Of a DNA stretch of 64,000 nt, positions 1 to 64,000 are shown piece by piece (positions within the stretch are counted from its first letter, which is position 1; every line of letters begins with the position of its first letter). The position numbers and the translations under genes are program-made. Origin of the DNA: a virus. The notes under the pieces were generated by a model. It was not told the DNA's origin and made no database searches. It saw only the letters and a program-made list of their open reading frames with translations. Location: the IMG/VR virus record IMGVR_UViG_3300027844_001828, positions 62,001 through 126,000 of that record; one strand, written 5' to 3'.

Positions 1-1
1 T

Positions 2-259
2 ATCAATAACGTCGCAGACCTCGCCGTTAAACATCACGAATACCATGTCGCCAGAGATGTCGTCCGAGCGATGGAAAAAGTTTGCGCCGAATTGGAATTT
101 GATCTCCCTAACAATGTTTTTGCGCATATAATAAGCATCATAGGCAACAACCCTCCGATTAGAACGGCCAGGGAATTAGAAATGCTTAGTTTCATGGTGA
201 TAGAAAAAGACAAGCAACTTAGTAAAAAGCCACAGGCAAACGACAAGAGAAATGAGTAA
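2..259 (+). CDS. hypothetical protein, 5' end cut by window
   Basis: The frame is open from the first bases of the window, so the N-terminus is missing; an internal ATG lies at 71. The visible part (about 85 residues) is mixed charged and hydrophobic with a Lys-rich tail. I recognise no family. It overlaps the next gene by 8 nt, which suggests translational coupling in an operon that starts upstream of the window. Confidence 0.6.
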   Translation: MNNVADLAVKHHEYHVARDVVRAMEKVCAELEFDLPNNVFAHIISIIGNNPPIRTARELEMLSFMVIEKDKQLSKKPQANDKRNE

Positions 260-941
260 CACAGAACTCACAATTCCACAGACATCAAAAAAGCAATTAG
301 AAAAAGTAGTAGGCAGTGACGAAGATTTAGAGAAATTTCTTTATGCACAAGTCAGCATCAATAATGATGGCCTATATTACGAATCTGATTGCGTAGTATG
401 TTCCAGCCAGTACAGAAAAGAGTCAGAAGAAAAATGGCTCGACTCCAGGAACGCTGATGAAATCGTTACTTATTTCAAAGATAAGGGCGAACCAATTCCA
501 AGATCGGTTGTAAAAAACCATATGGAATTCCACATTGATCAGAGCTATATTGAACTCCGTAAAAGAGAATACATAAAAAAAGTCATTTCTATGACCAATA
601 TGCACCTCGATACTATAAGTAGAGTTGAGATGGCAATGTCGGCAATAAATGACCGTATCATAGCAATAAACGCTTCAGAAGAGCCAGCGTCATCACCTGT
701 TGCTATAAACAAGATAAAAGCCGAGACCACATGTAAATTAGTCTCGTCAATGTCGAGTTTGTTACAATTGAGAGCCAATCTTTTGGGAGAAATGGCTGCT
801 TCAGGGGAAGTGTTAACAATAAAGCAAGAAGATTTTTCTTCTATATTTGGAGACTCGTTGCAAAAGTTTAATTCAGAATCGGCGAGAGAAGCAATAAATT
901 ATATCTTAGACAAGTTTGTCGAGGCAGCAAAAAAACAATAG
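252..941 (+). CDS. hypothetical protein with CxxC and helix-turn-helix-like segment
   Basis: This 229-residue protein has a CVVC pair near residue 48. About 30 residues later comes a segment, PRSVVKNHMEFHI, of the kind seen in small DNA-binding domains that pair a CxxC knuckle with a helix-turn-helix, as in some phage terminase small subunits. The second half is predicted helical by eye, with Ala/Ser-rich stretches. No large terminase subunit is visible nearby, so a terminase role is only a possibility. The start overlaps the previous gene by 8 nt. Confidence 0.75.
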   Translation: MSNTELTIPQTSKKQLEKVVGSDEDLEKFLYAQVSINNDGLYYESDCVVCSSQYRKESEEKWLDSRNADEIVTYFKDKGEPIPRSVVKNHMEFHIDQSYIELRKREYIKKVISMTNMHLDTISRVEMAMSAINDRIIAINASEEPASSPVAINKIKAETTCKLVSSMSSLLQLRANLLGEMAASGEVLTIKQEDFSSIFGDSLQKFNSESAREAINYILDKFVEAAKKQ

Positions 942-951
942 GAGAATAACG

Positions 952-1335
952 ATGGAAAATAACTTAAATGAAGAAGTCGAAGAGACATCCCCAGTAACAC
1001 TTGAAGCTGGAGAAGAACAGGTTGAAGAAGTCAAGGATATCCCTCTTGGAATTAGAGACATTAAAGCCTTGAAAAGAAACAAATACGACGATGTCAAAAA
1101 CAATTTTAATCAGGTTTTTGTGTTAAAGCATAAGACTGGGAAGATCGCGCAATTACAAGCGGCGAGCGATGCCCACGCATGCACGTTGATCGGATGGAGA
1201 CCGCGACAATGCAAGCTCATCACATCTTATGTAAAGTCTGCTGATGAGGAAGTTGATGTTCAAACTATTGACCCGTTGTTCACTCAGGGGTTCAAAGAAG
1301 AACCGGCTGTGTCCCCTGCCGCGTCAATTTCGTAG
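952..1335 (+). CDS. hypothetical protein, acidic N-terminus
   Basis: The start is the ATG at 952, which has GGAG 8 nt upstream; an in-frame start at 916 would lie inside the previous gene and lacks a ribosome site. The 127-residue product has a Glu-rich first 30 residues, a basic central part (KALKRNKYDDVKNNF) and a Ser/Ala tail. No family recognised. It follows the preceding gene after 10 nt and is probably in the same operon. Confidence 0.7.
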   Translation: MENNLNEEVEETSPVTLEAGEEQVEEVKDIPLGIRDIKALKRNKYDDVKNNFNQVFVLKHKTGKIAQLQAASDAHACTLIGWRPRQCKLITSYVKSADEEVDVQTIDPLFTQGFKEEPAVSPAASIS

Positions 1336-1413
1336 CTCAATAGAGGGAATAGGGCGGCGGCGCTTGAAAATAACCATATCAATTTTGATTAATAAATATT
1401 AAGGAGAATCCAG

Positions 1414-2541
1414 ATGTCTCAATATTGCAGAACTTCACTAACTATATCAGCAGAGATGATTAACCAGTATGTCGCCCAAGTCCTTGGCATTACCAGTTTA
1501 GACTTGGAAGGGACAGAACAGGAAAAGTCTGATCTGGAGAAGCAAATAGAAAGACTTATTGAAGCTTTTGCAACAGAGAGGGATGTCTCACCTACAAGGG
1601 TCACCACGAGAAGAGCCTTGAGAGAAGAATTCGTAAATAAATACGCCGCCAGTCTTGGGATGTTAACCGCTGATTTAGATGAGAAACTTCGAGAGATATC
1701 ACGAGATACGCCGCCAACCCTTATGGATTTGTTAAATACATATGCGCAAGGTAAGGGCGTCCCATTGGAATGTTTTTATGATCCCAACGGAATCACAGAT
1801 GAAAACTTTGCGCTTTGTGATGGGGCAGAAAAAGGAGCGTCTCAGACGGGGATGTATCATGGAACGTATTATGGGAACCTCAAAGAAACTGTGCAGAAGT
1901 CATCGCAATCTTCATTAACCGAAAACGATGAGGTTATTGATAAAGTATACCTTGCTATTCCACCATCAATCGGATCACAGATTTATGGACAGAGAATGCA
2001 GGATTATTTCTTTGTTGGAACAGTGTCCGATCCAAATGCTTTAGTCACAGAAAGACCGTCTGAACAGCAGATGGAGGAAGACTACGCTGCCAGACAGCGT
2101 GGAGAAGCATCTGTTACGAGACAAGGTAGTGAGAAGAAAATAAAGATGGGCGCACATGATTTCAACAGTAGTGGTGTAGAAGGAAAGTTTGGGGAGCATC
2201 TTAGCGGCCTTGTAGGAGAATTCTTGACAAAAGAGTGGAGAAGGAGAATTGAAGATAAGCTCAAGAGAATATTCGGGAACAAGGGAATAATTGAAGATGC
2301 CTTGAGAAGAAATTACGCCGCCGCAGATGCGGCTGGTGCAGATGCTATAAGCGTCTCAGACTTGGAAAATTTTAGCGTCGAGATACTTCCAGCAAGTCCA
2401 GAATGCGATTTTGCCGTTAAGATAACCGTTGATGTTGTAACGGCAGCGCCGACAGTTACAAGAAACCAGAACGCGGTTCCAACTCCGAGTCCAGCACAGG
2501 GCGTTTCAGACGATCTTGAGCAATCATTAGAAGTCACATAA
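1414..2541 (+). CDS. hypothetical protein, 375 aa
   Basis: A strong AAGGAG site precedes the ATG. The N-terminal 100 residues are helical and charged. The middle holds Gly/Tyr-rich sequence (GMYHGTYYGNL). The C-terminal half has a helical segment with many Arg/Lys (KEWRRRIEDKLKRIFGNKG), an Ala-rich stretch and a Pro/Thr/Ser tail. No signal peptide or membrane segment is seen, and I cannot assign a function. The gene ends just before a promoter-like sequence for the next unit, so it probably closes the leftmost operon. Confidence 0.75.
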   Translation: MSQYCRTSLTISAEMINQYVAQVLGITSLDLEGTEQEKSDLEKQIERLIEAFATERDVSPTRVTTRRALREEFVNKYAASLGMLTADLDEKLREISRDTPPTLMDLLNTYAQGKGVPLECFYDPNGITDENFALCDGAEKGASQTGMYHGTYYGNLKETVQKSSQSSLTENDEVIDKVYLAIPPSIGSQIYGQRMQDYFFVGTVSDPNALVTERPSEQQMEEDYAARQRGEASVTRQGSEKKIKMGAHDFNSSGVEGKFGEHLSGLVGEFLTKEWRRRIEDKLKRIFGNKGIIEDALRRNYAAADAAGADAISVSDLENFSVEILPASPECDFAVKITVDVVTAAPTVTRNQNAVPTPSPAQGVSDDLEQSLEVT

Positions 2542-2556
2542 GTTTTTCAACATAGC

Positions 2557-2584
2557 TTGAAAAAAGTTCGATCTACGATATGTT
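2557..2584 (+). promoter_or_regulatory. sigma-70-like promoter for the RecD2-like gene
   Basis: TTGAAA at 2557-2562 is followed after exactly 16 nt by TATGTT at 2579-2584. The same -35, spacing and -10 are found before the genes at 36815 and 62191. The first in-frame ATG of the downstream ORF (2580) sits inside this -10, which argues that the true start is the ATG at 2613. Confidence 0.6.
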
Positions 2585-2612
2585 ACTTAGAAAAACTATC
2601 CGGGAAATACCT

Positions 2613-4985
2613 ATGACTAATACAGAAGAACTAGATACCTTTGCTATTCCAGCATTCGTTTCGAGAGTAAGATTCAAGAATGATGGTGGTTTCCACATCA
2701 TTTGCGCGGAAGTTAATCCAGGGTCAAACATTGTCTCAAAGGAAACGATCAAAAAAATCCCCCCAGAATGGATGGGCCGTGGAGAAATGATCGTGAAGGT
2801 ATGCACTGACGCAGTCATACTAAAAGATGTTCCATACGTGTTTATAGGAAATATAGCTACTCACGTCAAGTATGGGAAACAATTCGCAGCAGTCGATGTC
2901 TATCCAGACGATCCCAATGACGTTGCCACCATGATTGACTATCTTAAAAGGATGCCCAATATTGACGCCAGAAGAGCGCGAAAAATAGTTGATAATTTTA
3001 GCATCGAACAGATTCCGCCGATCATGAATAACGGCGGAAAAGAATTGGTGTCAATTCCAGGTATCACAGAGAAAAGAGCAGAGGCAATATCTGCCGCTTG
3101 GAAAAAGGACGCGGCTGTAAGACGAACTTATATGTGGCTCTTAAAACACCGTGTATCAGTAAAGCTTGGAAAGAGTATTTTAGAACACTTCGGCGAAACG
3201 GCCATTAACATCATTGAAGAAAATCCGTACAGGTTGATGGAAGTATACGGGATTGGATTTGAAAAGGCAGACGATATTGCCCACAAGATACTACCAGAGA
3301 TTCCGAAAGAGTTCAGAACCAAGAGCTTCATTGATGGATTTTTGAAAGAAAAGGAAACGAGTGGTCACACATGTTATCCGGCAATAAACTTGAGCAGCGA
3401 AGCCAACGCTGTGTTATCAAAAAGAAATAATGAAAATTACGACAAGTATATAAGAGAGTCTTTCGAGACAGACTTTTCCGCTGCAAGAAATTATGACAAT
3501 CAGATTTTCATCTATAGAACTCAGATGCTTTATAAAGAGATCTATTGCGCTGACTATTTGAAAGGGATGAATGAATTGGATTCAAAGTACGACGTGGGAG
3601 AAGAAGAGATATCAAGTGCGGAAGCAGAATGCTCATTAGCACTTGCGAATGGCGGAGAGTTTATTTTTGATGATAAACAGAGAGAGGCTGTAGAGAGCGC
3701 GTTCAAGAGTAAGGTCACAGTAATAACTGGTGGCGGAGGTACCGGTAAAAGCTCTATTTGTCGTGCTATCTGTACAATAGCGAATGGGAAAAATATGACG
3801 GTTAGCTTGATGGCCCCCACGGGTCAGGCCGCGAAAGTTTTGAGCAGGAAGACAGGAGTGTCAGCATCTACAATTCATAGGGGATTGGGATTGATTCCTT
3901 GCTCCAAAACTGGCGGGATAGCCAAAAACCCAGCAGGAAAAGAGGGGATTTCATCATCAATATTGATCATTGATGAATTCTCGATGGTTGGAGTGGATTT
4001 GCTCCCATGCATCTTTGAGGCCATAAGTAATCGAGTGAAAACCAACATAGTATTTGTTGGAGATCCTCAGCAGCTTCCGTCAATATCACCTGGAAACAAT
4101 TTGCATGATATAATTGACTGTAAGGCGGCAAACATAATCAAACTCAATACTGTGTATCGGCAGGATGAGAACAGCTACATATCATTGATAGCTGACAAGA
4201 TAGCGAATGGTGGAAACCCAAAAATCCCCGAAGGGGCAAGCGACTTGTTTTTCACCAACGTTAGTAATGCCGAGCATGGGATAGATTCTATTCTTGCTGT
4301 CGCGAGTAAATTTCATGATCGGGGAGAATTGGAAGATCTCCAAATAATAAGCCCCATGAAAGACAAGGTCTGTGGCGTACACAATATTAATGCCGCTTTC
4401 CAAAACAGATTCACGATTCATAATGAAAGCGTTTTCTATGATCAGAGGCCGTATTATGTTGGCGATAGAGTCATGCATATCAAGAATAACAATGAGAAGC
4501 AAGTATATAACGGGGAGATAGGATACATTGAAGATGTAGGACTTGCCGTCAGAAACCCTGAAGAGAGTGATACGAAAGTCGTTTTTATAAAAGTCAGAAT
4601 GGAAGACAAGACGATTATCTATTACGATATAGATATAAATGAAATCAGAGTTTCATGGTGTAGCACTGTTCATAAATATCAAGGGTCTCAAACTAAGTAC
4701 ATCATTTTTGTAATGATGGGCGAACATCAAAGGATGTTGACGAAGGAACTTGTTTATACTGGTTTGACAAGGGCTGAAAAGGTCGCTTTTATAATTGGAT
4801 CAGAAAGCTTGTTTTTGGCTTCACCAAATAAGAGCCAGATAAAGAGCCGGTATACTCATCTCAATGATTTTTACAATATCATGGCTAATGGAAAGGAGAA
4901 ATTCTCCATAAACATACCAAATGATGCGAATCCGATAGTAAATACCTTGGGAGAGAAAGCCTACGACTTGTTCAATTCGGCCTGA
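2613..4985 (+). CDS. RecD2-like superfamily 1B DNA helicase
   Basis: This 790-residue ATP-dependent helicase is of the RecD2/TraI-like SF1B type (5'-3' movement is typical of the family). From the chosen start, an N-terminal OB-like and helix-hairpin-helix region (VSIPGITEKRAEAISAAW) precedes the motor. Motif I is GGGGTGKSS at residues 373-381, motif II is LIIDEFSMV, a QQLPS motif III follows, and the C-terminal UvrD_C_2 region has VSWCSTVHKYQGSQ and LVYTGLTRAEKV. I prefer ATG 2613 because the upstream ATG 2580 falls in a promoter -10. Its 3' end overlaps the convergent minus-strand gene by 25 nt. A role in replication or recombination fits the DnaE, RecA and SbcDC-like neighbours. Confidence 0.9.
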   Translation: MTNTEELDTFAIPAFVSRVRFKNDGGFHIICAEVNPGSNIVSKETIKKIPPEWMGRGEMIVKVCTDAVILKDVPYVFIGNIATHVKYGKQFAAVDVYPDDPNDVATMIDYLKRMPNIDARRARKIVDNFSIEQIPPIMNNGGKELVSIPGITEKRAEAISAAWKKDAAVRRTYMWLLKHRVSVKLGKSILEHFGETAINIIEENPYRLMEVYGIGFEKADDIAHKILPEIPKEFRTKSFIDGFLKEKETSGHTCYPAINLSSEANAVLSKRNNENYDKYIRESFETDFSAARNYDNQIFIYRTQMLYKEIYCADYLKGMNELDSKYDVGEEEISSAEAECSLALANGGEFIFDDKQREAVESAFKSKVTVITGGGGTGKSSICRAICTIANGKNMTVSLMAPTGQAAKVLSRKTGVSASTIHRGLGLIPCSKTGGIAKNPAGKEGISSSILIIDEFSMVGVDLLPCIFEAISNRVKTNIVFVGDPQQLPSISPGNNLHDIIDCKAANIIKLNTVYRQDENSYISLIADKIANGGNPKIPEGASDLFFTNVSNAEHGIDSILAVASKFHDRGELEDLQIISPMKDKVCGVHNINAAFQNRFTIHNESVFYDQRPYYVGDRVMHIKNNNEKQVYNGEIGYIEDVGLAVRNPEESDTKVVFIKVRMEDKTIIYYDIDINEIRVSWCSTVHKYQGSQTKYIIFVMMGEHQRMLTKELVYTGLTRAEKVAFIIGSESLFLASPNKSQIKSRYTHLNDFYNIMANGKEKFSINIPNDANPIVNTLGEKAYDLFNSA

Positions 4986-5692
4986 TCATCGCCAGAGAAC
5001 ATGACCGCGAACTCATCAATTGTGATAACATCGCCTGAGTTTCCGCTCATCTCAATAAAAACCTTTACTTTTTCACCGGTTACGGAGAGTCTGTCGAGCT
5101 TAGTTATTTTATTCTCGTTGATGAATTGATAGTCGGTGGAATCAATGCTATCAAGGTTGGCAATACCCCACCTTATAATAGTGCCATCAGGGATGTCAGT
5201 CTCGGCAGTTATTAGGGCGTATTTGGGGCTAAAACCAACCTCAAAGGTGTCCGAGTAGAATTTGGCAGCTGTACCGGAGATTATTGCTTTGAGAGAAAGA
5301 GAGTCGATTGAAGGGCCTGTAACGGCATTATATCCGTATCCTGGCGTTGCGACACCAGATTGAATCATAATGATTCTTATTCTGACATATCGTTTTGAAA
5401 AACTTAATAGCGAGGTAGTTCCATTCCTATAAGGGCCGCTCCAGACTGGAGATTCAGTTTTGGTGTCCGTGTTACTTATAAAAATGTATCGATCAGATCC
5501 ACTTGGCGCTGATCCTGAGAATACTATTTCCTTCCATGACAGAAGTGTTGCGCTACCATCTAAGGGGTCACTTTCCCATATCCCCATGATGGTAGAGATT
5601 TTTTCAACCTTAAACACAGGACTTGTAAGCTGATTGAATGTGACCGAGGTCAATGCTGAATCGAGCGTAATTTTTGAGGTAATGTCTGCCAT
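4961..5692 (-). CDS. probable virion or tail-associated protein
   Basis: The 243-residue product is rich in Ser, Thr, Gly and alternating hydrophobic residues, the pattern of beta-structured phage tail appendages. It has no Walker, zinc or membrane motifs. The start shares one nucleotide with the stop of the upstream minus-strand gene, so the two form a coupled pair read leftward. Together they interrupt an otherwise rightward replication region. The tail assignment is inferred from composition and from the partner's similarity to the Ser/Cys-rich protein at 41.5 kb. Confidence 0.75.
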   Translation of the reverse strand: MADITSKITLDSALTSVTFNQLTSPVFKVEKISTIMGIWESDPLDGSATLLSWKEIVFSGSAPSGSDRYIFISNTDTKTESPVWSGPYRNGTTSLLSFSKRYVRIRIIMIQSGVATPGYGYNAVTGPSIDSLSLKAIISGTAAKFYSDTFEVGFSPKYALITAETDIPDGTIIRWGIANLDSIDSTDYQFINENKITKLDRLSVTGEKVKVFIEMSGNSGDVITIDEFAVMFSGDDQAELNKS

Positions 5693-6189
5693 TATGAGAA
5701 ATCAAAGAACCATTTGAATTTAAGGAAGCCTCTTTTGACCGCATTGGGTGTGGTTACATTGAGGTATATAAATTCAGATTCAGTCCTACTTGAGTTGTTA
5801 ATTTTTATGTTGTTAGTGCTTGCTGGAACGCCATTTTGGTTAGTTCCATTAAAGAATGATGTTAATAATATCTTTTCGACTAAAGAACTGGAATGTTCGA
5901 TGCCAATATTCCCTGAGGGGACAGATCCATCATCTGCTTGAGATCCACTTCCAGAGACTGTTTCGGAGCTTTTTACCAGTCCGAGTCTTATATTACTAAT
6001 TTTATCAACCCCGATGACATTCATTTTAATAACGATTGGTGTTGATTGTTCACTCGGAGTTGTCCTGTCAAGGTTGATTGAGTCCAGTTGTCTCGACGGC
6101 TGGCCGGTTTCGGGGTCATATTCTGTAATCTGAACGCTGACATCGGGTTGTGGCTTTAGCGTCGTAGTTAAATTTGTTTGGTTCGCCAT
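5692..6189 (-). CDS. tail-type protein related to N-terminus of the 41.5-kb Ser/Cys-rich protein
   Basis: This 165-residue protein ends in SEFIYLNV...FLKFKWFFDF, which matches SEYIYIWI...FFSLNWDFDY in the N-terminal domain of the protein at 41505. An upstream block (SNIRLGLVKSS against SSISLEIVSS) also matches, so the two probably share a beta-rich domain of about 150 residues. It is the first gene of a two-gene minus-strand operon. A GGAAC stretch lies 8 nt before the start. Function is inferred to be structural. Confidence 0.75.
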   Translation of the reverse strand: MANQTNLTTTLKPQPDVSVQITEYDPETGQPSRQLDSINLDRTTPSEQSTPIVIKMNVIGVDKISNIRLGLVKSSETVSGSGSQADDGSVPSGNIGIEHSSSLVEKILLTSFFNGTNQNGVPASTNNIKINNSSRTESEFIYLNVTTPNAVKRGFLKFKWFFDFS

Positions 6190-6237
6190 TTTTATTGTTC
6201 CATCATTAAACTAAGTTAATTGATTCGCTGTTAGAGC

Positions 6238-6278
6238 TTGAAATTCCTTGTAGCATAGGTATTGTATAAGAGTATAAT
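6238..6278 (+). promoter_or_regulatory. promoter region before dnaE
   Basis: TTGAAA (6238-6243) is followed after 16 nt by TATTGT (6260-6265), and a perfect TATAAT lies at 6273-6278. The region separates the minus-strand tail pair from the rightward polymerase gene. A TAGGAG ribosome site follows. Which -10 is used cannot be told from sequence. Confidence 0.5.
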
Positions 6279-6293
6279 CGCATAGGAGAAGTT

Positions 6294-9200
6294 ATGAGTA
6301 AAAAGAGTTCACAAAAATTTGTACACCTACATGTCCATTCATACTATTCTCTCTTAGAGTCAGCCGTTCCTGTAAAGGGGTTGGTCAAGAGAGCAGTAGA
6401 ATTGGGGCAACCGTCAATTGCATTGACGGACAGCGGAGCGTGTGGTGGGTTGTATCAATTTTCCGACGTGTGCCATGAAAATGGGGTCAAGCCAATACTT
6501 GGTATAGAGATACATATCGTTCAAGATATGTTAGACACAGATGGCACTAAGCCACAATCTACAGCGATCCTTCTTGCCAAAAACAAGGTTGGCTGGCAGA
6601 ACATTTGTAAGATTTCATCAGAGGCGAGTATTCAAGGGTATCACTATGCTCCAAGAGCGGATTTGAATTTGTTGTCTGAGAATTCAGAAGGGTTGATAGT
6701 TATTGCCGGGGGAAGTCGAGATGGGTTAATAGGTAATGATTTGCTTATGAACAAGAGTAATATCGCAGAAAAGAAAGCTAATTGGTTCAAAGATATTTGG
6801 GGCGACGACTTTTACTTAGAGGCCTTATATCACCCGTGTCCAGACGAGCCCGCTAAAGAATTGATGGAAAAGAACATTTGCAAAAGAGTTTTTGAGTTAG
6901 CCGAAAAGACAAATATCAAGTGCATCGTATCAAATGATGTTAGATATTTGAAGGAAAAAGATAGTGTGGTTCAAGATGCAATGACTTGCATCAAGGATCA
7001 TAAGGTTATGAAAGACGATGAACGCGCCAGACTTCCAGGGACTGGGTTTTATCTCAAATCAGCGGATGAGATGGAAGCGTTATTTCCAGACCGCCCAGAC
7101 TTGTTGGCGAATACTGTTGAGATTTCAGATAAGATAGAAGACGGAATTATTGAAAAGAACTTGGATTTGCTTCCAAGATTTTCTCCGCCAGATGGCTTAG
7201 GATCTTCTGAGTATTTGAGAAAGTTGGTTTACGATGGGTTGAAGAAAGATGATTTGTTTGATAAGCCAGGATACAAAGACAGAGTCGATTATGAGTTGAA
7301 GGTTTTCGAGACCTGTGGATTCGTTGATTACTTTCTCATTTTGGACGACTTCGTTTCTTGGGCATATAGACAGGGTATTGGAATGGGTCCGGGAAGAGGT
7401 AGTGCCGCTGGGTCTTTATGCTTGTACGCTTTGAAGGTTGTTAAGCTTGATCCAATAAAGTATGACTTACTCTTTGAGAGATTCTTCAGCGTTGACACGA
7501 CATATAGAATTCACCCAAGTTGTTTCGGGTTGAAATACAAGGGGGTTGATAAAATTGAAGTCGGCACACAGGTTCAATATGACTTGTTGAAGAGATGTGA
7601 AGATTCATGCTCTGAATTCGACAAGGATGTTTTTACGTTAGAAGGAAAGAAGATGAACCAAATGGGATGTCTTGACGACTTCTTAAGATGCTTTGTTGCA
7701 TTTGAAAAATCAGGCGGTAAGCAAGGTGATACAAACGAATGTAATTCTTCAATAGCTTATTATACTGGAATGACAAGCGTTAAGCCAATGGATATATTTA
7801 GACCGGTAGAAGAGATGGTCGCCGCTAGATTGAGCCCCCCGGATGTTGACCTTGACTTTGACGACAAGAGAAGAGACGAGGTCTATGTCTATCTTAAGAA
7901 AAAGTATGGTGACAGAAGAGCCGTCCAGATTGCGACATACACTTTGCTAAAAGCAAGGTCGATTGTGAAGGATGTAGGTAAGGCTCTTGACATTGGAAAC
8001 GATTGGGAAGCGAATCAAGAGATCAAGGAAAATAAAATGTCCGCAACACTTCGTGGGGAGAAAGCAGACAAGGTTGAAAGACCAAGAAATACCCTTGATA
8101 GAGTTGATGCGTTGGCAAAATTTATTCCATCAGCATCTTCATTTAGGGAAGCGTATGACGACAGTGCTGATTTGAGGAAGCGTGTTATCGAGGGCGGAGC
8201 ATATCATGATATTTGTATGGGGATCGATGGCGCTGTAAGACATCGTGGTGTTCATGCCGCTGGCATTGTTTTGGGAAATCGTGACATCCAAGAGGTTTGC
8301 CCCTTGACATCCATCACTGGCGTTACTGTCGCCCAGTGGGATAAAGAACAAGTTGAAGAGCTTGGCCTTTATAAGTATGATCTTCTTTCGGTCAAGAATA
8401 TTGCAATCATCTCTCAAACATTAGATTTGATCAAGGCCAATCGTGGTGAGGATATTGACATTGATACTATCGAACCAGATGACCAACGAGTGTTCAAGAT
8501 GTTGAATCAAGGTAAGACTCGCGGTGTTTTTCAGTTTGAGGGCGGATCTGTAACAAAGTTGATAAAGAATATCAACATTGACAACTTCAATGACATGGTC
8601 GCAGTAAACGCTATCAATAGGCCTGGCCCGCTACGCGCTGGTGTTGGAGACTCATATGCGGAATGTAAGCATGGTCATAAAGAGATTGAATACTTGCACG
8701 AATCAATGGAAAACATCCTTAAAGAAACTTATGGAACTATTATTTATCAAGAGCAAGTTATGAAGTTGTCAAAAGTTATGGCGGGATTCACGACTTCGGA
8801 ATCAGACGGGTTACGTAAAGCCGTTGGTAAAAAGAAACCTGAGTTGATGGCTAATATGAAGAACAAGTTTTTGGAAGGATGTGACGCTCATGGAATTGGA
8901 AAGTCTACAGCTATAGAAGTGTGGCAAATGATTGATTACTTTGGTGGGTATGGATTTAACAAGTCTCACTCATTGGCTTATTCTTTCGTCTCTTATCAGA
9001 CAGCATGGTTGAAGTTCCATTATCCAATCGAATTCTTTTCAGCTTTGTTGACTTCGGCGATTGGTGACGAAGAGAAAACCCAGTTGTATATCAATGAAGC
9101 GTGTGGCGTGGGAGAAAAAGGATTGGGAGTAAACATTCTTCCGATCAATGTCAACAAGAGCACGAATATATATGAGATTGAAGGCGAAGCTATAAGGTGT

Positions 9201-9524
9201 CCGTTAACAGTGGTTGGTGGAGTCGGAGATAGGGCAGTTGAAGAGATCATTGAGAAAAGAGAGCAGGAAGGCGAATTTATTGATTTCAAGCACTTCGTAA
9301 ATATCATTGAAGCCAGCGCCGTGACAGTTTCTGTTATTAGGAATTTAGCACAGTCAAGGGCCGGGAACGCTTTTGCACCACTTGGTATAAAAGCAAAAGA
9401 TGCGGAAGACGTATTTACAAATATGAAGAAAGATTTGAAATCAAGAAAAATGAGAGAAAATAGATTCGTTGATACTGATCTTATGAAAGTTTCATATGGA
9501 AAAATTAATGGCGCATCGAAATAA
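6294..9524 (+). CDS. dnaE: DNA polymerase III alpha subunit (DnaE type)
   Basis: This is a replicative family C DNA polymerase of 1076 residues. The N-terminal PHP domain starts with HLHVHSYYSLLES (from residue 11) and keeps the metal-ligand His residues lost in E. coli DnaE, so PHP proofreading is possible. The palm has GMGPGRGSAAGS, the PDVDLDFDD acidic motif near residues 516-523 and the third Asp in KYDLLSVKN. FNKSHSLAYSFVSY is conserved and carries no intein. Between LLFERFF (392-398) and the acidic motif lie about 115 residues where the family normally has only a few. The C-terminus is short, with no clear OB or tau-binding domain. TAGGAG precedes the start. Confidence 0.97.
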   Translation: MSKKSSQKFVHLHVHSYYSLLESAVPVKGLVKRAVELGQPSIALTDSGACGGLYQFSDVCHENGVKPILGIEIHIVQDMLDTDGTKPQSTAILLAKNKVGWQNICKISSEASIQGYHYAPRADLNLLSENSEGLIVIAGGSRDGLIGNDLLMNKSNIAEKKANWFKDIWGDDFYLEALYHPCPDEPAKELMEKNICKRVFELAEKTNIKCIVSNDVRYLKEKDSVVQDAMTCIKDHKVMKDDERARLPGTGFYLKSADEMEALFPDRPDLLANTVEISDKIEDGIIEKNLDLLPRFSPPDGLGSSEYLRKLVYDGLKKDDLFDKPGYKDRVDYELKVFETCGFVDYFLILDDFVSWAYRQGIGMGPGRGSAAGSLCLYALKVVKLDPIKYDLLFERFFSVDTTYRIHPSCFGLKYKGVDKIEVGTQVQYDLLKRCEDSCSEFDKDVFTLEGKKMNQMGCLDDFLRCFVAFEKSGGKQGDTNECNSSIAYYTGMTSVKPMDIFRPVEEMVAARLSPPDVDLDFDDKRRDEVYVYLKKKYGDRRAVQIATYTLLKARSIVKDVGKALDIGNDWEANQEIKENKMSATLRGEKADKVERPRNTLDRVDALAKFIPSASSFREAYDDSADLRKRVIEGGAYHDICMGIDGAVRHRGVHAAGIVLGNRDIQEVCPLTSITGVTVAQWDKEQVEELGLYKYDLLSVKNIAIISQTLDLIKANRGEDIDIDTIEPDDQRVFKMLNQGKTRGVFQFEGGSVTKLIKNINIDNFNDMVAVNAINRPGPLRAGVGDSYAECKHGHKEIEYLHESMENILKETYGTIIYQEQVMKLSKVMAGFTTSESDGLRKAVGKKKPELMANMKNKFLEGCDAHGIGKSTAIEVWQMIDYFGGYGFNKSHSLAYSFVSYQTAWLKFHYPIEFFSALLTSAIGDEEKTQLYINEACGVGEKGLGVNILPINVNKSTNIYEIEGEAIRCPLTVVGGVGDRAVEEIIEKREQEGEFIDFKHFVNIIEASAVTVSVIRNLAQSRAGNAFAPLGIKAKDAEDVFTNMKKDLKSRKMRENRFVDTDLMKVSYGKINGASK

Positions 9525-9537
9525 CTTCACAAAGAGC

Positions 9538-9565
9538 TTGACACATCATAGAATCATGGTATATT
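9538..9565 (+). promoter_or_regulatory. sigma-70-like promoter
   Basis: TTGACA (9538-9543), 16 nt, TATATT (9560-9565), with TGG just before the -10 (extended -10 form). It lies in the gap after dnaE and drives the gene starting at 9633. Confidence 0.7.
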
Positions 9566-9632
9566 GATTGATGTGAGATAGGGATGTATAATTAATAAAC
9601 ACTAAATTGTCTTAACAAAATAGGAGTTGATT

Positions 9633-10031
9633 ATGTTAGATGTATTAAATAAGTTGGGTGATTACGAAATACTTGAGAAGTTCGAAGAAGTTCTCAGAGA
9701 AAAATCACCAGCGGCATCATTGGGGTATTTCACCGGGGAACTGGAGAGAGACCCAGAAGGGATCGTAATCCGATTGAGGGTTGCCGCGATGGTAGATTCC
9801 GCCGGAGAAGAAGACTTTTCTACTAATGAGGATCTCAAATCCATTGTGGTGAAATTCCCTGAAGGCGATGTTGATTTCAGAGTAGAAGAGACGGTTGAAG
9901 TTTCTGGAATGGAAATGGAAGTCGTGTACAGGCCGGTCGATGAAAGTTCGGTTGTATCTGTTGAGAAAGAGGTAGCACCAGTTGATAAAGATTTTGTAAG
10001 GGTCCAAAAGGACATTGTGAAATTAACGTAA
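9633..10031 (+). CDS. hypothetical acidic protein
   Basis: The ATG at 9633 follows TAGGAG by 6 nt; a TTG six bases earlier gives only two more residues and overlaps the ribosome site. The 132-residue product is strongly acidic, with repeated Glu/Val stretches (FRVEETVEVSGMEMEVVY) suggestive of beta strands. No family recognised. It heads a unit that continues with the gene at 10055. Confidence 0.7.
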   Translation: MLDVLNKLGDYEILEKFEEVLREKSPAASLGYFTGELERDPEGIVIRLRVAAMVDSAGEEDFSTNEDLKSIVVKFPEGDVDFRVEETVEVSGMEMEVVYRPVDESSVVSVEKEVAPVDKDFVRVQKDIVKLT

Positions 10032-10054
10032 ATAGTTGAAGGAGTGGGGGCACT

Positions 10055-10717
10055 ATGGCAGAAGAATTCGATAAGGCGTTCGATAGCGCAACGGTTACTG
10101 AGGGAAACCCCACAGTAAAACCACATAGTCAAGACCCTAGTGTCCCGCCACCTTCACTTGAAAAGAAGAAAGAGCTTATTGCATCAACCGAGACATTCAA
10201 TGACCTATTGAAAGATGTTCAGGACTTGATGGAAGAGCTACCGATTAAGTCCAGAGAAGAATACGCCGGTTTGAGAATAGAGATCAGGGAATGCACACTT
10301 GAGTACGTAGATGATCCATCTCCGCTTGTCCTTAGCCAGCAAATGGCAAAGACCCAGGTTTTCAAGGATAGACTTCTTGAAATAAAGCTCGATGCAGAAA
10401 CCACATTCATTGCCCTCAAGAGAATCTATAATAATTTATTAGATGCTTTTATTGGAATCAGTGAAAACAAGTCTGCCGATAAAAGAAAAGGCGAAGCGTC
10501 TTTAAGATTATCAAGATTTAATTTGATCCTCGCAGAAGCGGAAGCGTTCGCTAATTACTGCCGATCAATCTGCGAAAACCTTGAGAGTCAACGGAATACA
10601 ATTTCTAGAAGAATAACATGTAACGAGCACCGTATTAAAATAGGAGAGTTAGGTGCGGGAATGGGGCAAAATATTTCTGAAAAAATTGACGAAAAAGATC
10701 CCTGGAACAAGGTATAA
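10055..10717 (+). CDS. hypothetical helical protein
   Basis: The 220-residue product is largely helical by eye, with long runs of Glu, Lys and Leu (KSREEYAGLRIEIRECTLEY). A possible coiled coil lies in the middle. GAAGGAG precedes the ATG by 10 nt. It sits between a polymerase operon and the probable SSB, so a replication accessory role is possible but unsupported. No motif recognised. Confidence 0.7.
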   Translation: MAEEFDKAFDSATVTEGNPTVKPHSQDPSVPPPSLEKKKELIASTETFNDLLKDVQDLMEELPIKSREEYAGLRIEIRECTLEYVDDPSPLVLSQQMAKTQVFKDRLLEIKLDAETTFIALKRIYNNLLDAFIGISENKSADKRKGEASLRLSRFNLILAEAEAFANYCRSICENLESQRNTISRRITCNEHRIKIGELGAGMGQNISEKIDEKDPWNKV

Positions 10718-10729
10718 TGACAATTCTTA

Positions 10730-10738
10730 TGGTATAAT
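10730..10738 (+). promoter_or_regulatory. extended -10 promoter element
   Basis: TGGTATAAT matches an extended -10 (TG-n-TATAAT), about 80 nt before the SSB-like gene. No good -35 is seen at 16-18 nt. A second TATAAT lies at 10713-10718. Confidence 0.45.
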
Positions 10739-10819
10739 ATACTTATACTGGAGAACCGTGTTAATCCACCCAAAACGGCTAAGATTAACGCAAAAAAATC
10801 CCAACAAAGGAGAAACATA

Positions 10820-11650
10820 ATGAGTAACGAAAAAACAACCCCCGCAGCAAATGACGTAGGCTACGCAGACTGGGCCGATGTCGCCACCCCCAAGAATAAC
10901 AACAATTCCAATTCGGATGCTACGAGACTTGCTTACCTTACTATCAAAGAAGGTGAGCAGTCCAGAGTACGATTGATTGGACACCCGTATCCTTTTAAGA
11001 AGCACTACAAGCCGATCAGGGCAACTTCCCCCGGTTTGGAAGAAGATGTTTGCTGGCAGGCCGGTAACGTCCCAGGTGATAGATACATTATCCACGTCCT
11101 TGATAGGAACGATGATAATCAGATCAAGCTTCTCGAAGGTGGATCACTTCTTTTCGGAGTTTTCAAGAACTACTACACAATCACTGGCAATGAGCCCGGT
11201 GGTGCTGTAGCTCCTGACTTCGTTATTTCGAAAGAAGTTCCAATGAAGGATGGCAAGAAAGATTTCAGAAGTACGAAGTATCCGTGCATGAATCTTGAGG
11301 CTGTTGCCCTCACTGCCGAAGAGCAGACTTACATTGATGAGAACGCTCTTGATCTTAAGGAAAAGATCAAGCCGACCGATCCCGCGATCATCGCCGAAAT
11401 GTTCGAGGATTCAAAGACTCGTTCAAACGAAGATCCGATTCCGGGAACGAAGGAATGGTGGAGCGCAAGAAGAGAAAGACGTGTTGCACAGGGCGATGCC
11501 GCCCCAGCACCAGCATCAGATGGAGCGGGCTCAGGTCCGTCGATTCCAGGTGTAGACGCAGAAGGCTCCGCAGAGTCTGGAGAAAGCTTCCAGTCTATCT
11601 TCGACGAAGGTAGCAAAGAGAAATCGGAAGCTGGTTCTACCGCATATTAA
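10820..11650 (+). CDS. probable single-stranded DNA-binding protein
   Basis: This 276-residue protein has a central beta-rich domain (SRVRLIGHPYPFKKHYKPI, then YIIHVLDRNDDNQIKLLEGG) like the core of phage gp32-type ssDNA-binding proteins. A low-complexity Ala/Pro/Gly/Ser linker follows, then an acidic tail containing SFQSIFDEG. Such a detachable acidic tail is typical of SSBs. It directly precedes recA, and a protein at 39158 carries a matching FANIFEEG tail. The zinc ligands of T4 gp32 are not obvious. An AAAGGAG site precedes the ATG. The assignment rests on pattern and context rather than a catalytic motif. Confidence 0.65.
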   Translation: MSNEKTTPAANDVGYADWADVATPKNNNNSNSDATRLAYLTIKEGEQSRVRLIGHPYPFKKHYKPIRATSPGLEEDVCWQAGNVPGDRYIIHVLDRNDDNQIKLLEGGSLLFGVFKNYYTITGNEPGGAVAPDFVISKEVPMKDGKKDFRSTKYPCMNLEAVALTAEEQTYIDENALDLKEKIKPTDPAIIAEMFEDSKTRSNEDPIPGTKEWWSARRERRVAQGDAAPAPASDGAGSGPSIPGVDAEGSAESGESFQSIFDEGSKEKSEAGSTAY

Positions 11651-11677
11651 TCGGTAAGAAAATAATAGAATAGAGAA

Positions 11678-11707
11678 AACGCATGGGTCAATTGTGGCCC
11701 ATGCGTT
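11678..11707 (+). terminator. hairpin after SSB-like gene
   Basis: AACGCATGGG and CCCATGCGTT form a perfect 10-bp stem with a 10-nt loop, 27 nt after the stop codon. The following GACTTTATC is T-rich but not a long T run. It may act as a terminator, an mRNA 3' stabiliser, or both before recA. Confidence 0.7.
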
Positions 11708-11748
11708 GACTTTATCTAACATGTAAACACAATATTCGGAGAAGTATT

Positions 11749-12993
11749 ATGAGTAAAGAAATCATAGATGTAGTGGGCGAAGCGATTGCTCATTATGCAA
11801 AACTATCAAAGGCTGGGAAGAATCCGCTGGATGTCAATCGCGGAACCCCGGAACAGGCTAAAATGAGAAAGGGCTTGGCGGTCACAGATTTGTCAACACT
11901 TTCTGTTAATGTATCAAAGGCCGCAGAATTCACAGAAGTTGTTCCAACAGGGATAGAAGAGTTTGATATCGCATCAGGAATTGGTGGTGTGCCAAGAAAC
12001 GGGAAAACCATTGAGTTATTTGGTGTTGAAAGTGGTGGTAAGAGTTGGTTGGCTTACAAGATAATTGCAGCGTTCCAAAGAGAAGGTTTAATAGCGGGGC
12101 TTCTTGATTTAGAAGATTCGGCGTCGTTGCCTTGGCTCACTGGATTGGACGTTAATCCAGAACATTTGATCTATGAAAATGGATTCAGATCTGGAGAAAC
12201 TTGGATGCAATTGACGAATGACTTGTGCGCAGGCGGTTACTTAGACTTGTTAGTCGTAGACTCAACAGCCGCAGTTGTTCCAGAAGCGCAAATTAACGCT
12301 CCAGCGGGAAAGCAGAACGTCGCTCTTCTTGCCAGATTGTTATCTCAAGAAATCCCTAAAGTATGTGGTGCGGCGAAGTCCAAAGAAGGAAAGGGTGGAA
12401 AGGCAACTACTGTTATTTGGATAAATCAAGTTCGTGAAAAGCCAGGTGTCACATGGGGAAATCCCGAAGTCACCCCCGGTGGTAAGGCATTGAAGTTCTA
12501 TTCTGATATGAGAATAGACGTAAGAAAGAAGTCTATTACCAAGCAAAAAGTTGGTGAGGATGAAATTCCTATTGCGCAGATATCCAGTGGTCAATTTGTC
12601 AAGAATAAGTTGGCTCCGCCATATAGAAAGTTCTTGGTAAACATTAACTTTGATGCGACGTTGTCGAATCCACTTGTTATGCTTGTGCATCATTCGTATG
12701 AAAAGAAGTTGTTCGCAAAGTATAAAGGCGAATATAGATTCGTCCCAGAGGATAAGAAAGACAAGAATGTCCCAACAGGTGAGGACAATCTTGTCGATCT
12801 TGCTAATTGGGCATACGAGAATAGCAAAACATTTGAGCTTGTATCAAGAGTTACACAAGCGTATGAAGACGCTGTTGAAGATATCCCCACATTCTTGGGA
12901 GATATTGACGAAGGCGTATTACCACCACCGAGAGTCGGTGAAAACAATGCAGTTACTGAGGAAGAGGTAGCTGCTGAGGAAGAGGCGGCTTAA
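11749..12993 (+). CDS. recA: RecA recombinase
   Basis: This is an ATP-dependent strand-exchange protein of 414 residues, longer than the usual 350. Walker A is GVESGGKSW (residues 92-100). Walker B lies in LDLLVVDSTAAVVP, and WINQVREKPGVTWGNPEVTPGGKALKF covers the L2 region and the sequence after it. N-terminal polymerisation sequence is divergent from bacterial RecA, as in phage RecA/UvsX proteins. The C-terminal 40 residues are acidic (EEEVAAEEEAA), the usual autoinhibitory tail. A GGAG site precedes the ATG. The stop is followed after 2 nt by the primase start, so the two are co-transcribed. Confidence 0.95.
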   Translation: MSKEIIDVVGEAIAHYAKLSKAGKNPLDVNRGTPEQAKMRKGLAVTDLSTLSVNVSKAAEFTEVVPTGIEEFDIASGIGGVPRNGKTIELFGVESGGKSWLAYKIIAAFQREGLIAGLLDLEDSASLPWLTGLDVNPEHLIYENGFRSGETWMQLTNDLCAGGYLDLLVVDSTAAVVPEAQINAPAGKQNVALLARLLSQEIPKVCGAAKSKEGKGGKATTVIWINQVREKPGVTWGNPEVTPGGKALKFYSDMRIDVRKKSITKQKVGEDEIPIAQISSGQFVKNKLAPPYRKFLVNINFDATLSNPLVMLVHHSYEKKLFAKYKGEYRFVPEDKKDKNVPTGEDNLVDLANWAYENSKTFELVSRVTQAYEDAVEDIPTFLGDIDEGVLPPPRVGENNAVTEEEVAAEEEAA

Positions 12994-12995
12994 TT

Positions 12996-13721
12996 GTGAG
13001 CGCATCTGTATTAGAAGATATTGCTGAGGGTAGCCACGAGCTTTTGATTAATGGTCATTGCAAAAAATCAGTTTATGATTATTTGTTAGAAACTCGTGGG
13101 CTTACTCCAGACACTATTAAGAAATTCAAGATCGGTTATTGCAGTGAGGAATTTGAGAGGACAATAAACATGGATTTCTATGATGGAAGGTCTTCATCTC
13201 CAGTTTTCAAATTCCCACTCAATATCCGTTCCAGGGTTATCATGCCAATATATGATGATTGTGGTAAATTAGTTTCTGTAGCAACAAGACCAATAGGGCC
13301 GGGACTCCCGTGGTGGAATACTCCATTTACGAAGTCAGCGGTCCTTTTTGGGCTTAATATGGCAAGAGACGCAACTTTTAGTAAAAATAAAATTTATGTA
13401 GTGGAAGGTTATTTAGACTCTTTGACGTTATATCAAAATGGGTTGTATAATGTAGTCGCCACTATGGGAACCCGATTCACTCTTGCGCATATAGGATTAA
13501 TCTCGCGTTATTGCAGAAACGTTTGTTTCTGTTTTGACTCAGACCTTCCAAAAGAAAATCATAAGTTAGGAGCGGGGCAAATGGCCAGGCAAAGGGCAAT
13601 GAAATTGTCTTCTGGCTACTTTGATGATATTTCATCAATATTGTTGCCTTTGAAAAACGATCCTGACGATTTCGTTAAGAAAAATGGTCTTTCTAAGATG
13701 CTGTTGCTTGAGGAATCATAA
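12996..13721 (+). CDS. DnaG-type primase catalytic core
   Basis: The 241-residue product covers the DnaG RNA-polymerase core. It has YLLETRGLTPDTIKKFKIGY, RVIMPIYDDCGKLVSVATRP, and a TOPRIM domain with VVEGYLDSLTLYQNG and CFDSDLP. The N-terminal zinc-binding domain and the C-terminal helicase-interaction domain of bacterial DnaG are absent, so it is a minimal primase. The start is a GTG two bases after the recA stop, with a weak AGGCGG upstream, suggesting coupling to recA translation. No DnaB-type replicative helicase is visible in the window. Confidence 0.85.
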   Translation: MSASVLEDIAEGSHELLINGHCKKSVYDYLLETRGLTPDTIKKFKIGYCSEEFERTINMDFYDGRSSSPVFKFPLNIRSRVIMPIYDDCGKLVSVATRPIGPGLPWWNTPFTKSAVLFGLNMARDATFSKNKIYVVEGYLDSLTLYQNGLYNVVATMGTRFTLAHIGLISRYCRNVCFCFDSDLPKENHKLGAGQMARQRAMKLSSGYFDDISSILLPLKNDPDDFVKKNGLSKMLLLEES

Positions 13722-13734
13722 TTGTAGGGATGTA

Positions 13735-14505
13735 ATGAAAAAGAAAAAAGCAGGCAGAGTGAAGTTCGGAATTGATAGAGATATTGAAAACGAGCAAGTT
13801 CGAAAATATATAGAGACTGGAGATGAGTTGATCATTGAAGAAGTCTATAAGAAACGAATTCCCACCATTGATCACTTAGGAAGGATTAATTCTTGGATTA
13901 CAGAAGATGCGTCTTCAGAAGTGAACCTTGTTTTTGTCCGGTGTATTCAGTCATATGGCAGGAATGGCAAGACAACTGATTTCAATACATTTTTCTACTC
14001 AAGTGTTAAAAACCATTTCGCTAACCTGTTGAAGAAGAAATACAGGAAGAAGAGAACCACCTTTAGGGGTGATGATCCAAGCATGCAGACGGTATCATTG
14101 GATAGTCCATGCTACGGTGACGATGGTCATGATATAAACCTCCATGAAATCATCCCAGACAACGCTATTGAAGAGAATGACGTTATTACTGAATGCCTGT
14201 CTGAGATATCAGGAGGCAATGAGTCAATCGTTGATATCCTATTAGATTTTGTTGACCTAACCAAAAGGCAGATTGTCAGAAGAGAATTTATCTTTGACAG
14301 AACCTTCCCTTTAATTAGCGGAGACGCCCATGATGATATCGTTCTCGGAATGGGCGTTCCAGCAGAAACGTTTGAGGTTTTGACCTCAAAAGTTAAAAAT
14401 GACAAGGTCTTTTGCAAAATTAAAATAGTTCCCCAGGAATTCATTAGTCATATTAGAGAGAAGATTGAGAGCAACGATGAAGTTCTCCATACTATCAGAA
14501 GATAG
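13735..14505 (+). CDS. sigma-70-like transcription factor
   Basis: This 256-residue protein has a segment FNTFFYSSVKNHFANLLKKKYRKKRT followed by VSLDSP and DGHDINLHEIIPD. That is the signature of sigma-70 region 2 and the start of region 3 in small phage-type sigma factors. The N-terminus is highly basic. Regions 1 and 4 are not evident. It could direct late or middle transcription, as T4 gp55 does, but that is inference. The ATG at 13735 has TAGGGA 5 nt upstream and is preferred over an in-frame start inside the primase gene. Confidence 0.65.
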   Translation: MKKKKAGRVKFGIDRDIENEQVRKYIETGDELIIEEVYKKRIPTIDHLGRINSWITEDASSEVNLVFVRCIQSYGRNGKTTDFNTFFYSSVKNHFANLLKKKYRKKRTTFRGDDPSMQTVSLDSPCYGDDGHDINLHEIIPDNAIEENDVITECLSEISGGNESIVDILLDFVDLTKRQIVRREFIFDRTFPLISGDAHDDIVLGMGVPAETFEVLTSKVKNDKVFCKIKIVPQEFISHIREKIESNDEVLHTIRR

Positions 14506-14554
14506 ATCTAATTCCCACCTTGTTTTCGACTAAAAGGGTAATTCTCTATTCTTG

Positions 14555-14563
14555 TGGTACAAT
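14555..14563 (+). promoter_or_regulatory. extended -10 promoter element before spoVS-like gene
   Basis: TGGTACAAT matches TG-n-TANNNT. No clear -35 lies at the right distance. It is placed about 55 nt before the next start in a 113-nt gap. Confidence 0.4.
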
Positions 14564-14618
14564 AAAGCTTAAGTCAATTATGCTTTAATAACACTGTATA
14601 TACACAAGGAGAAATAAT

Positions 14619-14948
14619 ATGTCTAATGAAAACACCGACGACGGAATTGTATTAAAGGTTAAGGCCGATGATCCAAATGCGACAGACGAAGAAAGGAAGA
14701 AAAAGTTAAAGTCATTAGCGGGCGCTATCGCTCACGGGCTGAGACAGGCTGGCGAAGTTAAGATTCGCTGTTTCGGAAACGCTACAATTGGCAAAGCTGC
14801 AAAAGCATGTGCTATTGCAAGAGGTATGGTCGCTGTACATGGTTATGACCTTTATATGACTTCATCATTTATTACAGCGGAGATGGGGGACATCACAAAA
14901 ACGGGGATATGTTTTACAGCATTCACAAACGAGAACAGGCCGGAATAA
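14619..14948 (+). CDS. SpoVS/Alba-like family protein
   Basis: The 109-residue product matches the SpoVS family across its length. LKVKADD, KKLKSLAGAIAHGLRQAGEVKI, AVKAVAIARG-like GKAAKACAIARGMVAVHG and DLYMTSSFITAEM line up with the known SpoVS core LKVSA...VAGALA...EIQAIG...KAVAIARGFVAPSG. SpoVS has an Alba-like fold and probably binds nucleic acid; its role in phages is unknown. A 20-residue acidic N-terminal extension is present. GGAG lies before the ATG. It heads a unit of four genes ending at a strong terminator. Confidence 0.85.
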   Translation: MSNENTDDGIVLKVKADDPNATDEERKKKLKSLAGAIAHGLRQAGEVKIRCFGNATIGKAAKACAIARGMVAVHGYDLYMTSSFITAEMGDITKTGICFTAFTNENRPE

Positions 14949-15283
14949 CACGATTAGCATCATTCGAAAAGAATGGTGACGCCGGTACTGATGATTTTTT
15001 ACAAATTCGCCAAGAAGCGGCTGTTCGCTTTATAGAAATTGCATTAACTGATGATTTTGTATTCAGGATTGCAGCTAACGGAAGAGTCAGAGAAGACTCT
15101 TCAGGCAATATTGAAGAGGGGAACAGGCTCGGATGGACGGTCGCCAAACCAAAAGGGATGAGTTTGAGCGATGTAACACTGGTCGCTGGAACAGCAAGCA
15201 TACCAGGGGTAAGTCACTCTATAGACCTTGTTTGTGACGATTTCGGTCTGAATTCACCGCATGCTTTTAAGAGGCTGTTCTAA
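14909..15283 (+). CDS. hypothetical protein
   Basis: This 124-residue frame starts inside the spoVS-like gene (40-nt overlap) after a weak GGGG. It has mixed beta-like sequence (DFVFRIAANGRVRED, DVTLVAGTASIPGV). No family recognised. The stop is 3 nt before the TTG start of the next gene. The start is uncertain, since no better initiation codon with a ribosome site was found. Confidence 0.55.
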   Translation: MFYSIHKREQAGITRLASFEKNGDAGTDDFLQIRQEAAVRFIEIALTDDFVFRIAANGRVREDSSGNIEEGNRLGWTVAKPKGMSLSDVTLVAGTASIPGVSHSIDLVCDDFGLNSPHAFKRLF

Positions 15284-15286
15284 TAT

Positions 15287-15796
15287 TTGTTTAGTGGATC
15301 GAAGGAATTTATATCAAAAACAAATAAAGAAATATCCACATGCCAAATGGAACAATATAGAGATTCATGCTCTGTTCATGAAATCCCATTTGGTTATGAA
15401 AGACATTGTGAAGAGTGCGGATATTCATGGAGCCCGCAAAACTATGTGTCAAATCCAGATACGCTTTGGTGGGATGGATTTTTCCATAATGACGGGACAG
15501 TTCGCCAGTTCTTCTTCACTGAAGAAGTAAAGCGTGATGTTGCCAGCATTATCATGGGCGAGGAAAACACAGTCCCAGCGTTTGGATTTGCTTTTTACAA
15601 ATATAAGCATGATGTCAGATTGCGTGAGCCGGTTCGTAGAAGTCTTGAATATTTCAACAACCCCGCAAAATCGTTCGGTTCTTCTCTCAAAAATAAAGGC
15701 GGCTTAGGCGGCACGAAGGGAACATCTTGTGGAGGGATTACTAAGTCTCACTCTCAATATGAGGGGGGTGGATTTAGAATCATACAATCCCCCTGA
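15287..15796 (+). CDS. hypothetical protein with CxxC knuckle
   Basis: A TTG start 3 nt after the previous stop opens a 169-residue frame. RHCEECGYSW is a probable half zinc knuckle, with a further Cys at residue 21. The end is Gly-rich (KNKGGLGGTKGTSCGG). The final 38 nt overlap the next gene in a different frame, and the switch point contains six consecutive G (15762-15767). A +1 shift there would fuse the two proteins, so the separate stop may not be the natural end. Confidence 0.55.
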   Translation: MFSGSKEFISKTNKEISTCQMEQYRDSCSVHEIPFGYERHCEECGYSWSPQNYVSNPDTLWWDGFFHNDGTVRQFFFTEEVKRDVASIIMGEENTVPAFGFAFYKYKHDVRLREPVRRSLEYFNNPAKSFGSSLKNKGGLGGTKGTSCGGITKSHSQYEGGGFRIIQSP

Positions 15797-16202
15797 AATG
15801 CTTTCTCGTGGGATGACCATTGGCGCGATGTCGGGAATTGGCGCTGCTGGCGCAGAGGATGAGTCTCTCGGTCTTGAGGCTACGGAGTATTCATGTGATT
15901 CCATACAGAGTATCGTAATGTCAGACGCAGCCCTCGACTGTGATCTTAGTGTTGACACAATACAGGCTGAGGCTTCAAGACAAAGGGAAGTTAAAAAGGA
16001 CGTTGCTGTTGGCGCGGGTGCTATTGATCAGAAGTTGACGGTTGATAATAGGCCACTTGATGAATATCACCAGGATGCGAAGGCGACCATGCGTATTTAC
16101 TTCGTTTTTGAGGATGAGTTAAAAAACTACATCCACAAGGGCGGAATTCATGAGCATGCGCAGGTCGCAGGCGGTTCACTCGCTGGAGTTCCAGTGGGTT
16201 AA
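15759..16202 (+). CDS. hypothetical protein, possible frameshift partner of the previous gene
   Basis: The frame contains MLSRGMTIGAMSGIGAAGAED and a charged C-terminal part (TMRIYFVFEDELKNYI). The ATG at 15759 has no ribosome site and lies inside the preceding gene, beside a run of six G. A GTG at 15729 is an alternative start. It may be translated by frameshifting from 15287, or by coupling. It ends 20 nt before a strong terminator. Confidence 0.55.
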   Translation: MRGVDLESYNPPEMLSRGMTIGAMSGIGAAGAEDESLGLEATEYSCDSIQSIVMSDAALDCDLSVDTIQAEASRQREVKKDVAVGAGAIDQKLTVDNRPLDEYHQDAKATMRIYFVFEDELKNYIHKGGIHEHAQVAGGSLAGVPVG

Positions 16203-16221
16203 TTTGAGAAATATAAAATGA

Positions 16222-16258
16222 AACAATGGGCGGCTAAACAGCCGCCCATTGTTGTTTA
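16222..16258 (+). terminator. intrinsic terminator
   Basis: AACAATGGGCGGCT and AGCCGCCCATTGTT form a perfect 14-bp stem with the tetraloop AAAC, followed by G and TTTATG. It closes the spoVS-like unit just before the SbcD-SbcC promoter. Confidence 0.9.
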
Positions 16259-16263
16259 TGGAC

Positions 16264-16292
16264 TTGACATATGGTGGTTTCCCCTGTATAAT
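16264..16292 (+). promoter_or_regulatory. consensus sigma-70 promoter for sbcD-sbcC fusion
   Basis: TTGACA (16264-16269), 17 nt, TATAAT (16287-16292). Both hexamers are perfect. This is the strongest predicted promoter in the window. Confidence 0.9.
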
Positions 16293-16337
16293 ATACGATA
16301 TACTTTACTCTAATTTTAATTAATCAGGAATTTAGAC

Positions 16338-19300
16338 ATGAGCCACAAAATTGCCATCATAGCAGATTTACATCTAAATAATAATCAATACGGCAAGACA
16401 GTAGAAGGCAGTGGACTTTTACTAAAAACAGATGACGCTCTAAAAGCATTCAAGTTCACCATTGATGAAAGTATCAAAAGGAAGGTTGATCATTACGTAA
16501 TAGCCGGGGATTTATTTGAGCACCCGTCCCCAACAAGCAAGATCAGAAGGCTTGTCAACGCCGAATTGCAGCGTTTGATCGATAATAAGATACTTATTAC
16601 GGCTCTAATTGGTAATCATGACCTTTGCAACGAACACCACGCCCTTGAGCCCTTAGTGGGTTGGAACAAGGGGTTAAGGGTTGCTTCAGACTTCGGTGTT
16701 GAAAGAAAAGAGAAGGCCACATACGTCTATGTTCCCCACACCTTTGATATCGAAAAAAGAAAGAAGTCATTCAAAGACTACATTGCCAAATTAAAAGACA
16801 CGGTTCACCCAGAGCCCGGACATAGAATTGTCATGTTTGGCCATTTTCCCGTATTCGGAGCGTTACAAAACGATAGCGTTACAAATAAGAACGATAGGAA
16901 TGTGGCTATTGAAGAACTTATTGATCTAGATTATGATGCTATTTTCCTCGGCGATTTCCACAAGAGACAAAAACTTTCTGACTCTGGACAAATTTATTAT
17001 GTCGGAAGTCCAGAGAAAGTTGATTTCTCAGAGAGAAACCAAGACAAGGGATTTTGTATTTATGATGTAGTTACAAATGATATTGAATGGATCAATTATG
17101 AAGGTAGCCGACCGTTAATAGAAATAACTGGTGACAACGTTGATGAAATTGATCTTCAAATTGAAAACTTAGACCTCAATAACGCCATTGTGAAAATAAA
17201 AGTAACGGGATCTGACGAAGAGTTTGCTTATGTACAACAAAGATTTAATGAGTTATCTGGAAAGGTTTCAGAATCTGGCAGTGTATTCTTCGCCGGATTA
17301 GAAAGAGTACAGAATGAAGACGACGATGAAGACGACGAAGACAGTGAGTCTATCAAGGAGTTACATGCCGGATCAATAAACGTCTTCGACATTGTTCAGA
17401 AGAATATTGAGAGCGAAGATATTTCAGATGATGAAAAAGATAATCGCATATCAATCTTGAGACAGGTTGAAAAAGAAGTCGCTTCAGAATTGCAGTTGTC
17501 AACAGACGTTTCATTCAAAGACAAGCGAACGATAAAGTTTAAGAGTGTTAAGCTCCATAACTTTTGTAGGTTCGGAGAGAAGGACAACGTCGTCGATTTT
17601 GACAAGCTCTTTGAGGACGCAAACGGATCAAGCATGGCATCTATATCTGGCATCGTTGACGGGAACCCCTCTGAGTCAAATGGTTCTGGAAAGTCTACGA
17701 TATTAGAATCTATAGCATATGTTCTTTATGAAAGAATGCCGAGATTGTCGTTATTCAAAGACCCATCAAAGTCAAGAGATAAATCGAAGAAGACGACCTT
17801 TGAAATAATAAGGACAGACGATGCTGGAAAGTTTGCGTGTAAGGAAGCCTATGCCGAGTTGACTATGGAGGTCTCTGGAAGCGAGTGGGTGATTCGTCGT
17901 GGAAGAAAGGTTCAAAAGAATGACAAGCATACAGCAATTTTGGAACTCTCGAAAGATGGTGAGCCATACAATAGTAGAAAATCAAAAGACCCCAATGATG
18001 TGATCAAAGATTTGATCGGAGTTGATTATGAACCATTTTGCAACAGCGTGTTCTTTGCCCAAAAGGATACGAGTAAACTTTTCACAGCAACGCCTGGGGT
18101 AAGGATTGATACAATCTTGAATATTCTTGGCGTTCTTTCAGACATTACATCAGCAATAGAAAAGATTCGGGAGAGAAAGAAGACAGTCGCCGCCGAAATC
18201 TCGACTCTTTCAGGACGTGTTGATACCCTTAAAGAAATGTCAAGTCATGACGAAGATACGTTGGCGAGTAAAATATCCGAATTAGTCACAGAGACTGAAG
18301 AGTTTGACGAGAAGATAAAGAAGAACGATAAAAATACTGTAAAGATAAGGGGCTTGAAAGATAAGAAAGTCGCTCGCCGGGAAGAGATGAATTTATCATT
18401 GAAAGGATTAGATGATAAGATAGACTCGGTTGACGAGAAGGGTTCGGCAGAGTCTTTGAGCTTGAAATATGAGATATCCTCATGTGAAGATCAAGTGAAA
18501 GCTATTAATGAACGTGATAAAAGATTTTCTGATGATAAGGAAATACTCAGAGTTGAATACGAAAATTACTTGAAGATCAGAGATGGGATAAAAGAGCAGG
18601 ATCTTGAAGTTTCTCTTGAAAAAATTTCAGCTGCAAAATTAGAGAAGGTCGGATTATCCCAAAGCAAGTTTAAGTGTCAGGAAGAAATAGTTACCTTCGC
18701 CGGTAAAAGGGCACAGTATGAATCTGACGGATTACATGCAATGCAATCTCTTGAAAAATATAAGAGCGTGTTGAACACTGTTAAAGGGCAGGATGTCAAG
18801 TGCCCGCATTGTGGCTCAGTTCATGATAGGGATCACTACGATAAAGAGATAGATAATTTGAGAGAGAAGATCCGAGTTTCAGAAAGAGAAGCTGCGGAAG
18901 TGAAGGGTAAAAATAAGGAAAGCGAAAAAAGACTCGTTGGATTTGTAAAGACAGAAGAAGGATTGGATTTTGTTATTGACAGAGCGCCCCAAGTCGTTTC
19001 TCAATTGCAAAAGAGAAAAGATGCCGTCATTGGATTGGATGCTGTTGGTAAAAAGATCGTAGAATTGAAAAAAAGAATGGCGGAGCCCGTCTCTACTGAC
19101 ACCTTTGAGTCATTAGGTGAGCGCATGAAAGAGGCCAAGTCAAAACTTGAGGGGATACAGTTAAAGTACCACAAGATGAAAGAAGGATGGTTAAAAGAAA
19201 CCACCGTCTTGAATAGTGACATAAGAGCAATCAAGCATGACATTGTTATGATAGATGACAATGTGGTAATAAGTGAACAATTGAGTAAGACTCTCATGGG

Positions 19301-19916
19301 AAGACTCAGTGAGGCGGGGATAGAAAAAGCCAGATGGCAAGATTCATTGTCTACTCTCAGGAAATTAAAGAAGGATCTCAGTAAAGCCACAGATTCTCTT
19401 GAGGGGCATAGAAACGAACAGATAGGTATCCTTTATCTTGAGAGTTCATTTGGTAGTGATGGTGTCAAGATGGATATTGTTGATTACTATTTGCCCATCT
19501 TCAATAACCATATGGAAAATTTCATTACGATATTGACAGAGGGTAGAATAAATGTAAGTATAGATAGGGAGACTATGGAGCCTGTTATATTCGGTGCCAG
19601 TTCCTCATCGTATGAAATGCTTAGTGGCGGAGAGCAAGATGTAATCCGGTTAGCCGGTAATCTCGCTCTTGGTATGGTGTCTCTTGGTAGTAGCAGATCT
19701 CTTCCTGAGACTCTCTTCCTCGACGAGATATTTGGCGCTCTTGCGCCAGCGATGAAAGAGAGGGTGTTCAAGTTGATTGACCATCTCCGTTCATATTTTA
19801 ACAGGATTCTTGTAATCACTCATGACCTCGAATTGCAAACTAAATTCAGTCGCGGCATATATGTTCATAAAAATAACGGTATAAGCGCTGTATCATTATT
19901 AAATGACAATCATTAA
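16338..19916 (+). CDS. SbcD-SbcC (Mre11-Rad50) single-chain fusion nuclease
   Basis: One uninterrupted 1192-residue frame encodes both halves of the Mre11-Rad50/SbcCD DNA-end-processing complex. Residues 1-300 are the metallophosphoesterase nuclease: IADLHL, AGDLFEH, IGNHD, GHFPVFG and GDFHKRQ. An acidic linker (EDDDEDDEDSE) and about 70 more residues lead to the Rad50-type ATPase. This has Walker A ESNGSGKST (446-454), Q-loop FFAQKD, a coiled coil with zinc hook CPHC (822-825), a returning coil, signature LSGGEQ (1095-1100), Walker B LFLDE (about 1126-1130) and VITHD. The D-loop Asp is replaced (GALA). The two subunits are normally separate proteins (T4 gp47/gp46, E. coli SbcD/SbcC). Confidence 0.95.
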   Translation: MSHKIAIIADLHLNNNQYGKTVEGSGLLLKTDDALKAFKFTIDESIKRKVDHYVIAGDLFEHPSPTSKIRRLVNAELQRLIDNKILITALIGNHDLCNEHHALEPLVGWNKGLRVASDFGVERKEKATYVYVPHTFDIEKRKKSFKDYIAKLKDTVHPEPGHRIVMFGHFPVFGALQNDSVTNKNDRNVAIEELIDLDYDAIFLGDFHKRQKLSDSGQIYYVGSPEKVDFSERNQDKGFCIYDVVTNDIEWINYEGSRPLIEITGDNVDEIDLQIENLDLNNAIVKIKVTGSDEEFAYVQQRFNELSGKVSESGSVFFAGLERVQNEDDDEDDEDSESIKELHAGSINVFDIVQKNIESEDISDDEKDNRISILRQVEKEVASELQLSTDVSFKDKRTIKFKSVKLHNFCRFGEKDNVVDFDKLFEDANGSSMASISGIVDGNPSESNGSGKSTILESIAYVLYERMPRLSLFKDPSKSRDKSKKTTFEIIRTDDAGKFACKEAYAELTMEVSGSEWVIRRGRKVQKNDKHTAILELSKDGEPYNSRKSKDPNDVIKDLIGVDYEPFCNSVFFAQKDTSKLFTATPGVRIDTILNILGVLSDITSAIEKIRERKKTVAAEISTLSGRVDTLKEMSSHDEDTLASKISELVTETEEFDEKIKKNDKNTVKIRGLKDKKVARREEMNLSLKGLDDKIDSVDEKGSAESLSLKYEISSCEDQVKAINERDKRFSDDKEILRVEYENYLKIRDGIKEQDLEVSLEKISAAKLEKVGLSQSKFKCQEEIVTFAGKRAQYESDGLHAMQSLEKYKSVLNTVKGQDVKCPHCGSVHDRDHYDKEIDNLREKIRVSEREAAEVKGKNKESEKRLVGFVKTEEGLDFVIDRAPQVVSQLQKRKDAVIGLDAVGKKIVELKKRMAEPVSTDTFESLGERMKEAKSKLEGIQLKYHKMKEGWLKETTVLNSDIRAIKHDIVMIDDNVVISEQLSKTLMGRLSEAGIEKARWQDSLSTLRKLKKDLSKATDSLEGHRNEQIGILYLESSFGSDGVKMDIVDYYLPIFNNHMENFITILTEGRINVSIDRETMEPVIFGASSSSYEMLSGGEQDVIRLAGNLALGMVSLGSSRSLPETLFLDEIFGALAPAMKERVFKLIDHLRSYFNRILVITHDLELQTKFSRGIYVHKNNGISAVSLLNDNH

Positions 19917-19929
19917 TCGGAGATAAATA

Positions 19930-20760
19930 ATGGCTTCAAATAAATCTAACAAAACTAAGAAGCGAAAAGAGAAGAAGCCTATAGCAAAAAGACCCATAAC
20001 TGGCGTCAATTCTGAGAAGGAGGCGAAGAAAAAGGATACTAAGGTCGTGAACTTGATCGATAAGCTTCAGGATATCTACAACTCTGTTGATCTTGAAACG
20101 ACTTGTGGTGGCCATTGTGTATGTTGCAATGTCGCATGTCCACAGATGAATTATTCAGAGTTCCTTGTCATATTGGACAACTTGTTCAATAGAGATGACA
20201 AGAGTTCTCGCATAGACATCATAACTAAAAGTATCAGATATTTCTTTTCAAACAGTCTTGTGAAGCCGTGCCCTCTTTTACAGGCTGGTAGATGCTCAGT
20301 GTATAAAGAGCGACCACTCTCATGTAGAATGTATGGTCAGTGGCCAGAAGACGTATATGAAGAACGTGTCCAGGGATTCATGAAGGCGACAGGACTCAAG
20401 AAGGAAGAAATCCCCTTGAATACTCAGTGCAAGTTTGTTAGAAGGCATGATGTCGTAAACGATTTGACGAAAGACATCATTGAAGGACTTTATGACGATC
20501 TTAATGATATAGACAAGTTAACTGGTAAGTTCAACGATAATCAAATCAAACAAAAACATAATCAAAGAACCTTCCACGATTGGTTGATGGTAACCATTTT
20601 TGGAGAGGAAAGATTGTCAGCGATGTCATCTTTCTATGTAGCGGCTGAAGATGCGTTAACGGTTCTCGACTTCGTTGATCAACTTGTTAATCAGGTTGAG
20701 GAAACTGGAGACGATATATTTAGGAGGATAACAGGTGGAACCGATAGAACAACAGAATGA
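19930..20760 (+). CDS. YkgJ-like CxxC-rich zinc/iron-binding protein
   Basis: The 276-residue product contains TTCGGHCVCCNVACPQMNY and, about 50 residues later, KPCPLLQAGRCSVYKERPLSCRMYG. This cysteine cluster is the signature of the YkgJ family, putative zinc- or iron-chelating proteins of unknown reaction. The N-terminus is very Lys-rich and the last third is helical. GGAG precedes the start. It is followed by small genes, one with Cys pairs, and a radical SAM gene with stop-start overlaps, so an iron-sulphur-linked function is plausible but inferred. Confidence 0.8.
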   Translation: MASNKSNKTKKRKEKKPIAKRPITGVNSEKEAKKKDTKVVNLIDKLQDIYNSVDLETTCGGHCVCCNVACPQMNYSEFLVILDNLFNRDDKSSRIDIITKSIRYFFSNSLVKPCPLLQAGRCSVYKERPLSCRMYGQWPEDVYEERVQGFMKATGLKKEEIPLNTQCKFVRRHDVVNDLTKDIIEGLYDDLNDIDKLTGKFNDNQIKQKHNQRTFHDWLMVTIFGEERLSAMSSFYVAAEDALTVLDFVDQLVNQVEETGDDIFRRITGGTDRTTE

Positions 20761-20980
20761 AAACGAATCAATAGTGGTGACAGTTCAGTCTGCGCATTAT
20801 AATGATATGGACAAATGCATAAAGTTTCACATGCTTCTTGACAGTGGTCATGTGGTTGGTGGTGAGTGGCCAATAACAATGTTTCGATTCGAGCCAGGAA
20901 TGGATATCGATGAAGAAATGAGAAAAACTGCAAGACTTATGCCTGGGAAAAAGTTAGAATATGTCTACAAACCAAAATAA
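20735..20980 (+). CDS. small hypothetical protein
   Basis: A GTG start follows a perfect AGGAGG by 7 nt, inside the end of the preceding gene (26-nt overlap). The 81-residue product has alternating strands (IVVTVQSAHY, CIKFHMLLDSGHVVGGEWPI). No family recognised. Its tight coupling to the YkgJ-like gene suggests a shared pathway. Confidence 0.7.
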   Translation: MEPIEQQNENESIVVTVQSAHYNDMDKCIKFHMLLDSGHVVGGEWPITMFRFEPGMDIDEEMRKTARLMPGKKLEYVYKPK

Positions 20981-21221
20981 GGTCTTAGTGCCAGAATTTA
21001 AGATATATAGTGGTGAAACAACAATAGACGATTGCTCTATAGCTGGCCAAAGGATGAGAAATGAGAATGGTCTGTGTTCAATCGCGGATTGTAAAAAGCC
21101 TCTTGGGGATGCGCCCAAAAACTTTTGGTTGTTAGGGAAAGTATGTCCGGGCTGCACTGCCAGAGTTGATGCGTCATTAAAAGAGATCAGGAGAGATTGT
21201 ATTGAAGACTATAGACGATGA
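20961..21221 (+). CDS. small zinc-finger-like protein
   Basis: The 86-residue protein has C-x4-C (CSIADC) and CPGC pairs 20 residues apart, consistent with one zinc site. The ribosome site is weak and the start overlaps the preceding gene by 20 nt. No specific family recognised. Its 3' end overlaps the radical SAM start by 20 nt. Confidence 0.65.
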   Translation: MSTNQNKVLVPEFKIYSGETTIDDCSIAGQRMRNENGLCSIADCKKPLGDAPKNFWLLGKVCPGCTARVDASLKEIRRDCIEDYRR

Positions 21222-21939
21222 ACTTCCAATAATATCAGGATTTAGCTTTATAGCAGATTTCGGATACCCATCCAGGATCTGCTCTTCCATATTCATCTCT
21301 GGATGTAACATGAGATGCCCTTACTGTATCAATAGAGATTTGGTAAATGGATATTGCGATACAATCATAGACCCACATGATTTGATAAGAAGATTACAGG
21401 CTCGACAAGAAAAAATGGTCGTCCTGTCTGGTGGGGAGGCCCTTGCTCACCCAAATATTTTTAATCTCATTAAGTTGCTTTACGATGCGGGATTTGAAGT
21501 TGGTATATGCACAAATGGAAGTTTTCCAGAGAAGGTCCTCAAAGCGTTAAAGAGTGGGATGGTGGAACATATCATAATGGATATCAAGGCCGCACTTAAT
21601 AAAGATGCTTATTCAAAAGTGTCTGGAAGATTCATTCATGATATTTGGTTTGATAGAATCATAGAGACGATGAATATTTTGAAGGGGAGAGCGATGTCCA
21701 TACCTTCAGCAGAATTTAGAACGACAGTCTGTTCAAAGTTTGTAGACAAAGAAGCGGTCATAAGTATCGCAGAAGAAGTCGGCGATAAGAGCCTCTATTT
21801 TTTGCAGCCGTTCTCGATTCACCAAACCCTCGATCCAGAGGTTGCCGATGAGAAATACAAGATCCCATTTGAAGAACTTGTTGGATGGGCCGATGAAATA
21901 AGACCGCTGGTTTACGCCACAGGCGTCCGAGAAGTTTAG
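21202..21939 (+). CDS. radical SAM protein, NrdG-like activase
   Basis: This 245-residue enzyme carries CNMRCPYC, the CxxxCxxC [4Fe-4S]-SAM motif, followed by VVLSGGEALAHPN and IMDIKAAL. The layout is that of anaerobic ribonucleotide reductase or pyruvate formate-lyase activating enzymes (NrdG/PflA-like). The TTG start is supported by AGGAG 8 nt upstream. No class III reductase (NrdD) is visible in the window, so the partner could lie elsewhere or the substrate may differ. It ends the operon that begins with the YkgJ-like gene. Confidence 0.8.
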   Translation: MKTIDDELPIISGFSFIADFGYPSRICSSIFISGCNMRCPYCINRDLVNGYCDTIIDPHDLIRRLQARQEKMVVLSGGEALAHPNIFNLIKLLYDAGFEVGICTNGSFPEKVLKALKSGMVEHIIMDIKAALNKDAYSKVSGRFIHDIWFDRIIETMNILKGRAMSIPSAEFRTTVCSKFVDKEAVISIAEEVGDKSLYFLQPFSIHQTLDPEVADEKYKIPFEELVGWADEIRPLVYATGVREV

Positions 21940-21948
21940 CACAACGAC

Positions 21949-21975
21949 TTGACAAACCAATCTTGGTGATATACC
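21949..21975 (+). promoter_or_regulatory. promoter before SleB-like hydrolase
   Basis: TTGACA (21949-21954) and TATACC (21970-21975) with a 15-nt spacer and TGA before the -10 (extended form). It sits in the 60-nt gap before the hydrolase. Confidence 0.6.
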
Positions 21976-21999
21976 TTCCCTCTCAACCAAGGAGAACTC

Positions 22000-22527
22000 A
22001 TGAAAATAATACTTTTGTTTATATTGTTAACTGTCAATTGTGCTGGCTCCGATATAACTGGGGAAGAAATTATGCCCTTAGCCAAGGCTGTGTGGGCCGA
22101 GAATGGGATATATTGGAACAACGATGCGTCTGTCGTGTCAATCGCTTATGTGATCATAAACAGGCGCGATTCAAGCGAGGGTACATTTGCCAAACATATG
22201 ACCATTGACGATGTCTTAAACAGTGGGGAAATCCATGGAGTTGGGAATGGGCAATATCGGGCAATTGAAACGTTGCTTGATAATGGGTTTCAAAAATCAG
22301 AGTATGAAAGGAAGGCTTGGGTTAGAATCTTCAATGCGATTAGCAGAATTGCTAAAGGGGTATATTCAGACCCAACAGATGGTGCATTGTTCTTTGACCA
22401 CATGAGATGCGACCCATTAGACTTGGAGCCCCTTGCTCAGAAAGGTAGAGTGATGACTGGAGAGTCTATCATTCCGTATAAGTATATAGAGTTGGGGAAT
22501 GGCCGTTATTTATACTTCTGGAAGTAA
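22000..22527 (+). CDS. SleB-like cell wall hydrolase, exported
   Basis: The 175-residue product starts with a hydrophobic signal-like segment (MKIILLFILLTVNCAGS). It continues with the Hydrolase_2/SleB pattern: AKAVWAENG, VVSIAYVIINRRD, a central DDVL segment and DPTDGALFFDH. SleB-family enzymes cleave peptidoglycan; here a lysis or entry role is likely. The Cys in the signal is not in a canonical lipobox. AAGGAG precedes the start. The 3' end overlaps the convergent nuclease gene by 18 nt. Confidence 0.8.
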   Translation: MKIILLFILLTVNCAGSDITGEEIMPLAKAVWAENGIYWNNDASVVSIAYVIINRRDSSEGTFAKHMTIDDVLNSGEIHGVGNGQYRAIETLLDNGFQKSEYERKAWVRIFNAISRIAKGVYSDPTDGALFFDHMRCDPLDLEPLAQKGRVMTGESIIPYKYIELGNGRYLYFWK

Positions 22528-22890
22528 CATATAGGCTTCGGCGTATCCGAGGTTGACAAGTTCCGCATTCAGGTATGTAAGAGTCTTAGGGGGGCTGCTT
22601 GCAGTAACAAGGTTGCTCTTGCAGTAAAAGATATCCCCAAGCCATCTACCGTATTTACCGGACTCATCCTTTTGTGTTCGTAAGATGATCTTTTTATCCA
22701 GGATCATTTCTCTGACGAAGTCTCGAACGATTATCCCCTGCTCTCTTGAGTCACCCCTGACTTCCGGCGTATCTATACCAAGCAATCTGATTTGTTGATT
22801 CAACATTAACATGTTAAATCCCAGGTCAATGTCTGCTCTAACGGTATCCCCATCGTATACTGAAATTATTTTGGCATTATATTCGTACAT
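22510..22890 (-). CDS. staphylococcal-nuclease-like protein (thermonuclease)
   Basis: The 126-residue protein has the SNase core: VYDGDTVRADIDLG, IRLLGIDTPEVRG with the catalytic Arg and Glu, and GKYGRWLGDI with the second Arg. The fold is a calcium-dependent, sugar-nonspecific nuclease. No signal peptide is seen, so it probably acts in the cytoplasm, for example in host DNA breakdown. AAGGAG lies before the start. It is downstream of recJ on the same strand. Confidence 0.88.
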   Translation of the reverse strand: MYEYNAKIISVYDGDTVRADIDLGFNMLMLNQQIRLLGIDTPEVRGDSREQGIIVRDFVREMILDKKIILRTQKDESGKYGRWLGDIFYCKSNLVTASSPPKTLTYLNAELVNLGYAEAYMLLPEV

Positions 22891-22923
22891 AACGACTCCT
22901 TTGTTACCATCTATTTTCAGTTT

Positions 22924-24618
22924 TCACTGCTTATTGTCCTGTTTGAAATCAATTATGCGCATGTGCCAGTCTTCTTCATCGAGAAATGATCTGTTGATGG
23001 AAAACAACACGTCAACGGTTTTCCCATGGAGTCTTTTCTTTATTCCTTTACCGTATGCTACGGAGTTAAGACCGGTGTTATCAAAGTGTACAAAGGCCCC
23101 TGTTCCACTCCCCCATTCTTTAACACGGTTACATTGTAAACCATTCGCTCTGAATATTGGAGTTGGGTTTCCTGGTCCGTATGGCTCAAGCATAGCGAGT
23201 CTTTCACAGAACACATCGTTAACTCTTAACATGAGATCAGGACTAAGTTCGCAATCATATGATATCGAGGGCTCTCCAATATTGTGAGCTTCAAGGTATT
23301 CCTTGACCTTCTTATCAAATATTTCCCAGGCCGTATCAATAAAGGCCGGGTCAAGTTCAGCGCCAGCGGCCATCTCATGCCCACCGTGAGCAATAAATAT
23401 TTCTGAGCAAGAATCCATTATTTCTTTGATATTCACGCCCTCAATTGATCTGGCACTACCTTTAATTTTCCCATCGTAGTTCCCGAAGCAGATTGTAGGT
23501 ACATTATAGGTCTCGGAGATTTTACTTGCGACAATACCAACAATGCTGGGGTTCCAGTTCTCTTTGTATAACAATGCGCTACTTTTACCGGCTTGGTCCG
23601 CGTCAAAAATTGAAATAGCCTCAACTGCCGCTTCCTTTTGAATCTTCTTGCGATCTTCATTTAATGACTTGAGATGCTTCGCGCTTACTTTAGCTTGCTC
23701 TATGTCTTCTGACATAAACACTTTATACGCATCTGAGGCGACAGTCATTCTTCCAGAGGCATTGATCATTGGAGCTATTCTGAATGCAATGTCTTCAGAG
23801 TTGCAATCAATGGTGCTTACATCCGCGACCTTGAATAACGTGCTGAGACCTACGTCTGTGCAAGAATTTAATTGGCGGAGTCCATTTTTTACAATAACTC
23901 TATTGGTTCCAGTCAATTCACAAACGTCAGCGATAGTAGTTAATGCGGCATACGGCATATATTTTGGAACGTTGATGATTGCTTCCTCTCCGCATTTTCT
24001 GGCAAGTTGAAAAACAAGCCCGCCTGTGCAATAAGGGGTGGCGTCATTCATTCTTGGATTCACAACCGCATCGGCATTGCTTGAAAAATTTTCTGGTTCA
24101 ATAATATGATGGTCAATAACAATGCAACGGGCGTCGGGGAGATGTGCTCTGATTTTTTCGATGTGTTTTCTAGAAGAACTTCCACAGTCCAATATTGCAA
24201 CAAGAGCATATGGCTTTTTACATATTTTTATGAAGTTCTCAACAGATCTGTCATTCAACCCATACCCGTCGCTGGTTCTTGAAGGTAAATAAACGTCTAC
24301 AGATGAAGCGTGAAGTTCACGCATCAATTTTTCGAACATATATGATGAGACGATTCCGTCAACATCATAGTCTCCAAAGACAACGACATCATGACCGCCA
24401 GCTGTAATACATTCCCGCATAGCGAGTTCTATGTTCTCAAGAGCCTCTGGTGGCTCGATGAGGTCGAATGGTGAATCGATCAAGGTCTTGATGTCCGACT
24501 TCTTTTTTATATGCTCGAAATTTCGGTTGGCGATTAATGAACAGAACAATTCGGCGACACCCTGTCCTTTTAATAAATTGAATTGGTCTTCTCTGTATAG
24601 TTTTTCTTTCCAGATCAT
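22924..24618 (-). CDS. recJ: RecJ single-strand 5'-3' exonuclease
   Basis: The 564-residue product has the DHH phosphoesterase motifs FGDYDVDGIVSSY, ILDCGSSS and IVIDHHIIEP. The DHHA1 domain follows with FIAHGGHEMAAGAEL, then an OB-like C-terminal part. RecJ degrades 5'-ended ssDNA in recombination and repair. The ATG at 24618 has GAGGG just upstream; an in-frame TTG at 24639 overlaps the -35 of the divergent dnaJ promoter and lacks a ribosome site. It forms a minus-strand pair with the SNase-like gene. Confidence 0.93.
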   Translation of the reverse strand: MIWKEKLYREDQFNLLKGQGVAELFCSLIANRNFEHIKKKSDIKTLIDSPFDLIEPPEALENIELAMRECITAGGHDVVVFGDYDVDGIVSSYMFEKLMRELHASSVDVYLPSRTSDGYGLNDRSVENFIKICKKPYALVAILDCGSSSRKHIEKIRAHLPDARCIVIDHHIIEPENFSSNADAVVNPRMNDATPYCTGGLVFQLARKCGEEAIINVPKYMPYAALTTIADVCELTGTNRVIVKNGLRQLNSCTDVGLSTLFKVADVSTIDCNSEDIAFRIAPMINASGRMTVASDAYKVFMSEDIEQAKVSAKHLKSLNEDRKKIQKEAAVEAISIFDADQAGKSSALLYKENWNPSIVGIVASKISETYNVPTICFGNYDGKIKGSARSIEGVNIKEIMDSCSEIFIAHGGHEMAAGAELDPAFIDTAWEIFDKKVKEYLEAHNIGEPSISYDCELSPDLMLRVNDVFCERLAMLEPYGPGNPTPIFRANGLQCNRVKEWGSGTGAFVHFDNTGLNSVAYGKGIKKRLHGKTVDVLFSINRSFLDEEDWHMRIIDFKQDNKQ

Positions 24619-24632
24619 GTGTCCCTCGTTGG

Positions 24633-24661
24633 TTGACAAAGTGGCAATTGTATGCTATAGT
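24633..24661 (+). promoter_or_regulatory. promoter for dnaJ
   Basis: TTGACA (24633-24638), 17 nt, TATAGT (24656-24661) with TGC before the -10. The -35 overlaps the start region of the divergent recJ gene. Confidence 0.75.
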
Positions 24662-24673
24662 ATGGGTTCATAA

Positions 24674-24704
24674 TGGGATTCTATCCCAGTAGTCATTGTA
24701 CTAC
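24674..24704 (+). promoter_or_regulatory. two small inverted repeats in dnaJ leader
   Basis: TGGGATtctATCCCA (24674-24688) is a perfect 6-bp palindrome with a 3-nt centre, followed at once by GTAGTcattgtACTAC. They lie between the predicted transcription start and the dnaJ ATG. They could be leader hairpins or an operator, and do not resemble the CIRCE element. Confidence 0.45.
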
Positions 24705-24744
24705 CTACTATACTATCAAACACGACGTTTTCAAGGAGAGCCAG

Positions 24745-25857
24745 ATGGATTACTACGAAATATTAGGAGCCAAGAGGGGAGATACCGCCGCTACGATAAA
24801 GAAAGCGTATCGAAAATTGGCTCATAAGTATCATCCAGATAAAAACCCTGACAATAAAGAGGCGGAAGATAAATTCAAAGATGTCGCCGAGGCATATGAA
24901 GTTTTGTCAGATGAAAAAAAGAAGCCGATTTATGACAAGTTTGGAAAAGAGGGGTTGAAGCGTGGCGGAGGCGGCGGAGGCGGCGGAGGCGGCGGAGGCC
25001 AGGGTCAGGGCTGGGGTGGTTTTGCAGGCTTTAACTTCGGAATGGGACAGGACGATGGGATTGATATCATTCAGGTTCAGATGGGTATTGATGTTTACGC
25101 TGTAGCTTATGGCTCAGATAGGCAATTTAAGATCAATATTAACGACAAGTGCAAAACTTGTGATGGGTCAAGAAAAAAGCCGGGTGGGAAAGAAGAAATT
25201 TGCTCATCGTGCAAGGGCCAGAAATTTATAATAAGAAAGCAGGGCGGAATGATGTTTCAGTTACCCTGCCAAGCCTGTCAAGGCCAAGGTGGCACTTTTG
25301 ATAAATGCGAAAGCTGTCATGGTCATGGGGTCCAGGCAAGGACCATGACTATGAAGGTTAGTATTCCAAAGGGAGCAGGACATGGGATGAAGATAAGACT
25401 CAAGGGAGTCGGTAACTACTCTGTCGGAGCGAATGCTAAGGGACATATTCATTTTATCTTAGTCCTTGCAGAACATGAGTTATTTGCCATCAATGGATCG
25501 GATGTTCATGCTGGGTTGCCAATAACCTTCAAACAAGCCATTCTTGGGGGTGATATAAAGGTTCCGACCTTATATGGCGATGTGGACGTTACCTTACCTA
25601 AAGAGTCGAAGAATGGTGATGTTTTAACGGTTTCTGGATCGGGTGTCCCAAACAAGCCAAATAGTACCGTAAAGGGCGATCAATATGTCCATTTGATAGT
25701 CGATATGCCAAAAGGAGTTTCAGATGAAATTAGAGAAGTTATAAACGGCATTGACGACAGCGGATGTACATACGAAACCATTAATGAATACAATGGCGTA
25801 TGCGAAAATATAAAAAAAGAGATAGGCAGGGCTAATAATGAAGATAAAACTGGCTGA
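24745..25857 (+). CDS. dnaJ: DnaJ co-chaperone
   Basis: This is a full type I J-protein of 370 residues. The J domain is [13 protein letters not shown]...HPDKNP. A Gly-rich linker includes 12 consecutive Gly encoded by a repeated GGCGGA unit (24964-25000). Four zinc-binding CxxCxG repeats follow (CKTCDG, CSSCKG, CQACQG, CESCHG), then the C-terminal substrate-binding domains. AAGGAG precedes the ATG at 24745; the longer in-frame ORF starts inside the promoter leader. No DnaK or GrpE is visible, so it probably recruits host DnaK. The end overlaps the giant gene start by 20 nt. Confidence 0.96.
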
Positions 25858-28800
25858 AACTCCACGTGAAGAATGGATATCCATAGAGTTCAACTTCCTA
25901 TACAGTGCATGGCATGCCCATTTCTCTATGGACGACCTGTCTCAAACCCAACAAGCATCAATTGATCAGGGCAATGAAGAGGTGGAGGCGGTAATGAACT
26001 CCACTTTCAGTGCCGATCAGTACGTCTCTGGGTATAGAAATGCTTTGAATGGCGATCCTGGTAAAATTCTTTATGATCCAGAAATAACTTTGAGTCAAGA
26101 ATTATCTGTGATGATTCAAACCATTGATACTAATGTTGGAAGAATTTTATCTGGTGAAATCGATTCGCTTAATATAGATACACCAGATATCTTTAACAAA
26201 TTTGTAGATTTCCATGTTTTATTTGGCGGGTTGGAGAATTCATATAGTAATTTCGACTTTTCACCAGGCTTGAGTAATTCGCTATGGCTTTTCAGGAGTC
26301 CATACAATGCCAGGTTTCCCAGATCGATAATCCTTGATGATGTACAAGAGGAAATTACCAGACGTGAGGAAAAAATAAAATCCTACCTCATGACACGGTA
26401 TGATATTGGTGATGAGATCAATGAGACATCAGATAGTTGGAGAATAATCGATGGAGAACTGCATTATGATAATGCGGTTGCTGACGACTTCGAGGAAGGG
26501 GTAGTTGATAAACTTATGAATGAAGACGCACATGCATCGGCGATCCTTTCATCCCTGAACTTATTTAACTCTACCGAACCAATTGACGGCGGGTGGGAGA
26601 GGGTTGAAACAAGAGTTATATTTGCCGAAGAAGGGGCTGTAGAGGGGTTGATTAGAAGGGTCACTGACGCTGACGACATTAGGGCTGTTCAAGATATTTT
26701 AGAAATCGGTCAGGGAGCGGTATTGACAGATTTGAGATTGAATACCGGGAGCACTTTAGACAATGCAACCTGGGTTATCGTAGGGAACCAAATATATTTC
26801 TTATTGTCTGAGTCTGGACTTTCTCAAGAAGATATAGTAGATCAGGTCACAGAAATTACTGGCCATGATGAACGCGCTTATGATAGATTGTCTACTGGAG
26901 GGTTTTTGAGAGATGATGTAGACAGTGGGGGAGGTCCTGATTTTGACCATCAGGTTAATTTAAGCGTCTTATTTAATGGTCTTGATACTGATCTTATTGC
27001 AGATGAATTCAGAAGTCAAGTTTTGATTATAATTCAGAGAGAGGAAGAAGCAATAACCGAATTTGTCTCGTCCAACTTATCCCAGAACTTTGACCATCAC
27101 GATGGTGTTTTTAGATTCACATTAAACCCAATGAATGATGACACAAGAGCAGACGGGGCTAAAAGGGCGTTGAGGGTCATGAATGCTCATGCCGAATCTG
27201 AAATTATAGCATTGTTGAGTGGGATATCTGTAAGCCCTCATTCAGCCTTTAATTGGAAACATGTGGAAACTGAAATTATATTAAGGCCAATTAACGACGT
27301 TTTGGACATGCTTTACAATCACGATGAGGGGAGAAGCATTGTCACGGCAGAGAGAACGTTGTGTCGGGATATGCTGCGAGAGCGAAATAGCCGTGCCATT
27401 GATTATTTAAGTCAGGCTTGTGGCAATGATATTGACAATCCACAATGGATAGTTCATGAGGAATCATTGTATATCCCAGACGGAAGCCGTTTGCGAAGCG
27501 TGGACGATTTCGGAGATATATTGGTAAGAATAGCCAATGCTGACGGTGAAGCCAAGCGCTCTTTTAGGGGTATGGGAGTTCGTTTCGCTGACGATGTGGA
27601 TGAAGATCGAGGGATGGAGACGCATGAGTACCCTGGCCTTTTTTCTAATCCAATGAGAATGAATATTGTAAACAGGAATGGTAGTTCACTGTCGGGTGAT
27701 TCGAGGGACGAGGTAGAAAGAATTAGGAATTTGTACAGCCCCCGTGCCGCAGACATACTTCAATTGTTATCTGGATCTGGATCTGGAACGGTCTATTCGA
27801 TTGCGAGTGCGAGTTCTAGGGTCTCTTTTGATAAAGATATGTTGACGGATTTGCAAATTAAAACCGTTCATGAATTGTTAAAGACATTAGATGATTCCGT
27901 TAGAGCAGATATTATATCAAATCTTGATGTTATAGTAAGACGTAGCGCAGTGTCGCATGATTTAGATTTTGATTTTCTATTTAGAGACGCCAACTTCTTA
28001 ATTGACATGTCTAATACGCATTCAGATATATATAGAGAGAGAAATATTGTTACGATGGAGGACGGAAGTGGAATCCCAAACTCGGCAGATAATATTCACG
28101 AAATACAGTGGCGTTTAAGAAGTGTAAATGATCGGGCATCTTCCTGGCTAGATAGCCACTTCCCGGAAAATTCATTCATATTTGAAATGGGTGAAGGGTA
28201 TGGGACTCTTTATGTTGATTTGAACATTCTCCAACCAAACCTCCTTATGTCACTATATGATGGGTTGACGATGGCTGACAACGATCTTAGATCACGATTA
28301 GGGCAAGCTCCTGGTTTTGGCGTATTTCCCACTTCAAGATTTACAGACAGGGAAGACAGGGATGAGGTGACAACTGAAGAGGAAGTTTCAGATATTGACA
28401 GAGAGGTTTGGTTGGAGTTCGACTTCTTATTTAGACCCTTTGAACACTTTCAGCAGTTTGTAGAGTTGACAGACAATGGACTTCCAGTGTCAACAGATGA
28501 TGATATGATGAACAGGTTGGAAGACATTGTTAGACCAATCATGGACGCTGCTAATGATTATGTCGCAGTAAATGTCGATGATGAAGCATACAGGTATGAT
28601 GCTGGCGAACTTGTTGTATTAGAAGAGAGAGATCATCAACTAGGATTATCTCCGACTGATCTTGATATGTTGAGAACCAATCTTGAGAATTTAGACCGAT
28701 CAGTTGTTCAGGCAATTGAGTCCGATCCAATTTTTCAATTGCATGATGTGGAGCCGACCACTTTCGATTCCGAACAAGAATTTAGTTTTGATTTTTTATT

Positions 28801-30628
28801 TAATACGCCACAAATATATACGAGTAATGGTTTAGTTAAATTATTTAATGGAAATCCAGTTAGAACAACTGTTGGGAACTTTGGATTATTGACAAATATT
28901 GTCAGGAGAAAAGTAATTTTGGCAAGAACATATCTTGACAGAGTTATTGGCTTTGATGCATATAGAATTCATTTTATGCCCGTCCTCGCGCCGCGATCCG
29001 GATTCTTGTTTATTGATTCTGATCAGGTTTCTGAAGAAGAGATAGAAGAGGTAGAAGATGCGCTTAGACAGTTGGATAAAGACGCTGGGGAAGAGATAAA
29101 TAGACATTCAAGATTTCGCGTAGAATCATTTGAAAAAGAGGAAATAAAACTCCAGGCTTTATTCCAAGATCCGTCAGGACTGTTCAACAATATCGGTTAT
29201 GATGATCAAGGATCGATAACGACGTTACGACCAGGCGGGCCATGGGCGTCCCCGAGTTCAGTGTTTCGGGAATTGAGTAGATACAACTCACTCGCCAGAG
29301 ATTTCCTGGAAAATGAAATAAAAGATAAATGGAAGCTTGAGGATACCGAGTTTTCTGCCGGATTGTATTTCAAAGAAAACATTGATCCGGCTGACAGAGA
29401 AAGAGTTGTGAAAGCTTTGAATAAAATGGATATTGAAGCTATAAGTTTTCTTAATTCTGATGACTCATACAATATTACAGATGAAATGAAAGAAAAAGTG
29501 GAGTCCGTCTCAGGAGAGTGGGAAGAGCTAATTACAAAGGTGTTGTTCAAGACGAGAGAATATTTGGACAGGTCTCTTAATTATGAAAATGATGCGGAAA
29601 AATCGATTTCAATTTCCGAGCAGGATATGGATGATATTGTAAAAATATTGCAGGATCATTATGAGGATTTAGTTATTCCAAAGTGGAGACACAGACTATC
29701 TGATGGTAATACAACCTTTGAATCCCCGCATTTTAAGATAGACCTTGGCTCAGATCAGAGTTTTTATTTGAGATCTGGTAATGATGACGAAAGGGCAAGG
29801 ATTATCGATCTGGGAAAACTGGCAATGGTAGAAATATATGGGATGAAGAGGGTTTTATTTACCGATACCATTTCAGAGCAAAATAATTGGAGTGATGAGT
29901 TCGGAGAATCTATTGAAAAGCTATCTGCTCTTGATGACTTCAGTTGGATTGGAGAATTTTTAAGCGATGAAGATAGAGAAAGATTGTCTGAGTTGATGTT
30001 TCGAAGAAGAGATTATTTTATAGCTGGTGCTCATGATGAAAAAATAGAAATGATCAGAGATAAGATTAGTAAAATTGGCGGACCAGTAGGGTATTCAACG
30101 ACATATTCTAGACTTTCTGATAAAATAGAATCCAACAGGAAAATTTATAAAGAATTCAAATCAGTTGCGGACAAAAATGATCTTTCAGTTCCAGAATTTC
30201 GATCCAAAGCAATATATGAGAATACAATATCTATGAATAATAAGAACGCTATCTTAACCAATAAGGTGTATGAAGAAGCCGCATATAATTCTGGGCCATA
30301 TAAAAATGACTATGATGGAACAGCAGAGAGTTTTGTTCTGTATCTTGTGTTTGACATATTAATAAGTATTAAGGATAGATATGAAGATGAAGAGTTTTCA
30401 GAAATCGTTGATCTGGTAAAATTCAACGAAGATATTTTTGATCAATTTGGCGATCCATTTGGTCCTATCAAGAGCGGTCTTGTAAAGGGTTTCATTCCAA
30501 ATACAAAGAAATTTATAGAGAGATGTCCAACTATTGAATCCTCCTTTGATACAACAGTCTATAGGGACATAAGAATTAGTATGGCGAAGATTATTAGAAA
30601 TGTCATAAAAAACAAGGGTTCGGAATAG
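25838..30628 (+). CDS. giant repeat protein A, unknown function
   Basis: This 1596-residue protein has no recognised enzyme motif. It contains about ten divergent repeats of very roughly 100-180 residues. Each has a strand ending in FLF-like sequence ([32 protein letters not shown]), then helices, and often a short W-x-I-x-x-x-x-LYY-type hairpin ([36 protein letters not shown]). It is acidic throughout. There is no signal peptide or membrane segment. The last 150 residues match those of the next protein ([30 protein letters not shown]). It starts inside dnaJ and ends one base into the next start. A structural or packaged virion protein is possible, but unproven. Confidence 0.9.
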
Positions 30629-33600
30629 TGAGAATAATCAAAACAGCAGACTGGGAAGGCGCGACAGAGACAGCCATGTTCCCAGTATTATTCAGGGGTC
30701 AAGTGGGGCTCTCGACAGATAGAGCGAGGGTTTTAGAACAAGCCCAAACACTTGCCAGGAGTATTTTGCACACTGTTGTTCCAGATGGAGACTCGGATGA
30801 AGAGCACTACATCATTGAGGACACAGTTTTGAGATATAAGGCTGGTGGTGTTATTACTGCTGGGGTGTTGCAAAGATTGCGCCTCATGGAGTCTGAAATC
30901 TCGAATCATATCGTTCAAGAGGATGAGAATCAATTAGAATGGGTCGAACTTCCATTTAGATTTCTATATAATGGGGAATTGCAAGATATATATGTTAATA
31001 ATTCGATAAGAGACAGCCCGTCTCATATAACAAGCATATCTCAAGCTGGAGAATCGAGGGTTTTTCCATACCTTAATGACAATGCCACAACCATCGCGGA
31101 TTTCAGATTTGTTAACATCGTGAATCGTGGGGAAAGACCCCAGGTTAGGGTGAGAGGATCTTTGGACTCTGATCATCATATTAATAACTTGATGGCAATT
31201 GAGAATCAATGCATATTGAATTTCGCATCTTATGATATTAATAGTAATGGCGGAACCATCCCTTATGATGGCACTTGGAGTAGAGTTGATACCGTGGTTC
31301 TTTTCAAGAGTTGGTCGGAGGTTGCTGGAATTGTATCTATCCTCGAGCAACGGGCTGGCCACCTTGGCGAACGATCACGACGTGAACGTCAGAATATTAT
31401 TCAAATTATCCAAGGGTATGAACGAAGTGTGTTAATGAGCCTGCATGAAGATTGTCCATTGGGGGATATTGAAACTGGTCCAGATTGGTTGGTCCATGAA
31501 CGGGCGTTACATTACAAATTGGATGGGTGCTTCCATGAATCTCAGGGTGACAGAAGCGTCTGGGATTTACTAAGTTCCAGGGACGAATGGGCCGTTGAGG
31601 CACTTGTCGCAAGGGGATTTGATGTTAACACGGAAAACCCAGAAGATGAATTTGATGAGTCGAGCATTGAATGGCGACGATTTGAATTTGATTTGCTTTA
31701 TGATGGTGATCTTTTCCAGCAAATTAATAATGATGAAATCGAAGGGGATTCTTCTTACTCTCGTATAAACAGAGATGCTATAGATGGAGTAATGACCGAT
31801 GCTCAATTGGAAGTAGATCGATACTTAAGAAGTACTAATTCTGTAGAGGGGAGAGATTTTGTATATCGTGATTTTCCCGGAGATGCACATAGAAATTATC
31901 CATCTTATGCTGTCGGATCTGAATTGGATAATCGGACTGATCGAAAAAATATTGCAGATATCGAACGTTCAGCTTTAATGAAGGTCTGCCACTATTCTAA
32001 CAGTCTGAATAGACGACATCCAGAAATGTCACCGGTTTCTGCGGCTGGATATGTTTTGTTTAAGGCGAGAAGCACTCTTGATACATTTTTCCTGGGTGGG
32101 GTGTCTGACGATGAATTAGTAAAGATAAAGAATTCAGGAGAAGAAAACGTATTAGACTATTTGACGGAAAACCATCCAATCACAAATGTATTTAACCCCC
32201 CGTGGCTCGTATACGACAGGTATTTATTCATTGATGAAAATATTATTCCGATAGATTATTTTGAAGAGTTCCTTTTAGATAATGATGCAGACACTATACA
32301 ATATTTATCGGATGAAGGCTCTTCATTTCAAAGAAATCCCGATGGGATAAGAGTCCCAGAAGGATATATTAGATTCCCTGGATTGAAGTTTTTGTTCAAT
32401 TCTCTTTCTGAGTCTGGAGTTATGGTGAGAGATGCGAACCCGCCAACAAGAATTCCAATTGGTGGTGAAGTTGCAGAGATTATAGAGTTAAGAACGGTTC
32501 AACAGCAAGAGTTGGTAACATGGATGGATGCTGTTGCAAACTCAGAAATTGCATATAGTTTCACCAATAGCGCGGACGCTGTGAAATTCAACAATAGACT
32601 TTATGTGTTGGAAAATGGGGCTTTAAATAATGACGAGGTATTAAAACGCACAATATTAAGCTGGGATCGCACCGCAATACAATCTGTGGAACATGCGTCT
32701 GAAACAATGCCGTATGATTTCATATTCCCCGTCAATACTGAAGATCATACTGTCCCAGAACCGCAATATCCAGAAGATGAGCGGGCCGAAGCGAATGAAA
32801 ACTTGATAAACATGCTTTCTGGATACGATTTGGCTAATAGACCATTAACTTTTGATATTTCAAACACGGGCATCTTCTACGGGACATGGACAAGATTTGA
32901 CGGAACAGAATTATTGTTTAAGAGCGTGGATTATCTATATGACAATTGTAGGATAAATGGCATTCCTCTAAATCAAGAGACGTTAACACTGATTTCTAGG
33001 CAATTGCAGGATGTTGAAGATCAGTATGTAAGTAGTGGAAATGTTATTTTTGTCCCTCAGGAAGTGGCTCCAGAATTACTTTATACAAAAAACACCACTG
33101 TGTCGTCTGAAATATTTAGAAGCGATAATATTTTCAGAAATAATTTAGCTGATGATTTCCCCGGATTTACATTTGAAGATGGGGATGCGGACCCCAGAAC
33201 AAGAGTGAGAAACGGAGCCGATTTCCATCTTTTAGATTTGGATCTTTTGTTTAAGCCAAGATCTATGAGGATTCAGAATTTCAGTTTGAATGGAGGTCTT
33301 GTTCCAAGGGATATCATGGAAGATATAACAGAGTGGTGCTCAGGGGCAGAGGACTTATTTATATCCGAAGTTAATGCAGAATACTTTATTTTTGATGGTA
33401 GAAATGGTAAGATATTTGCCAGAGAAGATGCTAATCAATTAGAGACGAGATTATTGAGGGCGGAAGAGGGCGGAAGAAGCACTCTTTCGGAAAGATATCA
33501 GGGGCTTTTATTTACAGGTGGGCACAATGGAGCGCAAGGGCCTTCGGAGACCCCTGAAGGCAGAGACTTCGAATGGCTTGAAGCCCCATTGACTTTTATC

Positions 33601-35112
33601 TTCAATCCAGTTAATATCAGATGGAAGGTTAGATATATATTTCAACTTGCTCCATTCAATGATCAAGAATTGGATAAGGAACTTGCCGAATCCGTGGTTA
33701 AAGACTATGAGAGTGATCTAAAGAGATATTTGACAAGTTTTTTTCCAGATGATGGGGAGTGGATGGAGAAAGATGGTAAGTTGTATTACGCTGCAAATGG
33801 ACAGATTATTTCTAATCCATCGATCATGACAAAGATAATGGAGTATAACCATGCCGCTATCCGTCAGTTTACCAACTCAGGAGCATTCTCTGGTCAATCA
33901 TTGTTATATGAGGGAAACTTAGAAGCTGCATATGACAAACAATTTGACAACCAAGAAGACTTTATTTACATTGGTAATTTTTCAGATCTTAAAAACAATG
34001 ACGAGGTGATTCTTGCCAAAATGTATGTTGCCAAGTTTATTGAAGCGGTAACCAGTAGAAGGGTTAAATACGGAATAGATTTTGCCTTGTGGCAAGAGGG
34101 GAATGATAAGACATCGAGACTTTATTATAACAATAAAGACAGAAGTGGTGATGATATTAGTCAAACCATTGAGAACATGTATAGTGAGTATGAAGACAAG
34201 ACTCACGCCGTCATTAGTGCTTTGAGAGCCCATCCAGGGATGCGAGAGAGTTTACTTCGCGGAGAAGAGTACGACCTTATGGAACAAGAGATGGATAGAG
34301 GCCGAATTAGTTTGGCGGAAGAACTTGTTAGCAGTCAGATTAGCGAAAAAGAGACTTGGGCAAGAGAGTTAGTGAGCGAAGATGACTATCAATATATTGC
34401 AAAGGAACTTAGAGAGTGGGATTTGGTTGCAGAAGGCACCGATGTTCCTACGGATAATATTGCTGGTATGGGGGCGGATATAAAAAGACATTTATTTAAG
34501 AGGGTCATAAATAAATACTCTCTTGTTTCAGGGTATGATTTAGGATATTCTGAGGGCGTATTCAGGAATGACAATGACAATCATTACAAGGCGATCTCTG
34601 ATTTAATGGGTAAATTATTGTCTAATAGATTCACTCATAGGAAGTTTGACAGGTTGGCAGAAAGTAGAGGTTTGGAGGTCCCAAAATTTAGAGATTCTGA
34701 AAACATATATGAAAGCGCAATCGCAATGAATGAGAAAGACGCTTTGCCAATAAACAAGTTAATCGTAGAGGCAGGGTATAATATTGATGTCGGCAGGGGC
34801 GTTAATGACCAGGTCATAAAAGGCAGAGTTTCACATTTAATTAAGTACCTTCTTTATGATATTCTTGAGAGATCCCGATCTTCAATATTGCGGAGGTCCG
34901 AGGAGACTAATTATAAAAAAGTGATAAAAACAGTTTCGACCAGACTTATAAGCCAAGAGGTTATAGATAAATTAATTTCAACTAATGTCCATGATCCTAA
35001 AAAGTTTGTGGAATCTTTCCCAACAATAGAATCCACTTATGAGTCACTTGCGTATAAAAATCTTCGAATAGCGATTGCTCAAGAAGTGATGAAAATTGTT
35101 GGAAACAAATAA
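30628..35112 (+). CDS. giant repeat protein B, paralogue of A
   Basis: A GTG start shares one base with the TAG of giant A, a coupled arrangement. The 1494-residue product repeats the same motifs: FRFLYNGE, VVLFKSWS, FDLLYDGD, LKFLFNSL, ELLFKSVD, LDLLFKPR, TFIFNPVN, with hairpins such as WLVHERALHYK and WMEKDGKLYYA. Its C-terminal VPKFRDSENIYESAIAMNEKDA and FVESFPTIESTYES align with protein A, so the pair arose by tandem duplication and diverged. No known domain recognised. Together the two genes fill 9.3 kb without a frame break. Confidence 0.9.
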   Translation: MRIIKTADWEGATETAMFPVLFRGQVGLSTDRARVLEQAQTLARSILHTVVPDGDSDEEHYIIEDTVLRYKAGGVITAGVLQRLRLMESEISNHIVQEDENQLEWVELPFRFLYNGELQDIYVNNSIRDSPSHITSISQAGESRVFPYLNDNATTIADFRFVNIVNRGERPQVRVRGSLDSDHHINNLMAIENQCILNFASYDINSNGGTIPYDGTWSRVDTVVLFKSWSEVAGIVSILEQRAGHLGERSRRERQNIIQIIQGYERSVLMSLHEDCPLGDIETGPDWLVHERALHYKLDGCFHESQGDRSVWDLLSSRDEWAVEALVARGFDVNTENPEDEFDESSIEWRRFEFDLLYDGDLFQQINNDEIEGDSSYSRINRDAIDGVMTDAQLEVDRYLRSTNSVEGRDFVYRDFPGDAHRNYPSYAVGSELDNRTDRKNIADIERSALMKVCHYSNSLNRRHPEMSPVSAAGYVLFKARSTLDTFFLGGVSDDELVKIKNSGEENVLDYLTENHPITNVFNPPWLVYDRYLFIDENIIPIDYFEEFLLDNDADTIQYLSDEGSSFQRNPDGIRVPEGYIRFPGLKFLFNSLSESGVMVRDANPPTRIPIGGEVAEIIELRTVQQQELVTWMDAVANSEIAYSFTNSADAVKFNNRLYVLENGALNNDEVLKRTILSWDRTAIQSVEHASETMPYDFIFPVNTEDHTVPEPQYPEDERAEANENLINMLSGYDLANRPLTFDISNTGIFYGTWTRFDGTELLFKSVDYLYDNCRINGIPLNQETLTLISRQLQDVEDQYVSSGNVIFVPQEVAPELLYTKNTTVSSEIFRSDNIFRNNLADDFPGFTFEDGDADPRTRVRNGADFHLLDLDLLFKPRSMRIQNFSLNGGLVPRDIMEDITEWCSGAEDLFISEVNAEYFIFDGRNGKIFAREDANQLETRLLRAEEGGRSTLSERYQGLLFTGGHNGAQGPSETPEGRDFEWLEAPLTFIFNPVNIRWKVRYIFQLAPFNDQELDKELAESVVKDYESDLKRYLTSFFPDDGEWMEKDGKLYYAANGQIISNPSIMTKIMEYNHAAIRQFTNSGAFSGQSLLYEGNLEAAYDKQFDNQEDFIYIGNFSDLKNNDEVILAKMYVAKFIEAVTSRRVKYGIDFALWQEGNDKTSRLYYNNKDRSGDDISQTIENMYSEYEDKTHAVISALRAHPGMRESLLRGEEYDLMEQEMDRGRISLAEELVSSQISEKETWARELVSEDDYQYIAKELREWDLVAEGTDVPTDNIAGMGADIKRHLFKRVINKYSLVSGYDLGYSEGVFRNDNDNHYKAISDLMGKLLSNRFTHRKFDRLAESRGLEVPKFRDSENIYESAIAMNEKDALPINKLIVEAGYNIDVGRGVNDQVIKGRVSHLIKYLLYDILERSRSSILRRSEETNYKKVIKTVSTRLISQEVIDKLISTNVHDPKKFVESFPTIESTYESLAYKNLRIAIAQEVMKIVGNK

Positions 35113-35124
35113 TCGGAGAGATCA

Positions 35125-35427
35125 ATGCCATTATATATGTTAGACAAAAAGACGTATGAAACTTTCCCCAATCTCAATGAAGATGACCCAAAAAATGAGA
35201 TCCCAGAAGAGCAAATAAGAAATATCGGGAATAACTTGGGAGAGTATTTCGGAGCATTCATGTTGTTTGGATTATCTCTACAAGGACAGCCAGTATTGGT
35301 AATGTCTGGATCATCCGGGATGGAACATTTGGCATTGAAGAAGTTCGCAGAAGACGTAGTCCTTGGCGAATCAAATGTTTCACTAATACCATTAGACGAA
35401 GAAGAAGAAGAAGAAGAGGAAGACTAA
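35125..35427 (+). CDS. small protein with poly-Glu tail
   Basis: The 100-residue product ends in nine acidic residues (EEEEEEEED). The middle is hydrophobic and Gly-rich (GEYFGAFMLFGLSLQGQPVLVM), which could be a fold core rather than a membrane segment. GGAGAG precedes the ATG. It lies 12 nt after giant B and 1 nt before the PhoH gene, so it is in the same unit. No family recognised. Confidence 0.75.
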   Translation: MPLYMLDKKTYETFPNLNEDDPKNEIPEEQIRNIGNNLGEYFGAFMLFGLSLQGQPVLVMSGSSGMEHLALKKFAEDVVLGESNVSLIPLDEEEEEEEED

Positions 35428-35428
35428 A

Positions 35429-36724
35429 ATGAAAACATTTTTAATAGATACGAATGTCCTTTTGCACGATCCCAATTCAATAGAGTCGTTTCAGGAAAAC
35501 AATATTGTGATTATACTTTCAGTATTGGGTGAAATAGACGATTTCAAAAATTCTCCAGGTGAACTGGGGGCAAACGCAAGAGAGGTTGCGAGAAAACTTG
35601 ACAAGTTAAGTCAAAAGGGGAATATTTTCAAAGGCGTAAAACTCCCAAGCGGTGGTACAGTAAAAATTTATCCATACCACAAAGTTCCATTGACCATTAA
35701 TCATGAAGAGGACGTTGACCACAAGATACTATGCGAAGCAAAGCACTTGAGATCAAACGATGTTGATGCCAGGATTGTGACCCAGGATATTATCTTGAGA
35801 CTCAAGGCCAGTGGCCTTGAGATCCCCGTTGAAGATTATAAGAAGGGGAAGAAGGAAGTTGAAAAGAAAAAGAGTGGGCATGTCTTTGACGTGTCCAAAA
35901 AAGACATAGATGAATTCGCTGAAAATAATTCAATTGTGATAAAAGATCATGGGTTGTTACTCAATGAATATATCAATTTAATCGCCAATGAAGACGGTAA
36001 ACACAGCATGCTTGGAAGAGTGGCGAAAGGGGACAGGATTAATAGAATCAGAGACACTTCTTCTGATTCTATTGTAAACATTACCCCTAAGAATATGGAG
36101 CAAATTTTTTCATTGGATGCCCTGCTTGATAAAGATATCAAGTTGGTGACCTTGCAAGGAAGAGCGGGAACTGGTAAAACATTATTGACTGTCGCCGCTG
36201 CCATTCATCAGATGAAGACTCATAATGATTATCAACGCATCGTTGTGACGCGACCGGTTATTCCAGTTGGTAAGGGAATTGGATTCCTCCCAGGAGACAT
36301 TGACGAAAAAATGCAACCGTGGATGAGACCGATTTATGATGCGATAGATATGATTAAGGAAAATGATAGAAATAGTAAAAAGACTCAGATTCCAATTAAT
36401 TTTGATGATGATGGTAAAGATATTCAAATTGCCCCCTTGTCATATTTGAGAGGAAGATCTATTCCGCATAGTTTTATGATTGTCGATGAGAGCCAAAATT
36501 TGACTCCGTTAGAGGTCAAAACTTTAGTGACAAGATGTGGGGAGGGTACAAAGATGGTTTTCACAGGAGACGTGGACCAGATTGACAACCCCCTCTTGGA
36601 CGACCAGTCAAATGGGTTGACCCACTTGATTTCTAAGTTCAAGGGACATCCATTACATGCTCACGTGTCGTTAGTTAAGGGCGTCAGGAGCGTGTTAGCT
36701 GCTGCCGGGGCAGAAATATTGTAA
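35429..36724 (+). CDS. PIN-PhoH ATPase (PhoH2-like)
   Basis: The 431-residue protein joins an N-terminal PIN RNase domain (FLIDTNVLLHDP, LGEIDDFK, later acidic residues in RIVTQD) to a PhoH P-loop ATPase. Walker A is GRAGTGKT (244-251), Walker B FMIVDESQNLTP and the sensor region MVFTGDVDQID. PIN-PhoH proteins are RNA helicase/nucleases; phage PhoH is common in large marine phages. It starts 1 nt after the preceding stop and closes the operon that runs from dnaJ. Confidence 0.93.
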   Translation: MKTFLIDTNVLLHDPNSIESFQENNIVIILSVLGEIDDFKNSPGELGANAREVARKLDKLSQKGNIFKGVKLPSGGTVKIYPYHKVPLTINHEEDVDHKILCEAKHLRSNDVDARIVTQDIILRLKASGLEIPVEDYKKGKKEVEKKKSGHVFDVSKKDIDEFAENNSIVIKDHGLLLNEYINLIANEDGKHSMLGRVAKGDRINRIRDTSSDSIVNITPKNMEQIFSLDALLDKDIKLVTLQGRAGTGKTLLTVAAAIHQMKTHNDYQRIVVTRPVIPVGKGIGFLPGDIDEKMQPWMRPIYDAIDMIKENDRNSKKTQIPINFDDDGKDIQIAPLSYLRGRSIPHSFMIVDESQNLTPLEVKTLVTRCGEGTKMVFTGDVDQIDNPLLDDQSNGLTHLISKFKGHPLHAHVSLVKGVRSVLAAAGAEIL

Positions 36725-36731
36725 AGTAGCC

Positions 36732-36759
36732 TTGAAAAATAGGCATTGTGGGCTATGTT
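36732..36759 (+). promoter_or_regulatory. promoter before 36.8-kb gene
   Basis: TTGAAA (36732-36737), 16 nt, TATGTT (36754-36759), identical in both boxes and spacing to the promoters at 2557 and 62126. Confidence 0.6.
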
Positions 36760-36814
36760 ATTGGTGGTGAAAGGGAATAAATAACTAAAAACCACATTTA
36801 ACAAGGTCAGCAAA

Positions 36815-37855
36815 ATGTTAACGACAGTATTTTCAGCACTCTACGCCGATCCACTCTACCTTAGAGAGGGAAGCTATATCTATCCGTACTATGGGCAGAC
36901 CTGCTTGGCTACGTTTCGTGAACGCCCTGATGGCAAAGTCTCCATCACACAGGGTTTCGGCGGAGCGTATGGATTCCTCTACGATCCTGACACGGGCCGC
37001 GTCCACGTTGGTAACGAGAGGGGCGAGACCATCTTTCGTGTCAATGACAGTCAGACCAGAGTCTGTCATGGCATTGGTGGCTACGATGACCATTTGATGG
37101 TGAATTCCCCTGATGGTGCCGCTCTCGCATCTGCGGCCATTGCTTCAATGGGGGATGATCGTCTTATCACTCCTTCGACAGCGCCGAGATCGGCTCATGA
37201 ATTAATGGGCGATCATCATCCAGGATTGGCTGATTCAGTTGACTCAGGTAATCCTGATTACTTGGGATATAACTCCAGCGTCGATCCCATGAATCGTTAC
37301 AATGATCGCAGCAAGCGTCGTGAGTGGAGTGATGATCCTGCGGAGAATCTCCGCCAGGGACAGCGTCCGATCAGTGATCATTCTTGGGTAGGAAACGACA
37401 ACTTAGAGCCAGACTTTCAGCCCGTCTCCGAGACTGACTCCGAGACTGACATAGATGACCTCATCAGGTTATATGAAGTTAAAAAGGTCACTTATTATGG
37501 GGGGTGTGTGTGGAATGATCAGGGCTATATCCAAAACGATGAATACACAGAACAGCAATATATTGACGCTAAAAAAAGAAGCGACGATAAGCATATAAGA
37601 GAGAAAAATAAGCAACGAAATACTGTGGCAAAAATGAAAGCCAATGAGGTCCGGGAAACCAGTGGAAGATGTACAGAATCCATCTTTGCTATTGGTGGGC
37701 TTATCATTTCTCTTATTCTCTTTTTTGTTTGCGTGAGTTCCGTCGCGTATGTCGGGGCTTTGGCCTGTCTTGTATCATTACTTTTCTGTGTGTTCTGGAT
37801 CATATTCGTTTGGCCAGGGTGGCCTGTCATGTCTGCACATTTTAATGGAGGGTAA
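36815..37855 (+). CDS. membrane-anchored hypothetical protein
   Basis: The 346-residue product has a beta-like N-terminal part (GKVSITQGFGGAYGFLYD), a polar middle, and two adjacent hydrophobic segments near the C-terminus (IFAIGGLIISLILFFVCV and AYVGALACLVSLLFCVFWII). The rest is probably on one side of the membrane. The coding sequence looks richer in G and C than its neighbours, a hint of separate origin; this was not measured. No ribosome site is strong. No family recognised. Confidence 0.7.
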   Translation: MLTTVFSALYADPLYLREGSYIYPYYGQTCLATFRERPDGKVSITQGFGGAYGFLYDPDTGRVHVGNERGETIFRVNDSQTRVCHGIGGYDDHLMVNSPDGAALASAAIASMGDDRLITPSTAPRSAHELMGDHHPGLADSVDSGNPDYLGYNSSVDPMNRYNDRSKRREWSDDPAENLRQGQRPISDHSWVGNDNLEPDFQPVSETDSETDIDDLIRLYEVKKVTYYGGCVWNDQGYIQNDEYTEQQYIDAKKRSDDKHIREKNKQRNTVAKMKANEVRETSGRCTESIFAIGGLIISLILFFVCVSSVAYVGALACLVSLLFCVFWIIFVWPGWPVMSAHFNGG

Positions 37856-37858
37856 TGG

Positions 37859-38170
37859 ATGCACATTTTAATTGAAGGAAAAGTCTATAGCAGTGAAGAT
37901 GTTCCAGTGATGATCTTGTTTAGCAAGAATGAATTGGAGCAATTTAAGAATGAGTCGTCTAATGCAGATATTCATTGTTCGTTCCCAAATTCATGGGGGC
38001 AACAGCGAGGAAATGATTGGATGAAGAAAAACACTGGTAAAATTTCAAAAAGAAGAGAAGAAGACGACGCAAAGAAGCCGTCTATGGCTGAAATAGGCGA
38101 TGAAAATTTGGTTAATTTCATAGAGGCCATGGACGATGACGATGTTGAAAACATTGAGGATATAATGTAA
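37859..38170 (+). CDS. hypothetical acidic protein
   Basis: GGAGGG lies 6 nt before the ATG, overlapping the end of the membrane-protein gene. The 103-residue product has a basic centre (KKNTGKISKRREEDD) and an acidic end (EAMDDDDVENIEDIM). The first codons repeat a 12-nt string (GCACATTTTAAT) also present 26 nt upstream at the end of the previous gene. No family recognised. It overlaps the next gene by 1 nt. Confidence 0.7.
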   Translation: MHILIEGKVYSSEDVPVMILFSKNELEQFKNESSNADIHCSFPNSWGQQRGNDWMKKNTGKISKRREEDDAKKPSMAEIGDENLVNFIEAMDDDDVENIEDIM

Positions 38171-38430
38171 TGACTGGTGAAGAAATATACGGAAACCTTT
38201 TGTCTGAAAACATTGCAAGAGATGGGTGCCCGATTATCAGATTCGAAGGAGATCAGCTTGATTTTCTCAGGAAAGTTAGAGTCGGAGAGTTCGAATATGA
38301 GTGGCTTCTCAGCTATGTTGAAGACAAGCTTGAAGAGGTAAAGAGTCTTTTTGAAACAAGCTCTTTGCCAGATGGAATTAACACTAAGAAAATCAGCAAA
38401 TTATATCACGATTTAGTGATAAATTTCTAA
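38170..38430 (+). CDS. small protein resembling the C-terminus of RlaP-type nucleotidyltransferases
   Basis: The 86-residue product carries LDFLRKVRVGEFEYEWLLSY, DKLEEVKSLFETSSLP and NTKKISKLYHDLVINF. This resembles, from memory, the helical C-terminal region of predicted nucleotidyltransferases (RlaP-like), in which a GE-x-x-YE motif and S-x-LP occur. The catalytic N-terminal domain is absent, so it is either a remnant or a free-standing module. It is coupled by a 1-nt overlap to the gene before it. Confidence 0.6.
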   Translation: MTGEEIYGNLLSENIARDGCPIIRFEGDQLDFLRKVRVGEFEYEWLLSYVEDKLEEVKSLFETSSLPDGINTKKISKLYHDLVINF

Positions 38431-38494
38431 TCTTTTTGTTTTTTCGATGTATAATAATATAATAACCCTTTTGGGAAAAGTAGTACCTTAGGGC

Positions 38495-38522
38495 TTGTAT
38501 TAAATTCGAGTTATGGTATATT
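38495..38522 (+). promoter_or_regulatory. promoter before exonuclease gene
   Basis: TTGTAT (38495-38500), 16 nt, TATATT (38517-38522), with TGG before the -10. A separate TATAAT lies at 38450-38455 without a clear -35. Confidence 0.6.
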
Positions 38523-38555
38523 GATTAGTAACGACAGATAAAGGAGAATTTCAGT

Positions 38556-39128
38556 ATGGAGCTATCATTTTTGAAAGGAACAGAATTTGTTTTTCTTGAC
38601 TTGGAGACGACAAGCGCTTCGGTCGCGAAAACACACATCAGAGAGTTCGGCATGGCCGAGTTCGTTGATGGTGTAAAGACAAGAGAGGGGTCAGCCTTAT
38701 TCTCTGGTGGCAAAAGCGAACCAATGGCCCTCAAGGTACATGGGATCGCTGAGGAATCAGTTATGGGTAAGCCTACCTTCGCCTCCAAAGCGAAAGACGT
38801 TGGTAATATTCTCAGCAACAAGATTATTGGCGGACACAATGTTATGAAGTTTGACCTTCCTATCATCGCCAGGATTTTAGCAGAGAAGGGCCATAGAATC
38901 TCAGGCTCTGGTGAAAAAGGCAGGATACGAATCGTTGATACTTTACTTTTAGCAAGAAAACATCTTCATGCACCAAGTAATAAGTTAGAAGATTTGTGTC
39001 CAATGTATGACATTGTTCATGGGGGCCATAGGGCTCATGGCGATGCGATTAGTAGTTGGAACTTGTTTCTCAAGATCATTGAAATAACCGGAAACACAAA
39101 CATTAACGATTATATCAAGGTTATATAA
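38556..39128 (+). CDS. DEDD-family 3'-5' exonuclease (DnaQ-like)
   Basis: The 190-residue protein has exonuclease motif I VFLDLETTS, motif II GGHNVMKFDLPII and motif III HRAHGDAISSW, the DEDDh type of the DnaQ/epsilon family. It may proofread for the phage DnaE, or act as a stand-alone exonuclease. Its length matches the minimal exonuclease domain without the tail that binds DnaE. GGAG precedes the ATG. A gene with an SSB-like tail follows after 29 nt. Confidence 0.9.
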   Translation: MELSFLKGTEFVFLDLETTSASVAKTHIREFGMAEFVDGVKTREGSALFSGGKSEPMALKVHGIAEESVMGKPTFASKAKDVGNILSNKIIGGHNVMKFDLPIIARILAEKGHRISGSGEKGRIRIVDTLLLARKHLHAPSNKLEDLCPMYDIVHGGHRAHGDAISSWNLFLKIIEITGNTNINDYIKVI

Positions 39129-39157
39129 TTAACACAACAAAAAAAGGAGAAGTCATC

Positions 39158-39715
39158 ATGGCTAAAGTCAGAGAAAAGAAATCAACAACGTGCGTTCTAC
39201 AAAGAGATGAAAATGGATCTTGGACTGAAGTTCCAAACACTCATGCGCCAGGAGCGGCGGAAGCGCAAAAGGGAGCGGTCGATTTGGCCAGCGTAAATCC
39301 CGGTAACATCTATTGCGTTGCAAACTTGTGGCCCCCAGTTCAGGCACAGGAAATTAGAACCGTCAAGCTTATCAATCCAGATAGTGGCGAAGATGACAAT
39401 GGCGAAGAGGTGCCGACGTCAGAGCCAGTCGTTGCAACAGCGCCAACCCCGCCAGTATCGGCAACACCAGAGCCAACTCCGGCACCAGTGGCCGAAGCTC
39501 CACAGCCGACTGTGATACCAGCAGATGAGACAAAGACTGAAGCGGCTACGGAAGCGCCACAGCCAACTGTACTTGCCACCGACGAAAAGAATGGTGAAGA
39601 CGATGGTGGATTCGCCAATATATTCGAAGAAGGCAATGACGAAGACAATAAGGACGATGCTGATCTTGTCGCTGTCGTTGATGGTGAGGATGCGCCACCA
39701 TCATTGTTTGACTGA
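39158..39715 (+). CDS. hypothetical protein with SSB-like acidic tail
   Basis: After a small basic N-terminal domain, the 185-residue product has a Pro/Ala/Thr-rich linker with an internal repeat (EAPQPTVIPADE, EAPQPTVLATDE). The acidic C-terminal region contains GFANIFEEGNDED. The FxxIF(D/E)EG string is shared with the tail of the SSB-like protein at 10820. AAAGGAG precedes the ATG. Its partner or ligand is unknown. Confidence 0.75.
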   Translation: MAKVREKKSTTCVLQRDENGSWTEVPNTHAPGAAEAQKGAVDLASVNPGNIYCVANLWPPVQAQEIRTVKLINPDSGEDDNGEEVPTSEPVVATAPTPPVSATPEPTPAPVAEAPQPTVIPADETKTEAATEAPQPTVLATDEKNGEDDGGFANIFEEGNDEDNKDDADLVAVVDGEDAPPSLFD

Positions 39716-39739
39716 TAATTAGTGTATAATTGGATTGTT

Positions 39740-39772
39740 GGGAGCCCATTAAGGGCTCCCTCAATTCTTTTT
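39740..39772 (+). terminator. intrinsic terminator
   Basis: GGGAGCCC and GGGCTCCC form an 8-bp GC-rich stem with a short loop, followed by TCAATTCTTTTT. It ends the exonuclease unit 25 nt after the stop. Confidence 0.85.
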
Positions 39773-39784
39773 ACAGGGGTTATT

Positions 39785-40108
39785 ATGAAAGAGTCTTTAG
39801 ATATGTTAGATATAGGGGCTTTACCAAGATATCCAATGGGTGAAGAAGGCGCGATGGTATCTGGAAAGAAAGGACCAGCAAAAGTTTTAGGCCGGGAAGA
39901 GATGAATGCTATTTCAAAAAACGCAGGGCTACCGACTGGAGACACATCAATTCCTTTGGATGTTTTATGCCCTCTTCACGATTTAAGCATTGAAGTGTTA
40001 AGAAATATATGCGACACGGTTGCAGCAGCCAAGTCAGAGGGGCTTCAGGAAAGAACAATAATCATAAGGGATCATACAATTGGGTTTTTCGCGACTAATG
40101 CACCATGA
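39785..40108 (+). CDS. hypothetical protein
   Basis: The ATG at 39785 lies after the terminator and behind AGGGG; the longer in-frame ORF starts upstream of that hairpin. The 107-residue product has a Gly/Pro-rich start and an alpha/beta C-terminus (RTIIIRDHTIGFFATNAP). It overlaps the next gene by 4 nt (ATGA). No family recognised. Confidence 0.7.
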   Translation: MKESLDMLDIGALPRYPMGEEGAMVSGKKGPAKVLGREEMNAISKNAGLPTGDTSIPLDVLCPLHDLSIEVLRNICDTVAAAKSEGLQERTIIIRDHTIGFFATNAP

Positions 40109-40746
40109 TAACAGTTGATAGGTTATATTTTGGAGATGACTACGAAAAGATTGAGAGAATCAATTTTTTACAAGTTGTGAAATACATCAAACTTGCAAAG
40201 GATCTTTCTGACCCTTTGCTGTTTGTTAGTTCGTCAAAAGTTTTTGATAGAAGTGTTGATCAGTTGTATGATGAAGATACCAAGCCGAACCCAACAGACA
40301 TTTGTGGGAAATTCATTTCTGAATCTGAGAAGAGAGTTTTAGACTATGAACATGGATATGTTTATAGAATTCAAGATTCTATTTCCGATCACATTGAAGA
40401 CTTCAAGGCATTGGCGAGGGAACAAGATCCGTCATTCTCTTCAAAAGAATCGATGTGCCCAATAGATTTCGACTTGTCAATACCGAATGCCGATGCCAAC
40501 TCCTGGTTAATCGGTCAACATAAGATTACTCACATTTGCTCACCATATCAATTTGATATGACAGCTATGTGGGCGGTCCTTGGAGACGGTGGTACTTGCA
40601 GGCTTGATGAAGAGCCGTTTTCTTTTAGAGGCCATGTCGGCCATTTGTTTTCAAAGTATTATAGCAATGATAGAGATAAGTACGAGGATTTTGCTGAATG
40701 GAATAAGAAGAAGGCTATTAAGAAGTTATCTTCATTAAAGGACTGA
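40105..40746 (+). CDS. possible partial NAD(P)-sugar reductase (RmlD-like)
   Basis: The 213-residue product contains LLFVSSSKVFDRSVDQLYDEDTKPNPTDICGKF followed by SEKRVLDY and a YRIQ strand. This resembles the middle of RmlD/extended SDR enzymes (STDYVFDG...E-x-D-x-x-P-x-x-x-YG-x-SK). The N-terminal GxxGxxG dinucleotide-binding part is missing and the Tyr-x3-Lys is not intact (ICGKF), so it is probably not an active SDR. The start overlaps the previous gene by 4 nt. Confidence 0.7.
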   Translation: MITVDRLYFGDDYEKIERINFLQVVKYIKLAKDLSDPLLFVSSSKVFDRSVDQLYDEDTKPNPTDICGKFISESEKRVLDYEHGYVYRIQDSISDHIEDFKALAREQDPSFSSKESMCPIDFDLSIPNADANSWLIGQHKITHICSPYQFDMTAMWAVLGDGGTCRLDEEPFSFRGHVGHLFSKYYSNDRDKYEDFAEWNKKKAIKKLSSLKD

Positions 40747-40747
40747 G

Positions 40748-40990
40748 ATGAAACCATCAGAAAAACCAGCGTACTCACCGGATCACGAATCTGTCGATAA
40801 GAGAATTGATGAGGGGCGTGAGGAAATGAAAAACCTGAAAGATAAGGTAGCACCTACAACCGGGTATTTAGATACTCAATTGTTCCCAGGAAAACCTAAG
40901 ATAGCCCCATATGAAGAACCATATTCATTCCCAGACGACCAGCCAGGAACTAAAACTACAGAAGAGTCTGTACAAGAGGAGGTTGATTGA
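40748..40990 (+). CDS. small hydrophilic protein
   Basis: The 80-residue product is Pro/Glu/Lys-rich with no clear globular core (KPSEKPAYSPDHE, FPGKPKIAPYEEPYSFPDD). It starts 1 nt after the previous stop with AAAGGA upstream. Probably disordered. No family recognised. Confidence 0.65.
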   Translation: MKPSEKPAYSPDHESVDKRIDEGREEMKNLKDKVAPTTGYLDTQLFPGKPKIAPYEEPYSFPDDQPGTKTTEESVQEEVD

Positions 40991-41450
40991 CCCTCTTGTG
41001 AAAGAGGCAAAAAATCTTCAGTTATATGATCCATGGCAGATAAGATTAGTCAAGCAGATCAATAAAGAGCTTGAAAATCTTGAAAACGCAGATATTTGTA
41101 CCGTTTGTCATGGTATTGGCGCGGTTTTCCACAAAATAGTTGAAAATTACCCGGAAAGCTTCTCAAAAATAGACCCAAGAGCTTTTTCAAGCGGAATTTG
41201 CGTCGATTGTTCGGGATTTGGTATCATTTTCCAAACTGAGACTACAAATAGTTGTATTTATCCATCAGGGGACGTTCAAATTGGGATACATGACGAAGTT
41301 ATCTGTCCTCAATGCGGACTTAACCTAATTTGGTTCTTAAACGAAGACGACGAAAACGGAGACCTTTTTTACTCTGCCAAATGTCACGGAAAAAGATATT
41401 ATCTGAGACCAAGTTGTTATAATTTGACTCAGCAACGGGAAGCCACGTGA
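40983..41450 (+). CDS. zinc-knuckle protein
   Basis: The frame has three Cys pairs, CTVCHGIG, CVDCSGFG and CPQCG, the first two resembling the CxxCxGxG repeats of DnaJ-type zinc fingers. A TTG at 40983 directly after AGGAGG, a GTG at 40998, or an ATG at 40911 without a ribosome site could each be the start. I chose 40983 because it lies just behind that ribosome-site sequence. About 155 residues. A fold or binding role is likely; no enzyme motif seen. Confidence 0.7.
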   Translation: MIDPLVKEAKNLQLYDPWQIRLVKQINKELENLENADICTVCHGIGAVFHKIVENYPESFSKIDPRAFSSGICVDCSGFGIIFQTETTNSCIYPSGDVQIGIHDEVICPQCGLNLIWFLNEDDENGDLFYSAKCHGKRYYLRPSCYNLTQQREAT

Positions 41451-41462
41451 CAGGAGGAAGAC

Positions 41463-41489
41463 GGTTACATTTAGAATTAAAGTGTAACC
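41463..41489 (+). terminator. hairpin before tail gene
   Basis: GGTTACA and TGTAACC pair, with TTT/AAA extending the stem inside. It lies between the zinc-knuckle gene and the Ser/Cys-rich gene. No strong T run follows, so it may be a processing site instead. Confidence 0.5.
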
Positions 41490-41504
41490 AAAACCCTTCT
41501 GTTA

Positions 41505-43175
41505 ATGAAAGCTACAACAAAACAATACAATTCAAAAGGCGCATACCTAGAAGATTCTTCCTCGATTGACATTGGGGCAGTAGTTTCGGCGGCTTCCGAT
41601 AAGGGGCCATTTATATTTTCTCTGGATGTGAAAGATGCTTCTTATGCGTCTTCAATATCCCTTGAAATAGTCTCATCACATAATGTAGACACTACCGAAG
41701 GATTCTTTCAGTATTATATCAGTAGGGATGTGATCACTTCCTTTGAAGACATCGTTAAAAAAGAGGGAAATCTAAATTCCCCCTTCAGCGTTGACAATGT
41801 AACAGACACAACTTCCGAATACATCTATATATGGATCGATCCATCAAAGATTAGTCTTTTAGGTCCCTCGTTCTTTTCGTTAAATTGGGACTTTGATTAT
41901 ATCGATGCCTCATCAAGCTCTTCTTCATCATCAAGTACAATCCACGCCCCGTTCAAAACACTTAAGAAGAATGTTTTGGCAAAATGCAAGGCTATTGATT
42001 GTGCATACATAAATTTCAAACTGGACCTCGAAGTTGGTGAGTACGCTACTCTGTACATAAATGGAGTTGCGTTTTCTATTGAAAACAATGGTGGAACAAT
42101 TGGGATAAATGATACATGGTTCTATAATGATGATTATTCCAATGATATAGTTGTTGGTGCTGAGACATATACCTTCACCCAGATAGAACAAGCGAGTTTG
42201 TTTTTCAGAGCCCACAGACAGGGTGACTGTACCGCAGAAGATAACCTGAATCTACTAAACAATGCAGATCTAGAACTCGTTGACGGAGACTTCTTATTAC
42301 TTTTTAGCGGTGAAGATGAGGTCAATGATTTAATCGATCTACTTGATGGTGACGAATTAAACCTGGAAGGTGGCGACAACTTGGCCATGTTTGGAAGTAG
42401 CTCGTCAAGTTGTTCATCCAGTAGTTCTTCATCCTGTAGTAGCGTTTCCTGTAGTAGCTCTTCAAGTTGCAGTAGTTCAAGCTGCTCATGCAGTAGCTCA
42501 TCCTGTAGTTCGTCATCCTGTAGTTCGTCAAGTTGTAGTTCAAGCTGTAGTTCTTCAAGCTGTAGTTCTTCAAGTTGTAGTTGCTCAAGCAGTTCGTGTA
42601 GCTCTTTAAGCTGTAGTTTAAGCTGTAGTTCATCCTCAAGTTCATGTAGCAGTTCATGTAGCAGTTCATGCAGTAGCTGGGTAAGTATCTCAAGTTCATG
42701 TAGATCATCGTCCTCATCTGGATATAATTGTGACGGATGCGATGAGAGCCCATTTGAATTGAGTGGAGAATTCGGTGGATGGTACCCATCTAACGCCAGC
42801 AAGGATTGGGAGACAGTGTGTAGCGGATGTGGCGGAACAGTTTATACGTTCCAGTGGGCAGACACTCAAGGCACCGGACCATTGGTTAACTGGTACGTTT
42901 GTGGATCGTCCATAACCTGGGAAGCATATTATTACCAGACCGCCGAAGATTGCTATACTCAGAGTGAGATTCCATGGGTCTCTGGATCGGTCGCAACATT
43001 GAATCGATACTTAGTTTCCAACGATGAACTTTGTGGTCCAGTACAAATTTATGCTCCGACAGTGAGTTCTTCGGTGTTTAATTGCTCAAGTTCAAGTAGT
43101 AGTTCTTCATCATCCTCAAGTTGTTCAAGCTGGTTTAGCAGTTCAAGTTGCTCATGCAGTTCAAGTAGTTCATAA
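41505..43175 (+). CDS. Ser/Cys-rich tail or adhesin protein
   Basis: This 556-residue protein has an N-terminal beta-rich domain (residues 1-140) related to the minus-strand protein at 5692. A short poly-Ser hinge, a second beta domain (about 155-290), a 110-residue low-complexity tract of Ser and Cys (from about DNA 42390 to 42715) and a Trp/Gly/Cys-rich domain (GYNCDGCDESPF) follow. It ends in a second Ser/Cys tract. The Cys spacing (every 3-6 residues) could allow disulphide or metal cross-linking outside the cell. No signal peptide is seen. The following genes encode tail-type modules, so a virion surface role is inferred. Confidence 0.8.
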   Translation: MKATTKQYNSKGAYLEDSSSIDIGAVVSAASDKGPFIFSLDVKDASYASSISLEIVSSHNVDTTEGFFQYYISRDVITSFEDIVKKEGNLNSPFSVDNVTDTTSEYIYIWIDPSKISLLGPSFFSLNWDFDYIDASSSSSSSSSTIHAPFKTLKKNVLAKCKAIDCAYINFKLDLEVGEYATLYINGVAFSIENNGGTIGINDTWFYNDDYSNDIVVGAETYTFTQIEQASLFFRAHRQGDCTAEDNLNLLNNADLELVDGDFLLLFSGEDEVNDLIDLLDGDELNLEGGDNLAMFGSSSSSCSSSSSSSCSSVSCSSSSSCSSSSCSCSSSSCSSSSCSSSSCSSSCSSSSCSSSSCSCSSSSCSSLSCSLSCSSSSSSCSSSCSSSCSSWVSISSSCRSSSSSGYNCDGCDESPFELSGEFGGWYPSNASKDWETVCSGCGGTVYTFQWADTQGTGPLVNWYVCGSSITWEAYYYQTAEDCYTQSEIPWVSGSVATLNRYLVSNDELCGPVQIYAPTVSSSVFNCSSSSSSSSSSSSCSSWFSSSSCSCSSSSS

Positions 43176-43186
43176 AAGGAGATTCT

Positions 43187-43240
43187 ATGACTAAAAAAGA
43201 ATTAAACATGGAAATCCAGGTGATAAAAAATGGCCGATAA
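43187..43240 (+). CDS. 17-residue leader peptide
   Basis: An ATG with a good AAGGAG upstream opens a 17-codon frame ending at 43240, 11 nt inside the next gene. The next gene itself has only a weak ribosome site, so reading this leader probably delivers ribosomes to it. Confidence 0.4.
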   Translation: MTKKELNMEIQVIKNGR

Positions 43241-43676
43241 GAGACTAATACAATTAAATGAAACCACCAAATTAGACGATCTCGATCTGGTCTATTCTAC
43301 GGGTCCAGTCTCTTCGGATGCCGCGATCACTCTGAAGGTATTAAGAGACTTGGTAAATCCTGTTGAGACAATCGTTGATAAGAGCGTTAGTTATAATGTG
43401 TTACCGGCGGACTGTGATGGGGGTTGGTTTTCTAATAAGAATGCATGGACCTCGGTTAATTTTTCATTGCCAGAGGCCTCTGATAATTTAACTATAGGGT
43501 TCATTGTCGAGGAAAGCGAACAATTAATAATAACTCCAACGGTAAATGATAAGGTGGCCTTCATAAATACGATTGATGGTGATGATATTAGAAGCAATAC
43601 GATTGGAGACTCTGTTTTCTTAAGAGCTACAAATAATGACTGGTATATAGTGTACTTAGGTGGGAGTTGGACATAA
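43230..43676 (+). CDS. tail-fibre-type module protein 1
   Basis: The 148-residue product begins MADKRLIQLNETTKLDDLDLVYS and continues with WFSNKNAWTSVNFSLPEA, IGFIVEESEQLIITP and a closing VFLRATNNDWYIVYLGGSW. These blocks recur in the proteins at 43676 and 46480. The pattern resembles short phage tail-fibre or head-decoration proteins. It is coupled to the next gene by a TAATG overlap. Confidence 0.75.
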   Translation: MADKRLIQLNETTKLDDLDLVYSTGPVSSDAAITLKVLRDLVNPVETIVDKSVSYNVLPADCDGGWFSNKNAWTSVNFSLPEASDNLTIGFIVEESEQLIITPTVNDKVAFINTIDGDDIRSNTIGDSVFLRATNNDWYIVYLGGSWT

Positions 43677-44137
43677 TGGCTGATCAGACTATTCCAAGTT
43701 TAACAGAGGCGACCACAGTATTCGATGCAGACCTTGTATATGTCGCCAGAAAGGGCCTTCAGGGGGGCTTTTCCGATAATCATGCAACTGTGGCCACACT
43801 TGGCCGATTTTTGCGTACAGGCCAAACAGAAGAGAAATCTTCAAATTATGTAATAAGCGTAGCAGAATGTGATAAAAGATGGTTTTCCAATAAGGATTCA
43901 ACACTGTCGATTGAGTTCTCTTTACCACCCGCCGCCGATGGATTAGAAGTTGGTATCGTTTTGGAAGAGAATGAGTCTGTAGTTGTGGCCCCACAAGGGA
44001 CCGATACTTTATTCCCCACCGGAGTATCAGACGGTGTCAAGATAACCGCTTCCTTGGCTGGAGCAACTGTTTATCTACGAGGATTCTCAGAAGGGTGGTG
44101 CATTCTATCCGAAGTTGGCACCTGGGTCACTGTATAA
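43676..44137 (+). CDS. tail-fibre-type module protein 2
   Basis: The ATG at 43676 overlaps the previous stop (TAATG) and has GGGAG upstream. The 153-residue product repeats the module: IPSLTEATTVFDADLVYVAR, RWFSNKDSTLSIEFSLPPA, GIVLEENESVVVAP and TVYLRGFSEGWCILSEVGTW. It is a paralogue of the neighbour and of the N-terminus of the tailspike-like protein at 46480. Confidence 0.75.
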   Translation: MADQTIPSLTEATTVFDADLVYVARKGLQGGFSDNHATVATLGRFLRTGQTEEKSSNYVISVAECDKRWFSNKDSTLSIEFSLPPAADGLEVGIVLEENESVVVAPQGTDTLFPTGVSDGVKITASLAGATVYLRGFSEGWCILSEVGTWVTV

Positions 44138-44174
44138 TGTGAGACAATAGTTAATACAGTCTGGAAATCATACA

Positions 44175-45122
44175 ATGAGAAAACGCACAGCTGCCTTGAA
44201 GCATTGGGTTTCAATACTAATCACATTCATGCTCAAATATGGGCCTACCCTTAGAAACCACATTGATAAAATAGGTGGATATTGGGATGGTCCCTTAGAC
44301 AAGTATGGATATTTCCTACATATTAAAAAGTTCGAGGGTTTTTCAAAAAAGACGTTGAGTGAAAAAATCCTTCCATTAATGACTGATTTTGAGATTCACC
44401 CCTTATACAACCGAGACTTCTTCCAAGGCCTGACAGAAGGCCTTGGGGAGAAGGTCCAAAGCCCTTCCCACCGAATTTCTTTTTTTAACAGGACAGAATT
44501 GTTCGAATTTTTAGAATCTGGTGATCATGGATTCAATATTAGCTTTAATAATCAGAAGTATTATAGAAGTCGGACCAATAGCGTATATCTATTTAATTTG
44601 CCGAGGAAGGGAGAGATTGATAGATACTTTGCCGGAGTGTTGTCTTCTGGAGAGATTTGTTATGACAAAAAAGACCAGTTAGTATGTAGAGTCAACATAT
44701 TATGTAAAAGTGAATTAGAAAAATTTGGAATTCTTTACGAAGAAGTTAAAAACAGGTTGACAATCAGCCCCTTTTATGTTATGTTGTTTGCTGGTGAGTT
44801 GCCATTCGAGATTTTTTCGGCCTGGGTTAAGGCTATTGAGGAAACAAGTGGTAGATCATTGAGACGGGCCTCATATGACGCCTTGATTCACTGGAGACTG
44901 ATTTTCGGTAAAAAGCACTTTAAGCCGGGTCCATTCCCGTTCCTTTCCGCAAGGGAAAGCTACTACAGATTTGGCCCTCATTCCGTTAAGAAGTTGGAGG
45001 TTGAATTAAAGGGAAAAAGATTCGATTTTGTTGATAAAAGGATCATCAAAAGGTGTCACAGGTGGTATAATATGAGTAACGTCCAAATTGGCGAAAAACA
45101 AGACCAAAACAGTCTAAATTAA
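44175..45122 (+). CDS. hypothetical protein, possible degenerate LAGLIDADG-type endonuclease
   Basis: The 315-residue product has a central DRYFAGVLSSGEICYDKKDQL and, later, YVMLFAGELPFEIFSAWVKAIEE. The first loosely resembles a LAGLIDADG helix followed by a strand, but the catalytic acidic residue is not clear. The protein is basic and Phe/Tyr-rich. It sits between tail genes, a common place for inserted homing endonucleases. The ribosome site is poor. Another function is quite possible. Confidence 0.6.
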   Translation: MRKRTAALKHWVSILITFMLKYGPTLRNHIDKIGGYWDGPLDKYGYFLHIKKFEGFSKKTLSEKILPLMTDFEIHPLYNRDFFQGLTEGLGEKVQSPSHRISFFNRTELFEFLESGDHGFNISFNNQKYYRSRTNSVYLFNLPRKGEIDRYFAGVLSSGEICYDKKDQLVCRVNILCKSELEKFGILYEEVKNRLTISPFYVMLFAGELPFEIFSAWVKAIEETSGRSLRRASYDALIHWRLIFGKKHFKPGPFPFLSARESYYRFGPHSVKKLEVELKGKRFDFVDKRIIKRCHRWYNMSNVQIGEKQDQNSLN

Positions 45123-45133
45123 AGGGAATTAGT

Positions 45134-45274
45134 ATGACCACATTCAAGACAAAAATCAGCGACCTATTCGGAAAAGAAAAGGCGCTATTATCATTTACGG
45201 AGCGAGAAGTCTCCGCTTCACCCACCGGTTCTTCCAAGACCAAGCATCGCATCGCATCGCATTGCAATCATTGA
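45134..45274 (+). pseudogene. N-terminal part of a frame-disrupted VWA-like gene
   Basis: A 46-codon frame starts at ATG 45134 (MTTFKTKISDLFGKEKALL) and stops at 45272 just after a GCATC repeat. The next frame (45288) carries the continuing sequence. Removing two 5-bp units, or adding one, would join the two frames and give KHRIAIIDRSGSM, a normal VWA metal-site motif. I therefore read it as the first part of one gene. Confidence 0.6.
45244..45263 (+). repeat. pentanucleotide repeat (GCATC)3-GCATT
   Basis: Three perfect copies of GCATC and one variant copy occur in tandem inside the VWA-like gene, exactly where the reading frame changes. A change of one or two units alters the frame. Confidence 0.85.
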
Positions 45275-45287
45275 TCGTTCAGGATCT

Positions 45288-45734
45288 ATGTATTATGACA
45301 TGGAAGACCTAAAGGGATGCATCAAGAAAGTTTTCGATTATCTTGTTTTAGGGAAACAGGGCGATGCCGATATAGCCAACGTCTTGAAAGAGTCCAAGGC
45401 CGATAGTCTTGGTACGTTAACAAAGAATGGACTCCAATCCGCTGACAAGGAAAAGGCAATTGCGGCACTTGTAAATGCTGATAAGAAGTTGAACAAGTAT
45501 ATCAATGATCTCTACATGGATAATGTCTTTTCGATCTTATTTTACATGGGGTCATTCGGTATGGTTCCAGACGATAGGAATGCACGAGCGTTGGACGCAG
45601 AAGAGTTCAAGACAAAGTGTCCAGATGCGAAAATTGGCAAGAATGAGGCGGACGGGATCTTCTTCGCCCTTGACAATGATGTGAACTTCGGTATTGTAAG
45701 TGAACGTCGGTACGTATCGATGGATAGAAAATAA
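45288..45734 (+). pseudogene. C-terminal part of the VWA-like gene
   Basis: The open frame runs upstream of the ATG at 45288 and reads IAIIDRSGSM, the DxSGSM metal-site (MIDAS) motif of von Willebrand A domains, before MEDLKGCIKKVFDYLV. No start codon with a ribosome site serves this frame alone. The 148 residues after the ATG are helical and shorter than a usual VWA domain. The gene could be switched off in this genome, or expressed by slippage. VWA proteins bind ligands through the metal site. Confidence 0.6.
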
Positions 45735-45746
45735 TAGAGGCTGAAT

Positions 45747-45764
45747 GGGGGCCAACCGGCCCCC
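45747..45764 (+). terminator. GC-rich hairpin
   Basis: GGGGGCC-aacc-GGCCCCC is a perfect 7-bp stem with a 4-nt loop, 13 nt after the VWA-like gene. There is no long T run. It makes the ATG at 45745, which lies at its edge, an unlikely start for the next gene. Confidence 0.65.
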
Positions 45765-45792
45765 TAAGCTTTCCAACGATAGGGTCTATGAA

Positions 45793-46461
45793 ATGGAAAT
45801 AGAGCATATTTATTGTAAGAAATGTGGAAAAAACAAGGGGCGGCAACCATCTTTGACTGTCAACCCAATATATTGCGAAGATTGTCGTAAAGGAATCGTA
45901 CCAGAGGATTTTGAGGGAAGCGTTGCAATTTGCATGCTTGGGAAAGCTGGATGCGGAAAAGACACAGTAGCCGACTACCTATGTAGAAATGAACAATTCA
46001 TTAGGATGGCTCTTGCAGATCCAATTAGGGATATTGTTCAAATAGCCCTTGTCAAAGACCATGAAAGCATATGGGACCGAGACAAAAGAGAGGAAGAGCT
46101 TGAAGATTTCCCAGGTTTTACGGTAAGGAAATTGTTACAACTTGTTGGTACAGAGTTGTTTAGGAAAAATGTATCAGAAGACATTTGGGTTCGGAACCTA
46201 ATCCAAAGGCTTGAGCCTGGAAGGAACTATGTTATTACAGACGTGAGATTTCCCAATGAGCTTGATCAGATCCGCAATGAATTTGGCGGCAAGACGATAT
46301 TTGTTAAAGTCGTTCGAGAGGGATGTGAGGGAAAAGACGTTGGAATACAGAATCACGAGTCCGAAAGCTATGACCTTGAAGGCGATATAGTCATAGATAA
46401 TAATGGCTCATTAAAGGATTTGGAGAGGAAAATTGAGAAGGATCTTGTAGAACTAATTTAA
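45793..46461 (+). CDS. deoxynucleoside monophosphate kinase
   Basis: The P-loop GKAGCGKDTVADYL is followed by MALADPIRDIVQIAL, LLQLVGTELFRKN, DIWVRNL and ITDVRFPNELDQI. This is the pattern of phage dNMP kinases (T4 gp1-like). A zinc-knuckle-like N-terminus (CKKC and CEDC) of about 40 residues is an unusual addition. I place the start at ATG 45793, with AGGG 8 nt upstream and past the hairpin; an earlier in-frame ATG is at 45745. It fits the nucleotide-supply set (ThyX, dUTPase, nucleotidase). Confidence 0.85.
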   Translation: MEIEHIYCKKCGKNKGRQPSLTVNPIYCEDCRKGIVPEDFEGSVAICMLGKAGCGKDTVADYLCRNEQFIRMALADPIRDIVQIALVKDHESIWDRDKREEELEDFPGFTVRKLLQLVGTELFRKNVSEDIWVRNLIQRLEPGRNYVITDVRFPNELDQIRNEFGGKTIFVKVVREGCEGKDVGIQNHESESYDLEGDIVIDNNGSLKDLERKIEKDLVELI

Positions 46462-46479
46462 CCAATTAGAGATACAAGA

Positions 46480-47928
46480 ATGGCCGATTCCCCTGTAACA
46501 ACCTTAACGAAAAATAATTCCCCGGATTTTAACGACATCATGTATGTCGGTCAAGATAATGGGTCCAATTGGTATTTAGACAAAAAAGCAGATTTTGGAA
46601 CGATTCAAGATCATGCCACCTCTATAAATACAATTAATAAGGGTGGCAACTACACAATCCCCATATCTGAATGCGATGGGCGCTGGATTTCAAATAAAAG
46701 CACCTCCGGTCATACCATATATAGCCTGCCAGAAGGAAAAGAGGGATATCAAATATCTTTTGTTATTGAAGCCAATCAATGGCTTGAGATCAATCCAATT
46801 TCTACAGATTCTATTTTACCAACGGGCGTCACTGTAAATGGCAATGTTTATTCCCAATCGATTGGAAGTACGATAGTCCTGAGAGGATTTGAGGGTGGAT
46901 GGTTAATCTCTTCCATGTACGGGACCTGGGATAATCTTGGAAGCTCAAGTAGTTCTTCGGAAGAAATTGTAGCTGCAATTAAAACCATCATGCCAGACGG
47001 TGGAGGCGATTATACAACTCTTGCTTTATGGGAGGATTGGGCAGATGATCAGGTAAGTACGGATCAATGGGCAGAGTGTTATGATGGCGTTGCTGATATG
47101 GGAATCTTTACTATTTCTGGCTGGACCGGGACGCCTTCAGCCACAGAATACCCAAGAATTTATGCTCCATTAGCAGAAAGGCATAACGGGACATCAGGAA
47201 GTGCAGGAGCATGGATTGAAGATGACTCGGCAACAACCGCAATTCTTGTCCAAGTTGATTTTACAAGAATTGAAGGTATTAGAATAGTCGCTTCAGCAGG
47301 ATTTAGTAACAGATCAATAAAAGTTTACAACGCAGATAATGCAATAATAGATTCGAACCTTTTGGACTCAACGACAAGTGCTGGTGGCATAGCGATTGAG
47401 GTGCGACAAGGAATAGAAAATACGTATACTGTTACGATTAGAAATAATATCATATATGGAGACGCTTATGGCGATGGACTTTATGTCTATCCCCATTCTA
47501 CCGGCCTTGGAACTTACACTCTTAATTCATTTATATATAACAATACAATTGATAATTGCTCTCTTCATGGAATTCATCTATGGGAATACGCAGCATCTGG
47601 TCTTCCTGTGCATAATACTACATGCGAAAATAATGTAGTTACAAATACCGCCACTAAAGATTTTGAAATTATTATGACAAATGGGACGATAACTACGAAT
47701 AATAATTGCTCTGAAGATGACACCGCTGATGATGATGGTGGATCTGATCACTTAATTAGTCAGACTCCTGGCGACTTGTTCGTAACAGAAGGATCTGATC
47801 ATAACCTTAAGACCGGATCAAATGCTATTGACGCCGGTAAGACAATTGGCACATTTGCAATTGACGCACTCAAGGTCGCCAGACCACAGGGCGCAAGTTG
47901 GGATATCGGAGCATTGGAAAAAGTTTAA
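46480..47928 (+). CDS. tailspike-like protein with beta-helix
   Basis: The first 145 residues repeat the module of the proteins at 43230 and 43676 (ISECDGRWISNKSTSGHTIYSLPEG, TIVLRGFEGGWLISSMYGTW). A Ser linker leads to a right-handed beta-helix region with repeated strands (DFTRIEGIRIVASAG, NADNAIIDSNLLDS, TIRNNIIYG, FIYNNTIDN, TCENNVVTNT). The end, GSNAIDAGKTIG...DIGALEKV, is typical of pectate-lyase-like beta-helices. The protein (482 residues) is probably a host-surface-binding or sugar-cleaving spike. Catalytic residues are not identifiable. Confidence 0.82.
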   Translation: MADSPVTTLTKNNSPDFNDIMYVGQDNGSNWYLDKKADFGTIQDHATSINTINKGGNYTIPISECDGRWISNKSTSGHTIYSLPEGKEGYQISFVIEANQWLEINPISTDSILPTGVTVNGNVYSQSIGSTIVLRGFEGGWLISSMYGTWDNLGSSSSSSEEIVAAIKTIMPDGGGDYTTLALWEDWADDQVSTDQWAECYDGVADMGIFTISGWTGTPSATEYPRIYAPLAERHNGTSGSAGAWIEDDSATTAILVQVDFTRIEGIRIVASAGFSNRSIKVYNADNAIIDSNLLDSTTSAGGIAIEVRQGIENTYTVTIRNNIIYGDAYGDGLYVYPHSTGLGTYTLNSFIYNNTIDNCSLHGIHLWEYAASGLPVHNTTCENNVVTNTATKDFEIIMTNGTITTNNNCSEDDTADDDGGSDHLISQTPGDLFVTEGSDHNLKTGSNAIDAGKTIGTFAIDALKVARPQGASWDIGALEKV

Positions 47929-47934
47929 CATAGC

Positions 47935-47963
47935 TTTACTTTTCCGAAAGACAGAGTTATATT
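47935..47963 (+). promoter_or_regulatory. promoter into the accessory region
   Basis: TTTACT (47935-47940), 17 nt, TATATT (47958-47963), starting 7 nt after the tailspike stop. A strong AAGGAGGG ribosome site and a small gene follow. Confidence 0.5.
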
Positions 47964-47991
47964 GACCCAAATTATTCTAAGGAGGGTTTAC

Positions 47992-48108
47992 ATGGCTTCA
48001 GTAAAGGTTGAAAACGCGACAGACATAATCGAGAGATATGAGTCCAGACTCACCAGAAATCAGAAGAGAATCCTCAAATCTATGCAGACGGGAATTTCAT
48101 CATGTTGA
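47992..48108 (+). CDS. small protein, possibly truncated zinc protein
   Basis: A strong AAGGAGGG precedes the ATG of a 38-residue frame (MASVKVENATDIIERYESRL). Just downstream, another frame reads PCLDTHESEITGSGYCSECVNDS before a stop at 48196, with Cys and His spaced as in a zinc knuckle. The two may be parts of one broken gene. Confidence 0.5.
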   Translation: MASVKVENATDIIERYESRLTRNQKRILKSMQTGISSC

Positions 48109-48196
48109 GAATCGAAAGGTTTAACCCTGTTTGGACACTCATGAGTCCGAAATTACTGGAAGCGGTTATTGTTCAGAATGTGTAAATGATAGTTAA

Positions 48197-48339
48197 TAAT
48201 GCCCTTTTGGTGGGCGGGTCCAACCTGAGTCAAACCACTATGCAAGGCTGCATGCTTAAGGGTCAACGGGTTAGCTGAGCACCCTACCTACCGCTTCCTA
48301 CACAAATTACGAGCTTACCCGCGCCCCAAAAAGGCATTA
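48197..48339 (+). ncRNA. candidate structured RNA closed by a 22-nt stem
   Basis: The ends of this 143-nt segment (48197-48218 and 48318-48339) can pair at 19 of 22 positions. Inside are ATGCA-aggc-TGCAT and GGGTTaGCtgaGCACCC hairpins. The 248-nt gap between coding frames has no other content. The ribosome site of the next gene begins 2 nt after the stem, so it could be a cis-acting leader or a processed RNA. It matches no riboswitch or ncRNA class that I recognise. Confidence 0.6.
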
Positions 48340-48355
48340 CTAAGGAGAGAGTAAA

Positions 48356-48565
48356 GTGGATAGCCAGTTGAGAAAAGAATTTGAGGATTGTATCAAAAAT
48401 TGGACATGGGAAGATATTCATAAATCCATGAAGGCGGTAGAGGATTATCCTGACATTGTAGAATTCTTTTGGGGAGAGAACATGCTCAGAGGTCGAGGGT
48501 TTTATCAGGAATCTCTCCTGGGAAGATATTCAGGTGGCTTTGAAAGAAGTGGAGTCCTTTATTGA
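48356..48565 (+). CDS. small protein with WEDI motif
   Basis: A GTG start lies behind AAGGAGAGAG. The 69-residue product has NWTWEDIHKSMKAVEDYPDIVEFFWG. A closely similar string (SWEDIQVALKEVESFIDIEVFFGD) occurs downstream in another frame, shared with the next entry. The two may be one gene with two repeats and a frame break near 48490. No family recognised. Confidence 0.6.
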   Translation: MDSQLRKEFEDCIKNWTWEDIHKSMKAVEDYPDIVEFFWGENMLRGRGFYQESLLGRYSGGFERSGVLY

Positions 48566-48722
48566 TATCGAAGTATTCTTTGGAGATAAAAAATGCCCAT
48601 GCACAAGCACAGGTGTTTCTTTCAAGGATGGTATAAAAACAGTGTGTTGCGCTCATTGCGGAAAAGTAAAGTGGAGGGTGGGGCCACAGGATCTTACCGG
48701 AAGTCCAGCGTATGGATGCTAA
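48534..48722 (+). CDS. small zinc-knuckle protein with second WEDI unit
   Basis: The open frame extends upstream of the GTG at 48534 and includes the second WEDI unit. The 62 residues after the GTG have CPCTSTG and CCAHCGKVKW, a likely zinc knuckle. No ribosome site supports the GTG, consistent with the frame being the end of a disrupted longer gene. Confidence 0.5.
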   Translation: MALKEVESFIDIEVFFGDKKCPCTSTGVSFKDGIKTVCCAHCGKVKWRVGPQDLTGSPAYGC

Positions 48723-48901
48723 TACAAAGATATTTAAAACTACTATTTGGAGACAAAATTAATAACTGGAAAACAAGAGCGTTGATTGGTACGGTTGAAG
48801 AAGTGAGAATTCGTGAAAGAAACTCAACTTGGAAGCGTATGGTAGAATGTGTGGGAAATTGGAAGAAGTGGAAAAGGAAAGGGGACAATGATGAACGATA
48901 A
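48716..48901 (+). CDS. small basic protein
   Basis: An ATG overlapping the previous stop opens a 61-residue frame rich in Lys, Arg and Trp (WKKWKRKGDNDER). No ribosome site is clear, and no family recognised. Between its end and the promoter at 49036 I see no further gene. Confidence 0.4.
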   Translation: MLIQRYLKLLFGDKINNWKTRALIGTVEEVRIRERNSTWKRMVECVGNWKKWKRKGDNDER

Positions 48902-49035
48902 TTACGATAAACCATGAAGGCAAAGTCAGGGCGAGATAAGGATAAGCCCCGGTCGAACATCGGGAACTGGCTCCGTAGATACGTTGAGAGAAGAACGTGT
49001 CGAAAGTGGGAACGAACAAAAACTTCAAAGCTGAC

Positions 49036-49063
49036 TTGACAAATCGAAAAGTCATGGTATAAT
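49036..49063 (+). promoter_or_regulatory. consensus promoter of a short transcript
   Basis: TTGACA (49036-49041), 16 nt, TATAAT (49058-49063), with TGG before the -10. Both hexamers are perfect. Confidence 0.85.
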
Positions 49064-49140
49064 AAACACATTGAAAGCAGGAGTTCTTCTCGAAAGTTTA
49101 GTAGCAGTCTAACACAACACAACCTAACAAGGTTAAGAAA

Positions 49141-49233
49141 ATGAAAAGGTTCAGTTTACAATCAAGTCAGCCGTCATTGCCCGAATCGCTCTCCGAGCCA
49201 TTCGTTGCTCCCTGCTGCCAGGTTGTTGCATGA
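49141..49233 (+). CDS. possible 30-residue peptide
   Basis: The only frame in the short transcript between the promoter at 49036 and the terminator at 49255 is a 30-codon ORF (MKRFSLQSSQPSLPE, ending PCCQVVA). Its ribosome site is weak (AAGG 11 nt upstream). The transcript may instead be a small regulatory RNA. Confidence 0.35.
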   Translation: MKRFSLQSSQPSLPESLSEPFVAPCCQVVA

Positions 49234-49254
49234 GTCTTTAAGTAGATGTGCCAC

Positions 49255-49305
49255 AAAGGCCTCTGAAGCTGGGAGTAATTCCAGCTTCAGAGGCCTTTTT
49301 GTTTT
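49255..49305 (+). terminator. strong intrinsic terminator
   Basis: AAAGGCCTCTGAAGCTGG and its complement form a perfect 18-bp stem with an 8-nt loop, ending in TTTTTGTTTTT. The stem includes a 12-nt string (GCCTCTGAAGCT) that also occurs in the anticodon arm of the tRNA-Gln at 50109. Confidence 0.92.
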
Positions 49306-49340
49306 TAGTTTTGAGATCTTTGAAAATTGAATAGTATATA

Positions 49341-49419
49341 AAATTGGTTGTATTATGCATAGTATGTCCACGTTTCGTGGACTTACTGTGTATTATCGGA
49401 GTGTAGGAAAGTCTGGTCA
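49341..49419 (+). repeat. 79-bp direct repeat, copy 1
   Basis: This copy is identical to 50011-50089. It contains an 11-bp imperfect hairpin (AGTATGTCCACG-ttt-CGTGGACTTACT core) and the first 23 nt of a tRNA-Pro-like gene. In copy 1 the tRNA continues; in copy 2 it is cut. Confidence 0.9.
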
Positions 49420-49474
49420 TCGCGCTTGTTCCGGAAACAAGAGAACGAAAGTTCGAATCTTTCCACCCAGACCA
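49397..49474 (+). tRNA. tRNA-Pro(CGG)-like, divergent
   Basis: The sequence follows bacterial tRNA-Pro closely: CGGAGTGTAG start, CTGGT in the D-loop, T-arm GAAAG-TTCGAAT-CTTTC, and an encoded CCA after A73 and G72. The anticodon stem CTTGT/ACAAG closes a loop TCCGGAA, giving anticodon CGG. Oddities are C at position 33 instead of U and two mismatches in the acceptor stem, so activity is uncertain. Confidence 0.65.
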
Positions 49475-49498
49475 GTTTTAATAATAGGAGATTATAAA

Positions 49499-49690
49499 AT
49501 GAATAAAATAGATGATATAGCGAATGATATTATTGCAGGAAGTGAATTGCCAAATTTAATTGAGTTAGTTCCTGAGAATTTTGTTCTTCTTGGAGAGATT
49601 AAAATGGCAATCATGAAAGCTGTTAAGATTGGGTTGAATATGGAAATAGAATTGCAAAAAGAATTTATTCTTAGTGGCAATAAGACTTAA
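49499..49690 (+). CDS. small hypothetical protein
   Basis: TAGGAG lies 9 nt before the ATG. The 63-residue product is acidic at first, then helical (LGEIKMAIMKAVKIGLNMEIELQ). It directly follows the tRNA-Pro-like gene. No family recognised. The sequence ATAAGACTTAAGGAGA at its end recurs after the next gene. Confidence 0.6.
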   Translation: MNKIDDIANDIIAGSELPNLIELVPENFVLLGEIKMAIMKAVKIGLNMEIELQKEFILSGNKT

Positions 49691-49702
49691 GGAGAAATAA
49701 TA

Positions 49703-49792
49703 ATGTTAGAAATATCTATTGGTTTGGTAGTTGTAATAGTCGCATCATGTTCTTGGCTCGTATGGTTTATGGCAAAGAACGTATGGGGATAA
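49703..49792 (+). CDS. 29-residue membrane peptide
   Basis: AAGGAGA precedes an ATG 8 nt away. The product, starting MLEISIGLVVVIVASCSWLV, is a single hydrophobic helix with a short basic end. The conserved ATAAGACTTAAGGAGA stop/ribosome-site string before and after it supports translation. Confidence 0.55.
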   Translation: MLEISIGLVVVIVASCSWLVWFMAKNVWG

Positions 49793-49808
49793 GACTTAAG
49801 GAGATACA

Positions 49809-50012
49809 ATGAAAGGGTTGCATTATGATGATGTTGGAAATCGTAAGTTAATTGAAACTTTGGTTACTGTTTTACTTCAAGATGGATTGAAGGGAGAAGA
49901 TATGATTGGGGTTTTAACTAAGAATGGAGCGTTTAAAGTATTGAATGGAGATCAATTATGTGCGGTTGCAGAAGCAATGGAAGAAGTTTATAAGGATATG
50001 TTGTTGAAATAA
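49809..50012 (+). CDS. small hypothetical protein
   Basis: AAGGAG lies before the ATG. The 67-residue helical product (LIETLVTVLLQDGLKGEDMIGVLT) ends exactly where the second copy of the 79-bp repeat begins. No family recognised. Confidence 0.6.
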   Translation: MKGLHYDDVGNRKLIETLVTVLLQDGLKGEDMIGVLTKNGAFKVLNGDQLCAVAEAMEEVYKDMLLK

Positions 50013-50089
50013 ATTGGTTGTATTATGCATAGTATGTCCACGTTTCGTGGACTTACTGTGTATTATCGGAGTGTAGGAAAGTCTGGTCA
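50011..50089 (+). repeat. 79-bp direct repeat, copy 2
   Basis: Identical to 49341-49419. It ends inside the tRNA-Pro D-arm; the following bases diverge into the region before tRNA-Gln, leaving a 5' fragment of tRNA-Pro. Confidence 0.9.
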
Positions 50090-50108
50090 GCGATACCAAT
50101 TTATAAGA

Positions 50109-50184
50109 TGCCTCGTAGCATAACTGGTAATGCAACAGCCTCTGAAGCTGTTTTATCTTGGTTCAAATCCAAGCGGGGTAGCCA
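50109..50184 (+). tRNA. tRNA-Gln(CTG)
   Basis: The acceptor stem TGCCTCG/CGGGGTA (two wobbles), anticodon arm ACAGC-CTCTGAA-GCTGT with anticodon CTG, T-loop TTCAAAT and encoded CCA are all present. It reads CAG. Confidence 0.9.
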
Positions 50185-50190
50185 TTTTAT

Positions 50191-50267
50191 AGGGATGAGG
50201 GCTTGTTGGTAAGCCGCATGCTCTGGAAGCATGAGTACTCTGGGTTCGACTCCCAGTATCCTGACCA
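50191..50267 (+). tRNA. tRNA-Pro(TGG)-like, divergent
   Basis: The D-stem GGCT/AGCC, anticodon arm CATGC-TCTGGAA-GCATG, T-arm CTGGG-TTCGACT-CCCAG, G72, A73 and encoded CCA are present. The anticodon is TGG. As in the other Pro-like tRNA, position 33 is C, and the acceptor stem is imperfect at its end (A1 opposite G72). Confidence 0.65.
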
Positions 50268-50286
50268 TTTTCAGATGTTATTAGAC

Positions 50287-50314
50287 TTGACATTCACCTG
50301 TTTTCATGTATATT
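50287..50314 (+). promoter_or_regulatory. promoter before tRNA-Ser/Leu
   Basis: TTGACA (50287-50292), 16 nt, TATATT (50309-50314). Confidence 0.7.
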
Positions 50315-50400
50315 AATTCCATTAGAGCTTGAAGACTGGCAGAAAACTGAAATTATGAATATCTTTACCGAAAGAATGCAAGCAGAGATAGGGTAACATC

Positions 50401-50490
50401 GGAGGGGTGGCTGAGTGGCTAAAGGCACCTGTCTTGAATACAGGAGGGCGTGAAAGCGTCCCGTGGGTTCGAATCCCACTCCCTCTGCCA
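50401..50490 (+). tRNA. tRNA-Ser(TGA)
   Basis: This is a class II tRNA with a long variable arm. Anticodon arm CCTGT-CTTGAAT-ACAGG, anticodon TGA. T-arm GTGGG-TTCGAAT-CCCAC, acceptor GGAGGGG/TCCCTCT and encoded GCCA. Confidence 0.95.
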
Positions 50491-50493
50491 AAT

Positions 50494-50581
50494 GGCCTCG
50501 TGGCGTAACTGGCAGACGCGGCAGGATTTAAAATCCTGTGTCCGAAAGGGTGTTAGGGTTCGACTCCCTACGAGGTCACCA
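50494..50581 (+). tRNA. tRNA-Leu(TAA)
   Basis: This class II tRNA starts 3 nt after tRNA-Ser. Acceptor GGCCTCG/CGAGGTC, anticodon arm CAGGA-TTTAAAA-TCCTG, anticodon TAA, long variable arm, encoded CCA. It reads TTA. Confidence 0.95.
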
Positions 50582-50631
50582 ATTAAAAGGTTATATGATT
50601 TGTTATTCAGAAATATATAGTGAGGTGAATA

Positions 50632-51042
50632 ATGGATTGGTATAAAAAATCAAATGTAGATCTTGAGCAGAGAATAAAAATTCTTGTTCCACAAATGGTC
50701 ACTAAGTCACAAAGTGTTTACGACGCCTGGGATCAAGATGAAGATGGAATTGATGTATGGCTTGGGTGTGGTGGGATATGTCAAGACATTGCTGATGGAA
50801 TATGTGATGTTTTGACAATGAATGGAATTGATTGCACTTCTGTTTCGGCCCAAGTTGGAGAGCAGCATGTATGGGCTATAGCTTATGAAGGAAGCGAGGC
50901 TTTTGATTTAGATATTCATCCTGGAAATTACGAAACTGGTGGTGGGTATAATTGGAAAAAGATACCAGGGGTTGTATTTACCACTGATATGGTGTCAATT
51001 GAACGAAACAGTTTTTTTGATCCTGAGGATGAAGATTATTAG
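50632..51042 (+). CDS. predicted Cys-His-Asp protein, transglutaminase/papain-like
   Basis: The 136-residue product has WLGCGGICQDIADGICDVL (Cys), EQHVWAIAYEG (His) about 30 residues on, and AFDLDIHPGNYETGGG (Asp). This order and spacing are typical of transglutaminase-like or papain-like catalytic triads. The N-terminus MDWYKKSN resembles that of the protein at 52788 (MNWYKSY). GTGAGG precedes the ATG. A peptidase or amidase role is inferred. Confidence 0.7.
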   Translation: MDWYKKSNVDLEQRIKILVPQMVTKSQSVYDAWDQDEDGIDVWLGCGGICQDIADGICDVLTMNGIDCTSVSAQVGEQHVWAIAYEGSEAFDLDIHPGNYETGGGYNWKKIPGVVFTTDMVSIERNSFFDPEDEDY

Positions 51043-51092
51043 GAAGAGTTGGCCGAAAGATCGCAGGGTAGCGGCTACTGTCTCTTCTGCCA
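51042..51092 (+). other. minimal tRNA-like element with CCA end
   Basis: GGAAGAG and CTCTTCT form a 7-bp acceptor-like stem followed by GCCA, but only 33 nt lie between, with a small CAG-GG-TAG hairpin and no T-arm. It is probably a tRNA-Ser remnant with an internal deletion. It begins on the last base of the preceding stop codon. Confidence 0.5.
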
Positions 51093-51104
51093 TTTTATAG
51101 TTTT

Positions 51105-51180
51105 ATGTGGAAAGCATCCGGCTGGATGAGGAGGTGCCCAATTGATCAGGGCCGTGGGTTCGAATCCCACTCTATAGCAA
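51105..51180 (+). pseudogene. degenerate tRNA, possibly Ile(GAT)
   Basis: A good T-arm (GTGGG-TTCGAAT-CCCAC), a D-loop-like GGCTGGAT and a weak acceptor stem are visible. The anticodon stem GCCC/GGGC closes a 9-nt loop containing TTGATCA instead of 7 nt. CCA is not encoded. It is probably not functional. Confidence 0.4.
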
Positions 51181-51199
51181 CTTTGTATTTGTTTTGGGC

Positions 51200-51227
51200 T
51201 TGAGATATAGGCTTGTTGAGATATTGT
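51200..51227 (+). promoter_or_regulatory. promoter before tRNA-Glu
   Basis: TTGAGA (51200-51205), 16 nt, TATTGT (51222-51227), ending 20 nt before tRNA-Glu. Confidence 0.5.
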
Positions 51228-51247
51228 AATGGTTAAAGAATATAAAT

Positions 51248-51324
51248 GACCCGTTGGACGAATTGGTTAAGTCGTCAGGTTTTCAACCTGAAGATTGCGG
51301 GTTCAAATCCCGCACGGGCCACCA
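51248..51324 (+). tRNA. tRNA-Glu(TTC)
   Basis: Anticodon arm TCAGG-TTTTCAA-CCTGA gives anticodon TTC. T-arm GCGGG-TTCAAAT-CCCGC, acceptor GACCCGT/ACGGGCC with one mismatch at position 2, and encoded CCA. Confidence 0.9.
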
Positions 51325-51330
51325 GTATTA

Positions 51331-51478
51331 TCCATGCCGACGAAAGTCTCACTAAGTGGAGCCTGTGTTTTGGACATGGGAGAATTTTAATTCTTGTTGA
51401 AAATTGAAATATGAGTAACGTTCGATGATGTCATTCGTCAGCACTCAATTCCGTTTAGCGTCGGTCATGGATTTTTAT
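51331..51478 (+). ncRNA. candidate structured RNA after tRNA-Glu
   Basis: TCCATGCCGACG (51331-51342) pairs with CGTCGGTCATGGA (51459-51471) through 12 bp and one bulge. Inside are AGAATT-tt-AATTCT and a longer TGAGT...ACTCA arm. A T-rich run follows the closing stem, as in a terminator. No coding frame of note lies within. I do not recognise the class; it may be processed with the tRNA. Confidence 0.55.
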
Positions 51479-51523
51479 TTTTTTAAAGATAGTTTGTATA
51501 CTAATAACAAGGGTCTAAGAAGT

Positions 51524-51546
51524 GTTTTCATGAATAATATGAAAAC
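51524..51546 (+). promoter_or_regulatory. small inverted repeat before 51.6-kb gene
   Basis: GTTTTCAT-gaataat-ATGAAAAC, a perfect 8-bp repeat just before the ribosome site of the next gene; a hairpin or operator. Confidence 0.4.
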
Positions 51547-51563
51547 CAAATGGAGATCAATTT

Positions 51564-51773
51564 ATGAGAGTTATAGAAAATAATAAAAAGACCGTGAAGG
51601 TCGCCGATGATAAGACAAAGGCGATGGACATTATAAAAAGTCTTCTTGAAAGATATAGGAATAGTGAGTTGCCTGTTATCATTAACAACATATGCCAAGC
51701 GATCATTGATGAGAATCAAAGACAACCTGGACCTGGTGATATTTTTGAAGAGAAAGTAAAATCAACTGACTAA
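51564..51773 (+). CDS. small hypothetical protein
   Basis: TGGAGAT lies before the ATG. The 69-residue product is charged and helical (MDIIKSLLERYRNSELPVIINNICQAII). No family recognised. It ends 6 nt before a tRNA-Leu remnant. Confidence 0.6.
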   Translation: MRVIENNKKTVKVADDKTKAMDIIKSLLERYRNSELPVIINNICQAIIDENQRQPGPGDIFEEKVKSTD

Positions 51774-51778
51774 ATTAA

Positions 51779-51830
51779 GGCCTTGTGGTGGAATTTTGGC
51801 AGACACGAAGTTTTAAAATGAAGGTGTCTT
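51779..51830 (+). pseudogene. 5' fragment of a tRNA-Leu
   Basis: GGCCTTGTGGTGG, TTGGCAGACACG and TTTTAAAATGAAGGTGTC follow the first half of tRNA-Leu(TAA) at 50494, but the anticodon stem no longer pairs and the T-arm and CCA end are missing. It lies 40 nt before the HNH gene. Confidence 0.65.
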
Positions 51831-51870
51831 TACCATTTCTGAAGAATACTTTATACAAAGGAGTATTTAT

Positions 51871-52407
51871 ATGAAAATAAAGAGCAAAGAACATCTTGAG
51901 AATGTGGTTAAAGAATCTGCAAGTGTTTCAGAGGTTCAGCGTAAATTGGGATATAAACCATCAGGTGGTATACATAAATTTCTTAAAGGTAAGTTTAAAG
52001 AATTTGAAATAGACACTTCTCATTTCACAGGTCAAGGGTGGTCGCTTGGGAAATCAAGGGAGACGGATGAAATTGTTGATATAGTTTCTCGAAAAATAGA
52101 ATCTCCATGGGAACATGTTTTTAGGAAAGGTAACCATAAAACACAAAATGAGACCTTGATTAGACGTTTGATAAGAAGCGGCAAAAGAGAATATAAATGT
52201 GAAGATTGTGGGGTTAAAAAGTGGGGCGACAAACCTCTACGATTGCAACTTGATCATATAAATGGAGACAATTCTGATTGTCAAGAAATAAACTTAAAGA
52301 TTATTTGCCCTAATTGTCATTCTCAAACTGAAACATTTTCAAGAGGAATGAGGGAAAGTAGAAGTTATTATAGAAACAAATGGTGGAAACAATTATCTAT
52401 GAATTAA
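51871..52407 (+). CDS. HNH homing-type endonuclease
   Basis: The 178-residue protein has an N-terminal helix-turn-helix-like part (ASVSEVQRKLGYKPSGGI). The HNH/zinc domain follows: CEDCGVKKWGDKPLRLQLDHINGDN, then CPNCHSQTETFSRGM. Free-standing phage HNH enzymes are mobile. It sits between a tRNA-Leu 5' fragment and a full tRNA-Leu that starts 1 nt after its stop. AAAGGAG precedes the ATG. Confidence 0.92.
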   Translation: MKIKSKEHLENVVKESASVSEVQRKLGYKPSGGIHKFLKGKFKEFEIDTSHFTGQGWSLGKSRETDEIVDIVSRKIESPWEHVFRKGNHKTQNETLIRRLIRSGKREYKCEDCGVKKWGDKPLRLQLDHINGDNSDCQEINLKIICPNCHSQTETFSRGMRESRSYYRNKWWKQLSMN

Positions 52408-52408
52408 T

Positions 52409-52495
52409 GGTGCTGTGATGGAATTGGCATACATCTATGGTTGAGAATCATAGGCTCGAAAGAGATTGAGGGTTCGAGTCCCTACGAGGCCACCA
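52409..52495 (+). tRNA. tRNA-Leu(GAG), weak acceptor stem
   Basis: This class II shape has anticodon arm TATGG-TTGAGAA-TCATA (one wobble), anticodon GAG, variable arm GCTCgaaaGAG, T-loop TTCGAGT and encoded ACCA. The acceptor 5' strand GGTGCTG pairs poorly with CGAGGCC, whose natural partner resembles the GGCCTTG/GGCCTCG of the other Leu tRNAs. The 5' end may have been replaced. Confidence 0.7.
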
Positions 52496-52509
52496 AATTT
52501 GGATAAGCA

Positions 52510-52766
52510 ATGAAATATACAAAAAAACTATTTAAAGTCCCTATAAATGCCAACTTCGCATCTTCTTTTATAAAGACGGCGAACATTCAGAAGCGAATTA
52601 AAGACGAGAAAGATTGTGGTCATTATATTTTAAGGACTGAATTTTGGAAAATGTTTGGCGGCGATAGGATAATGTATTTGAGAACCTAAAAGATAACGAT
52701 GTTACAATCTCAGACATAAATGCAGGATATTTGTGGTTATATAGACAAATATACTATATACAATAA
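52510..52766 (+). pseudogene. small frame-disrupted gene
   Basis: ATG 52510 opens a 59-residue frame (MKYTKKLFKVPINANF) that stops at 52689. From about 52660 another frame reads DNVFENLKDNDVTISDINAG and LWLYRQIYYIQ to a stop at 52766. A 2-nt change near 52668 would give a continuous protein of about 84 residues. No family recognised. Confidence 0.5.
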
Positions 52767-52787
52767 TCCTTTCATAAGACTGATAAC

Positions 52788-53696
52788 GTGAATTGGTATA
52801 AATCTTACATTTTCAAAGAAGCCCGATTCTTTTTCGATCAAACATTCTCAGATGAGACAGGGACATGGCGCGTTCCTGATCTCCATGAATACGCAGTCGA
52901 AAATGGAAAGAAAGTATCAATTCCAATCAGCAAGTTGATGAATAACCTTGAGCCTTCAGATCATGAACGAGGGGAAGATCTTCCAGGACATCCGCTGTTT
53001 ATAATTAGAGCTAACGATGCGGACTTGAAATTCCCTATACTTGTTGTAGAATATCCAGACGGGCTTTGGATCGCAGATGGCGTACATAGGCTCTGGAAGG
53101 CAAAGCAGAAGAAACGTAAAAACATTGACGCTTATCTAATTAAAAATGATGAGTTGAAAAAAATAACCCAAGAAAATCCCAATAAAATTCCAATGAGAAC
53201 AATAAAGATAAAAGGAGTTGATTACACGGGAAGGTTCATTCAAGATATTAAGGATGAATTCAATGTAATATCACTCCGAACCTACACAGATCCAATACCA
53301 ACAGAAACAATATGCTATTCTCTTATAGATGAACACATGGAAGAACAATTCTTATGTGTTGAAACATTTGATGATGTTGACAGCACTGAGAGCAAATTCT
53401 TTGCTCCCAAGCCCGACCAGGTTAAGAGAATCCTTGAATGGGCTGCTTTGAAGGCCAAAGAGAATGATAGACCGTTCCTTGTTCATTGCACCGCTGGAAT
53501 AAGTAGAAGCTCAGCGATTGCTATTTTGATTAGTCAGATGATCAATGGTCGTTTCCATCACATTTTCAATCCAATGATCCACGATCCTAACGAATTGGTC
53601 ATTCATTACGGGGAGCAATTTACGGGTTTGGCGGTTTCAGAAAATATCACGAGACAGAAACGACGCGTGGCACGGGACAATGCATTGTTGCTATAG
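52788..53696 (+). CDS. ParB-like domain fused to protein tyrosine phosphatase
   Basis: The 302-residue product has an N-terminal ParB/Srx-like domain: ISKLMNNLEPSDHERGEDL, then FPILVVEYPDGLWIADGVHRLWKAKQ, with the DG-x-HR motif. A dual-specificity-type phosphatase follows, whose loop FLVHCTAGISRSSAIAI fits HC-x5-R(S/T). A likely general acid is Asp in FDDVDSTESKF. The start is a GTG. The N-terminal MNWYKSY resembles the 50632 product. The protein might act on phosphorylated host targets; I know of no described equivalent of this pairing. Confidence 0.85.
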   Translation: MNWYKSYIFKEARFFFDQTFSDETGTWRVPDLHEYAVENGKKVSIPISKLMNNLEPSDHERGEDLPGHPLFIIRANDADLKFPILVVEYPDGLWIADGVHRLWKAKQKKRKNIDAYLIKNDELKKITQENPNKIPMRTIKIKGVDYTGRFIQDIKDEFNVISLRTYTDPIPTETICYSLIDEHMEEQFLCVETFDDVDSTESKFFAPKPDQVKRILEWAALKAKENDRPFLVHCTAGISRSSAIAILISQMINGRFHHIFNPMIHDPNELVIHYGEQFTGLAVSENITRQKRRVARDNALLL

Positions 53697-53700
53697 AGAC

Positions 53701-53728
53701 TTGAAAAGTTTCAGACGTTCGCTATAGT
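53701..53728 (+). promoter_or_regulatory. promoter before 53.8-kb gene
   Basis: TTGAAA (53701-53706), 16 nt, TATAGT (53723-53728). Confidence 0.65.
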
Positions 53729-53830
53729 AACCCTCAACTGTAGGCTAATGTGAAAATAAATTTATATACTATTCAACTGTAATCAGGAGATAGATGAAAA
53801 TGATGTACCAATCAAGAGGGGGTGTAAATA

Positions 53831-54166
53831 ATGGAAAAAGAAGAAAAAAACTTAAGTTTGAATGAGTCAAATACTGTGACGATAGACATTAAAAGTTTGG
53901 TTGGAATACTTGCCATGATATTATCAATGGCTGGCATCTATTTCAGCCTGACAGGACAGATAGCGCAACTTCAATTAGACGTTATCCGTATGCAAGACTC
54001 CGTTGCAACCAATGAAGAATTTCGAATTAAGTGGCCCCGTGGAGAACTTGGGGCTTTACCTGACGACGCGGTCCAGGATCTAAACATTGAGTACATTCAA
54101 AAGGAATTGGCAAAGATTCAGGTAGAATTTGATGATCACATAGACGAGCCTCATCAATGCAATTAG
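53831..54166 (+). CDS. single-pass membrane protein
   Basis: The 111-residue product has one hydrophobic helix (VGILAMILSMAGIYFSL) after a charged N-terminus, and a helical C-terminal part (IEYIQKELAKIQVEFDD). GAGGGGGTG precedes the ATG. The layout (one helix plus a possible coiled coil) could suit a spanin or holin-like role, but there is no specific evidence. Confidence 0.7.
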   Translation: MEKEEKNLSLNESNTVTIDIKSLVGILAMILSMAGIYFSLTGQIAQLQLDVIRMQDSVATNEEFRIKWPRGELGALPDDAVQDLNIEYIQKELAKIQVEFDDHIDEPHQCN

Positions 54167-54359
54167 GACACAAAAAGTGGAAGAAGCTTAGAAACCATAA
54201 TCGAATACATACAATGTAGCAAATGAATTACTACACGAAGGATTCTTTTCTAATCCAAGAAATATAAAAAATTTTAAAATTCAATGAGACTCTATTGATA
54301 AACTATTTTAGAGGATCATTAAATAATATACAAGGAACTTAATTTAAGGAAGTAAAAAA

Positions 54360-54383
54360 AGACCCGAAGGTCTCTTCTTTATG
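54360..54383 (+). terminator. GNRA-like hairpin terminator
   Basis: AGACC-CGAA-GGTCT followed by CTTCTTTAT, after an A-rich stretch. A plausible terminator 190 nt after the membrane-protein gene; the gap holds nothing else obvious. Confidence 0.6.
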
Positions 54384-54385
54384 CG

Positions 54386-54697
54386 AGACATTGTTTATAT
54401 GTCTCTTCTAATTTATTTATCAACCCCAAAACCCATTGGGAAATCGGGCGACCATACGTTTCAGTCAGAACCGCCACCGAACCACCTATTACATTAATCT
54501 GCAATGATGACGTTCCAGATGAAGTTGAGTCAGAACTTAATGACGAGGACATCTATACTCACAGTAGTAATTCATTAGTATCGATCTGGAACTAACCTGA
54601 AGAGCATTACTTGCTTAAATGGTTGATCTCTGAAGGGGTTGATATATCAGCGGCATTTGATGGGACATATTATCACATTAGTATCATGGGAACATAA
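54386..54697 (+). pseudogene. ORF interrupted by one in-frame stop
   Basis: One frame reads NPKTHWEIGRPYVSVRTATE, CNDDVPDEVESELNDEDIY, then a TAA at 54593, and continues PEEHYLLKWLISEGVDISAA to a TAA at 54697. The text on both sides is protein-like. No start codon with a ribosome site is visible, so the gene is decayed. No family recognised. Confidence 0.5.
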
Positions 54698-54787
54698 ACG
54701 AAAAGGATATTATTTATGGGAAACAAGATGGGGTTTATTAATGGATACAATCAATGCTTATAAAAATTACTTAAACGAGGGCATAAA

Positions 54788-55102
54788 ATGGCAAAGAATC
54801 AATTGCAAAGATTAACGGATCTCGCTAATAAGACTATGACAAGGTATTGTCAGGAATTTCCCGACATAGTAGTTGATAGAGATTACTTCCCTCTCAAGAC
54901 TGGGGAAGAGTGGGGCGAATGCTTACAGTCCTTTTTAATGTTGACTAATCGTGGGCGGCAGAAGGGAAAGACTAAGAGACAGATTAAAGAATCATTGTCT
55001 CAGGAAATGGCCGATGTCTTTGGATTCTTATTGTTATTCGCGGAGCAAGAGGGGATTGATCTTGACAAAGAATTAACCAAGAAATGGACCTGGAAAAAAT
55101 AA
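54788..55102 (+). CDS. MazG-like nucleotide pyrophosphohydrolase
   Basis: The 104-residue all-helical protein has LKTGEEWGECLQSFLML (EExxE) and, about 40 residues on, LSQEMADVFGFLLLFAEQEGIDLDKELTKKW (ExxD). This is the metal-site pattern of MazG/dUTPase-like pyrophosphohydrolases. It may remove dUTP or ppGpp-like nucleotides. It fits the other nucleotide-pool genes. The stop overlaps the next broken frame (TAATG). Confidence 0.85.
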   Translation: MAKNQLQRLTDLANKTMTRYCQEFPDIVVDRDYFPLKTGEEWGECLQSFLMLTNRGRQKGKTKRQIKESLSQEMADVFGFLLLFAEQEGIDLDKELTKKWTWKK

Positions 55103-55310
55103 TGGATAAATTTGGCAGAGAATTATCTGGTAGTTGTTCAAATTGTGACGCCCTCTATATTTGAAAGATGGGTTGACCACAGATGATAATTGGAGCAAGA
55201 TAGATCACCACCCGTTTATGACCTTTGAAGACTCAAAGGAAGCGTATTCTCACAAGTGTAGAGATGGCAAGAGTGGCATTTGTGCTGGTGTTATAAATGG
55301 CCAAATGTAA
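55102..55310 (+). pseudogene. frame-disrupted small Cys protein
   Basis: ATG 55102 overlaps the MazG-like stop and gives MDKFGRELSGSCSNCDALYI, then stops at 55164. From the same point another frame reads LYLKDGLTTDDNWSKIDHH and SHKCRDGKSGICAG to 55310. The joined product would have two Cys pairs. A one- or two-base change near 55155 explains the break. Confidence 0.5.
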
Positions 55311-55337
55311 TGATAAGTGTTACATTTGGCCATTTAT
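55293..55337 (+). terminator. 18-bp inverted repeat
   Basis: ATAAATGGCCAAATGTAA is complementary to the sequence ending at 55337, with a 9-nt loop, and overlaps the end of the broken gene. There is no T run, so termination or mRNA stabilisation are both possible. Up to 55477 I see no gene. Confidence 0.6.
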
Positions 55338-55476
55338 GAACTCGTCAATAATTACGAGTACCATTTTGGTTAGGGGAACTCTCTTGCGAGGTATTAATAT
55401 TAATTACTCTGTATGTTTAATGTCCCCAGGTAGGATCTGATCTCATTATACACGAAGATAAACTAAAGGTTTATTT

Positions 55477-56061
55477 ATGTCACAATCAACAATTCCAATG
55501 TTAGAAATAATTCTTGATGAAATAAAGTTGCTTGAAAACTCCGTAGTAATTGAAGTCGGTGCCGGAGCGTCTACGGTTATAGTCGAGAAGATTTGCAAAA
55601 AGAATGATTGTATTGGATATACACTTGAAATAGCTGAGAAGACTATTGAAAGGGTTTCAAAAACTTGCCCCTCAACCAAGTTTATCCTTGGCCCAAGTTT
55701 AGACACTCTTCCAGAAATGGATCTTGAACAAAAACCAATTGGCCTTCTTTTTCTTGATGGCGCACCATCTGCAATGATGACTTTTTTAGAATTCCAATTG
55801 ATGCAATCTCATTTAATTGTCGGGAGCATTGTTCTTATTGACAATGCCACGATGTATGAGGAAACAATCTCAAGAGAGTCTGAGCTTGCGTGTCGTAAAG
55901 GCAGGGTGATAGTTCCTTATCTTAGGGCTCACCCATTTTGGGAAGTAAAACCCTACCCTCAGTATGGTGGGGGAATGGTCATGGCAATCCTTCGAGACGA
56001 ACCTTCTTTTTGCAAGAAAAAGATGGATAATAATCCTGGGCATGTCGCAAAATATTTGTAA
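55477..56061 (+). CDS. SAM-dependent methyltransferase-like protein
   Basis: The 194-residue protein has SAM-binding motif I VVIEVGAGASTVIVEK, an acidic strand end YTLEIAEK, and LLFLDGAPS and VLIDNATMYEE as motifs resembling those of class I O-methyltransferases. Its target is unknown. It stands alone, with AAAGG near the ATG and a promoter for the next unit directly after the stop. Confidence 0.8.
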   Translation: MSQSTIPMLEIILDEIKLLENSVVIEVGAGASTVIVEKICKKNDCIGYTLEIAEKTIERVSKTCPSTKFILGPSLDTLPEMDLEQKPIGLLFLDGAPSAMMTFLEFQLMQSHLIVGSIVLIDNATMYEETISRESELACRKGRVIVPYLRAHPFWEVKPYPQYGGGMVMAILRDEPSFCKKKMDNNPGHVAKYL

Positions 56062-56066
56062 CGGGG

Positions 56067-56094
56067 TTGAAAAATCTCAATTTGTCGGTATAAT
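56067..56094 (+). promoter_or_regulatory. promoter before GIY-YIG unit
   Basis: TTGAAA (56067-56072), 16 nt, TATAAT (56089-56094). Confidence 0.75.
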
Positions 56095-56161
56095 ATAACC
56101 AAATGAAGTGGTAAATAACACTACTTAAAAATATAAATTATCGGAAGCGATGAGGTAGAAA

Positions 56162-56293
56162 ATGGCCAGATTAATTATTAAGAAAGATCGAGAGAGGTCG
56201 GTTTCCAGAACTGGATATGAGACTTCTCGACAATATAGACGAGAGCGTAGACGAGAGCTTGAGAAGAAACACAAGATGAGAAGTCATGACTGA
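56162..56293 (+). CDS. small highly basic protein
   Basis: The 43-residue product is rich in Arg, Lys and Glu (MARLIIKKDRERSVSR, RREREL-like end). It overlaps the GIY-YIG start by 8 nt, and GAGG precedes the ATG. It may bind nucleic acid, by composition only. Confidence 0.55.
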   Translation: MARLIIKKDRERSVSRTGYETSRQYRRERRRELEKKHKMRSHD

Positions 56294-56543
56294 TTGGCTT
56301 GTGTATATCCTGGTTTGCAGTGATGGGACTTATTACACTGGAATAACCAACAATCTTGAAAAGAGGGTTGCTAAACACAACAGTGGTAAGGGAGCTAAAT
56401 ATACAAAGACACGTAGGCCAGTGACAATTTTAACATGTCGAACTGGGTTTTCAAGATCTGAAGCTATGAAGCTTGAGAGAAAGGTTAAGAGTCAAAAAAG
56501 GTCAAACAAGGTTGAGTACTTAGAAAATTTCAGCGCCCTATAA
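56286..56543 (+). CDS. GIY-YIG endonuclease domain protein
   Basis: The 85-residue protein is a minimal GIY-YIG domain. It has VYILVCSDGTYYTGITNNLEKRVAKHNSG, KYTKTRRPVTI and SEAMKLERKVKS with the catalytic Arg and Glu. It is of the YhbQ/UPF0213 size class without a DNA-recognition domain. It lies in the accessory region with HNH genes and may be mobile. Confidence 0.9.
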   Translation: MTDWLVYILVCSDGTYYTGITNNLEKRVAKHNSGKGAKYTKTRRPVTILTCRTGFSRSEAMKLERKVKSQKRSNKVEYLENFSAL

Positions 56544-56553
56544 TACAACTCGT

Positions 56554-56670
56554 TTAGTTAGCTACTGACGGGGAATATCGGACACCAGCCGGGTGCCCAA
56601 TGCATTGATGAAGTTCGCGACGACGGAGAGCGCGGCAGGGCGTAGCCGAGGCGCTGTCTAATTTAACTAA
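56554..56670 (+). ncRNA. candidate GC-rich structured RNA
   Basis: TTAGTTA (56554-56560) pairs with TAACTAA (56664-56670). The interior is clearly GC-richer than the surroundings. It forms AGCGC/GCGCT (56629-56633 with 56651-56655) enclosing GGC/GCC, and a CACC/GGTG hairpin. No coding frame is convincing. It may be a ribozyme, intron fragment or regulatory RNA; I do not recognise it. Confidence 0.5.
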
Positions 56671-56694
56671 GGTTCATAGAGAAGAGAAACACTG

Positions 56695-56909
56695 ATGCAT
56701 ACACAATTCATAAACGATGGTTCGACGGCGTTCCCAATAAATGGTAGATTTTTTTAACCTATTCTGATCAGCATAGTAATGTTGGCGTTGAATGGAATCT
56801 ATGGGGAAACTCATGCGGTATAGAATTATCTATAAATGATGAGGGGGGTGGACATTTTATGTGCCCTTGCCACCTATTTCATTGTGGTTGTCATTTGCAA
56901 AATAAATGA
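56695..56909 (+). pseudogene. frame-disrupted gene at a T7 run
   Basis: ATG 56695 gives MHTQFINDGSTAFPINGRFF and stops at 56757, directly at seven T (56749-56755). With one more T the frame continues LTYSDQHSNVGVEWNLWGNS, CGIELSINDEGGGHF and CPCHLFHCGCHL to 56909. The joined product of about 71 residues is Cys-rich at its end. No family recognised. Confidence 0.55.
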
Positions 56910-57036
56910 ATGGCTTGGAAATAAAATCACATTACACTTGGATCATAAAAACGGAATAAATAATGATAACAGAATAGAAAATTTAAGAATATTGTGTCCA
57001 AATTGTCATCAACAAACAAAGACTTGGGGTAGATGA
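56836..57036 (+). CDS. truncated HNH endonuclease
   Basis: The 66-residue frame holds NEWLGNKITLHLDHKNGINNDNRIENL and CPNCHQQTKTWGR, the second half of an HNH domain. The first CxxC pair and any DNA-binding domain are lost; the N-terminal 30 residues come from reading the overlapping broken gene in another frame. Its last 10 nt are the start of a tRNA-Leu. It is probably a remnant. Confidence 0.7.
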   Translation: MMRGVDILCALATYFIVVVICKINEWLGNKITLHLDHKNGINNDNRIENLRILCPNCHQQTKTWGR

Positions 57037-57104
57037 AGGGAACTGGCATACCTCGTTGATTTAGAATCAACGGTTTGGGGGTTCGAATCCCCCTCTACTC
57101 ACCA
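57027..57104 (+). tRNA. tRNA-Leu(TAG)-like with short variable loop
   Basis: Acceptor GGGTAGA/TCTACTC (7 bp with one wobble), anticodon arm GTTGA-TTTAGAA-TCAAC with anticodon TAG, T-arm GGGGG-TTCGAAT-CCCCC and encoded ACCA. The variable region is only about 5 nt, whereas bacterial tRNA-Leu has a long arm. It overlaps the end of the HNH fragment by 10 nt. Confidence 0.8.
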
Positions 57105-57129
57105 GACGAGAAGAAGTGACGGTAATACG

Positions 57130-57145
57130 AAAGCTAACAGCTTTT
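57130..57145 (+). terminator. short hairpin after tRNA
   Basis: AAAGCT-aac-AGCTTTT, a 6-bp stem 26 nt after the tRNA; a weak terminator or processing signal. Confidence 0.45.
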
Positions 57146-57171
57146 ACAACTAAAGATAAGGAGAAGAGAAC

Positions 57172-57303
57172 ATGAGTATCATTCCGTTAGTAGTATTTGG
57201 TGTAATCGTTTGGGGAGCTTGGCAATTCTTGAAACCATTGTTGGTTGTATTTCAGCAAGAATCTGAGAACAAGAAGAAATCTCTTGAAGAGGAAGCTTCG
57301 TAA
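57172..57303 (+). CDS. small single-pass membrane protein
   Basis: AAGGAGAAG precedes the ATG. The 43-residue product has one hydrophobic helix (IPLVVFGVIVWGAWQFL) and a charged tail (NKKKSLEEEAS). No family recognised. Confidence 0.65.
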   Translation: MSIIPLVVFGVIVWGAWQFLKPLLVVFQQESENKKKSLEEEAS

Positions 57304-57402
57304 TACGCGCCACGATCACAATCCCGTCAATGACGCAATCGGAAATGCTGAGGCATTAGAGTCGATTATTAAAATGATTAAGGCTGAGAGGCGAAGAAAG
57401 TA

Positions 57403-57637
57403 ATGTTTTTTATCAAACGGAACGTTTGGACATATTGACGATCTCGCTTCAGAGTTAGGGAAAAGTGATAGTATGGATTGTGACAATCTTGAAAGGTTGA
57501 TCAGTGGAATAATAGAAAGTTCAATTATTTACACTAATGATTTAGCACAAGATTCTCCAGAGATGTTAAGAGAGATTGCAGACAAATACGATAAATGTAG
57601 CATAAAACCTACAACACAGACCTCTGTAGCAGAGTAA
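57403..57637 (+). pseudogene. frame-disrupted gene at a T6 run
   Basis: ATG 57403 stops after 11 codons. With one T fewer in the run at 57405-57410, the frame reads MFLSNGTFGHIDDLASELGK, then LERLISGIIESSIIYTNDLA, to 57637 (77 residues). Just upstream, a fragment without a start codon (NPVNDAIGNAEALESIIKMI) ends in a TAATG overlap with this ATG. Between 57303 and 57403 nothing else is seen. Confidence 0.55.
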
Positions 57638-57717
57638 TGACAACAAGGAAGATCCCCATTGTCTAATTTTGATAAGATTAATTAATGGGCTAAGAAAATA
57701 AAAACAGGAGAATAGCG

Positions 57718-58518
57718 ATGAGAATAGTTGATAGTCCAGAATCATACTTAGTTGGGATAACCTCCCTTAACGACATTGGTCTAAATTCATACCTTGATGA
57801 TATAGGAGATCCCGATTGGGACCCTGACATTTCGGTTTCAGATGGGGAGAATTTAATCGAAGCCGCAGGCCGAATGTGCTATCGAAGCTGGCAGGCCTAT
57901 GATCCGGCGAAGCCACTCGCCACCAATCCTAATGTAAAAAAAGTCAGAGAGGGCAACAGGGACTACATTGCCAATGTTCTCAAGCACAAGCATGGATCAA
58001 TCCTTGAACACGTCTCAGCGAGCTTTATCCTCAAAGACGTGTCTCGTGTTTTAACTCATGAAATAACCCGCCACAGAGCCGGGACGGCTTTTTCCCAGGA
58101 AAGCTTAAGATATGTCAGACTTAATGATTTAAGCTTCTGGATTCCCACCTTGATCAAAGAAAATGATGCAGCGATAGAATTGTTCTTGGGTGCGATCACT
58201 CAAATGGAGCAATGGCAAACACAATTGGCCGAAATTTATGATATCGATAATATGAAGGATTTTCACACGAAAAAGCTTCTCACGTCGGCATTTAGAAGAA
58301 TTGCACCGATTGGTCTTTCAACATGTATACTGGTCACAGGAAATTTGCGATCCTGGCGGCACATTGTTGAAATGAGGACTTCAGAAGGCGCTGAGGAAGA
58401 AATTAGAATCAGTTGTGACCAAATCGCCGAGGCACTTTCTGTAGAATTCCCCAATGTGTTCCAGGATATGGAGTTAAATGATAAAGGGGAAAGGATTTTT
58501 GTTAATTCCAAGGTTTAA
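57718..58518 (+). CDS. thyX: flavin-dependent thymidylate synthase ThyX
   Basis: The 266-residue protein has the ThyX signature RHRAGTAFSQESLRY (RHR-x7-S-x-R). AAGRMCYRSW and HGSILEHVSASFIL lie before it and LRSWRHIVEMRT after it. ThyX makes dTMP from dUMP using FAD and methylene-tetrahydrofolate. The N-terminal 45 residues are an acidic extension (DDIGDPDWDPDISVSD). GGAG precedes the start. It works with the dUTPase downstream. Confidence 0.95.
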   Translation: MRIVDSPESYLVGITSLNDIGLNSYLDDIGDPDWDPDISVSDGENLIEAAGRMCYRSWQAYDPAKPLATNPNVKKVREGNRDYIANVLKHKHGSILEHVSASFILKDVSRVLTHEITRHRAGTAFSQESLRYVRLNDLSFWIPTLIKENDAAIELFLGAITQMEQWQTQLAEIYDIDNMKDFHTKKLLTSAFRRIAPIGLSTCILVTGNLRSWRHIVEMRTSEGAEEEIRISCDQIAEALSVEFPNVFQDMELNDKGERIFVNSKV

Positions 58519-58589
58519 CCACGAAAACTAAAGTAAATATGGTGTACAATCCTTAATTGGACACTAACCTATAACAATAAATATTAAAA

Positions 58590-58955
58590 ATGAGTGCATT
58601 TTCAAGTATCATGAGTACAATTGCTTCTTGGAGCAAATGGTTCACTTCTGGCGATCAAGTCAAGAAAAGAAAGAAGAACAAGTTAGAGGATGAAGTGTCA
58701 GATGGCGCGACAGCCATAAAAGAAAAGGATGTAGACGAAGTGAACAGAAGATTACGAAAACATACGATGGAATTGATCTTTATTGTAGGAATGTTAGTTT
58801 CGGTTGCTGGGTGTCGAACGCCTCAGGTAATATATATACCACAGGAACATAAGGCGATTCCTTTGGTTCATAATGGCGCTGAAGGTTGGTGGCTCCCAAA
58901 TGGCCAATTTTCAATACTATTAGAAAAAGCAGAACGCTACGATGCCTCAAAATAA
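58590..58955 (+). CDS. putative lipoprotein, spanin-like
   Basis: The 121-residue frame has a basic/acidic N-terminal half (KKRKKNKLEDEVSDGATAIK) and an internal lipoprotein signal. ELIFIVGMLVSVAGC ends in a canonical lipobox (V-A-G-C), and about 45 mature residues follow. An internal ATG at 58767 would give a short lipoprotein like the outer-membrane spanin of two-component lysis systems. Which start is used is unclear. It is followed by a second lipoprotein gene. Confidence 0.65.
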   Translation: MSAFSSIMSTIASWSKWFTSGDQVKKRKKNKLEDEVSDGATAIKEKDVDEVNRRLRKHTMELIFIVGMLVSVAGCRTPQVIYIPQEHKAIPLVHNGAEGWWLPNGQFSILLEKAERYDASK

Positions 58956-58968
58956 AAGGAGAGATTGA

Positions 58969-59523
58969 ATGAAGAAGTTAATTTGTGGAATGATGGTGGT
59001 CCTAATGGCGGTGTTAGGCAATGGTTGTGCGACTACAGGCGGAACGGGCGGAGTAGGAGGAATTGATGTCAGCACTGCTGATGCCGAAAAGTTTGGCCGT
59101 GTAGTTGGAGTTGGATATTTGGTTGGAAAACCTCATCTTAGCGCGAAAGAAGTTGAAATACTTGAGTATGTATACCATCAATTTGATGCTTTGATTACTG
59201 ATGAAAACAGTAACGACGTTATCAAGAGCTTGATTACGAACGCTGTAATGACTGAATTCGCTGATGATCCAGAGAGTGCAATTTTGATTGCATTTGGAGT
59301 TGAAACATTGAATATGTATTGGATGCGACTTGATGAGAGATATCAAATCGACAATATTGTAGGCGCAGAAAGGCTTGCGATCTTGAGAGCGTTCAATAAG
59401 GGGATCAAGGAAGCTGTAGCGGACTACAAATTCCAGGCCGCTCCAGCGCCACCAGAGGTTATTTTGGAAGTTGCCCCACCGGTTTCTGTAGAGCCAAATC
59501 CAAGTTCTGGGGCCAACAATTAA
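58969..59523 (+). CDS. putative lipoprotein
   Basis: MKKLICGMMVVLMAVLGNGC is a lipoprotein-type signal with the Cys at residue 20, followed by a Gly-rich spacer (ATTGGTGGVGGI). The 165-residue mature part is helical and ends in a Pro/Val-rich tail (APAPPEVILEVAPPVSVEP). AAGGAG precedes the ATG. A 24-nt stretch coding for GCATTGG is repeated exactly in the dUTPase gene at 61329. Function unknown. Confidence 0.75.
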   Translation: MKKLICGMMVVLMAVLGNGCATTGGTGGVGGIDVSTADAEKFGRVVGVGYLVGKPHLSAKEVEILEYVYHQFDALITDENSNDVIKSLITNAVMTEFADDPESAILIAFGVETLNMYWMRLDERYQIDNIVGAERLAILRAFNKGIKEAVADYKFQAAPAPPEVILEVAPPVSVEPNPSSGANN

Positions 59524-59543
59524 GAGGAAGCTATGAGATATTT

Positions 59544-59574
59544 GGGTATTAAGTATTATGAAGACTTAGTACCC
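59544..59574 (+). terminator. hairpin after lipoprotein gene
   Basis: GGGTATTAAGT and ACTTAGTACCC pair over 11 bp (one G-U). A T-rich stretch follows. A 20-codon frame (59533-59595) lies across it but is probably not a gene. Confidence 0.6.
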
Positions 59575-59597
59575 ATTTATCATTTAAGAGGTTAAAC

Positions 59598-59951
59598 ATG
59601 AAAGATTTCATATTAAAATATGACGAGAACAAAAACGATAGTGGATTTTACCCACAGTCAGACATTATTTACAATGTCGTTCTGGCGGCTGACACTCCTG
59701 AATCAATAACGGTTCCCGTAGGCGCAGAAGTGGCTGAATTTTCCGCTAATGGAGACTTTTGGTGTAGGTTTAACACTGCCGCTGCCGTTCCAACAACTGA
59801 AGTTGTTGATTCGGGGTCAGAGTTGAATCCTACGAGAAGGACTGTTGTTCCAGGCCAACCGATTAGTTTTAGCGCAAGTTCGCCAACACTAATTTCGATT
59901 GCGTTTTACAACATCGCTGGAGCAATTAAGACTCATACACATGTTGTTTAA
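59598..59951 (+). CDS. phage structural-type protein
   Basis: The 117-residue product is beta-rich (SITVPVGAEVAEFSANGDFWCRFN, then PTLISIAFYNIAGA). The FSANGDFW and final strand patterns resemble small phage virion or decoration proteins. TAAGAGG precedes the ATG. Assignment is by pattern only. Confidence 0.65.
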   Translation: MKDFILKYDENKNDSGFYPQSDIIYNVVLAADTPESITVPVGAEVAEFSANGDFWCRFNTAAAVPTTEVVDSGSELNPTRRTVVPGQPISFSASSPTLISIAFYNIAGAIKTHTHVV

Positions 59952-60024
59952 TACGATCTTCGCTGTGATACGTAAGTGGGCCTGCGGGCTCGTGTAAAAT
60001 CGCCAAGATCGAACGCATAGCCAG

Positions 60025-60092
60025 GCGGTTAACTGGTAGAGCAACCTTGCGGTATAACTCGTCCCCAATTAGGTTAACCGCAAATTTTTTTT
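60025..60092 (+). terminator. long hairpin with T8, possibly a tRNA remnant
   Basis: GCGGTTAAC (60025-60033) pairs with GTTAACCGC (60073-60081), followed by AAA and eight T. The loop begins with TGGTAGAGC, like a tRNA D-arm, so the element may derive from a tRNA gene. It separates the structural gene from dUTPase. Confidence 0.65.
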
Positions 60093-60121
60093 AACTACGA
60101 TAAGAACAAGGAGAATTAACT

Positions 60122-61447
60122 ATGAATGATGCAGAAATTGAAAAGGCGGTTGGGGAAATCGCTATGGGAACTACAATTACCAATGTAAACGATCCGAAAA
60201 ATAAAACGCAAGCAGCACTTCAAGCTATGAATGACCACGTGGCAGGAATTATCCCTGTCAGTATTAAGAGATTAAGTGCCGCTGCCGTAATCCCTCAATA
60301 TGCAAAGCCTGGTGATGCTGGTGTTGATTTAGTCTCCCTTCACGACGCCTCTCTTTCCCCATTTCAATCAACAATGATTGAGACTGGAATTTCAATTGAA
60401 TTACCAGTTGGTTATGAGGCGCAAATAAGATCAAGAAGCGGCCTTGCCAAAAAGGGCATAGTGGTTGTCAACTCTCCGGGGACTATTGATTCTGGGTATC
60501 GAGGGCCTGTAAATGTCTTATTGATCAATCTTTCAAAACCCCCACCGCCAGAATCTGGTAACGATGGATTTTTCAAGATAAAAAAGGGCGACAGGATTGC
60601 TCAAATGGTTATCGCTCCGGTCTCACAGGCTAAATTTGTAGAAGTAGATGAGTTGGGGGATTCAGAACGTGGCGCTGGTGGTTTTGGACACACTGGGATG
60701 ACAGATGTAAGAGTACACATGACTTCAGAAGAAGATAAGAGAGCCATGACTAAGGAATTGCTTGAGAAAAATACTTGCGGTATTGTTGAAGAATTCGAAA
60801 ATGAGATAAAGGAAGAAACAGGTAAGGGTGATATTGATCATCGTGACATTAGAAATAAATTGAATGATGAAAGGGAAGAGAGGCTCAGTACAATTTCCAA
60901 AAGAGGCAGAGAGCGATTAAGTGAAGATGAGCTTGCAGATATTGATGCTTCCGCAGGGAAAAAAGAGCTTTTGCGTAGGAGCATGAACAATAACGATATG
61001 AAAGATGCTCAAAAGTACTTGTATGAGATATTGATTTCTCCAGCAAGAACTAAAGCCACAGAATTTGGCGAAGAGCTTATTGATCATTTGTTTTCTCAGG
61101 ATAGTGCCTCGAAAGAATTGATCAAGAATGAAGTTGAGAAATTGTTAGACGGAAAGGTGACAGATGATATCTTCCTTGTTGGAACCAACTCTATTAAGCC
61201 GACGAAAAGGGGGAAAATCCACAGGACAGTTCTTGAAATGATACTCGACTTGCGGGATGAAACTATAGCAAGTTTTGTTTCAGGGCTTGACAACGCCTTA
61301 AACATGAGTAGAGTAATAGAGAGATATGATGGTTGTGCGACTACAGGCGGAAAAGAGAGGAAGCCGGTCTCGCAGCCGCGCCAGTCGAGATCTCAGACGT
61401 GCTTTCGCGGAGTCAAGGTGGCGAAAGTTATTTCAAGGGAAAAGTAA
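60122..61447 (+). CDS. dut: dUTPase with long C-terminal extension
   Basis: All five trimeric dUTPase motifs are present: PGDAGVDL, RSRSGLAKKGIVV, GTIDSGYRGPVNV, KKGDRIAQMVIAPV and RGAGGFGHTG (ending near residue 200). About 30 residues precede motif 1. The protein then continues for about 240 more residues of charged helical sequence not typical of dUTPase. It ends after GCATTGG, from a 24-nt repeat shared with the lipoprotein gene, in an Arg/Ser-rich stretch. The last 30 codons look shifted: another frame there reads REEAGLAAAPVEISDVL into the next gene. AAGGAG precedes the ATG. Confidence 0.88.
   Translation: MNDAEIEKAVGEIAMGTTITNVNDPKNKTQAALQAMNDHVAGIIPVSIKRLSAAAVIPQYAKPGDAGVDLVSLHDASLSPFQSTMIETGISIELPVGYEAQIRSRSGLAKKGIVVVNSPGTIDSGYRGPVNVLLINLSKPPPPESGNDGFFKIKKGDRIAQMVIAPVSQAKFVEVDELGDSERGAGGFGHTGMTDVRVHMTSEEDKRAMTKELLEKNTCGIVEEFENEIKEETGKGDIDHRDIRNKLNDEREERLSTISKRGRERLSEDELADIDASAGKKELLRRSMNNNDMKDAQKYLYEILISPARTKATEFGEELIDHLFSQDSASKELIKNEVEKLLDGKVTDDIFLVGTNSIKPTKRGKIHRTVLEMILDLRDETIASFVSGLDNALNMSRVIERYDGCATTGGKERKPVSQPRQSRSQTCFRGVKVAKVISREK
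61329..61352 (+). repeat. 24-nt repeat shared with lipoprotein gene
   Basis: Identical to 59021-59044. In both genes it encodes GCATTGG. It marks the point after which the dUTPase frame appears disturbed. Confidence 0.8.
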
Positions 61448-62109
61448 TGAATAACAGTAGAGAAGACGGTGATCCGATAGCACTCGTGGATCTTGATAGG
61501 ACACTTTGTGATCATGATGATGGTTTACATAATGGAGTTGAGCATGAGTGGAAAGAGGGTCGTCTCATGGGTATGAATGATTTGGCGTCTCAAGACGAGA
61601 AGATGTTCAATCTTTGGGACGACGATGTTCCTTCGTATGTTAAGAATAGAATGAGGATTGTCAGATCGCAGGAAGGGTGGTGGAGAAACCTTAAGAAGAT
61701 CCCGCAGGGATTTGAAGTGTTCGACTTGCTTGTTGAAGCAGGGTTTTCCATTTGCATCACATCAAAAGCCGCATGGACTTCTGAAAATTCTTGGACTGAA
61801 AAGTTTCAATGGTGCAGAAGAAATTTGCAATCCAGTATCGTTGAAAGCGACAGATTCGATATGAACACTACTACTGAGAAGAGTATTGTTTATGGGAAAA
61901 TTCTCTTTGATGATTATGTCGGTTTTGTTGAGCCCTGGCTCGAACAGAGAAGTAGGGGACTTGTGATCATGCCCGCGCTTCCACACAATGATGGATTTGA
62001 ACATCCTAACGTAGTCAAGTATGATGGCACGACTGAAAGCTATGCTATAGTAAAAAACGCCATTCAAACCGCGTATGCACGAGGCCACAAGGAACCGTTG
62101 GTTTTGTAA
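61447..62109 (+). CDS. 5'(3')-deoxyribonucleotidase-like HAD protein
   Basis: ATG 61447 overlaps the dUTPase stop (TAATG) with AAGGG upstream. The 220-residue product has the HAD motif ALVDLDRTLCDHDDG, SICITSKAAWTSENSWTEKF (motif II region) and ILFDDYVGFVEPW (motif IV region). This matches NT5C-type nucleotidases that remove phosphate from dNMPs. The frame is open 38 codons further upstream, so a fusion with the end of dUTPase is conceivable. Confidence 0.8.
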   Translation: MNNSREDGDPIALVDLDRTLCDHDDGLHNGVEHEWKEGRLMGMNDLASQDEKMFNLWDDDVPSYVKNRMRIVRSQEGWWRNLKKIPQGFEVFDLLVEAGFSICITSKAAWTSENSWTEKFQWCRRNLQSSIVESDRFDMNTTTEKSIVYGKILFDDYVGFVEPWLEQRSRGLVIMPALPHNDGFEHPNVVKYDGTTESYAIVKNAIQTAYARGHKEPLVL

Positions 62110-62125
62110 AATTCCATGGATGGAC

Positions 62126-62153
62126 TTGAAATTCGAGTTTGATGTGATATGTT
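62126..62153 (+). promoter_or_regulatory. promoter before Thg1-like gene
   Basis: TTGAAA (62126-62131), 16 nt, TATGTT (62148-62153), with TGA before the -10. Confidence 0.65.
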
Positions 62154-62190
62154 ACCCGATAATATCACTTAAATTTTATGGAGTAATGCA

Positions 62191-63000
62191 ATGAAAAACG
62201 ATGCGGATGGAGACCGTATGAAAGGCTATGAAATGGAAGAGGCTGGGCGTAGGCTCATGCCTCTTCTTCCCGTCATGGTCAGGATTGATGGTAAGTGCTT
62301 TTCCAAATTCACTAATGGTCTCAAAAGACCATATGACGTCCGAATGTCTCTCCTTATGGAATATACCATGAGGAACTTGGTTAAGGAATACAATGCGCTT
62401 ATTGGGTATACCCAGTCTGACGAAATCTCACTTATCCTTTATAGTGATAATGTGAAGAGTCAGATCCCATATGATGGTAGAATCCAAAAACTCGTTGGAG
62501 ATATGGCTTCATTCGCCAGTCTTACGTTTAACGAACATCTTGTCGAATACATCCCCGAAAAGACAGACAGCCGCCCCAGGTTTGATTGCAGAGTGTGGAA
62601 TGTTCCTAACATGATGGAAGCAGCGAACACTATTCTTTGGCGCGAACAAGATGCGACCAAGAATAGCAAGTCAATGGCCGCGAGAGCGTATTATTCTCAC
62701 AGGGACCTTGAAAACAAGAGTGGTCCTGAAATGATGGACATGCTTATAAATAAGGGTGTCAATTGGAATGATTATCCGACCTTCTTCAAAAGAGGCGTCT
62801 TTGTTCGTCGCGAGATCTCTTCAACTTTGTTTACTGCTGAAGAAATTGAGGGTCTTCCTGAGAAGCATGAGGCAAGGATGAATCCGCACTTGCATATTGA
62901 GAGGGCGTCTATTGAAACTCTTGACATGCCCCCGTTTTCAAAGGTCATCAATCGTGTTGGTGTTATTTTCAACGGTGAGACTCCAGATGTAGAAGGCTGA
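62191..63000 (+). CDS. Thg1-like tRNA guanylyltransferase
   Basis: The 269-residue protein matches the tRNA-His guanylyltransferase/Thg1-like family. It has GDRMKGYE, VRIDGKCFSKFT (metal-binding Asp), GYTQSDEISLIL (second acidic site), FDCRVWNVP and WREQDATKNSKSMAA. These enzymes add nucleotides in the 3'-to-5' direction, to tRNA-His or to damaged tRNA 5' ends. No tRNA-His gene is seen in the window, so tRNA repair is a reasonable guess. GGAG precedes the ATG. Confidence 0.92.
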   Translation: MKNDADGDRMKGYEMEEAGRRLMPLLPVMVRIDGKCFSKFTNGLKRPYDVRMSLLMEYTMRNLVKEYNALIGYTQSDEISLILYSDNVKSQIPYDGRIQKLVGDMASFASLTFNEHLVEYIPEKTDSRPRFDCRVWNVPNMMEAANTILWREQDATKNSKSMAARAYYSHRDLENKSGPEMMDMLINKGVNWNDYPTFFKRGVFVRREISSTLFTAEEIEGLPEKHEARMNPHLHIERASIETLDMPPFSKVINRVGVIFNGETPDVEG

Positions 63001-63003
63001 TTA

Positions 63004-63180
63004 ATGAATAAAGAAATTGAAGAAATAATAGACAGCGCGAACATAATAAGATCAAACTCTTTTATAGTCAGAGAGTATCTTGATGATGGTATTTTTATTG
63101 TATGCGCAAAGTGCGAGAAAGAATTCGCCAATGACGACGGATTAAAATGTTGTGATAAGTGTGGTCACATCAACGACTAA
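63004..63180 (+). CDS. small zinc-ribbon protein
   Basis: The 58-residue product has CAKCEKEF and CCDKCGHIND, four Cys in two pairs 14 residues apart, a zinc ribbon. It starts 3 nt after the Thg1-like stop and is probably co-expressed. Partner unknown. Confidence 0.7.
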   Translation: MNKEIEEIIDSANIIRSNSFIVREYLDDGIFIVCAKCEKEFANDDGLKCCDKCGHIND

Positions 63181-63192
63181 CGGGAGATGTAG

Positions 63193-64000
63193 ATGGGAGA
63201 CATAAAGACTTCATTATCTTACAATGATGTATTGATGGTGCCAAGGTATTCAGATATGAGCACGAGTGATGGTGATTTGTGTTATCATTATAAGAATGAC
63301 TTGTCTGGGACACCGTTAATCAATGCGCCTATGGATAGAGTGTGTTCCCCTGAATTGATCCATCATCTTTCAGAAACAAATTGGTTCACCTCAATCCACA
63401 GATTTTTTGATAGTGCGTCAAGTCAGTTTAATTTTTTTATTGATTGTAAGGTTAATAAAGACAAATCCCTTTGCTTCTTATCTGTCGGAAACATTTTTAA
63501 GTGGAAGGATTGGATAAACGAGTTGATTGTAGAGTATAAGTACAAGGCGAGTGTGAAAAGGCAATTTGGATTCTTAGTTGACATGGCGAATGGTGATACA
63601 AACGCTTGTGTTGAGACTGTCAAGTACATAAGGGAGCATTGTCCGTTTGCTATTATCATGGCTGGCAATGTTGCCACCAGAAGTGGTTATCGGCATTTGG
63701 CTGAAGCCGGGGCGAATTTTATTCGTGTTGGGATTGGGGGCGGATCGATCTGTTCAACAAGATTAAACACTGGATTTGGCGTCCCCACTTTTGAATCAGT
63801 AATGCGTTGTGCAGATGTGAAGATACCTGGAGCTTACATTGTTGCTGATGGTGGAATTGAAAACACTGGTGATATAATGAAGGTTATGGCTGCTGGTGCG
63901 GACATGGTGATGATGGGCAAGATGCTCGCTTCGACTGATATGGCACCGGGCGAAAAATATGATGAGAATTTGAATGTTACGACAAATGAGGAAGAATACA
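63193..64000 (+). CDS. IMP dehydrogenase/GMP reductase-family enzyme, 3' end cut
   Basis: The frame is open to the end of the window (269 codons). It begins LSYNDVLMVPRYSDM, then INAPMDRVCSPELI, AGNVATRSGYRHLAEAGA, IRVGIGGGSICSTR with the catalytic Cys, YIVADGGIENTGDIMKVMAAGADMVMMG. No CBS domains are inserted, as in GMP reductase and minimal IMPDH; the two cannot be separated with confidence. It would steer guanine nucleotide supply. GGGAG precedes the ATG. Confidence 0.92.
   Translation, partial: MGDIKTSLSYNDVLMVPRYSDMSTSDGDLCYHYKNDLSGTPLINAPMDRVCSPELIHHLSETNWFTSIHRFFDSASSQFNFFIDCKVNKDKSLCFLSVGNIFKWKDWINELIVEYKYKASVKRQFGFLVDMANGDTNACVETVKYIREHCPFAIIMAGNVATRSGYRHLAEAGANFIRVGIGGGSICSTRLNTGFGVPTFESVMRCADVKIPGAYIVADGGIENTGDIMKVMAAGADMVMMGKMLASTDMAPGEKYDENLNVTTNEEEY

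Follow-up and report, generated by a model that had tools for sequence, protein, structure and literature searches.

The window analyzed here, a stretch of 64,000 nucleotides, is part of a viral record (G000; 235,624 bp) and contains an uninterrupted reading frame of 1192 codons that encodes the Mre11/SbcD nuclease and the Rad50/SbcC ATPase as one chain (Table 1). Overall, the gene is a deep, divergent, and apparently independent example of a fusion that has been described before, and no new kind of system is revealed by it. The reading that best explains the findings as a whole, and that we consider very likely, is a single-chain SbcCD that probably originated when a stop codon was lost and that would carry out ATP-gated processing of DNA ends, feeding the phage RecA.

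Both halves are recognized by several kinds of comparison. Pfam places Metallophos at residues 4 to 209 (1.6e-9) and SMC_N at residues 447 to 1181, phrog_100 (SbcD-like) matches residues 2 to 395 (5.6e-31), and phrog_77 (SbcC-like) matches the 1192-aa protein (8.2e-65). The NCBIfam models sbcc and sbcd both match it with scores under their curated cutoffs, as expected given that phage proteins are divergent. Relatives by sequence in the PDB are Rad50/SbcC and Mre11/SbcD proteins from archaea, T. maritima, and E. coli, and a fold search with the AlphaFold model matches Mre11, SbcD, and Rad50 chains. The Metallophos, phrog_100, and fold matches identify an SbcD-type calcineurin-like phosphoesterase domain, and the union of the two domains in a single ORF, with Mre11 ahead of Rad50, is the arrangement of the fusions published in 2011 (see below). 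The whole record was searched, and the Rad50 half of the fusion is its only SbcC. Two further metallophosphoesterase ORFs are found elsewhere in the record. A 760-aa ORF with a metallophosphoesterase match (L128, 10-2292, around 34.8 kb of the record) lies outside the window and is separate from SbcD.

Table 1. Features of the fused gene and its likely partner, in window coordinates
Feature	Residues	Position	Strand	Evidence
RecA/UvsX-like recombinase, likely partner		11749..12993	+	Pfam RecA 5.7e-54; phrog_97
Fused SbcD-SbcC (Mre11-Rad50) gene, 1192 aa		16338..19916	+	Single ORF, both family matches, codon usage in frame throughout
Mre11/SbcD nuclease core (ADLH, GDLF, GNHD, GH, GDFH)	1-258	16338..17111	+	Metallophos, alignment, model
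Motif V GDFH, Asp replacing first His	205-208	16950..16961	+	Alignment: His in 114/122 rows
Capping domain	259-325	17112..17312	+	Strand-helix pattern in model
Acidic disordered stretch	326-348	17313..17381	+	pLDDT <50 at 327-348; 11/23 Asp/Glu
Predicted Rad50-binding helix-loop-helix	349-389	17382..17504	+	Model helices 349-359 and 364-389
Linker (~7 residues), partly low confidence	390-396	17505..17525	+	pLDDT <50 at 383-392; no internal start with ribosome site
Rad50 N-terminal ATPase lobe	397-598	17526..18131	+	Pfam SMC_N, motif alignment, model
Walker A SNGSGKST	447-454	17676-17699	+	Alignment with independent phage proteins
Q-loop FFAQKD	572-577	18051-18068	+	Alignment with independent phage proteins
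Coiled coil, first arm	599-817	18132..18788	+	Model helices
Zinc hook CPHC	822-825	18801..18812	+	Sequence, alignment
Coiled coil, second arm	831-1067	18828..19538	+	Model helices
Rad50 C-terminal ATPase lobe	1068-1192	19539..19913	+	Pfam SMC_N, motif alignment
Signature LSGGEQ	1095-1100	19620-19637	+	Alignment with independent phage proteins
Walker B LFLDE	1126-1130	19713-19727	+	Alignment with independent phage proteins
D-loop position, Ala replacing Asp	1136	19743..19745	+	Asp in 101/109 rows

Frame 0 has the top codon-usage score in every 40-codon block, including those of the linker region (281-440), when scored against a training set made up of the other window genes and both ends of the fusion gene, with the linker excluded. 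Residues 285 to 433 contain few in-frame start codons and none with a GGAG-like ribosome site upstream, a site that is present at most neighboring genes of the window. Read in this way, the linker is coding and the Rad50 half lacks a separate start. The single ORF, the family matches, and the codon usage through the linker support a genuine fusion of the two proteins in one frame, as the preliminary description had claimed from the sequence. An error of assembly or sequencing, by which adjacent sbcD and sbcC genes are read as one through a missed stop or an indel, would produce a similar frame, and adjacent in-frame sbcD and sbcC genes separated by one stop are common. Listeria phage LMTA-57 provides an example of a false or very recent fusion caused by a one-base loss. 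Its 1009-aa product (L004, 3908-6937), annotated as a recombination exonuclease, tops the list of a structure search as a fused protein, but we rejected it as a true fusion: compared with LMTA-148, which has a separate SbcD gene, one A has been lost from an A-run at the SbcD stop, and intergenic DNA is translated as the linker. The linker of the window protein differs from that of LMTA-57 in appearance, since it holds a predicted helix-loop-helix. With coding-type codon usage, an ordered helix-loop-helix in the model, and nothing left in the window gene of a start or ribosome site that could serve the Rad50 half, we regard an artifact as extremely unlikely.

The novelty that had been attached to the fusion does not hold. 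Thirteen Mre11/Rad50 fusions, including one in a Bacillus phage, were described by Yoshida, Claverie, and Ogata in 2011 (PMC3175470), and more phage and virus cases were found here. The published set includes Mimivirus R555, Bacillus phage 0305phi8-36, plasmids of Deferribacter and C. kluyveri, and several eukaryotes; the same authors note the abundance of R555 relatives in viral metagenomes and discuss co-expression and the compatibility of the fusion with the MR complex (PMC3175470). Like these proteins, the window protein has an N-terminal Mre11 and a C-terminal Rad50 in one chain, and it shares the motif V Asp with R555 and the capping domain, helix-loop-helix, and short linker with most of them. 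However, it belongs to another lineage and has an acidic spacer ahead of the helix-loop-helix as well as a D-loop Ala, the comparison with R555 being by description rather than by alignment. The window gene extends the published list by one deep, apparently independent case.

The preliminary description had proposed a search for other full-length fusions, many of which would count against it, and such fusions were indeed found, most of them known from sequence alone. Xanthomonas phage XacN1 encodes a fused SbcD-SbcC (BBA65453.1; 1099 aa), as do Microcystis phage Mel-JY01, the 735-kb huge phage LR756501, and four viral contigs (L130 to L133), two of which are complete and two of which are cut by contig ends. 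A search of viral protein structures returned about 18 long targets aligned over >1200 columns; the individual targets, as named in its listing, include proteins of Tenacibaculum phages pT24 and PTm1, Tupanvirus, Catovirus, Harvfovirus, and Pyramimonas orientalis virus. The XacN1 protein resembles the window protein in being fused and in lacking the D-loop Asp, but its motif V is the canonical GHFH and it is nested among split relatives. The R555-like fusions (L130 to L133, Mel-JY01, and LR756508) share with the window protein the fused state and the motif V Asp but keep the D-loop Asp where it could be read, and a joint clade with them is disfavored (see below). In LR756508.1, a 484-kb huge phage, the SbcD part is broken by an insertion: the fused gene (L010, 1869-6094) is interrupted directly after motif V (GDIHKRQ) by ~0.9 kb containing a 305-aa ORF. 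This insert is probably an intron or homing element; an Rfam search found no group I or II intron in it.

Among 112 loci with both halves, a sample biased toward XacN1 relatives and herelleviruses, fusion is the minority state, and a single ORF was found only in the window (with its duplicate record), in XacN1, and in the frameshifted LMTA-57. None of the 98 loci from earlier viral-contig scans was fused. Relatives of XacN1 for which tblastn spans had suggested fusion proved to be split in all 17 cases, and LR756511, which looked like a single locus, has two genes. Single-protein scans of viral_contigs and genome_contigs found no close relatives of the fusion protein, and a single-protein scan of viral_contigs found none of the window RecA.

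Gene order at split loci points to the origin of the fusion. Of 98 same-strand pairs in which the SbcD gene precedes the SbcC gene, 80 have the genes within 150 bp of each other, and 17 of those 80 are in frame; a single TAA separates the genes in 16 of the 17. Loss of a stop codon between adjacent in-frame genes would, judging from these sequences, be an easy route to fusion in phages, and the window fusion probably arose by this route. These loci show how readily phage fusions can arise, the genes being adjacent, often in frame, and one stop apart. A tree was built from 33 proteins, with R555-like fusions but not R555 itself. In it, the window protein forms a long branch whose neighbors are split genes of Pontibacillus and Priestia plasmids (90/83), apart from the R555-like fusions. 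A clade uniting the window protein with XacN1 is rejected (p-AU 6e-34), whereas grouping it with the R555-like fusions (L131 to L133 and LR756508) is disfavored (p-AU 0.015), a result of moderate strength because the branches are long. Thus, the window fusion is independent of the XacN1 fusion and probably also of the R555-like one, which indicates repeated fusion, as already proposed for Mre11/Rad50 in 2011 (PMC3175470).

An AlphaFold monomer model was made from a 25-row alignment (mean pLDDT 70, pTM 0.45); with this pTM, the relative placement of the nuclease and ATPase halves in the model is unreliable. Locally, pLDDT is 73 to 88 across residues 351 to 380, and the first Rad50 strand begins at residue 397. 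According to the preliminary description, an acidic linker takes the place of the interface helices, which the model contradicts. The predicted helices at residues 349 to 389 would correspond to the Mre11 helix-loop-helix that binds the root of the Rad50 coiled coil, and they follow the acidic stretch. The Rad50-binding helices therefore appear to be retained in the model, the acidic stretch preceding them rather than substituting for them. Most of the 2011 fusions likewise retain the capping domain and the helix-loop-helix, and the T. maritima structure leads one to expect a linker some nine to twelve residues long (PMC3175470); the window protein agrees with them in retaining both parts and in having a short linker.

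Within the nuclease half, the full set of phosphoesterase motifs that had been reported is not confirmed, since motif V is the noncanonical GDFH rather than GHxH. The Asp aligns with P. furiosus His206, a position where His predominates (114 of 122 SbcD rows from viruses and plasmids). The eight Asp rows comprise the window and its duplicate record, an unfused plasmid pair (L007/L008), LR756508, and L038/L043/L044, the last three having been retrieved with a pattern that required the motif V Asp. GHxH is accordingly not an absolute mark of the family. Loss of the first His, at a position where so many relatives carry it, could mean that the protein is a tether or ATPase with impaired nuclease function rather than a working nuclease, and Mimivirus R555 was reported to carry the identical change (PMC3175470). 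However, the remaining catalytic residues are intact (D10, H12, D58, N93, H94, H169, and H208), and GDxH is also found in several other intact lineages, which suggests a tolerated variant. Asp is able to ligate metals. We consider an impaired nuclease very unlikely and prefer the reading of an active end-processing enzyme.

The Rad50 half has Walker A, the Q-loop, a CxxC hook (CPHC), the signature LSGGEQ, and Walker B ordered around the coiled coil. All of these motifs had been noticed earlier, and they line up with their counterparts in independent phage proteins, also in an alignment of full-length rows translated across the stops that separate sbcD from sbcC. The D-loop Asp, also correctly noted as missing, is replaced by Ala1136; Asp is found here in 101 of 109 aligned SbcC rows and is thus common but not universal. 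The replacement is the same change as P. furiosus Rad50 D829A, which has a kcat 3.8-fold higher, and ATP induces less dimer formation in D-loop mutants (PMC7049730). Given that both the window protein and XacN1 are fused and lack the Asp, the covalent fusion may hold nuclease and ATPase together so that the dimer-stabilizing D-loop Asp became dispensable; the result would be a deregulated MR enzyme with fast, weakly cooperative hydrolysis of ATP, looser ATP gating, and a less strictly controlled nuclease. However, the Asp is also lost in split proteins (L013, L020, L034/L035, and L074), among them the XacN1 relatives L020 and L074, and it is kept in R555-like fusions such as L133. Thus, D-loop loss does not track fusion, and a deregulated enzyme of this kind is unlikely.

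The activity of the enzyme could be altered or lowered by the motif V Asp and the D-loop Ala. These are single-residue substitutions at sites that are variable in unfused relatives as well, and they need not be consequences of the fusion. Both are of biochemical interest, and neither is explained by the fusion; a single-chain MR with these natural substitutions could serve as a biochemical model of ATP gating. PADLOC matches to the fusion protein (mad3 and LmuB) involve its ATPase half alone, as would be expected of an SMC-like ATPase.

The neighbors of the fusion gene encode a DNA polymerase III alpha, a RecD2-like helicase, a RecA/UvsX-like recombinase (~3.3 kb upstream), and a DnaG/Toprim primase, with RecJ further on. 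SbcC/SbcD is practically universal in jumbo phages (PMC7824862), and in T4, gp46/gp47 generate the recombinogenic 3' ends that serve recombination-dependent replication (reviewed in PMC3175470). T4 gp47/gp46, E. coli SbcD/SbcC, and archaeal Mre11/Rad50 have the same two domains and the function expected here, but as two genes and two chains; the 1:1 subunit ratio of the window protein follows trivially from fusion. By analogy with these systems, an ATP-gated end-processing enzyme feeding RecA is the most likely job of the window protein. Of this explanation, the demonstrated part is one coding frame, the presence and order of the two domains, and the motifs of each. The chain runs from nuclease and capping domain through an acidic flexible spacer, the predicted helix-loop-helix, and a short linker to the ATPase head, which bears the coiled coil and the zinc hook. 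Two chains would dimerize via Mre11 and the ATPase heads, giving the usual two-plus-two assembly in which every helix-loop-helix rests on the root of a coiled coil, probably that of its own chain. ATP would close the heads over the nuclease sites, and DNA ends would stimulate hydrolysis, upon which the nuclease would open and trim or nick the end, leaving the phage RecA with a 3' strand. The enzyme may thus act in double-strand-break repair and recombination-dependent replication in the manner of T4 gp46/gp47.

Most proteins tested from the structural region of the record are without Pfam and PHROG matches, and phrog_2, which we take to be the large terminase family, has no match in the whole 235,624 bp, indicating that the phage is very divergent. 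Adjoining ORFs of 1596 and 1494 aa at positions 25838 to 35112 of the window have no Pfam match. A 441-aa ORF (60122-61447) has a dUTPase domain at residues 55 to 192 followed by a long C-terminal part of unassigned nature. A cluster of eight tRNAs is found at positions 49397 to 57104, of which three are for Leu and two for Pro.
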